From positions 1 through 34,845 of the forward strand of contig CAMYIO010000077.1 of NCBI GenBank assembly GCA_947258515.1: 34,845 bases of DNA, written 5' to 3'. Every line of letters starts with the position of its first letter. Within the stretch, counting starts at the first letter, position 1. Source of the stretch: an uncultured Ectothiorhodospiraceae bacterium (GTDB taxonomy: Bacteria; Pseudomonadota; Gammaproteobacteria; UBA9214). This document shows positions 1-34,845 of the stretch, in pieces. The translations under genes and the position numbers were made by a program. The notes beneath the pieces are model-generated. The model was not told where the DNA came from. It saw nothing but the letters and a program-made list of their open reading frames with translations, and did no database searches.

Positions 1-30
1 TACTTAAAAATCCATGTGGCCCATAAATTG

Positions 31-66
31 GGGCATGTTTGGGCATGTTTGGGCATGTTTGGGCAT
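31..66. repeat. Tandem decamer repeat, 3.6 copies
   Basis: The 10-base unit gggcatgttt is repeated three times without change and followed by a fourth partial copy (gggcat). It lies in gene-free DNA about 200 bases upstream of the protease gene. Short spaced G-rich repeats of this sort can be protein-binding arrays, for example arm-type sites of a tyrosine integrase. The related doublet at about 3085-3106 (gggggcaa twice) near the apparent attachment site makes that idea reasonable, but it is inference. Confidence 0.8.
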
Positions 67-265
67 AGCTTGGTCAACATTTCTTGCCAATTTCCATCAC
101 TCTGCCTGTAAAGCAAAGGCCAAATTCTCCTTTTCTCCTTATACAGACGCCCTAAATCGTAGAAATCACCATCTACCCGGTACGCAATACCGGTTGTATC
201 GTCCCATATTCCAGTTTCTTTTCCGTGTCAGGGAACACCGCTGATGTAGTATCGTTAGTAATATT

Positions 266-1843
266 ATGTATCAGATAAACAATAAAAAAGTAGCATCGCC
301 AACGGCGGACCGCTCTGTAGTCCTGAGAGTATGGCATCTACTGTTGACCTTGTGCCTGTTGTACTTACCGGGAATTGCTACGGCAGATTACCGTTTGATT
401 ATAAGACTACTCGGGCAGACTGGGACAGTCCTCGATACTGCTGCTGTAGAACAGGTCGTCACTGGCTTGAGCGAGCGCACACAATCCAGGCTTGTTCTGG
501 TAAGACAGGTCGGACGGGATGCCCTGCTGCTGGCCGCGCCCGATATCAGCACAGTCACAGAACGGGATGAACTCATCGACCAGTTGCAGGCCGATCCCCA
601 GGTTGATTATGTACGTACCGACCGGCGTGCGCGCATACAGTTTGTGCCGAATGACCCGCAGTATGTCACCCAGTGGAATCTCTACGAGGACTCCGGTGGC
701 ATACGCATGCCATCCGCTTGGGACGTGGAACGTGGCAGCCAAAAAATTGTGACGGCGATTATCGACACTGGCATCCTGCCGCATGCAGAACTCGACTCGG
801 CACGCTTCTTGCCCGGATACGATTTTTTCAGTGACATGTTCAATGATAATGACGGTATCCCTGGCCGTGATGCAAATCCAGCTGATCCAGGTGATGCCAC
901 TTTGGCCGATGAGTGCGGGGGTGGTGGCAGCCCAACGAACAGTTCCTGGCATGGTACCAGCGTTGTCGGTGTGGTCGCCGCCACCACTGACAATGCGCTC
1001 GGTATCGTCGGGATTGACCATAGAGGTCATATCCTGGTTGCACGTGCACTCGGCAAGTGCGGCGGATTTATCTCCGATATTATCGATGCCATGCGCTGGG
1101 CGGCCGGCCTGAAGGTCTTTGGAGTACCGCTAAATCCAAACCCGGCACGGGTTATCAACCTGAGTGCCGGCAGTACCGATGCCTGCTCAGCCTTTGAGCA
1201 GGATGCAATCGACGAAGTGGTCAGCAGTGGTGTTAGTGTTGTCGTTGCGGCTGGCAATGGTGCAGCCGATGTGGATATTACCAGCCCTGCAAACTGCAAC
1301 CGTGTAATCACCGTGGCTGCTACGACCCGCGGCGGTGCGCGTGCCGGTTATTCCAATATCGGCAATCGTGTGGACATCAGCGCACCGGGTGGTGAAGGTG
1401 TCGATGCCATTCCTGTGTTGTATAACACCGGACTGACGGACCCTGGCGATGATGCGATTGCGTATGCATTGGGTACCAGTTTCGCGGCGGCACAGGTTAC
1501 CGGTGTGGCGGCACTGATACTTGCTCATAACTCCGATCTGTCACCAAGGCAGGTTGAGCACATACTGAAATCATCAGCGCGCCCCTTTCCGGATACCAGT
1601 TGTGATACGACTATCTGTGGTGCCGGTATCGTGGATGCGGAAAGAGCCCTTGTAATTGCGGAAAATACGCTGCCAGAGATACCAGCCACTGATACGGTCG
1701 TTAGTAGCGGGGGTGGTGGAGGTGGCAGTGGCGGTGGTTGTACGCTTACGGACGTTCGCCAACCGGACCCGTTGTTTCCAGTACTGCTGGCCTGGGCGCT
1801 GTACCTGCTGGTGCGCATACGTCGACCAAAACATATCGCTTAG
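266..1843 (+). CDS. Secreted S8 (subtilisin-family) serine protease with C-terminal sorting tail
   Basis: A 525-residue extracellular or surface peptidase. Residues 22-40 form a signal peptide ending at an ATA-DY site. Residues 43-121 look like an inhibitor/propeptide domain. The catalytic domain shows Asp167 (IIDTGI), His229 (WHGTSVVG), the oxyanion Asn331 (AAGNG) and Ser405 (GTSFAAAQ), so the triad is complete. Residues 482-491 are nearly all glycine, followed by Cys492, a hydrophobic helix (about 503-516) and a basic end (RIRRPK). That Gly-rich/Cys/helix/Arg layout is the pattern of GlyGly-CTERM-like sorting tails, which intramembrane proteases cut and which may be lipid-modified. The matching processing enzyme is not in the window. 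The start at 266 has a weak ribosome site, but it supplies the signal peptide. The gene stands alone in accessory-looking DNA. Confidence 0.9.
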   Translation: MYQINNKKVASPTADRSVVLRVWHLLLTLCLLYLPGIATADYRLIIRLLGQTGTVLDTAAVEQVVTGLSERTQSRLVLVRQVGRDALLLAAPDISTVTERDELIDQLQADPQVDYVRTDRRARIQFVPNDPQYVTQWNLYEDSGGIRMPSAWDVERGSQKIVTAIIDTGILPHAELDSARFLPGYDFFSDMFNDNDGIPGRDANPADPGDATLADECGGGGSPTNSSWHGTSVVGVVAATTDNALGIVGIDHRGHILVARALGKCGGFISDIIDAMRWAAGLKVFGVPLNPNPARVINLSAGSTDACSAFEQDAIDEVVSSGVSVVVAAGNGAADVDITSPANCNRVITVAATTRGGARAGYSNIGNRVDISAPGGEGVDAIPVLYNTGLTDPGDDAIAYALGTSFAAAQVTGVAALILAHNSDLSPRQVEHILKSSARPFPDTSCDTTICGAGIVDAERALVIAENTLPEIPATDTVVSSGGGGGGSGGGCTLTDVRQPDPLFPVLLAWALYLLVRIRRPKHIA

Positions 1844-2237
1844 TATCTATGAAAGTGCAGAAGTTGGCCGGTTATCCCCCTTGCGTGTCAAAAGAATAAT
1901 CGTTGTTCATAGTCCAACGAAGGGCAAGTAACTGACAGGAAGCGGGCATTCCTGGAGCAAGCAGCTGTATTCTCATCTAAACGCGTGCTATCAACCCGAT
2001 CATTCTTGGACGCAGGCATTGATATATTCAAGGCATTAATAGTTTCTTATGTGCTGAATAAGTATTTTCCACAATACAAATAGTAGTGCGCCATAACTAG
2101 ACTTCTATCCTATAGTCAAAGTAATGCCAGCATTAGCTAAAGTAATGAAGGCGTTTTGACTATTAGGACTCATGAGGTTTCGTGGTTCTGAGTAAAGGGC
2201 ATGAGACTCTATGCGTCTTTTTTGATATCGAATAAAC
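1844..2237. other. Gene-free stretch between protease and small-gene pair
   Basis: About 390 AT-rich bases in which I see no convincing reading frame, RNA gene or terminator. The promoter of the downstream small-gene pair presumably lies in its right part, but no clear -35/-10 pair could be fixed. Confidence 0.5.
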
Positions 2238-2252
2238 AGGAGGAAGGATGCC

Positions 2253-2519
2253 ATGGGACAAGCATTACATAGCATAGAGAACGAACCTGACCATAGTGTT
2301 GAAATCGTTGTGCACATAACCGAGAGCCTGGGAGAACAACGGCGAGAAGATTTGGTTGCCGCTCTGAAAGATAATGGCGGTATCACTACCGCAGAATTCT
2401 GTCCGTTACGCTACCACCTAATGCTGGTCAGGTACGACAGAGAGATGTATTCCTCACAAGATGTGCTAGATCGTGTTAAATCACAAAATGTCGATGCCAG
2501 GCTGATTGGCCCGGTATAG
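2253..2519 (+). CDS. Small protein of unknown function with an HMA-like (ferredoxin-fold) pattern
   Basis: An 88-residue soluble protein. A strong ribosome site, AGGAGG at 2238-2243, is nine bases before the ATG and fixes the start. An earlier ATG at 2248 is out of frame. The order of predicted elements (strand VEIVVHI, helix EQRREDLVAAL, strand ITTAEFC, strand HLMLVRYD, helix SQDVLDRVK, strand DARLIGPV) resembles the beta-alpha-beta-beta-alpha-beta fold of heavy-metal-associated domains. The usual metal-binding CxxC is absent, so metal binding cannot be claimed. The gene is followed within 20 bases by a small membrane-protein gene, and the two probably form an operon closed by the terminator at 2880. 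Confidence 0.7.
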   Translation: MGQALHSIENEPDHSVEIVVHITESLGEQRREDLVAALKDNGGITTAEFCPLRYHLMLVRYDREMYSSQDVLDRVKSQNVDARLIGPV

Positions 2520-2539
2520 GGATGACCCAGGGGGAGATA

Positions 2540-2848
2540 ATGAAAGATACAGACAAGCTTCACAAGCTGTTAACGACCCACAGGGGGCCTGGAGAAATAC
2601 AGGACTGGATATTCTCATTGACCCCTATTGGTGTCGCGTTTGTCTTTTATATTGTTTTCATCATGTCTTCGGGTATTGAACCCAAGGGACTTTTTATTGC
2701 CTATGGTGCAGCAGCTGGTTTTATTGGATTGGAAAGTTACTGGATAGTCCGTGGCTGGCACAATAATCATGCAAGCACAGTCATCATGGGTGCCATTGGT
2801 ATTCTTATTACGATATTTGTACTTGGATTATATATGTCCTTTATGTGA
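2540..2848 (+). CDS. Small three-helix membrane protein, unknown function
   Basis: The ATG at 2540 is preferred over the in-frame ATG at 2522 because an AGGGGGAG ribosome site sits just before it; this gives a protein of 102 residues. After a hydrophilic N-terminus of about 25 residues come three hydrophobic segments: around PIGVAFVFYIVFIM, FIAYGAAAGFIGLESYWIV and VIMGAIGILITIFVLGLYM. I do not recognise a family. It follows the HMA-like gene by about 20 bases and is followed directly by a terminator, so the pair is likely a two-gene operon in the accessory region. Confidence 0.7.
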   Translation: MKDTDKLHKLLTTHRGPGEIQDWIFSLTPIGVAFVFYIVFIMSSGIEPKGLFIAYGAAAGFIGLESYWIVRGWHNNHASTVIMGAIGILITIFVLGLYMSFM

Positions 2849-2879
2849 CGGGACATCAGTACTGATTAGTATTCCTCAC

Positions 2880-2903
2880 GGCGGCCCTTGGGTCGCCTTT
2901 TTT
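2880..2903 (+). terminator. Rho-independent terminator of the small-gene pair
   Basis: The stem GGCGGCC/GGTCGCC has seven pairs including one G-T, a four-base loop and six T residues at 2898-2903. It begins 31 bases after the membrane-protein stop codon. Confidence 0.85.
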
Positions 2904-3150
2904 ATTCGTGCTAAATGTCGTGTTGTGGCCGTTCCAGGAAATACAATTGTCACGACAAGAGAGCCCCGAGGTATGCGGGGAACGTCTTACCTGGCCCTCA
3001 TTCAAGAAGTTCAGGTTAATCACGAACGTTTCAGCAATGGCCATCTCTGGAAGCTATTATTCACTGATAGACAGTGATTAGCTGGGGGCAACTCCGGGGG
3101 CAATTACGAAAGATTCATTTTATTTATATTACAGTCACATATGCTCTGTT

Positions 3151-3173
3151 TTCGGTAGTCGCCGCCTCCACCA
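3151..3173 (+). other. Probable displaced 3' end of a tmRNA (or tRNA-Ala) gene: attachment-site scar
   Basis: The block ends in cgccgcctccacca: seven acceptor-stem bases CGCCTCC with T at the position that makes the G3-U70 pair typical of tmRNA and tRNA-Ala, then discriminator A and CCA. TTCG sits where the T-loop would be, but the T-stem does not pair and no 5' part exists upstream, so this is not a working RNA gene. A terminator follows ten bases later, as is usual behind ssrA. Elements that integrate into the 3' end of such genes leave exactly this displaced end and terminator at the far border. The scar reading is inference. Confidence 0.45.
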
Positions 3174-3182
3174 AACGTAAAG

Positions 3183-3207
3183 GCCACCCAAATAGGGTGG
3201 CTTTTTT
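3183..3207 (+). terminator. Strong Rho-independent terminator
   Basis: A perfect seven-pair stem GCCACCC/GGGTGGC with loop AAATA is followed by six T residues. No protein gene ends just upstream. It follows the CCA end of the tmRNA/tRNA-like block by nine bases, so it probably served that RNA gene. Confidence 0.9.
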
Positions 3208-3559
3208 GTGTAGCTGGTGGATACCAGGACACCTGAACCTGGCCACAATTATTTATCGAAATTTGTCAGAGAATATATCTGGACCCTATATTCGCAAATT
3301 GCACTGACCGCAGTTCCCGCGTCGCAAATTGCAAATAGACAGCCATGGGATTACTGTTTAGAACACGTTACTCATATCAGGCTTAGCCCCCGTTTGCAGG
3401 CCTTTTACGCCCTGGCAGGCGTTGATGCTGATCCTGATGGCCGATTGGCCTGATTATTGCTCCTAAACCTGGCAGCAATTCAAATAGATCAGAAACAGAC
3501 AACCCGTCCAGTGGAGATATTCCATTATAAGACAACTACATCGCTGTCTGACGGGCTGT

Positions 3560-4399
3560 TTGCTTGCACTGCTCCTTGCAAGCAGCAGCCATGCAGAGAT
3601 AACCGGGCAAGCCCTGACCTTCGGGATCGTCCCGCAACAGTCAGCTGCCAAGCTGGCGCGGGTGTGGACACCGCTGCTGGAACATCTCTCGACTCTGACC
3701 GGTCAACGCCTGTTATTCAGAACGGCCCCTAATATTCCAGAGTTCGAACGCCGCCTGGCTAACGGTGAGTACGATCTTGCCTACATGAACCCTTATCACT
3801 ACACCACTTTCCACCGTTCCCCCGGCTACCAGGCATTTGCCAGGGAAAAAGGGAAGCGTCTAAAAGGTATTATCGTGGTGCGCGCAGACAGCCCATACAA
3901 GGACCTGGATGAATTGGCTGACCAGACCCTGGCTTTCCCCTCCCCCGCCGCATTTGCCGCCAGCATTATTACCCGCGCGCAGTTCAGCGGACTCGGAATC
4001 GCTATCACACCCAAATATGTCTCATCTCATGACTCGGTCTATCGATCAGTAGCGGTAGGGCTCTACCCGGCAGGTGGCGGCGTCATGCGTACGCTAAACG
4101 GCCTGGAACCTGAAGTTCGGGAGAAGCTGCGTATCCTGTGGACCTCTGAGCCCTACACGTCGCATGCCATTGCAGCACACCCCCGGGTACCGAGCGACAC
4201 AGTTAACACCGTGTTAACAGCAATGCAGCAACTGGAAAACACTGAACAGGGAAGGCAACTGCTTAGCCAAATAAACTTCAAAGGGATTGTCGCTGCAAGC
4301 GATGCTGAATGGGACGACATCCGCAAGCTGAACATTGACCTGCTTGATGGCCTGGTTGCCAGTCCGGCAACCACAACGGAGGGCAGTCACACACCGTGA
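3560..4399 (+). CDS. PhnD-like periplasmic substrate-binding protein (sensor partner of the adjacent kinase)
   Basis: A periplasmic protein of the phosphate/phosphite/phosphonate-binding family, about 280 residues (usual family length). The family layout is visible: TFGIVPQQSA at the N-terminal lobe, GEYDLAYMNPYHY, the hinge-side stretch SHDSVYRSVAVGL, and AGGGVMRTLNGL. No transporter permease or ATPase gene is near, and the stop codon overlaps the kinase gene (GTGA at 4396), so its job is probably to present a ligand to the kinase. The start is uncertain. The TTG at 3560 cuts the signal peptide short; the frame is open back to 3488, and an ATT at 3524 with GGAG eight bases before it would give a proper signal peptide with basic residues (IIRQLHRCL). 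The ligand is unknown. Confidence 0.85.
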   Translation: MLALLLASSSHAEITGQALTFGIVPQQSAAKLARVWTPLLEHLSTLTGQRLLFRTAPNIPEFERRLANGEYDLAYMNPYHYTTFHRSPGYQAFAREKGKRLKGIIVVRADSPYKDLDELADQTLAFPSPAAFAASIITRAQFSGLGIAITPKYVSSHDSVYRSVAVGLYPAGGGVMRTLNGLEPEVREKLRILWTSEPYTSHAIAAHPRVPSDTVNTVLTAMQQLENTEQGRQLLSQINFKGIVAASDAEWDDIRKLNIDLLDGLVASPATTTEGSHTP

Positions 4400-4863
4400 C
4401 CTTTCGCCAGAAAACTATTTTCGGCGTTGCCGTAATCGAGGCAATCCTGCTGGTTGTATTGATCTGGACAGGCATCAATTATCTGCGCTCGATTAACGAG
4501 TCAGAACTTATCAAACGGGCGGCGGCAACATTGACCCTTCTCTCCCGTGCTTCCCGTGATGCTGTCCTCTCGACTGACATGGCGACATTGCATGATATCG
4601 TCAATGATGCCATTTCGATACCGGAACTTGGCTACGTGCGCATCCTGAATCCGGATGGAGTCATTCTGGCTGAGGCCGGGCCAAACCTTCCGGCACACGG
4701 TATCTTTTCGGCAGATCTGGACTATGCATCCGTAGACGACGGCAGCTTCGACACCGCCATTGATATCAAGGAGAGCAACACTCGCTATGGCCGGCTCGAG
4801 GTTGGAATTTTAACCTCGCACATCGACAACGTTATCAGCGATGCCGGCAGCTCACCAGCCTGA
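4396..4863 (+). CDS. N-terminal sensor fragment of the hybrid histidine kinase (disrupted gene)
   Basis: A 155-residue frame starting at GTG within the upstream stop codon. It has one membrane helix (about residues 8-27) and a periplasmic sensor region up to about residue 145. It stops at 4861 just where a second membrane helix should begin. The HAMP domain continues in another frame (from about 4842: RQLTSLNDASRRI, then GNDELAHTVRAFNQM) straight into the kinase frame beginning at 4962. No frame in this stretch encodes a hydrophobic helix. The simplest reading is an out-of-frame deletion that removed TM2. As it stands this would be a membrane-anchored sensor stub without a kinase. Confidence 0.75.
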   Translation: MTFRQKTIFGVAVIEAILLVVLIWTGINYLRSINESELIKRAAATLTLLSRASRDAVLSTDMATLHDIVNDAISIPELGYVRILNPDGVILAEAGPNLPAHGIFSADLDYASVDDGSFDTAIDIKESNTRYGRLEVGILTSHIDNVISDAGSSPA

Positions 4864-4961
4864 ATGATGCCTCCCGCCGTATAATCAATGGTGAACTGGG
4901 ATATCAACTCCCTGTACAGGGTAATGACGAACTGGCTCATACGGTAAGGGCCTTCAACCAA

Positions 4962-6977
4962 ATGTCATTACACTTGCAGGAAGATGTAAAGCAGCAAGAT
5001 GCCATTATCAAGTCCGCGCTGGACTGTATTATCAACATGGACAATGAAGGCCTTATCACCGAGTTCAACCCTGTTGCAGAAGAGACCTTCGGTTACAGCC
5101 GGAAAGAAGTCATCGGCCGTCCCTTAGTGGACACAATCATTCCACCCGCATCCCGCGAGGCACACAACAAGGGGCTTGAGCACTACCTGGTAACAGGTGA
5201 AACTTCGATTCTGGGTAATCGCATCGAGGTAAAGGCCATGCGCTCGGACAGCACGGAGTTTCCGGTCGAAATGTCCATCAACGTAACCTGGATTGAGAAG
5301 AAACCACTTTTTACCGCCTACCTTCGCGACATTACCGAACGACGCATTCAAGAAGCCGCCATGAGACAGGCAAAGAATCTCGCGGAAGAAGCGGCAGAGG
5401 CGAAATCAAGCTTCCTTGCCAACATGAGCCATGAAATCCGCACACCCATGAATGCCGTACTTGGATTACTTGGCCTGCTGGCGAATGAAGATAATCTGAC
5501 CGCCCAGCAGAAAGCATGGGTTAAAACAGCCCATCAATCAAGCGGCTTACTGCTCAACCTGATCAACAATACCCTGGATTTTTCAAAGATCGATTCCGGG
5601 AAAGTGGAGCTGGATTTTGCAAGCTTCAACCTCCGCTCGCTGATCGACACCACCATCAACATGTTCAGACCCAAAGCCGAATCCAGGGGGATCACCCTGT
5701 CCAGCTGTCTGGGGAAGACCTTGCCAGCCTTCATCGAAGGCGATAGCGGACGTCTGCGGCAGATACTGATCAACCTGGTTGGCAATGCCATCAAATTTAC
5801 TCATGAAGGCACGATCAATCTGGATATCACACTGACTGGAGACAGCGAACACCGGTTCATTCGCTTCGCAGTATCTGACACCGGGGTCGGCATCCCGGCC
5901 GGGGATCTCGATAAATTGTTTACCGAATTTACCCAACTGACCCCGGGCGGCATCACTCACTCCGAGGGAACAGGGCTCGGCCTGGCTATCTCCAGGCAAC
6001 TGGTTACTCTGATGGACGGACAAATCGGCGTGGAAAGCGAGCCGGACAAGGGCAGTTGCTTCTGGTTTGAAATTCCCCTTGTTGAGGGCAAACACTGCAA
6101 CGAAAAAACGCCGGGGACCGGGCCGTCCATGGACAGAATAGCGCCGGTTAGCGGGAAGAAATATACCCAGGCATCAAGACCCGCAGGGCACGGGGCTCGT
6201 ATTCTTCTCGCCGAGGACAGCCCCGCCAACCAGATGGTGGCGCTGTCCATGCTGAAGGACACCGGTTACCACATTGATACCGTGATCAATGGGAAGGAAG
6301 CCGTGGAATCAATGAGAAACCTGCCCTACGACCTGGTGCTCATGGACATCTCCATGCCGGAAATGAATGGAATGGAAGCGACCGCTGTAATTCGCAAGCT
6401 GGCTGGTGACAAGGGTCGCGTGCCTGTCATCGCCATGACAGCTCATGCCATAAAGGGAGACCGTGAAAAGTTCCTTGCTTCAGGCATGGACGATTACATT
6501 TCCAAGCCGGTCGACAAGCAACTGTTGCTGGATATCCTTGATAAATGGTTGCCCGAAGACCCTGCAGCCACCCGGGTCGGAAACACAGGCGGGCCGGCAA
6601 TGCGAGACCTGCAGATGCTCGACATCAATACACTGGAACAGCTTGCACGCGACACCAGCCCCGATTTAATGCCCCACATGCTTGCCGCCTTCCGCAAGGA
6701 AACGGTCAAACGCATACACGTCATATCACAGTCACTGTCTCCACTCGCAGCGGAACAGCTGGAGCGTGAATCACACAGCCTGAAATCCAGCGCCGGCACG
6801 TTTGGCGCCTTCGACCTGCAACAGCTGGCAAGATGTGTGGAACCAGGTGATAGCGGAACTGGACCACTACCTGGTGATGACACAACAACAAGAACCGCTA
6901 CACGCTGGCACCGAGACATAAACTTAACGGTTTGTATTGCCTTGTTTTACATTCCATTGCTCAATATATATCACTGA
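4962..6977 (+). CDS. Hybrid sensor histidine kinase, PAS-HisKA-HATPase-REC-Hpt (5' and 3' ends frameshifted)
   Basis: The kinase half of the disrupted gene: PAS (about residues 11-125), HisKA with His157 (SHEIRTP), HATPase with Asn275 (NLVGNAIKFT), G1 DTGVG 306-310 and G2 GTGLGL 336-341, a receiver with Asp462 (LMDISMPEMNG) and Lys515, and an Hpt domain with His605 (SHSLKSS). The ATG at 4962 has no ribosome site and lies inside the HAMP segment, which is open upstream in the same frame, so the true start is the GTG at 4396. Near 6838 the frame breaks again. The natural Hpt end is read in another frame from about 6838 (WNQVIAELDHYLVM) and stops at 6921, while this frame runs on into nonsense to 6977. 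The receiver and Hpt would feed a phosphorelay to the next gene. It is probably a pseudogene unless the breaks are assembly errors. Confidence 0.85.
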   Translation: MSLHLQEDVKQQDAIIKSALDCIINMDNEGLITEFNPVAEETFGYSRKEVIGRPLVDTIIPPASREAHNKGLEHYLVTGETSILGNRIEVKAMRSDSTEFPVEMSINVTWIEKKPLFTAYLRDITERRIQEAAMRQAKNLAEEAAEAKSSFLANMSHEIRTPMNAVLGLLGLLANEDNLTAQQKAWVKTAHQSSGLLLNLINNTLDFSKIDSGKVELDFASFNLRSLIDTTINMFRPKAESRGITLSSCLGKTLPAFIEGDSGRLRQILINLVGNAIKFTHEGTINLDITLTGDSEHRFIRFAVSDTGVGIPAGDLDKLFTEFTQLTPGGITHSEGTGLGLAISRQLVTLMDGQIGVESEPDKGSCFWFEIPLVEGKHCNEKTPGTGPSMDRIAPVSGKKYTQASRPAGHGARILLAEDSPANQMVALSMLKDTGYHIDTVINGKEAVESMRNLPYDLVLMDISMPEMNGMEATAVIRKLAGDKGRVPVIAMTAHAIKGDREKFLASGMDDYISKPVDKQLLLDILDKWLPEDPAATRVGNTGGPAMRDLQMLDINTLEQLARDTSPDLMPHMLAAFRKETVKRIHVISQSLSPLAAEQLERESHSLKSSAGTFGAFDLQQLARCVEPGDSGTGPLPGDDTTTRTATRWHRDINLTVCIALFYIPLLNIYH

Positions 6978-7010
6978 TAATATCAACGCTTATCTGGTAC
7001 TGAAGTACAC

Positions 7011-8423
7011 ATGAAAAACACAGCTGCGAAAATATTGCTTGTTGAAGACAGCCACTCTGTCGCTGTTGTCTACCAGGAGTACCTGAACGAGCGAGGCTAC
7101 CAGGTGACGCATGTCGACACCGGGAAAGCCGCACTCGAGGCAATTGAAACAGATATCCCCAATGCCATCCTGCTGGACCTGCAACTGCCTGATATGAACG
7201 GCAAGCTTATTCTCGAGGATGTTGTTGCACGCGCCCTGCCCACTGCCGTTGTGGTCATCACCGCACATGGATCAGTGGATATTGCGGTCGAAATCATGCA
7301 GGCAGGCGCCCTGGATTTCATCGAAAAACCGTTCACAGCCGACCGGCTTTTCGTGACTCTCGACAATGCGCTCAAGCGGCAGGATCTGGAAGAAGTCGTT
7401 GACCTGTTACGCCGCAACCACTTTCATGGTTTCGTTGGTGCTTCGCTGCCGATGCAATCGGTCTACCAGATCATCTCCAGTGCTTCCACCAGCAAGGCGA
7501 CCGTGTTCATAACCGGGGAAAGCGGCACCGGCAAGGAAGTCTGCGCCCAGGCCATTCACGACGAAAGTCCGCGAAGGAACAAAGCGTTTATCGCACTCAA
7601 TTGCGCGGCCATTCCCCGCGAGTTGATGGAAAGCGAAATCTTCGGCCATGTAAAAGGCGCCTTCACCGGGGCAGTAACGGCACGGGAAGGCGCGGCAGCA
7701 CGTTCTGATGGCGGGACCCTGTTCCTTGACGAAGTCTGTGAAATGAACCTGGAATTGCAGAGCAAGCTGCTGCGTTTCATCCAGACAGCCAGCTTTCAGA
7801 AGGTTGGTGGCAGCAAGCTCCAGGAGGTCGACGTGCGTTTTATATGCGCAACCAACAAGAACCCCATGGAGGAAGTCAAGGCTGGACGTTTCCGTGAAGA
7901 CCTGTACTACCGGCTGCATGTAATCCCGATCAACCTGCCCGCACTGCGAAATCGCGAAGAGGATATTCTGCTTATCGCCCGGTATTTCCTGACTCGCTAC
8001 AGCACTGAGGAAAACAAGGGTTTTGTGCGTTTTTCACCCGAAACCGAAGCACTACTGCTGGATTACCAATGGCCAGGAAATGTTCGCCAGCTACAGAACG
8101 TGATCCGCAATATTGTAGTCTTGAGTGACTGTGACACAGTTACTACCTCCATGCTGCCATCACCACTTGACCAACTGGTAGCCACCACTGGCGGCAATTT
8201 TCCGGATCACCCCGGTACTACAGGAAATCCCACGAACGCCCGGGAGGCTGCTGTTCAGTCCGCGCCAATCCGTCCCTTGTGGCAGATTGAGAAACAGGCC
8301 ATTGAACAGGCCATTGAACAGTGTGACGGCAATATCCCCAAGGCCGCAGCCCTGCTGAATATCAGCCCTTCCACGATCTACCGCAAACGACAGCACTGGG
8401 AAAACCAGCTCCCCTCTCTCTGA
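7011..8423 (+). CDS. Sigma54-dependent response regulator (LuxO/NtrC type)
   Basis: A complete 470-residue activator. The receiver domain (1-125) has Asp56 (LLDLQLPDMNG), Thr84 and Lys106. The AAA+ domain (about 140-380) has Walker A GESGTGKE (169-176), the sigma54-contact loop GAFTGA (216-221), Walker B GGTLFLDEV (234-242) and the arginine-bearing stretch AGRFREDLYYRL. A Fis-type helix-turn-helix lies at about 440-463 (NIPKAAALLNISPSTIYRKR). On phosphorylation such proteins drive sigma54 promoters by ATP hydrolysis. It follows the hybrid kinase by about 90 bases and precedes a matching -24/-12 promoter at 8512, so the downstream receiver-phosphatase is a likely target. Sequence style is closest to LuxO, as far as can be judged by eye. 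Confidence 0.95.
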   Translation: MKNTAAKILLVEDSHSVAVVYQEYLNERGYQVTHVDTGKAALEAIETDIPNAILLDLQLPDMNGKLILEDVVARALPTAVVVITAHGSVDIAVEIMQAGALDFIEKPFTADRLFVTLDNALKRQDLEEVVDLLRRNHFHGFVGASLPMQSVYQIISSASTSKATVFITGESGTGKEVCAQAIHDESPRRNKAFIALNCAAIPRELMESEIFGHVKGAFTGAVTAREGAAARSDGGTLFLDEVCEMNLELQSKLLRFIQTASFQKVGGSKLQEVDVRFICATNKNPMEEVKAGRFREDLYYRLHVIPINLPALRNREEDILLIARYFLTRYSTEENKGFVRFSPETEALLLDYQWPGNVRQLQNVIRNIVVLSDCDTVTTSMLPSPLDQLVATTGGNFPDHPGTTGNPTNAREAAVQSAPIRPLWQIEKQAIEQAIEQCDGNIPKAAALLNISPSTIYRKRQHWENQLPSL

Positions 8424-8511
8424 CCGGCTGACGGCCCGCTTGCCAGGGCATGCCGCCGGCACCGTCCGGCAGATCCGGCTGTGAGAATCATAAATCTGGT
8501 TTTGTCTTCGT

Positions 8512-8526
8512 TGGCACGCTTCCTGC
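8512..8526 (+). promoter_or_regulatory. Sigma54 (-24/-12) promoter of the receiver-phosphatase gene
   Basis: TGGCACGCTTCCTGC matches the sigma54 consensus TGGCACG-N4-TTGC at all but one conserved base. GG (8513-8514) and GC (8525-8526) are separated by exactly ten bases. Transcription would start near 8538, about 30 bases before the ATG at 8567, which has its own GGAGAAG ribosome site. The gene upstream encodes a sigma54 activator. Confidence 0.8.
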
Positions 8527-8566
8527 CTGCAACCATGGCAACGAATACTAGCGGAGAAGTACTGAC

Positions 8567-9757
8567 ATGAAGATCATGGTCGTTGATGATGCACAGGATT
8601 ACCGGGAATCCCTGACTGAACTGTTCCGCCTGTGGGGTCACGTGGTTGTGGAAGCCGGTAACGGCGCAGAAGCACTGACACATCTCGCCGACCCGGATCT
8701 GCACATTGTCGTCAGTGACTGGATGATGCCGGAAATGGACGGCATTGACTTGTGCCGGGCCATCCGTAGCGCCTGTCGGGATGATTACGTCTACGTGATA
8801 CTGCTAACCGGCAAGACCTCCAGGGAAGACATAATACACGGTCTGAATGCAGGTGCCGATGAAGTGCTCTGCAAACCATTCGATTTCCAGATTTTGCTTG
8901 GCCGCATTCAGGTGGCGGAACGCATCATTGGCATGACCATGCGCCTGGTGGAACAGAACAGGCAGCTGATGGATGCATCAAAAGATCTCCCCGGAAACTG
9001 CAACCATGGCACGCCCGTACTTTCCCCTGCCGCCCGCATAAAGGAACAGCTGCTACCCTGCAACAAGGCCTCTGCACTCCCTATAAATACAGCCTGGATG
9101 TTCAATCCATCCGCAACAGTAACGGGTGACCTCTTTAATTTCATTGACCTTGGAGAGGAAGTCCTCGGGTTTTATCAGCTGGACATATCAGGACAGGGAA
9201 TACCGGTCGCAATGCTGTCCATTTGTCTGTGCAATACACTTACCTCATGCCAGGCCTTCGACAATAACAAGTACTTGCGCTCGGATCCCTCTACCGTGGT
9301 CAGCAATATCAACCGGCAACTTGTTGTCCCTGGGCAGAAATGCAATCAGTACATAACCATGGTATACGGCACGGTTAACAAGCATAGCGGCGAAGGCAGA
9401 CTCTGCATCGCCGGCCACCCGCCGCCGTTCACCGTCTTGCCTGACGGCGGAATCAACCGTATGAAACCAGGCGGCATGCCAGCCGGCATGTTCGCTGACA
9501 GCGGTTATTCAGACATATCGTTCCAGCTTCGCCCCGGAGAACGACTGGTGCTTTACTCTGACGGGATAACGAATTGCGTGAATGAGAAAAACCTGCCGTT
9601 TGGTCTCGAACAATTCCAGGAACTGCTGGCTGATACGGCAACCGCCCCCCTGAACTCCATGACGGAGACACTGGAACAAAGACTCGGTGAATGGCGGGGT
9701 TCGGCCGTACCGGGGGATGACATGTCCATGCTGGTGCTGGAACGGCCACATGCATGA
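8567..9757 (+). CDS. Response regulator with PP2C-type (SpoIIE/RsbU) phosphatase output
   Basis: A 396-residue cytoplasmic protein. The receiver (1-120) has Asp51 (VVSDWMMPEMDG), Thr81 and Lys103. A linker of about 55 residues leads to a PP2C-like phosphatase (about 175-393) whose metal-binding aspartates are present: Asp188 (VTGDLF), Asp206 (LDISGQG), Asp332 (YSDGITN) and Asp384/385 (GDDMSM). Proteins of this design dephosphorylate an anti-sigma-factor antagonist (STAS protein) in partner-switching systems. No STAS or anti-sigma kinase gene is adjacent, so the target must lie elsewhere. The sigma54 promoter at 8512 links its expression to the upstream activator. Confidence 0.93.
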   Translation: MKIMVVDDAQDYRESLTELFRLWGHVVVEAGNGAEALTHLADPDLHIVVSDWMMPEMDGIDLCRAIRSACRDDYVYVILLTGKTSREDIIHGLNAGADEVLCKPFDFQILLGRIQVAERIIGMTMRLVEQNRQLMDASKDLPGNCNHGTPVLSPAARIKEQLLPCNKASALPINTAWMFNPSATVTGDLFNFIDLGEEVLGFYQLDISGQGIPVAMLSICLCNTLTSCQAFDNNKYLRSDPSTVVSNINRQLVVPGQKCNQYITMVYGTVNKHSGEGRLCIAGHPPPFTVLPDGGINRMKPGGMPAGMFADSGYSDISFQLRPGERLVLYSDGITNCVNEKNLPFGLEQFQELLADTATAPLNSMTETLEQRLGEWRGSAVPGDDMSMLVLERPHA

Positions 9758-10396
9758 AAAAGCACTACCGCAGAGAACCTGCCCCGGAATGCAATTTCAA
9801 AATGCGAATCAGAACTGCATTTCGCAATTAAAACTTGCCTCGGTTAAGCGGACAACATGCGGTTAGCGAACGACATCATTAGCTGAAAGGCAGAAATCCA
9901 TCGAAGAAGTCATTCTCGGGAATGAAGGGAAGTAGGTGTTGCTCCTTATCATCAGATGTGCAACTTTCCCCCACAATTGTAAATATTAATTGCATGGACC
10001 AGTACAGACTACCCTGGCACTCAGACAGGGACGCCTTGTCCTTTTTTGCCAAACCTGCGATACAGGGAAGCAGTGTAAGGCGTGTGGACATGTCGCCTAA
10101 CCTGGGTTACCCGGCATTTCTGTCCTGCCCTGGAAAGAATAGTAAGTTGCATGCTAATCGCGTGCTTTCTGCCAGTTCCTGCTATTCCGAAACCATCAAC
10201 GAACAGCAGTCTCATACTATAACCAGTCACCTGAATGATGCGGCTTGCCAGGCGTGTTTATTAATCTGCTGAGCATTCCTGAAGGAACCCGAGCCGTTCA
10301 TGGCATAGCGAGACCTTATGGCAAGGTTCGAGTATTATCCTGTGTCTGGACAGAACGTCCACTGACTGAATCGACTCCCGGAGTAGTTATCCAGCT
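9758..10396. other. Gene-free stretch between the signalling cassette and glgP
   Basis: About 640 bases. The longest frame, 9922-10272, shows no ribosome site, no recognisable motif and an odd composition, so I do not call it a gene. The only structure is a weak terminator-like hairpin at 10027-10047. The glgP promoter presumably lies in the right part, but I could not fix it. Confidence 0.5.
10027..10047 (+). terminator. Possible weak terminator hairpin
   Basis: The stem AGGGAC/GTCCTT (six pairs, one G-T) with a five-base loop runs into a T-run at 10042-10047. It lies 270 bases after the nearest stop codon, so it may end a long 3' untranslated region, an unseen small RNA, or be chance. Confidence 0.3.
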
Positions 10397-12901
10397 ATGC
10401 AGAATTACCTACCCAATGCATTCATCCCTCATCCGGAACTGACCGAATTGCCGCCCCTGGCAATGGACAAAAAGGCTATTGATGAGGATTTCCTTCGCTA
10501 CTACAACCGCACCCTGGGCAGGGACAAACAGCACTGCACGAGTCACTACCTGTATGAAGCGCTCGCCTACACCGTGCGTGACAGGCTGATGGAACGCTGG
10601 AAAGAAACCCGGTTTGCCTACGAAGAGAAGGATGCGCGGCGCACCTGCTACCTGTCGCTGGAGTTCCTGATGGGCAGGGCCCTCAGCAATGCCATGCTCA
10701 ACCTCGGCATAACCGATGCGGTGACCCGTGTCCTGTACGACTACGGCATCAAACTGGAAGAGGTCGAGGCCGCCGAGCACGATGCCGGTCTCGGCAACGG
10801 CGGTTTGGGTCGCCTGGTCGCCTGTTTCCTCGACAGCTGTGCAACGCTGCAGTTACCGGTGCTGGGTTACGGTCTGCGTTACGAGTACGGCATGTTCCGC
10901 CAGGAACTTGTCAACGGCCATCAGATCGAGGAACCGGATCACTGGTTGCGCGACGGCAATCCCTGGGAACTGGAGCGACCAGAGTACACCCAGCGCATCC
11001 ACTTTGGCGGCCACACCGAGTTCTATAGTGATGAAAACGGCGAGCTGCGTGTGCGCTGGGCGGATACGCATGATGTGCTGGCGGTGCCCTATGACATTCC
11101 GGTGCCGGGTTTCCGCAACGACACGGTGAACAGTCTGCGCCTGTGGAAGTCTACCGCCACCGACGAGTTCGACCTCGATGAATTCAACGCCGGCGACTAT
11201 GCCGAGGCGGTGGAGTCCAAGAACGATGCCGAACACATCACCATGGTGCTCTACCCCAACGATGCCAGCGAGAATGGCAAGGAACTGCGCCTGCGTCAGC
11301 AGTATTTCCTGGCTTCCGCGAGCCTCAAGGATGTGCTGCGTCGCTGGTTACGGCTGCACGACAGGAATTTCGCCGCACTGGCTGACAAGCACTGCTTCCA
11401 GCTCAACGACACCCATCCGAGTATCGCTGTGGCCGAGTTGATGCGATTGCTGGTTGATGAGCATCGCGTCGACTGGGACAGTGCCTGGGATATTGTCGGC
11501 CGTTCCATGGCCTACACCAACCACACGCTGTTACCCGAAGCGCTGGAGAAATGGCCGGTACAGATGTTCCAGAATTTGCTGCCACGGCTGCTGGAGATTA
11601 TCTACGAAATCAACGCCCGCTTCCTCGTCCAGGTGTCACAACGCTGGCCCGGCGATACCGATCGGCTGCGGCGAGTATCAATTATCGAGGAAGGCGATAC
11701 ACCCATGGTACGCATGGCGTATCTGGCCATCGTCGGCAGCTACTCGGTAAACGGCGTCGCCGAGCTGCATTCGCGGCTGCTCAAGGAGGGCTTGTTCCGC
11801 GATTTCTTCGAGCTCTGGCCGAACAAGTTCAACAACAAGACCAATGGCGTTACCCAGCGGCGCTGGCTGGCCCTGTGCAACCCGGGGCTGTCCAATCTCA
11901 TCAGTGAAAGTATCGGTGACAGCTGGATGACCCGGCTGGACCAGCTCAGGAAACTGGCGCCGCACGCAGACGATAAGGCGTTCCAGCAGCGCTGGCGCGA
12001 GATCAAGCTGCTTAACAAGCAGCATCTTGCCGACATGGTCGAGCGTGACTGCGGCGTGAAGATAGCAACTTCCGCATTGTTCGATGTGCAGGTAAAGCGT
12101 ATTCACGAGTACAAGCGGCAGCTGTTGAACGCGCTGCACGTCATTCACCTGTACAACCGTATCAAGCGCGGCGATATCGCCAGCTGGACGCAGCGCTGCG
12201 TACTGGTCGGCGGCAAGGCGGCGCCGGGTTACGCGATGGCCAAGAACATCATCAAGCTGATCAGCAACATTGCCAATGTCATCAATACAGATCCCGACGT
12301 GGGCGACCTGCTCAAAGTGGTGTTTCTGCCCAACTACCGCGTATCGGCGATGGAAGTCATCTGTCCGGGTGCGGACCTCTCCGAGCAGATATCCACCGCC
12401 GGCAAGGAGGCTTCCGGCACCGGCAATATGAAATTCATGATGAACGGTGCCATCACCATTGGCACGCTGGATGGCGCCAATATCGAAATCCTGGAAGAAG
12501 TCGGTAAGGAAAACTTCTTCCTGTTCGGCCTCAGCGCCGAACAGGTCACCGGGACCCGCCGCGATTATCGCCCGTGGGATATCATTGCTGCCGACGAGGA
12601 CCTGAATGCCGTCATGCAGTTATTGAAAAGCGGGTTCTTCAACCAGTTCGAAAAAAACCTGTTCAACGGGATAATCGACTCGATTACCAGCCCCCATGAT
12701 CCCTGGCTGACGGCGGCGGACTTCCGCAGTTTCGTCGATACCCAGGAACTTGTCGCCAGGGCCTACCGCGACCAGCAACGCTGGACGCGCATGAGCATCC
12801 TCAACACGGCGAACAGTGGCAAGTTTTCGACCGACCGGACCATCCTCGACTACAACAATGAAATATGGCGCCTGGCGCCCGTGAAACCGCTGCCATTATA
12901 A
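10397..12901 (+). CDS. glgP: Glycogen/starch/alpha-glucan phosphorylase
   Basis: An 834-residue GT35 phosphorylase of usual length that releases glucose-1-phosphate from alpha-1,4-glucan ends using phosphate and pyridoxal phosphate. Visible are the N-terminal landmarks TCYLSLEFLMGRALSNAM and GLGNGGLGRLVACFLDS, the stretch VKRIHEYKRQLLNALHVIH, and EASGTGNMKFMMNGA, in which Lys679 is the cofactor-binding lysine. The frame is clean and complete. The start at 10397 lacks a strong ribosome site; a second in-frame ATG at 10463 is possible. It stands alone: no other glycogen gene is in the window. A bidirectional terminator follows eight bases after the stop codon. Confidence 0.97.
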   Translation: MQNYLPNAFIPHPELTELPPLAMDKKAIDEDFLRYYNRTLGRDKQHCTSHYLYEALAYTVRDRLMERWKETRFAYEEKDARRTCYLSLEFLMGRALSNAMLNLGITDAVTRVLYDYGIKLEEVEAAEHDAGLGNGGLGRLVACFLDSCATLQLPVLGYGLRYEYGMFRQELVNGHQIEEPDHWLRDGNPWELERPEYTQRIHFGGHTEFYSDENGELRVRWADTHDVLAVPYDIPVPGFRNDTVNSLRLWKSTATDEFDLDEFNAGDYAEAVESKNDAEHITMVLYPNDASENGKELRLRQQYFLASASLKDVLRRWLRLHDRNFAALADKHCFQLNDTHPSIAVAELMRLLVDEHRVDWDSAWDIVGRSMAYTNHTLLPEALEKWPVQMFQNLLPRLLEIIYEINARFLVQVSQRWPGDTDRLRRVSIIEEGDTPMVRMAYLAIVGSYSVNGVAELHSRLLKEGLFRDFFELWPNKFNNKTNGVTQRRWLALCNPGLSNLISESIGDSWMTRLDQLRKLAPHADDKAFQQRWREIKLLNKQHLADMVERDCGVKIATSALFDVQVKRIHEYKRQLLNALHVIHLYNRIKRGDIASWTQRCVLVGGKAAPGYAMAKNIIKLISNIANVINTDPDVGDLLKVVFLPNYRVSAMEVICPGADLSEQISTAGKEASGTGNMKFMMNGAITIGTLDGANIEILEEVGKENFFLFGLSAEQVTGTRRDYRPWDIIAADEDLNAVMQLLKSGFFNQFEKNLFNGIIDSITSPHDPWLTAADFRSFVDTQELVARAYRDQQRWTRMSILNTANSGKFSTDRTILDYNNEIWRLAPVKPLPL

Positions 12902-12903
12902 GT

Positions 12904-12936
12904 AAAAAAGCCACCCCCGGGAGTGGCTGTTTCTTT
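12904..12936. terminator. Bidirectional terminator after glgP
   Basis: The stem GCCAC/GTGGC with the inner CCC/GGG pairing (12910-12927) is flanked by an A-run at 12904-12909 and a T-rich stretch after it. It serves glgP on the plus strand. On the minus strand it is followed by six T residues, so it would also end a transcript coming from the right. Confidence 0.8.
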
Positions 12937-13363
12937 GTATGACAATCGATTCTGAATTGGTTACAGGGGCACGAGTTCGGTAATCGGCGTTGCGTTCTTC
13001 ACATCGACCCCTCCTGCATGAAAATGTTTGTGATTGTATTTCCAACAGCACGGACTACACGCCTGGCAGGCCCGGACGGGAAGGATAAACACATACTGCC
13101 CGCCTATCCAGCGGACTGACCACATGCCTGAAACTGAACCCGCAATCAATCATGGTCCCGCGCGGGAACACGCCTCACCCGTCCGAACAGCCTGTCCTGC
13201 TCACGGGCTCCGGTAGCCACACCGGTATTGAGCGAGAGCACGGCGACAAGTCCTCCGTTCAGCTTTAGTTCATCTACCCTGTTCTATTCTATAGCCATGG
13301 TGAAGAACTTACAGATGGCACGGCATGCCGGTGGAATATCCAAACGAGCAGAGGAGAGCAGCA
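12937..13363. other. Intergenic stretch, possibly holding a minus-strand small gene
   Basis: About 430 bases. Apart from the uncertain minus-strand frame 12961-13125 I see no gene. A TGGCACGG at 13317 is not a sigma54 site because the -12 spacing is wrong. Confidence 0.45.
12961..13125 (-). CDS. Doubtful small cysteine-rich frame
   Basis: A minus-strand frame of about 54 residues from an ATG at 13125 (a longer version starts at 13149), with a cysteine cluster (RACQACSPCC), KYNHKHFHAGG and the tail NATPITELVPL. I know no such family and the ribosome site is poor. Its only support is that the terminator at 12904-12936 has a full T-run for the minus strand, implying a minus-strand transcript here. 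It may be a remnant or the region may encode a small RNA. Confidence 0.25.
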   Translation of the reverse strand: MWSVRWIGGQYVFILPVRACQACSPCCWKYNHKHFHAGGVDVKNATPITELVPL

Positions 13364-13618
13364 ATGTACGCAAAAATAAATACTTCCAGAACTGCCTCAT
13401 TAACAGGCTTACGTTACGAATACAGAGAATGGTTATATGCGAATGACCTCCCTAAAATGTCAGCAGAAAACCTGCTACAGGAGGAACACCTCACTAGTGA
13501 ACAACGGGTATACCTGAAGTCATTTATCGTACGCTGGGTATCTACACCGGTAAACCAGGAGGCTGAAATCGAAGGCCTGGCCAGACCTGGTGGGTGTCAG
13601 TCCCTGATTCAGGATTAA
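13364..13618 (+). CDS. Small hypothetical protein
   Basis: An 84-residue protein. The ATG at 13364 is preferred because GAGGAG lies just before it; the frame can be extended upstream to 13325 without a ribosome site. The sequence is mostly charged and helical (LRYEYREWLYAND, SAENLLQEEHLTSEQRVYLKSFIVRWV) with no signal peptide or membrane segment. I do not recognise a family. Its stop codon overlaps that of the convergent gene by four bases. Confidence 0.55.
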   Translation: MYAKINTSRTASLTGLRYEYREWLYANDLPKMSAENLLQEEHLTSEQRVYLKSFIVRWVSTPVNQEAEIEGLARPGGCQSLIQD

Positions 13619-14109
13619 ACGCATTCATCCGTCTTCGGGTATTTCTCCCGTACACTGCGAATTTTCTCGTCCACCTCGAGTTGTTTGGCATCGTTCCCCT
13701 GACGCGCCTGGTACGCAGCCTCCAGTTGTTCCCCTACACTCGGATACTCCCTCCGCCTCATGGCGGCATATTTTTCCTCGTGATGGACATCCGAGATTTC
13801 CTGCAGGGCGGAATTGATTTCTGTATCGCCAGGCCGGGGTGTGTCAGCCATCCATTCGGCGATATAAGGCTCCTGTTCCGGTGAATCGTGCCTGATGACA
13901 TAGTCAACGCCTGCTGTGAGATTCGGATTCAGCATGTGAATGGCACGGCAAAGCGTACGTGCACGCTCATCGTGCCCGACGAGACTCTGTTGTTGTGCAA
14001 CCAGCAAGATGGCATCTTTCGTTCTCCGTGAATTCTTCCACAGAATGTATATAAAGGCGCATACAACTATCAGTACCACAATAACAATGTTAGTGATTCC
14101 CTTGTCCAT
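13615..14109 (-). CDS. Membrane-anchored protein with a phage-tail-like YPSxGxQL motif, unknown function
   Basis: The ATG at 14109 has GGAGGAAG at good distance, giving 164 residues; the frame can be extended to 14169 without such support. One N-terminal membrane helix (about residues 6-24, ITNIVIVVLIVVCAFIYILW) is followed by a soluble domain. The C-terminal part contains MRRREYPSVGEQLEAAYQA, which resembles a short motif of phage tail and tail-assembly proteins (YPxIGDQLDALxxA). The rest shows no phage similarity I can see, so that link is weak. It lies about 50 bases downstream of the Rap1a-like gene on the same strand and is probably co-transcribed. Confidence 0.65.
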   Translation of the reverse strand: MDKGITNIVIVVLIVVCAFIYILWKNSRRTKDAILLVAQQQSLVGHDERARTLCRAIHMLNPNLTAGVDYVIRHDSPEQEPYIAEWMADTPRPGDTEINSALQEISDVHHEEKYAAMRRREYPSVGEQLEAAYQARQGNDAKQLEVDEKIRSVREKYPKTDECV

Positions 14110-14158
14110 GATGTGTTCTTCCTCCGGTGATTGGATTGCGTATAGTGTAGCAGGCGTG

Positions 14159-14503
14159 CTACCTGCCATCCTTACACGGGAACGTAGCTCGCATTGCCCT
14201 GATTACCAGGTTGGGAGCGTACAGACCCAGCATATCCGGGTGATCGCGCAGATATATAATAGTGATGTTAATTATCTCCCTTTTGGTTACTTCGGGAGGA
14301 AAACAAAACAGTGCGTGACTCGTATCTATCACCCCCCCGATATAGCCAGCGCAGAAACTGTCAGGCGAGGCTACACAATGTTGCATTAGATCGTCTCCGG
14401 TTGTCAGGTTTGCCTGGACGATTCCAACCATTGAAACAGCGAGGACTGCGGCGACAATAAGATTTGCCCCCCCTTTGAATAACGATTTGCTATGTCTCTT
14501 CAT
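14159..14503 (-). CDS. Secreted Rap1a/Tai-like domain protein
   Basis: The ATG at 14503 has AAGG eight bases before it and gives a clean signal peptide (MKRHSKSLFKGG, a hydrophobic core, then VQA-NL); upstream starts would spoil it. The mature protein of about 83 residues has the pattern of the Rap1a/Tai immunity family: a Cys in LMQHCVAS, FCAGYIGGVIDTSHALFCFP, a helix, YLRDHPDMLGLYAPNLVIRAM and a final FPC. Four cysteines could make two disulfides in the periplasm. Tai members protect against amidase effectors of type VI secretion, but many Rap1a-domain proteins are orphans, and no effector gene is visible nearby. The family call is from memory of the pattern. Confidence 0.7.
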   Translation of the reverse strand: MKRHSKSLFKGGANLIVAAVLAVSMVGIVQANLTTGDDLMQHCVASPDSFCAGYIGGVIDTSHALFCFPPEVTKREIINITIIYLRDHPDMLGLYAPNLVIRAMRATFPCKDGR

Positions 14504-14827
14504 TCGCATGCCTTGTTTGTATATGGTTAATATGCGAAACACTAAACAAATCTGTGTAACCAAACGTTGATACAGGTCAACAAACCGGCTGGCCGCACCA
14601 AAGCATGGCATGTGTCCCAGGTCAGAAGGTGATCAAAACAAGTACGCCTTCAAGACACCGTCAGCAGGCTCATACTTGCCCATTATTTAATGATGAAGTG
14701 ACGCATAATCTCTATCCCAAACTGCCTGGACCGTCGCGTGAGGTAAATGACACGATTCACCAGCGCCCATGAACGACAGCAGTTACTTGCCATACGTTGA
14801 ACAATCGCCTGACAAACCAACACTACC

Positions 14828-15958
14828 CTAGCGCTTCATTATCCAGACGTCCTTCAACCCCAGCTTCTCCATGGCGGTATCGGCATAGCTCCGGGCCTCC
14901 CCCGCTGTTGAAAAACCGGTTATCTGGACGCGCCAGTATTGCTTGCCTTTCACGGTGACTTGCTGCTGTTGAGTTTGGATATCGCTGGACCGGGCCTTTT
15001 CCTCCAGGCGGTCTGCATCGGTATCGGAAGCAGTGATCTCCCGGGTATTTACCTCACTGGATTTCGGATGGGGAATCAAACCAGTGAGCCTCTCGACACT
15101 CTCATTTGGATGGGACCGCAACCCCGCGGCCTTGCTCGTCTGCATCGTTTCTTCAGATTCCGGCACACCCATTCGAATATCACCTGTCGTTCCGGCTGAC
15201 TTCGCCCACCAAACCAGGACAACGATTGCCGCACCCACAGCAATCCACCCGAAGAACATTGACATATTGCGACTTAGAGCGGGTTTCCGGGAGGTCATGT
15301 GGTATTTTAGCTCATCCACTATCGACTCGACCGCACGCGCGGCTGCCATGATTTCCGGTGGCTTGGGAAAGTTTTCCAATTCCGAATCACTGATATCTCG
15401 TTTGCCTGTCAGATTATCGTCTACATCGTTTCTGTCTGTATGACCCATAGCTTTATAAACAAAGAAGCTTAACGCGAATACCATCGTGCCATTGCCGGGA
15501 AATGACTCACCAAAAAGCGACTCGCATTGAGAGTAGACTGATCGCCTGGATTGCAGGGTGCTCGTCATTTGCCTGGCATTCCTCATAAAGGCATCCGCTG
15601 GCGCAGTTACGTCAAGCACAGCACTGGCGTAATCAGTAACAGCAATTCGTGACACCTCAGCCAGAACCGTATCTCTTCGGGCCACACCGAGCTGTTTGAA
15701 TGCCTGCTGATGAACGAGGTGGAGAAGCAGGTAAACTATCTCTGCGCCTGCATCTGCAGTAAGCTTTTTGTCCGGAGCCAGTGCAGCCAGAACGATTTTT
15801 TGCGCCAGGGTTCGATAGACGTGTTCCAGCCTGCGTTTGCCAAACACAGGGAATAAGCGCGTTTTTTCTCCCGACAGGTATGTTGAATAGTCCGCGCAGT
15901 ATTCAGTTACGTGGTCATTCCGGTTACCACGATCTGCAGCAGGATATTTTTCAGCCAA
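14828..15958 (-). CDS. SPOR-domain membrane protein, unknown function (start unclear)
   Basis: A 376-residue frame. Residues 1-220 form a mostly helical, cytoplasmic-looking region of unknown family, a membrane helix lies at about 235-252 (FFGWIAVGAAIVVLVWW), then a polar linker, and a SPOR-like domain ends the protein (about 338-376, YWRVQITGFSTAGEARSYAD). SPOR domains bind glycan strands lacking stem peptides, often at division sites. The only start is a TTG at 15958 with no ribosome site, and the next in-frame Met is residue 125. A short ATG frame (15907-16038) runs into this one in another phase, so the real N-terminus may be joined by a frameshift. Confidence 0.7.
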   Translation of the reverse strand: MAEKYPAADRGNRNDHVTEYCADYSTYLSGEKTRLFPVFGKRRLEHVYRTLAQKIVLAALAPDKKLTADAGAEIVYLLLHLVHQQAFKQLGVARRDTVLAEVSRIAVTDYASAVLDVTAPADAFMRNARQMTSTLQSRRSVYSQCESLFGESFPGNGTMVFALSFFVYKAMGHTDRNDVDDNLTGKRDISDSELENFPKPPEIMAAARAVESIVDELKYHMTSRKPALSRNMSMFFGWIAVGAAIVVLVWWAKSAGTTGDIRMGVPESEETMQTSKAAGLRSHPNESVERLTGLIPHPKSSEVNTREITASDTDADRLEEKARSSDIQTQQQQVTVKGKQYWRVQITGFSTAGEARSYADTAMEKLGLKDVWIMKR

Positions 15959-16038
15959 TGATCGTATTGCAACTTTTCATTCTGCTGACTAAGCGATTCC
16001 TGCCTGGAAGGGGTGCTGACTGCATAATTTTTAAACAT
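15907..16038 (-). pseudogene. Probable N-terminal piece of the SPOR-domain protein, out of frame
   Basis: A 43-residue frame from an ATG at 16038 (MFKNYAVSTPSRQESLSQQ, then NEKLQYDHWLKNILLQIVV). It overlaps the 5' end of the SPOR-protein frame, which itself lacks a proper start. A one- or two-base shift near 15910-15930 would join the two into one protein of about 410 residues. The alternative is a chance frame. Confidence 0.4.
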
Positions 16039-16594
16039 GGTCTTTTCTGACTGCTATCCGGATTTCAGGGCCATCCCCGCAAACGGCACAACAGACCCTC
16101 TGTGGCTACCCTTGCGAGGCTACATTGTGGATGTATCTTTTCTTTCATATCCTGCGACCTTATTGTTTACATAAAGGATGCCAGACTGATTGCGTATTAT
16201 TCAGTGTCATGCCGGACCTGTACTATTGTGTGCAGCGTATTCAGATACATATCGGGGGCCAGCAGCAGCCATCGGAGCCGCCTTTTTTCTCTATGGAAAT
16301 GCCAGCTTTCTGACCGACACCCGCCTGTCTGTTTCGATCAATCACGATGCTGTCCTGACGGCCATTCCGGGCTGTCACGGCCAGGCTTTTTGCTGCCGGC
16401 ATCCGGACAATTCAGGACCATAACCATCTGTTTTTAATAGCCTGTCACCGGGTTTGGCAAGACACCTGAAAGTCGAAAAATGCCGGAGCCTGCTGCCGCG
16501 GCCAGGCGGATATGGAGCCAAAGACCGAACAGTCCCGGCGCCCCGCATCCTGTAAATACCGACATCCACAAATAGTACATTTTTCATTCTGCCT
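16039..16594. other. Gene-free stretch upstream of the Hsp20 gene
   Basis: About 555 bases. Several short frames overlap here on both strands, but none has a ribosome site or recognisable content. The heat-shock promoter begins at its right end. Confidence 0.5.
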
Positions 16595-16620
16595 CTTGAA
16601 ATACAGCGGCATGCCCCTAT
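16595..16620 (+). promoter_or_regulatory. Sigma32 heat-shock promoter of the Hsp20 gene
   Basis: The -35 element CTTGAAA (16595-16601) matches the sigma32 consensus fully. After a 12-base spacer, CCCCTAT (16614-16620) differs by one inserted or changed base from CCCCATnT. It lies about 45 bases upstream of the Hsp20 start, which fits the gene's function. Confidence 0.75.
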
Positions 16621-16666
16621 CTAGTAGGCATGTCAATAGTGACTTACATTTTCAGGAGGCAATAGC

Positions 16667-17095
16667 ATGTCATTAGTCCACTACAAACCTGTTAACCTGT
16701 TTGATCAGTTCAATGATGAAATGAACCGCTACCTTTCTTCCATGCGTAGCACGGCAGCCAACCAGGAACATGACTGGACACCCGCAGTTGATATACAGGA
16801 AGAAGACAGCCACTACCTGCTTACGGCCGACATTCCCGGTGTTAACCGCAATGATGTCGAAATTACACTTGAAGAGGGTGTCTTGACCGTAAAGGGTGAA
16901 CGCAAGTCGGATACCGATGTTGCTGAGGAAGGTTACCGTCGCAGAGAACGCACTTATGGCACATTTTTACGCCAGTTTAACCTCCCCGACACTGTCGATA
17001 CGGCCAATATCAGTGCGAAAGCTGAAGACGGGGTATTGAAGATCGCTATCCCGAAGCAGGAAAAACCGGAACCCAGAAGAATCACAGTGGCTTAG
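16667..17095 (+). CDS. Small heat-shock protein, Hsp20/alpha-crystallin family
   Basis: A 142-residue ATP-independent holding chaperone of usual bacterial length. AGGAGG at 16654-16659 is seven bases before the ATG. The alpha-crystallin domain spans about residues 37-135, with WTPAVDIQEED, TADIPGVNRNDVEITLEEG, LTVKGER, YGTFLRQFNLPDTVD and AEDGVLKIAIPK. The C-terminal RRITVA supplies the I-x-V anchor used in oligomer assembly. Expression is expected on heat shock from the promoter at 16595. Homologs go by ibpA or hsp20 names, but orthology to ibpA cannot be claimed. Confidence 0.95.
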   Translation: MSLVHYKPVNLFDQFNDEMNRYLSSMRSTAANQEHDWTPAVDIQEEDSHYLLTADIPGVNRNDVEITLEEGVLTVKGERKSDTDVAEEGYRRRERTYGTFLRQFNLPDTVDTANISAKAEDGVLKIAIPKQEKPEPRRITVA

Positions 17096-17245
17096 GCACA
17101 ATCCATGTTGCAGGGGGGCCGACCTGGTTTTTTGCCCATTGAGCGCACGCCGGATAGTCGTGAAAATCACAACATCCCAACCAGTGGCAAGGATGTACTG
17201 CTCACCTCCCCCGGGGGTAGAAAAGCCGGAGTACATCAGCAGACA

Positions 17246-17836
17246 ATGAAGCAGTACTCACAGGCATGCGAGGAAAACAGGGAACCCATCCTGACTGTCA
17301 TCAGACAGGTCTTTGCAAATACACACAACGTACTCGAGATAGGCAGCGGCACCGGACAGCATGCTGTCTACTTTGCACGCCAGCTGCCACACCTGACCTG
17401 GCAACCGACTGACCTGGCAGAAAATCACGCAAGTATACAGGCATGGCGTGAGGAATCCGGGCTTGAAAATGTACTGCCTCCAATCGACCTGGATGTCACC
17501 GCAGGCACATGGCCCACTGGCATATATGACGGTCTCTTCAGCGCCAATACCACGCATATCATGAGTCTGGAAGCGGTCCAGAGCCTGTTCAGTGGTATGG
17601 GTAATCTACTGCAGACAGGTGCTCATTGCTGTCTTTACGGGCCGTTTAATTATGACGGTGCCTTTACAAGCGACAGCAATGAACGCTTCGACAGCTGGTT
17701 GAAACAGCGGGATCCAGCAAGTGGCATCAGGGATTTTGAAGTCATTGCAGAGCTGGCTGATGCCAACGGGTTCATATTGCAGGATGACAATGATATGCCG
17801 GTGAATAACCGTTTGCTTGTCTGGCAGAAGGTCTGA
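17246..17836 (+). CDS. DUF938 SAM-dependent methyltransferase-like protein
   Basis: The family normally starts just before the motif seen here as QACEENREPIL, so the ATG at 17246 (196 residues) is chosen over the upstream ATG at 17105, whose extra 47 residues look random. SAM-binding motif I is VLEIGSGTGQHAVYFA, followed by TWQPTDLAENHASI and the acidic stretch PIDLDVTAGTWP. The later segments GLFSANTTHIMS and LYGPFNYDGAFTSDSN are also family-like. The substrate of DUF938 proteins is unknown to me. It follows the Hsp20 gene by 150 bases and may have its own promoter. Confidence 0.88.
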   Translation: MKQYSQACEENREPILTVIRQVFANTHNVLEIGSGTGQHAVYFARQLPHLTWQPTDLAENHASIQAWREESGLENVLPPIDLDVTAGTWPTGIYDGLFSANTTHIMSLEAVQSLFSGMGNLLQTGAHCCLYGPFNYDGAFTSDSNERFDSWLKQRDPASGIRDFEVIAELADANGFILQDDNDMPVNNRLLVWQKV

Positions 17837-17841
17837 GAAAT

Positions 17842-17875
17842 AAAAAAGCCGGCCCTGTTAAAACAGGACCAGCTT
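17842..17875 (-). terminator. Terminator facing left, for the 51-residue membrane protein gene
   Basis: A long hairpin (AAGC...GCTT outer pairs, CCTGTT/AACAGG inner pairs, two mismatches) is followed, read on the minus strand, by six T residues (plus-strand A-run 17842-17847). It lies about 50 bases downstream of the minus-strand small gene and also separates it from the convergent methyltransferase gene. Confidence 0.75.
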
Positions 17876-17922
17876 GCGGGTAACTTCACATGAGACGGTG
17901 TCGGGGCCGTCCCGGGATGAGG

Positions 17923-18078
17923 TCAGTTATCGATTTGTGAAACTACCCATGGGACAGCAATAAAAGCCAGCGCTGAAGCGATGATCAATTCTCTAGCTTC
18001 GCTGAATGGTGCCAGCAAACTCAAGCCTGGATCACCCACCAGATAAATCGCAACACCTATAGCAAATAATTTGTTCAT
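17923..18078 (-). CDS. 51-residue small membrane protein, unknown
   Basis: The frame starts at ATG 18078 with GGAG seven bases before it and ends at TGA 17923. It has two hydrophobic segments (about residues 4-23, LFAIGVAIYLVGDPGLSLLA, and 31-46, LIIASALAFIAVPWVV) separated by FSEARE, which suggests a small helical-hairpin membrane protein. A terminator with a proper T-run follows on the same strand. A ribosome site, a sensible protein and a terminator together make it a real gene despite its size. It lies downstream of iscR on the same strand, about 265 bases away, in the place where iscS often sits. Confidence 0.7.
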   Translation of the reverse strand: MNKLFAIGVAIYLVGDPGLSLLAPFSEARELIIASALAFIAVPWVVSQIDN

Positions 18079-18308
18079 CTCGTACTCCATTCTCTCTTGC
18101 AACGCTTGATGTTTATGTTATCGGCAAGAGCCGGAGATGTTCCGTGATGCGAAGCGCATTTCTGTGTGAGCTGTGTCCCAGAAACTGCAAAAAACAGGCC
18201 CTGTCAGGGCTTCCCGGGAGGCGATTATTGATAAAGGGGATTGTATACGGTGAAATCCGGGGCGGGGCCGGACAGGCCGTACTCAATGGAGCGGGTTGTG
18301 AAGGCGGG

Positions 18309-18329
18309 TAGCGCGCTTAACACGCGCTA
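18309..18329. repeat. Hairpin just downstream of iscR
   Basis: A perfect seven-pair inverted repeat TAGCGCG/CGCGCTA with a seven-base loop lies 15 bases past the iscR stop. On the minus strand the T-rich stretch comes before the hairpin, not after, so it is not a standard terminator; it may stabilise the 3' end of the transcript. Confidence 0.5.
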
Positions 18330-18343
18330 AAAATAAAAAAACA

Positions 18344-18820
18344 TCACTCCGTCAGCGTAACCTTCGGTTTGTCCGTTTCACGCATCATTGCATCCTGACG
18401 TGCGGCGACATCCTTGATACTGCTTTCATCCATCAGGTCCTGCAGGTTGATTTCATTCATAAAACCGTAAATCTGCTGACTAAGATCATCCCACAACTCA
18501 TGTGCCAGGCACTGCTGTCCTTCATGACAGTTATTGGCACCGCTGCAGCGTGTTGTATCAACGGTTTCATCCACAGCCGCAACGATTTCTGCAACCGCAA
18601 TCTCGTTTGCCGGACGATTCAGCGAATAACCACCACCGGGGCCACGGGTACTGCGAACCAGCTTCTGCTTGCGCAAGCGGGTAAACAATTGCTCGAGGTA
18701 GGAAAGTGATATGTCCTGACGCTTCGAGATATCAGACAAGGTAACCGGTCCCGACCTGGAATGAAAAGCCAGGTCGAGTATTGCCGTGACGGCGTAACGC
18801 CCTTTACTTGTTAATTTCAA
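18344..18820 (-). CDS. iscR: Rrf2-family iron-sulfur cluster regulator IscR
   Basis: A 158-residue winged-helix repressor/activator, usual length. The N-terminus [18 protein letters not shown] and the recognition-helix region [15 protein letters not shown] are typical, and the wing is [13 protein letters not shown]. The [2Fe-2S] ligands are all at the positions known from E. coli IscR: Cys92, Cys98, Cys104 and His107 ([17 protein letters not shown]). It should therefore sense cluster status. Unlike the usual arrangement, no iscS-iscU-iscA genes follow; the next 300 bases lead to the 51-residue membrane protein. It lies downstream of cysE on the same strand. Confidence 0.95.
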
Positions 18821-18850
18821 GATGTAATACCGTGGATTGCCAGCATTGTC

Positions 18851-18878
18851 ACATTATGTTCAGGAAAGTATACATCAA
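18851..18878 (-). promoter_or_regulatory. Possible sigma70 promoter of iscR
   Basis: Read on the minus strand, TTGATG and TAATGT are separated by 16 bases, about 30 bases upstream of the iscR ATG. The -35 part overlaps the last codons of cysE. No convincing IscR-binding palindrome was seen. Confidence 0.4.
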
Positions 18879-19687
18879 GAATCCGGTTCTGGCGTTGTCG
18901 TCGAATCCCGTGACTCGACAGCCGCATCAATTTCCTTGCTTTCTACGTGCTTTAAGGCGCACGAATCGAGCGTTGGCAGATCGTGGTCGCCGACTTCAGC
19001 GCCCAGTTCCTTCAGTCCCCTGCACACCTCTTCAAGGCGTCCATCCATGGCGTGGATATGATCGAGGATACCGTTCACAGCGGTCGCCACCGGGTCCGGC
19101 ATATCCCGCGTGGCACCGTAGGCATCAAAACCCATTTTCTTTGCGATTGCCTGGCGTTTGTCATCCGGCTCGTGGGTCGCGCCAACCAGCCTGCCCGGCA
19201 CGCCAACGACCGTCATACCGGCGGGCACGTTCTTCAACACAACAGCATTGGAACCGATCCGCACACCATCCTCGATAAGCACCGGTCCCAGTACTTTCGC
19301 TCCCGCACCGATAACGACATTATTTCCCAGCGTCGGGTGACGCTTGCCCTTGTCCCAGCTGGTGCCACCGAGCGTCACACCGTGATACAGGGTGCAATCA
19401 TCACCGATTTCCGTGGTCTCGCCGATCACCACCCCCATGCCATGATCGATAAAGAAACGCCGGCCGATAACCGCACCCGGGTGAATCTCGATGCCCGTGT
19501 ACCACCTGGCCAGGTTTGAAAACACCCGTGCCAGCCATTTCAAACCTGACATCCATAACCAGTGGGTGAAGCGGTGCATCAGCACAGCATGAATACCCGG
19601 GTAGGTTGTCAACACATCAAAGGAATTGCGGGCCGCCGGGTCCCGTTCGAACACGCAACGTACATCTTCTCGAATCCTGTTAAACAT
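18875..19687 (-). CDS. cysE: Serine O-acetyltransferase
   Basis: A 270-residue enzyme that acetylates serine with acetyl-CoA, the first step of cysteine synthesis. Typical stretches are [27 protein letters not shown] near the N-terminus (read in part), then the left-handed helix of hexapeptide repeats with [52 protein letters not shown] and [20 protein letters not shown]. The catalytic His/Asp pair is in the HPGA and IDHG segments. The C-terminal 90 residues after GVPGRLVG are longer than in short family members and end in an acidic, Ser/Thr-rich tail. It sits between trmJ and iscR on one strand, a common gammaproteobacterial order that couples cysteine supply with cluster regulation. Confidence 0.96.
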
Positions 19688-19818
19688 GATCTATATCGTT
19701 TCCAGACAGTACGGTTGAACCTGATGTTGCTGTAAAGAGCAGCATGCTGCTGAGGCAATGCCGCCTGCTTGCCTGTTTCCGGCACGATGCAGCCGCTTTC
19801 CGAAAAAGCTGCCAGGTA

Positions 19819-20547
19819 TCATTTCCTCGAACCCTGCTCGCTGGCTGAGAGTATTCCACGCAGTATGTTTATCTCGTTTTCGTCAGGGCGGGCGCGGTTA
19901 TACAAGCGTCGCAAGCGTCGCATCAGCATACGCGGATTACCCGGTTTAAGAAAACCGAGCTCTATCAGGACCCTTTCGAGATGCTCGTAAAAGCGTTCCA
20001 TTTCATCTGCCGCTGCAGGCTCGTGGTCCGGCACACTGATCTCACTGCCCGGTTTCTCGTGCGCCCTGTGCGCCACCAGGATTTCATAACAGATTATCTG
20101 TACGGCGGCCGCAAGGTTCAATGAACCATAATCCGGGTTACTCGGAATTTGCACGAGGAACTGGCAGCGGTCAATTTCTTCGTTACTCAGTCCCGACCGC
20201 TCGCAGCCAAACAGAATGGCCACATCGCCCCGTTCACTTTCTGCAAACAAGCGACTGGCACAGGATGCCGGTTCAATCACCGGACATGGAATACTGCGAC
20301 AGCGGGCACTGGCACCAATGACCAGTCTGCTACCGGCCAGCGCATCACCAAGGTCCCTGCAGACTGTTGCACTTGCCAGCACGTCATCCGCACCGGAGGC
20401 ACGTGCCGTGGCCTCGGCAGATGGAAAATGCTTCGGGTTAAGAAGATATAAACGCGTCAGCCCCATGGTCTTCATGGCACGCGCTGCAGCGCCAATATTG
20501 CCCGGATGACTGGTATTCAGCAATACCACACGTATGTTAGCAAGCAT
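19819..20547 (-). CDS. trmJ: tRNA (cytidine/uridine-32-2'-O)-methyltransferase TrmJ
   Basis: A 242-residue SpoU-family (SPOUT) methyltransferase that modifies ribose 32 in the anticodon loop. Motif 1 is NTSHPGNIGAAARAMKTMGL, motif 2 includes ILFGCERSGLSNEEI, and motif 3 is IPSNPDYGSLNLAAAVQIICYEI. A C-terminal helical extension (about 165-240) ends the protein, as in E. coli TrmJ. It precedes cysE by about 130 bases on the same strand. Confidence 0.95.
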   Translation of the reverse strand: MLANIRVVLLNTSHPGNIGAAARAMKTMGLTRLYLLNPKHFPSAEATARASGADDVLASATVCRDLGDALAGSRLVIGASARCRSIPCPVIEPASCASRLFAESERGDVAILFGCERSGLSNEEIDRCQFLVQIPSNPDYGSLNLAAAVQIICYEILVAHRAHEKPGSEISVPDHEPAAADEMERFYEHLERVLIELGFLKPGNPRMLMRRLRRLYNRARPDENEINILRGILSASEQGSRK

Positions 20548-20727
20548 GTCCGTTAGCGACCCTGCACACAGATCAGCACCAGCTCGCTGAACAAGCGGTT
20601 CACCGCCTTGTTGGTTGCCACCACACCCCCGCAGGCATCGTCTGTTGCCGATGTTTCATATAGATCAGCAAGTCTCGGAGATATCACGGCAGGATACAAG
20701 TCATCCAGCCCGTTTTTATCCTGAATA

Positions 20728-21717
20728 TCAGGCCGTTTCGAAGGGGAAGGCAATCACGTTCTGCAACCGCTGCGAACCACTGGCAAGCATCAGCAGTCGA
20801 TCAAGTCCCAGTGCAACGCCGGCACAATTCGGCAACCCGGCGTGCAAGGCAGACAAGAGATTTTCATCCATCCTGACCGCCTCACCACCGCTATCGCGAC
20901 GGCGCTCAAGATCGGCTTCGAAGCGCCGGCGTTGCTCCGGTGCATCAGCCAGTTCATGAAAGCCATTCGCAAGCTCGATACCGTTCAGATAGACCTCAAA
21001 ACGTGCGGCCACCGGAGGACTGCAGAGACGCAAGCGGGCCAATGCCGCCTGGCTGGCCGGGTAATCGCGGATAAACATCAGGCCACTGCGCAGTCGGGGC
21101 TCGATAACATGCGTCATCATCAGGTCCAGCCAGGCGTCCCCATCATCGAGGGACAGACCGACCGCAGTCACGTCGAACCTTGATTGCAACACCGTCCTGA
21201 GTTCGGCCGCTGTTGCAGTGAATGGATCGATAGCGGCAATTTCGACAAACAGGTCACGATAACTCCAGTGTTGAACTGAATCGATCGGCATGATATCCGC
21301 AAGCACATCCGTGACAAGCCGCTGCACCTCATCCATCAGATCAAGATGGTCAAAGCCGGTGCGGTACCACTCCAGTAGCGTGAATTCGGGATTGTGCTGT
21401 GTACCGGACTCGCCGTCACGAAACACCTTGCATATCTGGTAAATCGAGCCGCTGCCTGCAGCCAGCAGTCGCTTCATGGGGAATTCGGGGGAGGTATGCA
21501 GGTAGCGCGGCTCGTCCCTGACCGCTCCGGGACCATGGTAGCAGGTCTTGAAACTGGACAGGGCAGGATCAGTCGTTGCCGCACGCGACAGCGCCGGGGT
21601 ATCGACTTCCAGGACATCAAGCCTGGCAAAGAAAGTCCGGATACGTGCCAGTATCTCGGCTCTCAATTTCAGAACTTCGAGTGAGGCCGTCGGCCTCCAG
21701 TCAGCATGCGGTTCCAT
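20728..21717 (-). CDS. epmA: EF-P beta-lysine ligase EpmA (PoxA/GenX)
   Basis: A 329-residue class II lysyl-tRNA-synthetase-like enzyme without an anticodon-binding domain, usual length. It attaches (R)-beta-lysine to Lys34 of EF-P. Visible class II motifs are VDTPALS near motif 1, YQICKVFRDGESGTQHNPEF for motif 2, and GVALGLDRLLMLASG for motif 3. It lies 30 bases downstream of efp on the same strand and near the divergent epmB, so the whole modification pathway is together. Confidence 0.97.
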   Translation of the reverse strand: MEPHADWRPTASLEVLKLRAEILARIRTFFARLDVLEVDTPALSRAATTDPALSSFKTCYHGPGAVRDEPRYLHTSPEFPMKRLLAAGSGSIYQICKVFRDGESGTQHNPEFTLLEWYRTGFDHLDLMDEVQRLVTDVLADIMPIDSVQHWSYRDLFVEIAAIDPFTATAAELRTVLQSRFDVTAVGLSLDDGDAWLDLMMTHVIEPRLRSGLMFIRDYPASQAALARLRLCSPPVAARFEVYLNGIELANGFHELADAPEQRRRFEADLERRRDSGGEAVRMDENLLSALHAGLPNCAGVALGLDRLLMLASGSQRLQNVIAFPFETA

Positions 21718-21747
21718 AATGACGGCCGGCAGACTTACATCACCAGG

Positions 21748-22317
21748 CTACTCCTTGGCCCGTCCCACGTATTCACCGGTACGCGTGTCAATCTTCAGCG
21801 TCTCGCCAATATCGATAAACAGGGGCACACGTACCACGGCACCGGTCTCCAGTGTGGCCGGCTTGCCGCCACCACCCGACGTATCTCCGCGCACGCCCGG
21901 ATCGGTGTCGGTAACCGTCAGCATCACAAAATTCGGAGGTGTGACAGCCAGTGGCGTACCATTCCAGAGTGTCACTTCGCACATGTCCTGTTCCTTGAGC
22001 CATTTGACCGCATCACCGACCGCTTCTGCAGAAGCCGCCTGCTGCTCATAGCTACTGGTATCCATGAAATGCCAGAATTCACCGTCGTTGTAGAGGTACT
22101 GCAGGTCAACGTCCATGACGTCTGCAGCCTCCACTGACTCGCCTGACTTGAAGGTCCGCTCGATTACCCGGCCGGTCTTGAGATTCCGTATCTTGACCCT
22201 GTTGAATGCCTGCCCCTTGCCGGGTTTGACGAACTCGTTTTCAATAATGGCGCAGGGATCGCCATCCAACATAATTTTCAGACCGCCCTTGAACTCACTG
22301 GTGCTGTAAGATGCCAT
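21748..22317 (-). CDS. efp: Elongation factor P
   Basis: A 189-residue, three-barrel translation factor that relieves ribosome stalling at proline runs. The modification loop [10 protein letters not shown] contains Lys34, the acceptor of beta-lysine. Conserved C-terminal landmarks are [22 protein letters not shown] (read in part) and [10 protein letters not shown]. The start [12 protein letters not shown] is standard. It lies directly next to epmA (same strand) and 44 bases from the divergent epmB. Confidence 0.98.
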
Positions 22318-22361
22318 ATCTTTATCTAACCTTGTAAACCTGAAACTGAAAAAAGTTCGTT

Positions 22362-23363
22362 ATGATACCGCGAATACATCCGCCGGAATACAGGCCGGCC
22401 TGGCAGGAGCAACTGGCCATGGCCGTCAGATCAGTGGATGAATTACTGCAGCTGCTGCAGATCGACCCTGCGATGGCAACAATCCGGCCCCTGCAAAGCG
22501 ACTTCCCGCTGCGTGTGCCGCACGGATTCATTCAGCGTATGGTCAAGGGCGACAGTCGTGACCCGCTGTTGCTGCAGGTGTTACCGCTTGCCCGGGAGGC
22601 CGAAGAAGTCGCCGGCTTCAGGCAAGATCCGCTGCATGAGCTCGATACCATGCCGGTCCCGGGACTGTTACACAAATACCAGGGGCGCGCCCTGTTGACG
22701 ACAACCGGCGCCTGCGCAATTCATTGCCGCTATTGTTTCCGGCGGCATTTCCCCTACAGCGACGCCAACCCCGCGCCCGGAGACTGGCAGCCCGCCATCA
22801 ACTACCTCGCACAACGTACCGACATCTCAGAACTCATTCTCAGCGGCGGAGACCCGCTGACATTAACCGATACGCGCCTGCACTCCCTGACCGGACAACT
22901 AGCCAGCCTCACACACCTGAGTACCCTGCGAATTCACACGCGCCTGCCCGTGGTGTTACCCGCACGCATCGATAGCGGGTTACTGTCGTGGATAAAGACG
23001 CAAACACTAAAGCTGGTTTTTGTTGTGCACTGCAACCATCCCAACGAAATCGATAACAGTGTGACCGATGCACTCGACAAACTGACGGCTGCCGGTGTTA
23101 CCCTGTTGAACCAGTCGGTACTGTTGCGTGATATCAATGACAGTACTGCAATACTCGCGAGACTGAGTGAGCGCCTGTTTGCAGCCGGCGTGCTGCCCTA
23201 CTACCTGCACCAGCTCGACAGGGTACAGGGGGCGGCACACTTCGAAGTGGGTGTCGAACGTGCACGTGAAATAATGACTGGCTTGCGTGCCACTCTCCCC
23301 GGCTACCTGGTTCCCCGGCTGGTACAGGAAACACCGGGCATGCCAGGCAAGACACCGCTTTAG
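22362..23363 (+). CDS. epmB: EF-P beta-lysylation protein EpmB (lysine 2,3-aminomutase)
   Basis: A 333-residue radical SAM enzyme that converts L-lysine to (R)-beta-lysine for EpmA. The iron-sulfur motif CAIHCRYC places Cys118, Cys122 and Cys125. Other family stretches are LHKYQGRALLTTTGACA, RRHFPYSD, ELILSGGDPLTLTD and LRIHTRLPVVLPARI. Near the end, ETPGMPGKTPL holds Lys331, the likely pyridoxal phosphate lysine. It is divergent from efp with 44 bases between the starts, so both promoters share that gap. Confidence 0.96.
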   Translation: MIPRIHPPEYRPAWQEQLAMAVRSVDELLQLLQIDPAMATIRPLQSDFPLRVPHGFIQRMVKGDSRDPLLLQVLPLAREAEEVAGFRQDPLHELDTMPVPGLLHKYQGRALLTTTGACAIHCRYCFRRHFPYSDANPAPGDWQPAINYLAQRTDISELILSGGDPLTLTDTRLHSLTGQLASLTHLSTLRIHTRLPVVLPARIDSGLLSWIKTQTLKLVFVVHCNHPNEIDNSVTDALDKLTAAGVTLLNQSVLLRDINDSTAILARLSERLFAAGVLPYYLHQLDRVQGAAHFEVGVERAREIMTGLRATLPGYLVPRLVQETPGMPGKTPL

Positions 23364-23436
23364 CAGCACACCATATTCCTGACATTGCAACTCCGGTTGC
23401 TTGTAATTCAGGCGTCAGACAGGACTATCGAGGATC

Positions 23437-24483
23437 GTGGCAGGCATGGATCTCCAACTCCCCATCAGAAGGAAAATCACCAACAGCAGCTTTGATACCC
23501 GGACGGAGGTCGTCAGGGCGTGGGTGGACGAGCTGCCACTTATCAATGCCGAAAAATCATGGTCACTTCTGGATAATGCACTGAAAGAGATAAACTCACT
23601 CAGTATTTCGACCAAAAACCGGCTTGAGGCACTCGAACTGCTGGCAACCTCTGTCATCTGTGTAGCCGAGACAATGAAGAAGGCTTTCCTGGCAAAGCCC
23701 ATACCGCTCCGCGACCATAACCTGAAGCTGGCATGGGGCGTCATACCAAAACGCAGGTTTTCCCGACATGCCAAGACCGCGAAGGTCGGTCTGGTAGTCG
23801 GTCTCAATGCAATCCACCAGCGGGTGACAGGACCCGGCACCGAGTCGATCGGCAGTGAAGAGACCAGAGAAGACCAGCATTACCTGCAGGATCCAACATT
23901 TGAGGCCAGCACAACATTCAGGGTCAACCCGTTTGACGACAGCGGCCGTCGTATTGTCACGACAGCGAAAACACCGGCCCGGGGGGCTTCCAGTAAAGAC
24001 TCGACAAACACACCCCGTATCGAGTCATGGACCATGGCCAATATCAGTGCCGGTGGCTACTCGCTGCTGTGGGACAGCGTTGATTCATCCAATGCCCAGG
24101 TCGGCGAGTTGGTCGCCATTATCGAGCAGAACAATCTTTGCGAGGACGAGTGGCATCTGGGCGTCGTAAGGTGGATGAAATGCACCCGTACCTACGGGCT
24201 TGAGCTCGGCATTCAAATGCTTTCACCAAGCGCACAGGCTGTATGGGCCTACATGGATGAAAGCGGCATCCACTGCGGCAGAAAGATGCAGGGGATATTA
24301 CTGCCAGAGGTCAAAATGCTCAGACAACGGGCCAGCCTGCTGCTGCCAACCCTGCCCTTTCGGGCCGGTTGTATTGCCACCCTTGAGACTGCCGGGTCGC
24401 TGGAAAATATCAAACTGTCGCGGCAACTGGAGAATACCGGAAGTTTTGCCCAGTACCATTTTTATGATTCTATATATGACTGA
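23437..24483 (+). CDS. PilZ-like domain protein, apparently lacking its central region
   Basis: A 348-residue cytoplasmic protein. An N-terminal helical part (about 20-98) reads VRAWVDELPLINAEKSW and RLEALELLATSV. The C-terminal part holds a PilZ-like barrel: SWTMANISAGGYSLLW has the NxSxxG motif (Asn202, Ser204, Gly207), followed by VGELVAI, WHLGVVRWM and YGLELGIQML. Basic RRFSR (106-110) lies some 95 residues earlier, farther than in ordinary PilZ domains. From memory, proteins of this design are much longer (about 550-600 residues), with a helical middle between NLKLA and the RRFSR stretch. Here the two ends meet at residue 100, so an in-frame deletion is suspected. It may bind cyclic di-GMP. 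Confidence 0.7.
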   Translation: MAGMDLQLPIRRKITNSSFDTRTEVVRAWVDELPLINAEKSWSLLDNALKEINSLSISTKNRLEALELLATSVICVAETMKKAFLAKPIPLRDHNLKLAWGVIPKRRFSRHAKTAKVGLVVGLNAIHQRVTGPGTESIGSEETREDQHYLQDPTFEASTTFRVNPFDDSGRRIVTTAKTPARGASSKDSTNTPRIESWTMANISAGGYSLLWDSVDSSNAQVGELVAIIEQNNLCEDEWHLGVVRWMKCTRTYGLELGIQMLSPSAQAVWAYMDESGIHCGRKMQGILLPEVKMLRQRASLLLPTLPFRAGCIATLETAGSLENIKLSRQLENTGSFAQYHFYDSIYD

Positions 24484-24492
24484 TTTTATTAG

Positions 24493-25014
24493 CTAATACA
24501 ATGAAACGAAGGGCTCGGGATACTCGACGTGGCCGCCCCCGGAGAGGTTATCAGCCACGATTTCCATCACTGTCAGTGCATCTTCCGGTGCCGGTAAATT
24601 ACAGCTGACCTGCAGATCCTTTGCCTGGACGAAACCGAACCGCTTGTAATATTCGGGATGCCCGAGCACCACAATCGCTCCGTAGCCCTTTTCCTTTGCG
24701 AGCTTGATGCTGGCGTTGATCAGTTCGGAGCCGATACCACGGTGGCTCTGTGAGGGCACGACAGACATCGGACCCAGTGCCAATACATGCTTCTCCTCGC
24801 CATCCTTTCGCAGTGGCACCCGGGTAAGCAGGACATGCCCGACAATACGACCACCCAGCTCAGCAACCTGAGACAGTTCCCGATTGTAAGTCCTTGATTC
24901 CCTGAGAGCACTGACCAGTTGTGCTTCGGCCTCACCACCAAATGCACTGATGTGGACGACATCAATTGCACGAATATCTTCTGCTGTTTCAGGTCTCACG
25001 GTAATCGCATGCAT
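24493..25014 (-). CDS. GNAT-family N-acetyltransferase (YhbS-like)
   Basis: The ATG at 25014 has GGAG seven bases upstream and starts at the usual family N-terminus (ITVRPETAEDIRAI); this gives 173 residues. The acetyl-CoA site is LGPMSVVPSQSHRGIGSELI (Q/RxxGxG type). YGAIVVLGHPEYYKRFGF is typical of the YhbS subgroup. The substrate is unknown. It is convergent with the PilZ-like gene, with only nine bases between the stop codons. Confidence 0.9.
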   Translation of the reverse strand: MHAITVRPETAEDIRAIDVVHISAFGGEAEAQLVSALRESRTYNRELSQVAELGGRIVGHVLLTRVPLRKDGEEKHVLALGPMSVVPSQSHRGIGSELINASIKLAKEKGYGAIVVLGHPEYYKRFGFVQAKDLQVSCNLPAPEDALTVMEIVADNLSGGGHVEYPEPFVSLY

Positions 25015-25224
25015 CAAGGGGCTCCGTCGTAACAAAGTTGCTCTGGCCAACGCCGAATCAGGCGCTCAAATATACTGGATTTCAGTCACTTGCATGCTAA
25101 CAGGAAACACTTTTCCAGAAAACACCCGCGTAACAGGGCCGGGTTGCGGGAAGGTTTGACTATATAGGGAATACTTCAGACTTACTCAATATTGCCGAAA
25201 AACCTGTAGTCGGAGCCCGGTTAA

Positions 25225-25479
25225 GTGCAATGCCAGCCGCTGGGCGTCATACAGGTCATCGAGGAAGCGAGGTCAGCTGTGCAGCAGGGAGAGAATTTAC
25301 ACCTCCTCATCATCGAGGAGAGCAGAAATGACGCAGAGTCACTGGCAAACGCACTGCGCAGCGAGGGGCATCAAATACAGTTCAGGCATGGCACGACAGC
25401 GCACCGCTTATTGCCATTGCCGAAGAAGCCACTGAAGCCGATATCGTCGCCGCACAAAAATCCGGCATCAGCAGCCTGA
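25225..25479 (+). pseudogene. N-terminal half of a receiver domain, broken start of the FimX-like gene
   Basis: An 84-residue frame from GTG 25225; GTG 25279 with AGG before it is the likelier start. It encodes the first beta-alpha-beta of a receiver (LHLLIIEESRNDAESLANAL, GHQIQFRHG) and then turns to nonsense near 25390. In the other frame the receiver's second half reads from about 25395 (DSAPLIAIAEEATEADIVAA, GISSLISYDQPDHLQLAF) directly into the gene at 25554. The central 40 or so residues, including the phosphorylation-site region, are in neither frame. This is an out-of-frame deletion or an assembly gap. Confidence 0.7.
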
Positions 25480-25553
25480 TTTCCTATGACCAGCCGGATC
25501 ACCTGCAGCTGGCCTTTAACAGGGAAATTACGCTACTGCGGCTGCAGCAGAAA

Positions 25554-27242
25554 ATGGACGCGCTCAATAATGCCCTGCATGGAAGTGAAGCCCGCTGTCA
25601 CACCCTGATTGAAAATTCCAGTGACGCGGTTGCCTACATTCATGATGGCATGCATGTCTTTGCCAACCGCACCTACATGGATTTATTCGCTATTGAAAGT
25701 TGCGTAGAAATCGAGGGCACTCCCATACTGGACATGGTCAGCGAATCCCATCGCGATACATTCAAGGGTTTTCTGAAAGGCTTCTTTGAAAATAGTGCAG
25801 AAGATAACAGTCTTGAGGTTGACTGTCTGAATCCCGCTGGCGAAATATTCCAGTGCAAAATGGAACTGTCGCCGGCAACAATGGATGGAGAACCCTGCAC
25901 CCAGATAATCATCCGTATAAACGCATCGAATGCCGCACTCGAGAAAAGAATCGAGAACATGTCCCGGCTCGATGCATTAACAGGACTCACCAACCGCCAG
26001 CACTTCATGCAGTTACTCGAAGAGCGCATCGGCGAACAGGGTAGTGAAGACACTCACCGTGCCCTGATCTATATCACGCTGGATAACTTCAAGGTAATAC
26101 GGGAAGATCGCGGCATTTCGACCAGTGACATCTTGCTGTGTGATATCGCGAGGCTCCTCGAAGAAAATTGCGGGGGCCAGGATTGCATGTCACGTTTTGG
26201 CGATTACAGTTTTACGATACTGCACTACGATAGCAACGAGGAAAAAACGCTGGCCCTGGGTGAAACCCTGCTACACAAAATTGCCGGTCACGTATCGGAA
26301 GCGGACAATCATGCCGTCACCACCACCGGCAGCATTGGCTGCTGCGCGATCAACAGCAAGTTATGCGATGCACAAAAGATAATTTCCTACGCTGATATGG
26401 CGTGCGAGGTCGCCCGCTCATCAGGTGGCAACCAGATCCATTACCACAGTGCCATTGTCAATGAACAAATGGGACAGGAGAACGAACCGGAGTGGGATCA
26501 CATTATCCGCACGACGATTGATGATGAACGCTTCTACCTTGCCTATCAGCCAATTGTCAGCCTGAAAGGCGACACCCGTCAACGTTACGAGGTACTGCTC
26601 AGGGTTATTGACGAAGCCGGTCATGCCATCCTGCCGGGACAATTTCTGTCACTCGCAGAGAAAACCGGCCTCAGTGGCGAAATCGACCACTGGATCATCG
26701 CAACGGCCCTGCGGAAACTCGTCGAGTTAAGAAAGGACAACAGTGAGGCCCTGTTTTATATCAAGCTTTCCGGGTCAACACTGACGGATGCAGGAATGCC
26801 GGAATGGATCAACGGGCAACTCAGGGAAAACAGCCTCAGTAGCGATCGCATTGTTTTTGAAATACCGGAATGCATTGCCATCGATGATCTGAAAAACGCC
26901 ATGTCTTTCGTCAAGAGCATGCAAAGCCTGCATTTCAGAATCGCATTCGAACATTACGGACACAGTGACCAGCCACAGCTTCTGAAACATGTACCCGTTG
27001 ATATCCTTAAAATCGACGGCGCCCTTATCAGCGGACTACCCGGCAACAAGGAGAATCAGTCAAGGGTCAAGGCGATACTCGAACTGGCAAAGGAGCACGG
27101 CAAGGATACCGTCGCGGAATGTGTTGATGATGCCGGCAGTCTGGCGCAGTTGTGGCAATTCGGTGTGGACTTTATCCAGGGGAATTTTGTACAGGAACCC
27201 TGCAAGGAACTCGAGTATGACTTTGAGGGCGAGATAGCATAA
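25554..27242 (+). CDS. FimX-like PAS-GGDEF-EAL cyclic di-GMP protein (degenerate motifs)
   Basis: A 562-residue frame; the true protein begins earlier (see the broken receiver at 25225), and the frame is open upstream to about 25380. PAS: about 15-125 (SSDAVAYIHDGMHVFANRTY). GGDEF domain: about 130-297 with the motif changed to GDYSF (216-220), so no cyclase activity is expected. EAL domain: about 312-555 with EVL (346-348) for EAL, and changed metal ligands (YIKLSGSTL), so it is likely a cyclic di-GMP receptor rather than a phosphodiesterase. Pseudomonas FimX has the same domain order and an EVL motif, and controls type IV pili. No pilus genes are in the window. Confidence 0.85.
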   Translation: MDALNNALHGSEARCHTLIENSSDAVAYIHDGMHVFANRTYMDLFAIESCVEIEGTPILDMVSESHRDTFKGFLKGFFENSAEDNSLEVDCLNPAGEIFQCKMELSPATMDGEPCTQIIIRINASNAALEKRIENMSRLDALTGLTNRQHFMQLLEERIGEQGSEDTHRALIYITLDNFKVIREDRGISTSDILLCDIARLLEENCGGQDCMSRFGDYSFTILHYDSNEEKTLALGETLLHKIAGHVSEADNHAVTTTGSIGCCAINSKLCDAQKIISYADMACEVARSSGGNQIHYHSAIVNEQMGQENEPEWDHIIRTTIDDERFYLAYQPIVSLKGDTRQRYEVLLRVIDEAGHAILPGQFLSLAEKTGLSGEIDHWIIATALRKLVELRKDNSEALFYIKLSGSTLTDAGMPEWINGQLRENSLSSDRIVFEIPECIAIDDLKNAMSFVKSMQSLHFRIAFEHYGHSDQPQLLKHVPVDILKIDGALISGLPGNKENQSRVKAILELAKEHGKDTVAECVDDAGSLAQLWQFGVDFIQGNFVQEPCKELEYDFEGEIA

Positions 27243-27302
27243 CCGCGGCCGACAAAATGCAACCCAGTCAAACATCCAGCCACCACCTGCCAGGCACCAG
27301 CG

Positions 27303-27328
27303 GACCGACATGCAAGCCTGTGTCGGTC
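27303..27328. terminator. Hairpin between convergent genes, possible terminator
   Basis: An eight-pair perfect stem GACCGACA/TGTCGGTC with a ten-base loop sits immediately after the DUF1015 stop codon and 60 bases after the FimX-like stop. It has no T-run on either strand, so termination is uncertain. Confidence 0.4.
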
Positions 27329-28546
27329 TCAGTCGAGCACCAGGGACACCAGTCCATCAGCCAGTTTCGGTTCAAACCAGGTCGATTTCGGCGGCATTAC
27401 TTCACCGGCATCGGCGACAGCCATGAGGTCTTCCATACGCGTCGCATACATGGAAAAAGCAACGGCCATTTCACCGCTGTCAACCCGCTTCTCCAGCTCG
27501 GAGAGACCACGTATACCGCCAACAAAGTCGATTCGCGTGTCACGACGCGGGTCATCAATACCCAGGACCGGTGCCAGCAACTGGTCAGCAAGCAGGCTGA
27601 CATCCAGTCGACCAACAGGGTCGGAAGGAACCTTTTCCGCAGACATCACCAGCTGGTACCACTGTCCAGCCATATACATTCCGAAGTGCCCGGGGCCTTG
27701 CGGATGCACGGCAACCGCGGCTGGCGTCACCCGGAAACGCGCCGCCACTTGTGCGAGAAAGGACTCCGCGGAGAGCCCGCCAAGGTCGCGGACGACCCGG
27801 TTGTAGTCAAGGATCTGCATCTGCCGATGCGGGAATATCACCGTCAGAAACCAGCCCGCAGACTCTTTATCAGCGCGACTGGCAGCCACCCGGGAAGCGG
27901 CGGCCGATCGATGATGGCCATCAGCAATATACAACGCCTTCATGACATCGAAAGACCGGCTGATCTGCTCGATCACGGCAGGGTCCCGCACTACCCAGAG
28001 CATGTGCCCAATACCGTCGTCAGCCTGCAAGTCAATGTCCGGCACGGCAATCGTTATCCCCTCGAGCAGGAAATCGACATCGTCCCGCGATTCGTATGCC
28101 AGCAACACCGGGCCGGTCTGGGCGTTCAGGGCCTCTATCTGGCGGACCCGGTCATCCTCCTTGTCCGGTCGGGTAAATTCATGCTTGCGAATCCGGTTAC
28201 TGTTGTAGGCAGCCACAGATGCAGCCGCAACCAGACCGGTCTGGCGATGCTCCCCCATCTGCAGACGGTAAACGTAATAACAGGGCTCGCTGTCGCGAAC
28301 CAGTATCTGTTGCTGCAGCATGGCCTGCAGGTTGCTCGCTGCCCGCTCGTAGACCTCCGGCGCATGTGGATCAGTCTCCTCGGGCAAATCGATCTCGGGC
28401 TTGGAAATGTGCAGAAAACTCCATGGCCGACCGGCAGCGCGCAGGCGGGCCTCGGCAGTACTGAGGACATCGTAGGGTGGTGCGACAACATCATCGGCTC
28501 GACCCGCAACGGGGCGCAAACCGGCAAAGGGGCGTATCAGTGGCAT
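27329..28546 (-). CDS. DUF1015 family protein
   Basis: A conserved protein of about 405 residues from ATG 28546 (a TTG at 28552 would add two residues). Family hallmarks are the start LIRPFAGLRPV, VVAPPYDVLS, SFLHISKPEIDLP, YYVYRLQMGEHRQTGLVAAA, RIRKHEFTRPDKEDDR and, most typical, LYIADGHHRSAAA with its His pair. These proteins have been linked to HipA/kinase-like or regulatory roles in some genomes, but the biochemical function is not established. It is divergent from the adenylate cyclase gene, with 92 bases between the starts. Confidence 0.92.
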   Translation of the reverse strand: MPLIRPFAGLRPVAGRADDVVAPPYDVLSTAEARLRAAGRPWSFLHISKPEIDLPEETDPHAPEVYERAASNLQAMLQQQILVRDSEPCYYVYRLQMGEHRQTGLVAAASVAAYNSNRIRKHEFTRPDKEDDRVRQIEALNAQTGPVLLAYESRDDVDFLLEGITIAVPDIDLQADDGIGHMLWVVRDPAVIEQISRSFDVMKALYIADGHHRSAAASRVAASRADKESAGWFLTVIFPHRQMQILDYNRVVRDLGGLSAESFLAQVAARFRVTPAAVAVHPQGPGHFGMYMAGQWYQLVMSAEKVPSDPVGRLDVSLLADQLLAPVLGIDDPRRDTRIDFVGGIRGLSELEKRVDSGEMAVAFSMYATRMEDLMAVADAGEVMPPKSTWFEPKLADGLVSLVLD

Positions 28547-28638
28547 AGGCAATCCAGACGGTCTGACTGGTCAAAAGACAGTGCATTGTACACAGACCGG
28601 GGCATGGCTGCGATTGAAGATATTGCGGGCAGTCGGCC

Positions 28639-30264
28639 ATGAACATGCCAGCATTCGACAATAAAGACAGCCGTGTGCCCGCGACTGAAGCAGGCACCAT
28701 TAACCGTTCGAAGTCGATGACAGTCATCATCACCCGGACACGGTTTGAAAAACTTTGCAACCGGACAAAAGCGTCCTGGCTGCGGCTACATGAACGACTG
28801 CAAAGCATGCCTCTGGCATACAAGTTGTCGTTCTTTATTACAGTACTGGTGGTCAGCTGCATGACCCTGCTGGGTGTTATCCTGGTACAGCAGCAAACCG
28901 GTCAGTGGCAGGACCAGATCAGTGAACAGGGGTATACCCTGGTACAACTGATGGCGGAATCCGCAAAGGAACCGCTACTCGCAGATGACGAACGCGCGCT
29001 CAATACCATCACCAGTGGTTTCTCGAATAACGGCAGCGTGCTCGGAACAGCCATTACCAACCTCGATGTCGAAATCATTTCCCGCGCCGGTGTTCTGCAC
29101 GAGGAAAACAACCTGCTGACACGCAATGCCTTGCAGCAAACAATCCGGAGATCGTCCGACTCCAGCACCTGGGAGTGGCAACCGCTAACAGGCAGGAAAC
29201 GCCAGACGGTCATGTCATTTGTGCGACCGATAGTCTTCCAGGAGGTGACAGCCGGATATGCTCTGGTGACCTTCAGTCAATCCGGCATGACACAATCCAC
29301 ACGCCGTGCAGTACAGGCCATTAGTGGCGCGACCCTGATGATAATCGCCCTCAGTATCGCCATGGCTTTCGCACTGGGTCGCCGCATCACGCAACCCATC
29401 GATAAACTGGTCGATGCCAGCCGGGCGATTGGTAACGGTGAATACACGTTCCGTTTCAAGGAACGTCGCAAGGATGAACTGGGCCTGCTCATGGAAGCGT
29501 TTAACGAGATGGCCGAGGGTATGCTGGAAAAATCACAGGTCAAGAGCGCCCTGTCACGCTACGTGTCGCCTGGCGTTGCCAGGCAGATCCTTTCCAACCT
29601 CGACAACGTGGCGCTGAGTGGAAAACGCATCGAGGGCAGTGTCCTGTTTGCCGATATATCCGGGTTCACCCGAATCTCGGAAAAAACAAGTGCTGAAGAT
29701 CTGGTGAGCATGCTAAACCGTTATTTCAGTCTCATCACCTGTGCCTGCGCCCTGAATCACGGCATTGTCGACAAATACATGGGCGATGGCGTCATGCTCG
29801 TATTCGGGGCACCTGAAGACGACGAGGACCATGCCTTTCATGCCGTCAGCTGTGCGTTGTTGATGCAGCAACTGGTTGCACATGAAAACAGGCAGCGTGA
29901 AGCAACAGGCCTGTTTCCCGTACAGTTCAGGATCGGTATCAACACCGGCAGTATGCTGGCAGGCAACATGGGCTCACAAGAACGTATGGAATATACCGTG
30001 GTTGGCGACACTGTAAACCTTGCCTCGCGCCTGTGCGGCATAACAAACAGCGGGCAGATCGTCATTTCACGGGAAATGTATGCACGTGACGATATAACGG
30101 GGCGGGTGCTGGCCGGTGAATATCAGTCAATACGGCTCAGGGGCATCAGCCAGCCTGTCAGCACCTATCTTGTTGAATGCCTGACGGCAGACTACCAGGA
30201 AATTATCGAAAAGCAGTTAGAGAAAATTCTGCGTAATGAATCATTGAGAGACTGTGATGCATAG
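28639..30264 (+). CDS. Membrane-bound class III adenylate cyclase with HAMP domain
   Basis: A 541-residue protein. TM1 lies at about 60-82, a periplasmic sensor at 83-228, TM2 at 229-247, HAMP at about 249-301 (RRITQPIDKLVDASRAIGNG) and the cyclase domain at about 330-520. Metal-binding Asp339 (LFADISGF) and Asp383 (MGDGVM), adenine-selecting Lys379 and Asp457 (VVGDTVNLASRL), and the transition-state pair Asn460/Arg464 are all present, so it should make cAMP. The start is not certain: ATG 28639 and ATG 28717 are both open and neither has a strong ribosome site. The stop codon overlaps the lipoprotein gene, so the two are likely co-transcribed and may work together at the envelope. Confidence 0.92.
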   Translation: MNMPAFDNKDSRVPATEAGTINRSKSMTVIITRTRFEKLCNRTKASWLRLHERLQSMPLAYKLSFFITVLVVSCMTLLGVILVQQQTGQWQDQISEQGYTLVQLMAESAKEPLLADDERALNTITSGFSNNGSVLGTAITNLDVEIISRAGVLHEENNLLTRNALQQTIRRSSDSSTWEWQPLTGRKRQTVMSFVRPIVFQEVTAGYALVTFSQSGMTQSTRRAVQAISGATLMIIALSIAMAFALGRRITQPIDKLVDASRAIGNGEYTFRFKERRKDELGLLMEAFNEMAEGMLEKSQVKSALSRYVSPGVARQILSNLDNVALSGKRIEGSVLFADISGFTRISEKTSAEDLVSMLNRYFSLITCACALNHGIVDKYMGDGVMLVFGAPEDDEDHAFHAVSCALLMQQLVAHENRQREATGLFPVQFRIGINTGSMLAGNMGSQERMEYTVVGDTVNLASRLCGITNSGQIVISREMYARDDITGRVLAGEYQSIRLRGISQPVSTYLVECLTADYQEIIEKQLEKILRNESLRDCDA

Positions 30265-31342
30265 GCTGATGCAACTCGTGGCTGCGGTATTACTGCCTGT
30301 ACTGGCCGGCTGTTCCCAGATGGATACAATACGCATCGGACAGGACCGCCCGGAGGACCTGGAGCCATTAATCAGGCAGCATGACTATGCACGTGCACGG
30401 CAGCTAACGGGTAAATACCCGTCACTGGATACAGTGGAAGTCCAGGCATGGGTCACCAGTCAGGAGTCAGCATACGAGGCTGCCGTATTTGCCGATGCCA
30501 GCGCCCTGGAGAAGGACAACGACCTGCTGGGTGCGGTTCAACTGCTTTCAGGCGCGCTGCAGAAAGTCCCGCATAGCACACTGCTGCGGGAACTGCGTAA
30601 CACAATCGAGCAGCAACGCGTTGAGCAGTTGAAAATCAATGAACGTGAACAACTGATTTCCCGCGCCAACTTCATGCTGGAGCAGCAAAAACTTTACCAG
30701 GACAAGATCCACCTTGAATCACCCAGCCTTGGACAACGCTGGGAAAACAAGCGCAATGCGAAAGAGGCCCTCGAACTCTCCGTAAAACTCCTTGAGCATG
30801 GCGAATACGCCATGCAAAGTGACAAGCTGGATATCGCCGAGGAATGTTTGCGACTATCTGCAGCCCTGGACCAGACGCCGCAGGCCGATGCACTGCTGTC
30901 CGAAATCAGCACAATAAAAGCATCCCGGATACAGGTTGCACACAAGCAGGCTACCATTAAAAAGGTGAAGAAGCTGCAGAAGGTCAAACAGCAGCAAAAG
31001 AACGAAACCAGGGTACAGGTGGAAGAAACGCAGCAGGCACTTGCGAGCAACGACCTGCAGGCCGCACGTGCAACATTTGCACAGATACCGTCATCCGCAC
31101 GACAGCGCCAGGATGTAATTGCCATTCAGGGCGACCTTGACAAGGCTGTTAACACCCACGTCAGCAAACTGATTATTGCCGGGGACGCCCAGTACCGTTC
31201 AGACAATGTCCTGGCAGCCGTCCGCCTGTGGACTGAAGGTCTCTCACTGGATCCCGAGAACCCGGAACTGCGGGAACGCGTCGAGCGCGCCAACAGGGTT
31301 CTGGCCCGGCTGGAGGAATTAAAGCGCCATCAGGGAAAATAA
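30254..31342 (+). CDS. Repeat-rich lipoprotein (TPR-like) following the cyclase
   Basis: A 362-residue protein with a lipoprotein signal: MHRLMQLVAAVLLPVLAGC with Cys20 in the lipobox LAGC. Translation may begin at GTG 30254 or the next codon, ATG 30257. The mature part is almost entirely helical. TPR-like units are seen at about 85-115 (DLLGAVQLLSGALQKVP) and at the C-terminus (RSDNVLAAVRLWTEGLSLDPENPELRERV), with a strongly basic, Lys/Gln-rich coiled coil between (about 225-260). It overlaps the cyclase gene by 11 bases. It may be a scaffold or sensor part for the cyclase; that is inference. Confidence 0.85.
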   Translation: MMHRLMQLVAAVLLPVLAGCSQMDTIRIGQDRPEDLEPLIRQHDYARARQLTGKYPSLDTVEVQAWVTSQESAYEAAVFADASALEKDNDLLGAVQLLSGALQKVPHSTLLRELRNTIEQQRVEQLKINEREQLISRANFMLEQQKLYQDKIHLESPSLGQRWENKRNAKEALELSVKLLEHGEYAMQSDKLDIAEECLRLSAALDQTPQADALLSEISTIKASRIQVAHKQATIKKVKKLQKVKQQQKNETRVQVEETQQALASNDLQAARATFAQIPSSARQRQDVIAIQGDLDKAVNTHVSKLIIAGDAQYRSDNVLAAVRLWTEGLSLDPENPELRERVERANRVLARLEELKRHQGK

Positions 31343-31354
31343 CGCGACTGCCCG

Positions 31355-33607
31355 CTACTTTTTCTCTACACGAATTCGATCCACCTTCTGATAGCCACGC
31401 GGCAATTTGCGGCCGCGCCGGCCACGCTCACCGGCAAACTCGTCCACGTCGACGGCTCTCATGGTCTTGTGCTTCTTGCCCGCGTACACGGTCAGTTTCT
31501 CGCCATCCTGAATACAGTCAATCGATGCGACAAACTCTTCCCGGCTCTTCAGTTTCGCCGACGGGATATTGATGATCTTGATGCCCTTACCACGACTCAT
31601 TTGCGGTAACTCGGCCAATGGTATTACCAGCATGTACCCTTCGGACGACACGGCAACAATCCAGTCATCCTGCAGTGATCTTACCGCCACCGGCATCAGT
31701 ACATTCGCACCCCTGGGCACCGAGAGGGTTGCCTTGCCAGCCTTGTTGCGCGTGTACATATCACCCAGCTTGACGACAAAACCATACCCGGAATCGCTGG
31801 CGAGCAGGAATAATTTCTCGGCATCACCGGCCATTACACCGACGAAGCGTGCACCATCTGCCGGTTTCAGACGGCCGCTCAGGGGCTCACCCTGTCCACG
31901 TGCCGACGGCAGTGAATGCGCCGGCAATGCATAGGTCTTGCCGGCCGAATCCATGAACACCGCCAGTTGATTGCTGCGACCGTGCGCAACGGCTGCAAAC
32001 GCATCACCCGCCTTGTAACTCATTTCCAGCGGATCGATCTCGTGTCCCTTGGCGACACGCACCCAGCCATTTTTTGACAGCACGATGCTGACCGGTTCGC
32101 TGGGTATCAGTGCCGTTTCATCCAGTGCCTGTGCCGGCGCACGATCAACCAGTTGTGAACGCCGCGCATCGCCATACTTTGCTGTATCCGCCTGGATTTC
32201 CTTCTTGATCAGGGTCTTCAATCGCTGTTTGGACGCCAGTGTCTGCATCAGCGCATCACGTTCACTGGCGAGTTCATCCTGCTCACCCTTGATCTTCATC
32301 TCTTCAAGACGCGCCAGCTGACGCAGGCGGGTATCGAGAATGTAGTCTGCCTGAAGTTCGGTCAGGTCGAAGCGCTTGATCAATGCCTGTTTTGGCTTGT
32401 CCTCGGTACGGATAATGTGGATGACTTCATCCAGGTTGAGGTAGGCAATCAACAGGCCTTCAAGCAGGTGCAAACGACGGTTGACCTTGTCCAGCCGGTA
32501 TTCCAGGCGGCGGCGGACCGTGTCCGTCCTGAATTCAAGCCACTCCTTCAGGATGACGCGCAGGTCCTTGACTCTGGGGCGGCCATCCAGTCCGATCATG
32601 TTCAGGTTCATGCGTGCACTGCGTTCCAGGTCGGTGCTGGAAAACAGGTGTGACATCAACGCCCTGGTATCCACACGGTTGGAACGCGGCACAATCACCA
32701 GGCGCGTCGGGTTCTCGTGATCAGACTCATCACGCAAGTCCTCGACCATCGGCAGCTTCTTCGCCACCATCTGTGCAGCAATCTGCTCCAGCACCTTGCC
32801 GCCGGAGGCCTGGTACGGCAGGGCCGTAACCACGATCTCGCCATTCTCCACTTCATAGCAGGCACGCATGCGGACACTGCCATGTCCGGTCTTGTAGGCC
32901 GTTATCAATTCTGCCCGCGGGGTAATGATCTCGGCACCGGTCGGGAAGTCCGGCCCCTGGATAATCTCGCATAGCTCGTCGAGGGTACTTTTCGGCTTAT
33001 CCAGTAACAACACCGCCGCTTGCGCCACTTCTACAAGGTTATGCGGAGGAATGTCGGTTGCCATACCCACGGCAATGCCGGCTGCGCCATTGAGTAACAC
33101 ATTGGGCAGTCGTGCGGGCAGCAGCACCGGTTCATCCAGTGTACCGTCGAAGTTTGGCGACCATTCAACGGTACCCTGTCCCAGTTCGCTGAGCAGCACC
33201 TCGGCATAGGGCGCCAGGCGTGCCTCGGTGTAGCGCATCGCCGCATACGATTTCGGATCGTCCGGTGAACCCCAGTTGCCCTGCCCGTCAATCAGGGGAT
33301 AGCGATAGGTAAAGGGCTGTGCCATGTGCACCATGGCTTCATAGCAGGCGCTGTCCCCGTGCGGATGGAACTTGCCCAGCACATCACCCACCGTGCGCGC
33401 TGATTTTTTATGCTTGGCCGTCGCCTGCAGGCCAAGCTCCGACATTGCATAGACAATGCGACGTTGCACCGGTTTCAGTCCGTCACCGATGTGCGGCAAG
33501 GCACGGTCGAGAATGACATACATGGAGTAATCGAGGTAGGCCTTCTCGGTGAAGGTCTTCAGCGGCAGCTGTTCGATGCCTTCGTAGTCGAGTTCAATGG
33601 TTTCCAT
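31355..33607 (-). CDS. parC: DNA topoisomerase IV subunit A
   Basis: A 750-residue subunit of the decatenating topoisomerase, usual length. The N-terminal breakage domain has [40 protein letters not shown] and the active-site Tyr126 in [10 protein letters not shown]. Ser86 and Glu90, the positions equal to Ser80 and Glu84 of E. coli, keep the quinolone-sensitive residues. A coiled-coil tower and the C-terminal beta-pinwheel ([30 protein letters not shown]) follow. It is ParC rather than GyrA because the pinwheel is short and parE lies upstream on the same strand. About 130 bases with a REP-like repeat lie between parE and parC. Confidence 0.96.
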
Positions 33608-33672
33608 ATCAGAATTATCTGTTAGTTATCGATTCGATAGTGCGCATCGTTTTTTGAATGTGGTAATTTTAG

Positions 33673-33734
33673 TCGCGGATACGATCCGCTCCTGCAGGTG
33701 CATCAAGCAATGCGGGTGCGGATCGCATCCGCGA
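33673..33734. repeat. REP-like inverted repeat between parE and parC
   Basis: Two 17-base arms, TCGCGGATACGATCCGC (33673-33689) and GCGGATCGCATCCGCGA (33718-33734), are inverted copies with one mismatch around a 28-base centre. Each arm is itself a GCGGAT/ATCCGC palindrome. On the minus strand the core reads GCAGGAGCGGATCGTATCCG, very like the GTAGGAGCGGAT-type REP sequences of gammaproteobacteria that are spread by RAYT transposases. It could fold in mRNA between the two genes and alter parC output. Confidence 0.75.
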
Positions 33735-33738
33735 TGCC

Positions 33739-34845
33739 TCATGCTTCCGCCAGATCGCCCTTGGACTCCAGCCAGCTGCGACGGTCACCGGCACGTTTAC
33801 GGGCCAGCAACATATCCATCACCTTGTGAGTGTCGTCATCCGAGTCAATCGTCAGCTGCACCAGCCGCCGCGTCTCCGGTGCGATGGTGGTCTCGCGCAA
33901 CTGTAACGGGTTCATCTCACCGAGACCCTTGAAACGCTGGACCATCACCTTGCCCTTGATTTTCTCTGCCGCGATACGGTCAAGCACGCCCTGCTTCTCG
34001 GCATCGTCCAGCGCATAGAAGACTTCCTTGCCGGCGTCGATACGGTACAGGGGCGGCATGGCCACGTACACATTACCAGCCTCGACCAGTGCACGATAAT
34101 GCCGCAGGAACAGTGCGCACAACAGGGTCGCAATATGCGCACCGTCCGAGTCGGCATCGGCAAGAATGCAGATCTTGCTGTAACGCAGGTTCTTGAGGTT
34201 GTTGACACCGGGCTCGACACCGATAGCGACGGAGATGTCATGCACTTCCTGCGACGCCAGCACCTCGGAAGAATCCACTTCCCAGGTGTTCAGAATCTTG
34301 CCACGCAACGGCATGATAGCCTGAAAAATCCGGTCCCTTGCCTGCTTGGCAGAGCCCCCGGCCGAGTCACCCTCCACCAGGAACAGTTCGGAACGCTCGC
34401 TGTCAGTCGAGGTACAGTCAGCCAGCTTGCCCGGCAGCGCCGGCCCGGATGTCACTTTCTTGCGAATGACCTTCTTGCCGGCACGCTGACGTGTTTGAGC
34501 CCGCTCGATTGCCAGCCAGGCAATGCGCTCACCCATTTCGGTATGAAGATTGAGCCACAAGCCGAACGCATCCTTGACCACGCCGGAAACGAAAGCAGCA
34601 CATTCACGCGATGACAGCCGTTCCTTGGTCTGTCCGCTGAACTGCGGGTCCAGCAGCTTGACCGACAGGATATAGCTGCAATTATCCCAGACGTCTTCCG
34701 GGCTGAGCTTAACGCCACGCGGCAACAGGTTGCGAAATTCGCAAAATTCGCGAACGGCTTCAGTCAGCCCCATACGCAGACCGTTCACATGCGTACCACC
34801 CTGTACGGTAGGGATCAGGTTGACGTAGCTCTCTGCCACCGGCTC
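33739..34845 (-). CDS. parE: DNA topoisomerase IV subunit B, C-terminal part (runs off the window)
   Basis: Partial gene: the frame is open to the right edge and the visible 368 or so residues are the C-terminal portion. The segment SYVNLIPTVQGGTHVNGLR belongs to the transducer domain. The Toprim domain follows, with LFLVEGDSAGGSAKQARDR (catalytic Glu and QKSANQ-like site), PLRGKILNTWE and the metal-binding DADSDGAHIATLL. The tail MVQRFKGLGEMNPLQLRETT is typical of the type IIA B subunit. ParE rather than GyrB because there is no 160-residue insert in the tail and parC follows. The apparent GTG near 34839 is an internal valine codon, not a start. Confidence 0.95.
   Translation of the reverse strand, partial: EPVAESYVNLIPTVQGGTHVNGLRMGLTEAVREFCEFRNLLPRGVKLSPEDVWDNCSYILSVKLLDPQFSGQTKERLSSRECAAFVSGVVKDAFGLWLNLHTEMGERIAWLAIERAQTRQRAGKKVIRKKVTSGPALPGKLADCTSTDSERSELFLVEGDSAGGSAKQARDRIFQAIMPLRGKILNTWEVDSSEVLASQEVHDISVAIGVEPGVNNLKNLRYSKICILADADSDGAHIATLLCALFLRHYRALVEAGNVYVAMPPLYRIDAGKEVFYALDDAEKQGVLDRIAAEKIKGKVMVQRFKGLGEMNPLQLRETTIAPETRRLVQLTIDSDDDTHKVMDMLLARKRAGDRRSWLESKGDLAEA

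Follow-up and report, generated by a model that had tools for sequence, protein, structure and literature searches.

The window analysed here, the complete 34,845-nt contig C77 of a draft genome (G000; 269 contigs, 3.59 Mb, 97.9% complete), very probably holds at 3084-3173 the attR of an element inserted at the ssrA 3' end by a P4-type (Arm-DNA-bind_3) tyrosine integrase. The displaced ssrA tail, the terminator behind it, a repeat pair shared with a relative and downstream synteny with the ssrA locus are all present in the sequence. The insertion is of a well-known kind, being, apart from its arm-site motif, an ordinary tDNA integration. As set out in one survey (PMC4383910), a tyrosine integrase that targets a tRNA or tmRNA gene makes that gene whole again with the copy carried by the element, and a displaced fragment remains at the opposite end; the tmRNA gene is described there as the most enriched integration target.

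By this route, an Arm-DNA-bind_3 integrase would have bound arm sites, i.e. a pair of GGGGGCAA sites at the right end and further copies close to the integrase gene at the opposite end, and would have carried out recombination between the ssrA tail of the element and that of the chromosome. The element's copy would have rebuilt a complete ssrA at the far left end, where the integrase would also be encoded, and the 14-nt tail of the host gene, together with the terminator behind it, would have been pushed to the right end (3160-3205). The element would thus lie left of the core, and the old 3' flank of ssrA right of it. The features are as follows.

1-3083, no strand assigned: predicted right-hand portion of the element, the remainder of which, with the integrase, would lie past the contig end (from attR geometry and G+C)
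266-1843, forward: putative cargo, subtilisin-like S8 protease of 525 aa (PF00082, E 7.7e-42)
2253-2519, forward: putative cargo, 88-aa protein from a multicopy family characteristic of the host's bacterial family (homologues in 29/57 genomes)
2522-2848, forward: putative cargo, 108-aa small protein, membrane-like by sequence (in G004 and G002, homologues lie close to the 88-aa gene)
3084-3103, forward: two putative arm-type integrase sites GGGGGCAA in direct repeat, at 3084 and 3096 (motif common to G027)
3160-3173, forward: attR core, the displaced last 14 nt of ssrA, comprising the end of the T stem, the acceptor strand and ACCA (exact ssrA 3'-end match)
3178-3205, forward: intrinsic terminator of the original ssrA flank (folding; position compared with 20 ssrA loci)
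16667-31342, forward: conserved block of HSP20, DUF938, Rrf2, EpmA, EpmB, GGDEF/EAL and other genes, found 3' of intact ssrA in relatives (tblastn)

The ssrA tail and its terminator

The sequence CGCCGCCTCCACCA stands at 3160-3173 with A+T-rich DNA directly 5' of it. In a tmRNA-family search that took in 30 genomes, G000 among them, full-length ssrA scored over the cut-off in 20, and CGCCGCCTCCACCA is the exact 3' end in 15 of the 20 full-length ssrA genes of relatives, including five of the six from the same genus (G003, G004, G005, G007 and G008; G001 has a variant). In genuine ssrA genes of the relatives the 14-mer is preceded by GATTCC, as against GGTAGT in the window, so identity to ssrA ends after 14 nt. 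Within the window ARAGORN found no tRNA or tmRNA gene and no Rfam family matched. No open reading frame of at least 80 aa covers 3160-3173 and, in the terms of the Islander criterion, the fragment overlaps no conserved protein domain.

The acceptor strand, with its G-U-compatible T, resembles that of tRNA-Ala, and the fragment might on that ground be taken for a tRNA-Ala 3' end instead. This is scarcely credible, in that the 14-mer occurs in no tRNA of the G000 assembly, including its two observed tRNA-Ala genes, and is present in ssrA of relatives, and that the downstream synteny is that of ssrA. By its sequence, 3160-3173 can be assigned to the displaced 3' end of ssrA rather than to that of a tRNA-Ala gene, because same-genus ssrA genes end in these 14 nt and the tRNA-Ala genes seen do not; the identity is to the ssrA 3' end of congeners, the host's own ssrA not being assembled. 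The original prediction had described a 14-mer with CCA, no RNA gene 5' of it and a terminator nine bases on, with all of which ARAGORN, Rfam and folding agree; the displaced tmRNA or tRNA 3' end that it proposed can now be narrowed to ssrA through the 14/14 match to congeners, from which the observed tRNA-Ala genes differ.

By itself the 14-mer proves little. G000 has two copies of it in 3.59 Mb, the second inside a TPR-type coding frame on C132, and it is found in coding genes of several relatives also, as would be expected if a 14-mer of coding composition merely happened to precede an ordinary terminator. Against such a coincidence, which is very improbable, 11 of the 15 non-ssrA copies in the genomes compared have no terminator behind them. 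One more has a poor and late one. A good terminator follows the remaining three, which are the end of a duplicate ssrA, an ssrA 3' end that has been displaced, and a 14-mer lying 159 bp downstream of an ssrA. Nor does GGGGCAA occur within 150 nt 5' of 12 scanned non-ssrA copies, or of the second copy in G005, by contrast with two occurrences at the window and two at the displaced tail of G027. The arm doublet, the position and the synteny all agree with ssrA, and together the 14-mer, terminator and doublet go well beyond chance.

Two of the additional copies merit description in their own right. The second ssrA of G013 (L123, about 10783-11079; G013:C1:2435782-2436078), 297 nt long, is 98% identical to the first, from which it is about 1.07 Mb distant; its 5' part falls within an N run and it has its own terminator. 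In G005 (L116, G005:C354:2262-2275) the second 14-nt tail, 159 bp behind the true ssrA end, has a strong terminator and no arm sites, and is perhaps the scar of a lost element.

The terminator behind the tail has a G+C stem, GCCACCC and GGGTGGC around an AAATA loop, that starts at 3183, nine bases past CCA, and is followed by a T run; the extended stem comprises 11 pairs and begins 5 nt after CCA. Its predicted folding energy is -20.5 kcal/mol (z -5.1), with none of 200 shuffles equally good. A terminator was detected by scanning behind 15 of the 20 ssrA genes of relatives, at 31-33 nt past CCA in the three whose ssrA is immediately followed by an integrase (G003, G014 and G027) and at 3-13 nt past CCA in the other 12. 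The window terminator, at +5, therefore fits an original ssrA flank that was moved to attR. A contrary case is the displaced tail of G027, where the terminator is at +33. That tail (L130, G027:C128:885-898) may belong to the interior of a tandem array, for the terminator behind it closely resembles the one located between ssrA and integrase.

The repeat doublet and its counterparts

The doublet that the original prediction had noticed just upstream of the tail, GGGGGCAACTCCGGGGGCAA, could be located at 3084-3103, its arms lying 76 and 64 nt 5' of the core. Simply as a direct repeat it is unremarkable, repeats of equal length occurring in 52 of 1000 Markov sequences and in 26 of 496 stretches of the window; its significance comes from the sharing of the motif and not from the repetition as such. 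The pattern GGGGCAA-N(2-12)-GGGGCAA, with an expectation of 0.01 occurrences per shuffled window, was found at three distinct places in 904 kb of window and relatives' sequence, overlaps counted: in the window, between ssrA and integrase in G027, and 5' of the displaced ssrA tail in G027. The arm-to-core distances are likewise close, at 76/64 nt in the window, 82/71 nt in G027 and, with other letters, 83/71 nt at CP4-57 of Escherichia coli K-12. The doublet is the strongest support for the integration reading.

More widely, GGGGYAAC is present in the 250 nt that follow ssrA at all four loci with a P4-type integrase (G003, G014, G027 and L183) and at none of 17 without one, although L183 does not count independently because the motif pattern itself retrieved it. 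This locus was one of two matches to an attL-type pattern in IMG/VR. It has a complete ssrA, GGGGCAAC at three places and the N-terminus of a P4-type integrase, similar to the Arm-DNA-bind_3 domain present in the G003 and G027 integrases. The other match, L184, has no tmRNA and was set aside as a chance match. An attR-type pattern gave no matches in IMG/VR. As judged from their sequence and placement, the GGGGYAAC sites may be the arm sites to which the integrase binds. It appears somewhat probable that a direct doublet of GGGGYAAC type, about 64-82 nt 5' of the ssrA tail, marks a single ssrA-specific clade of Arm-DNA-bind_3 integrases that extends over several bacterial families.

Among the papers listed in searches of the open-access literature, none was found to report the shared arm-site motif, and the string GGGGGCAAC together with 'integrase' retrieved only an E. 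coli toxin paper. The new point, a modest one, is the shared arm-site signature, all else being well known. The results suggest that arm sites could reveal the type of integrase from a single orphan end in a metagenome-assembled genome (MAG), which the usual two-ended search would miss; if so, the doublet signature would assign orphan island ends to an integrase type with no integrase in sight.

The doublet bears also on whether the contig is an assembly chimaera, in which unrelated DNA was joined at the ssrA tail. A draft MAG of 269 contigs lends itself to such an error; the doublet, however, lies just left of the join at the distance expected of a true attR, so that a chimaera is highly improbable.

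Among the closest known systems is CP4-57, a cryptic prophage of E. coli K-12 with the integrase IntA, which, like the element proposed here, is located in the ssrA 3' end. At its right end is an annotated 14-nt pseudogene, psaA, with an arm-like direct doublet of 12-nt spacing 83/71 nt 5' of it. By contrast with the window, the CP4-57 arms read AGGACCAAC/GGGACCAAA and the K-12 fragment is shorter by one T; the window for its part differs in that the left end and integrase are unseen. The tail in the window retains all 14 nt, including the T missing from the CP4-57 fragment, and excision would therefore be expected to leave a sound, whole ssrA. CP4So of Shewanella oneidensis similarly has a P4-like integrase and lies in ssrA between two homologous att sites, but its excision deletes a U of SsrA (PMC5148205), by contrast with the complete displaced tail of the window.

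The G027 element (contigs C8 and C128, which would be the two ends of one element) has an Arm-DNA-bind_3 integrase behind ssrA, a displaced ssrA tail and GGGGCAA arm sites at both ends; it differs from the window in the element-type terminator of its displaced tail. As with the tDNA islands found by Islander, the island end in the window can be recognised by a displaced 3' piece of a tDNA that lies outside coding domains; unlike those islands, the window has a single visible end, with the intact gene and integrase missing from the assembly, and the filters set out in the Islander paper would for that reason reject the element (PMC4383910).

The two flanks of the junction

The right flank was compared by tblastn of 29 window proteins with the relatives' loci, 12 of which bear ssrA and some of which are short. 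In G001, G007, G008 and G017 the counterpart of the HSP20 gene (16667) is found downstream of an intact ssrA and on its strand, at 1.2, 2.4, 8.7 and 2.4 kb from the ssrA end, respectively. In G001 and G017 (L114 and L128) a long gene order is conserved as far as about 28-30 kb of the window, which is the end of the compared stretch. In G007 and G008 (L112 and L113) the first two genes of the block alone were found; the G008 contig stops after them, and G007 has no further match despite about 5 kb more sequence. No synteny was seen at the eight other ssrA loci (G003, G004, G005, G013, G014, G016, G018 and G027), several of which are short. The presence of the block 3' of ssrA in four relatives indicates that the window represents the downstream side of an ssrA locus.

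In the window, 13.5 kb separates the ssrA tail from the HSP20 gene. The genes at 3.5-16.6 kb (encoding a phosphonate-binding-like protein, a kinase, a sigma-54 regulator, a SpoIIE-type regulator, a glycogen phosphorylase and a SPOR protein) did not turn up in the ssrA-HSP20 interval of the relatives checked. The original prediction had placed an element to the left and native DNA from 3208 onward. The junction it implied is borne out by the arm sites, terminator position and synteny, but the native character of all that follows is put in doubt by these genes, which are not beside ssrA in relatives. It may be that 3174-16660 is an older insertion with no visible end. An older tandem element between 3174 and 16667 was considered and rejected, no second ssrA tail being present there at three or fewer mismatches. 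The gene block at 3560-8423 has homologues in G010, in G008 and, as two copies, in G004, in each case on contigs other than that of ssrA.

On the left, the G+C content is 44-48% in 1-kb windows from 1.5 to 3.5 kb, compared with 49-60% rightward to 20 kb. At the left contig edge (31-66) are 3.6 perfect tandem copies of GGGCATGTTT. The visible left part contains three genes of ordinary families and no integrase or transfer genes, and the DNA of 1-3200 matched no phage or plasmid. The S8 protease has a JDVT-CTERM match (NF033191, 29.5 bits against a cut-off of 27); its relatives in genome_contigs amount to one distant Cloacimonadota locus, and none was found in viral_contigs. The 88-aa protein, with no Pfam family over the cut-off, has five additional matches within G000, and its family is present in all 23 searched genomes of the host's bacterial family, with up to seven matches per genome. 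A terminator lies at about 2880-2903, behind the 108-aa gene. The three genes at 266-2848 would be cargo of the element; the notion that they are element-specific was abandoned, as homologues of the protease and of the 88-aa and 108-aa proteins sit at other places in relatives, and the genes alone thus do not prove an element.

The left end and the integrases

The contig ends 3.1 kb left of the tail, and the assembly was searched for the element's other end. Rfam RF00023 gave 11 matches in G000, none over the cut-off, and blastn with congener ssrA likewise found no intact gene; eight of the 11 matches were identified, seven coinciding with tRNA genes and one with a displaced tRNA-Ser end on C4. 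For htpX, which stands 5' of ssrA in relatives, G000 has no more than distant homologues, and the gene is not in the bin, and the region upstream of ssrA in G003 matches no G000 DNA. On these results, the attL contig is probably absent from the bin. No tyrosine integrase is encoded at 1-3160. There are 14 integrase matches elsewhere in the G000 bin, none linked to ssrA; compared with the ssrA-linked integrases of G003 and G027, those of G000 gave weak matches alone, on C193 and C176, the latter contig beginning inside an integrase that is a candidate only.

Among the relatives, an integrase directly behind ssrA is present in G003, G014 and G027, so that ssrA is a repeated landing site in this group, which adds to the case for an integration here. 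The G027 integrase has 409 aa, that of G014 is cut by the contig, and G003 has a remnant of 131 aa; the G003 and G014 integrases are 44 and 49% identical to that of G027.

A rival reading is that the window holds only a dead scar or old tandem remnant. This would be a sub-case of the integration reading, the site still being an attR; the element would since have decayed or been rearranged, and what lies to the left would be chromosome brought there by rearrangement, not living cargo. It is consistent with the exclusively chromosomal-type genes to the left, with the G003 remnant, and with the ssrA end of G000 not being seen. It is nonetheless unlikely, if worth keeping in mind, given that nothing is missing from the core or from either arm site, as opposed to the damaged core of K-12. 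On the preferred reading, that of attR of an element integrated in ssrA, one end of a mobile element would be fixed in a draft genome.

G000 contains within one contig a complete element, of about 5.2 kb, of the same design, at the C4 tRNA-Ser(CGA) site (loci L107, G000:C4:42000-50000, and L004), which likewise speaks for the integration reading. There, an integrase stands next to the tRNA gene (C4:44833-44923), and some 5.2 kb further along an imperfect duplicate of the tRNA-Ser 3' part ends at C4:50166. At L108 (G000:C68:2-936), a tRNA-Phe gene with an adjoining integrase, cut by the contig start, is likely a further element end.

Follow-up and report, generated by a model that had tools for sequence, protein, structure and literature searches.

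The question raised by this locus is whether a sensor kinase gene that changes reading frame where its second membrane helix should lie has been broken in the organism or in the assembly. The window, by which we mean the whole stretch of DNA that was analysed (34,845 nucleotides from an uncultured Ectothiorhodospiraceae bacterium, genome assembly G000), contains an operon of ordinary arrangement, comprising genes for a PhnD-like binding protein, an sCache-HAMP-PAS hybrid histidine kinase and an NtrC-type regulator. The features of this operon are as follows:

3560 to 4399, + strand: gene for a PhnD-like substrate-binding protein of the phosphonate type, lying upstream of the kinase gene and with an uncertain start codon (PF12974, E=1.1e-60; 75% amino-acid identity to G004)
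4396 to 4845, + strand: sensor portion of the kinase gene, with TM1 and sCache_3_2 in frame 1 (the stop lies at 4861-4863; 75% identical to residues 1-152 of the G004 kinase)
4844 to 4845, + strand: junction of an 82-bp gap, where the second membrane helix (TM2) is lost and frame 1 gives way to frame 3 (alignment to L023; tblastn matches at 4390-4845 and 4845-6851, with 27 aa missing)
4845 to 6829, + strand: frame 3 region with HAMP, PAS, HisKA, HATPase_c, REC and the beginning of HPt (Pfam; no other stop)
6829 to 6831, + strand: second out-of-frame junction, at which HPt lacks about 68 bp (codon count)
6832 to 6921, + strand: native C-terminal tail of the kinase (DVWNQVIAELDHYLVMTQQQEPLHAGTET, followed by the stop), in another frame (comparison with homologs)
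7011 to 8423, + strand: NtrC-type response regulator, intact and syntenic (Pfam; colinear with L023 and L024)

The kinase gene starts at GTG 4396 and overlaps the end of the PhnD-like gene. The latter has ATT, and none of ATG, GTG or TTG, at the site of the ATG of its G004 ortholog (window positions ~3535-3562), and its first common start is TTG 3560, which lies inside the signal peptide. Further upstream, at 2208-2933, two small adjacent ORFs of 88 and 108 aa show no Pfam match, and several similar copies of them occur elsewhere in G000 and its relatives.

The kinase frame from 4845 contains PF00512 (HisKA), PF02518 (HATPase_c) and PF00072 (REC), and the core domains of a hybrid sensor histidine kinase are thus present. 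The kinase gene of the window does not show two membrane helices flanking a Cache domain in the same frame as HAMP: TM2 is lacking and the two frames are out of register. The reference for the gap was an intact, syntenic hybrid histidine kinase of 891 aa from a same-genus genome (G004:C176). It lies beside a PhnD-like gene and an NtrC-type regulator, shares gene order and domain order with the window, and is 75% identical at the amino-acid level in the sensor and 66% in the kinase part. It possesses the 82-nt TM2 segment and a full HPt, whereas the window has neither.

At 4844/4845 the kinase gene undergoes a single frame change: homology to intact kinases ends at 4845 in the sensor frame and restarts at 4845 in the kinase frame. 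The original prediction had placed the end of the sensor frame at 4861 and the break at the expected position of TM2, and both placements agree with our results, the stop occupying 4861-4863. It had also described the lesion as an out-of-frame deletion of roughly 30 codons rather than a one-base slip, and had proposed a comparison with the closest relative's kinase. This comparison gave a missing segment of 82 nt, or 27 1/3 codons (approximately L023 1883-1964), which encodes RRKAGTIALIEMLLVALFSLALGTYLT, that is, TM2 and its flanks. All window frames at this position were searched for a second membrane helix and none encodes one, as had been claimed. The HAMP segment is indeed read in a different frame from that of the sensor; the further suggestion that RQLTSLNDASRRI and NGELGYQLPVQGNDELAH lie in different frames did not hold, as they share one frame (SRRIINGELG), which is the kinase frame. 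Homologs naturally devoid of TM2 had been named as a case that would speak against a deletion, and the three homologous kinases at L023, L024 and L025 all have TM2 at the gap position. Besides G004:C176, intact homologs were found in G010 and on a second G004 contig. A search of the genome contigs for a close relative returned distant kinases only.

These alignments bear directly on the possibility that a single-base frameshift or a recoding site joins the two kinase frames. The change does fall between overlapping frames, as such a site would require, but, relative to three homologs, the window lacks 82 nt of conserved sequence at TM2, and the helix is encoded in no frame. The alignment refutes a one-base slip or recoding, and we attach practically no credence to this reading.

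The damage also extends further than the original prediction had recognized: the 82-bp gap is confirmed in the sequence, but a second gap, in HPt, had gone unnoticed. After LQQLA at ~6829, the homologous tail VWNQVIAELDHY (in G004, AWEQVKIELEIY) goes on in another frame. The PF01627 match covers positions 1-56 of 84 before the frame changes, and the middle of the domain is removed; counted by codon, the loss is ~68 nt.

Could the two parts nevertheless form a split working system, consisting of a TM1-Cache protein of 155 aa and an independent soluble PAS-HisKA-REC kinase? An ATG at 4962 begins a reading frame of 671 aa in which the H, N and G boxes and the REC motifs are retained. However, this ATG is preceded, ~10 nt upstream, only by a weak AAGG-like sequence, and it lies downstream of most of HAMP, which would be cut. 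In addition, HPt is broken too, and the arrangement is seen in no relative examined. We therefore consider a split system very unlikely.

The original prediction treated the break as specific to the kinase gene. This view was not supported, as lesions of the same size and type were found in other genes of the assembly, including its sole lysS, but not in same-genus genomes. These findings point to an assembly fault, which the original prediction had itself named as a case that would speak against it. Two further gaps lie in the window itself:

23722 to 23733, + strand: junction of an in-frame gap; the uncharacterised gene at 23437-24483 lacks about 630 bp that G003 and G004 possess
25392 to 25404 (~25398), + strand: junction of an out-of-frame gap in a REC-PAS-GGDEF-EAL gene (25210-27242), whose REC domain is about 118 bp shorter than in G003 and G004

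The window thus carries three out-of-frame gaps and one 630-bp in-frame gap in 35 kb, a load above the genome average sampled. Near its far end, at ~33672-33735, a palindromic element between parC and parE has a predicted folding energy of -48.6 kcal/mol as RNA; a dispersed family of ~65-bp elements occurs in dozens of copies in G000, G004 and G010.

A hexamer frame HMM scan covered 0.82 of the 3.59 Mb of G000, including the window, and a combined 0.85 Mb from the same-genus genomes G003 and G004. It revealed seven frame changes unexplained by gene junctions in G000 versus none in the relatives, and alignment confirmed most of the seven. When the window is set aside, the counts are five and none, a modest but consistent difference. 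Inspection and alignment confirm the sites in lysS, a nuoH-like gene and an nrfD-like gene, plus two in the window; L234:5149 appears by eye to be another such gap, and the flagged site L137:11952, outside the window, is probably an ordinary gene junction. An ORF comparison added a glyoxalase-like gene. The shared lesion type is a loss of 50-131 nt, not a multiple of three, between two flanks that each match intact orthologs at 60-99% identity. The sizes are 83 nt in lysS, 80 in the nuoH-like gene, 131 in the nrfD-like gene, 55 in the glyoxalase-like gene, 118 in the REC-GGDEF-EAL gene, and 82 and ~68 in the kinase. The nuoH-like gap is identical relative to G003 and G010, and the nrfD-like gap is seen relative to two relatives. 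In the reverse direction, the ORF comparison yielded no out-of-frame losses exceeding 2 nt in the relatives; this comparison is biased, as the relatives' loci for lysS, nuoH and nrfD were chosen because the scan had flagged them, whereas the HMM scan is unbiased. On the minus strand of L136, near 15069, the inorganic pyrophosphatase gene (ppa) shows a one-base slip relative to G003 and G010, and only small indels are present there.

With regard to mechanism, short direct repeats had been proposed as something to look for at the ends of the 82-bp gap; none were found, and junction homology is 0-1 bp. Across seven junctions it is 0-2 bp, judged from the relatives, and the missing segments show no unusual folding or GC. 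Deletion mediated by direct repeats or hairpins is thereby ruled out. Deletions targeting membrane helices are likewise ruled out, given that the losses in lysS, HPt, REC and the glyoxalase-like gene affect soluble parts. The missing nuoH segment was not found elsewhere in the G000 assembly. The gaps could be real in a subpopulation if an unusual genome-wide process deleted stretches of ~50-130 bp without repeats, which we regard as highly improbable.

The lysS gap removes 83 nt, out of frame, from the only class II lysyl-tRNA synthetase (LysRS) found in G000. The N-terminal frame reaches only position 213 of the 308 of PF00152, the synthetase core, whereas that of G004 reaches 307. Other hits in the LysRS search were EpmA-like and AspS-like, and neither a second lysS nor a class I LysRS was found in G000, the class I hits being below the family cut-off. 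LysRS is essential. As this lysS is the sole copy, its gap cannot hold in a living cell, and local assembly error throughout the assembly is therefore the simplest account. The kinase gap can be attributed to the same cause with no additional assumption. The pattern is the recurrence expected of local assembly error, with the same fault appearing across the assembly and hitting genes that the cell cannot lose.

The main competing explanation is a real, recent pseudogene, in which two illegitimate deletions removed TM2 and part of HPt in the population, so that a TM1-Cache fragment remains, together with a kinase frame untranslated from the sensor start. Several observations are in its favor. 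The two deletions lie in one gene, an accessory one, and the lesion density of the window exceeds the sampled average; a decaying operon would also give two lesions in one gene. The upstream gene shows a start-codon change (ATT versus ATG in G004), there is a slight excess of amino-acid changes specific to the window (48 versus 31 on the G004 branch), and no sensor homolog was found in G003. However, a non-biological cause is needed in any case for the lesions of this type in other conserved genes, the sole lysS among them. Moreover, the downstream regulator is intact and dN/dS is low: the kinase frames are otherwise under purifying constraint (about 0.13-0.22 pairwise; for 4845 to 6829 relative to G004, dN is 0.22 and dS is 1.0). 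These dN/dS values and the branch counts are nevertheless compatible with a pseudogene as well as with an assembly error. We consider a pseudogene unlikely, albeit clearly less so than the other alternatives.

We conclude that the 82-bp break is probably an assembly error rather than biology, and that the kinase gene is probably whole in the organism. The absence of 82 bp at 4844/4845 and of ~68 bp at ~6829 from the contig would reflect the joining of sequence over short stretches that were missing during assembly, and the same joining apparently affected several other genes of G000. Such a cause, rather than mutation, is suggested by the recurrence of gaps of similar size in G000 and by their absence from the sampled parts of the relatives. 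Out-of-frame gaps of 50-130 bp in genes of this assembly are not grounds for calling pseudogenes, and read support is needed for frame-based findings from G000. Were the deletion real, it would amount to the unremarkable inactivation of a sensor kinase; real or artefactual, the break is an ordinary one.

Local assembly errors in MAGs are known to damage genes (PMC7111523), and assembly errors account for many apparent pseudogenes (PMC11017572). Local assembly errors are defined by a lack of perfect read support; the faults in G000 were identified from assembled sequences. The faults in G000 resemble these local assembly errors and spurious pseudogenes in that they are scattered over one assembly and lie in constrained genes, at sites without unusual sequence, with needed genes among those damaged.
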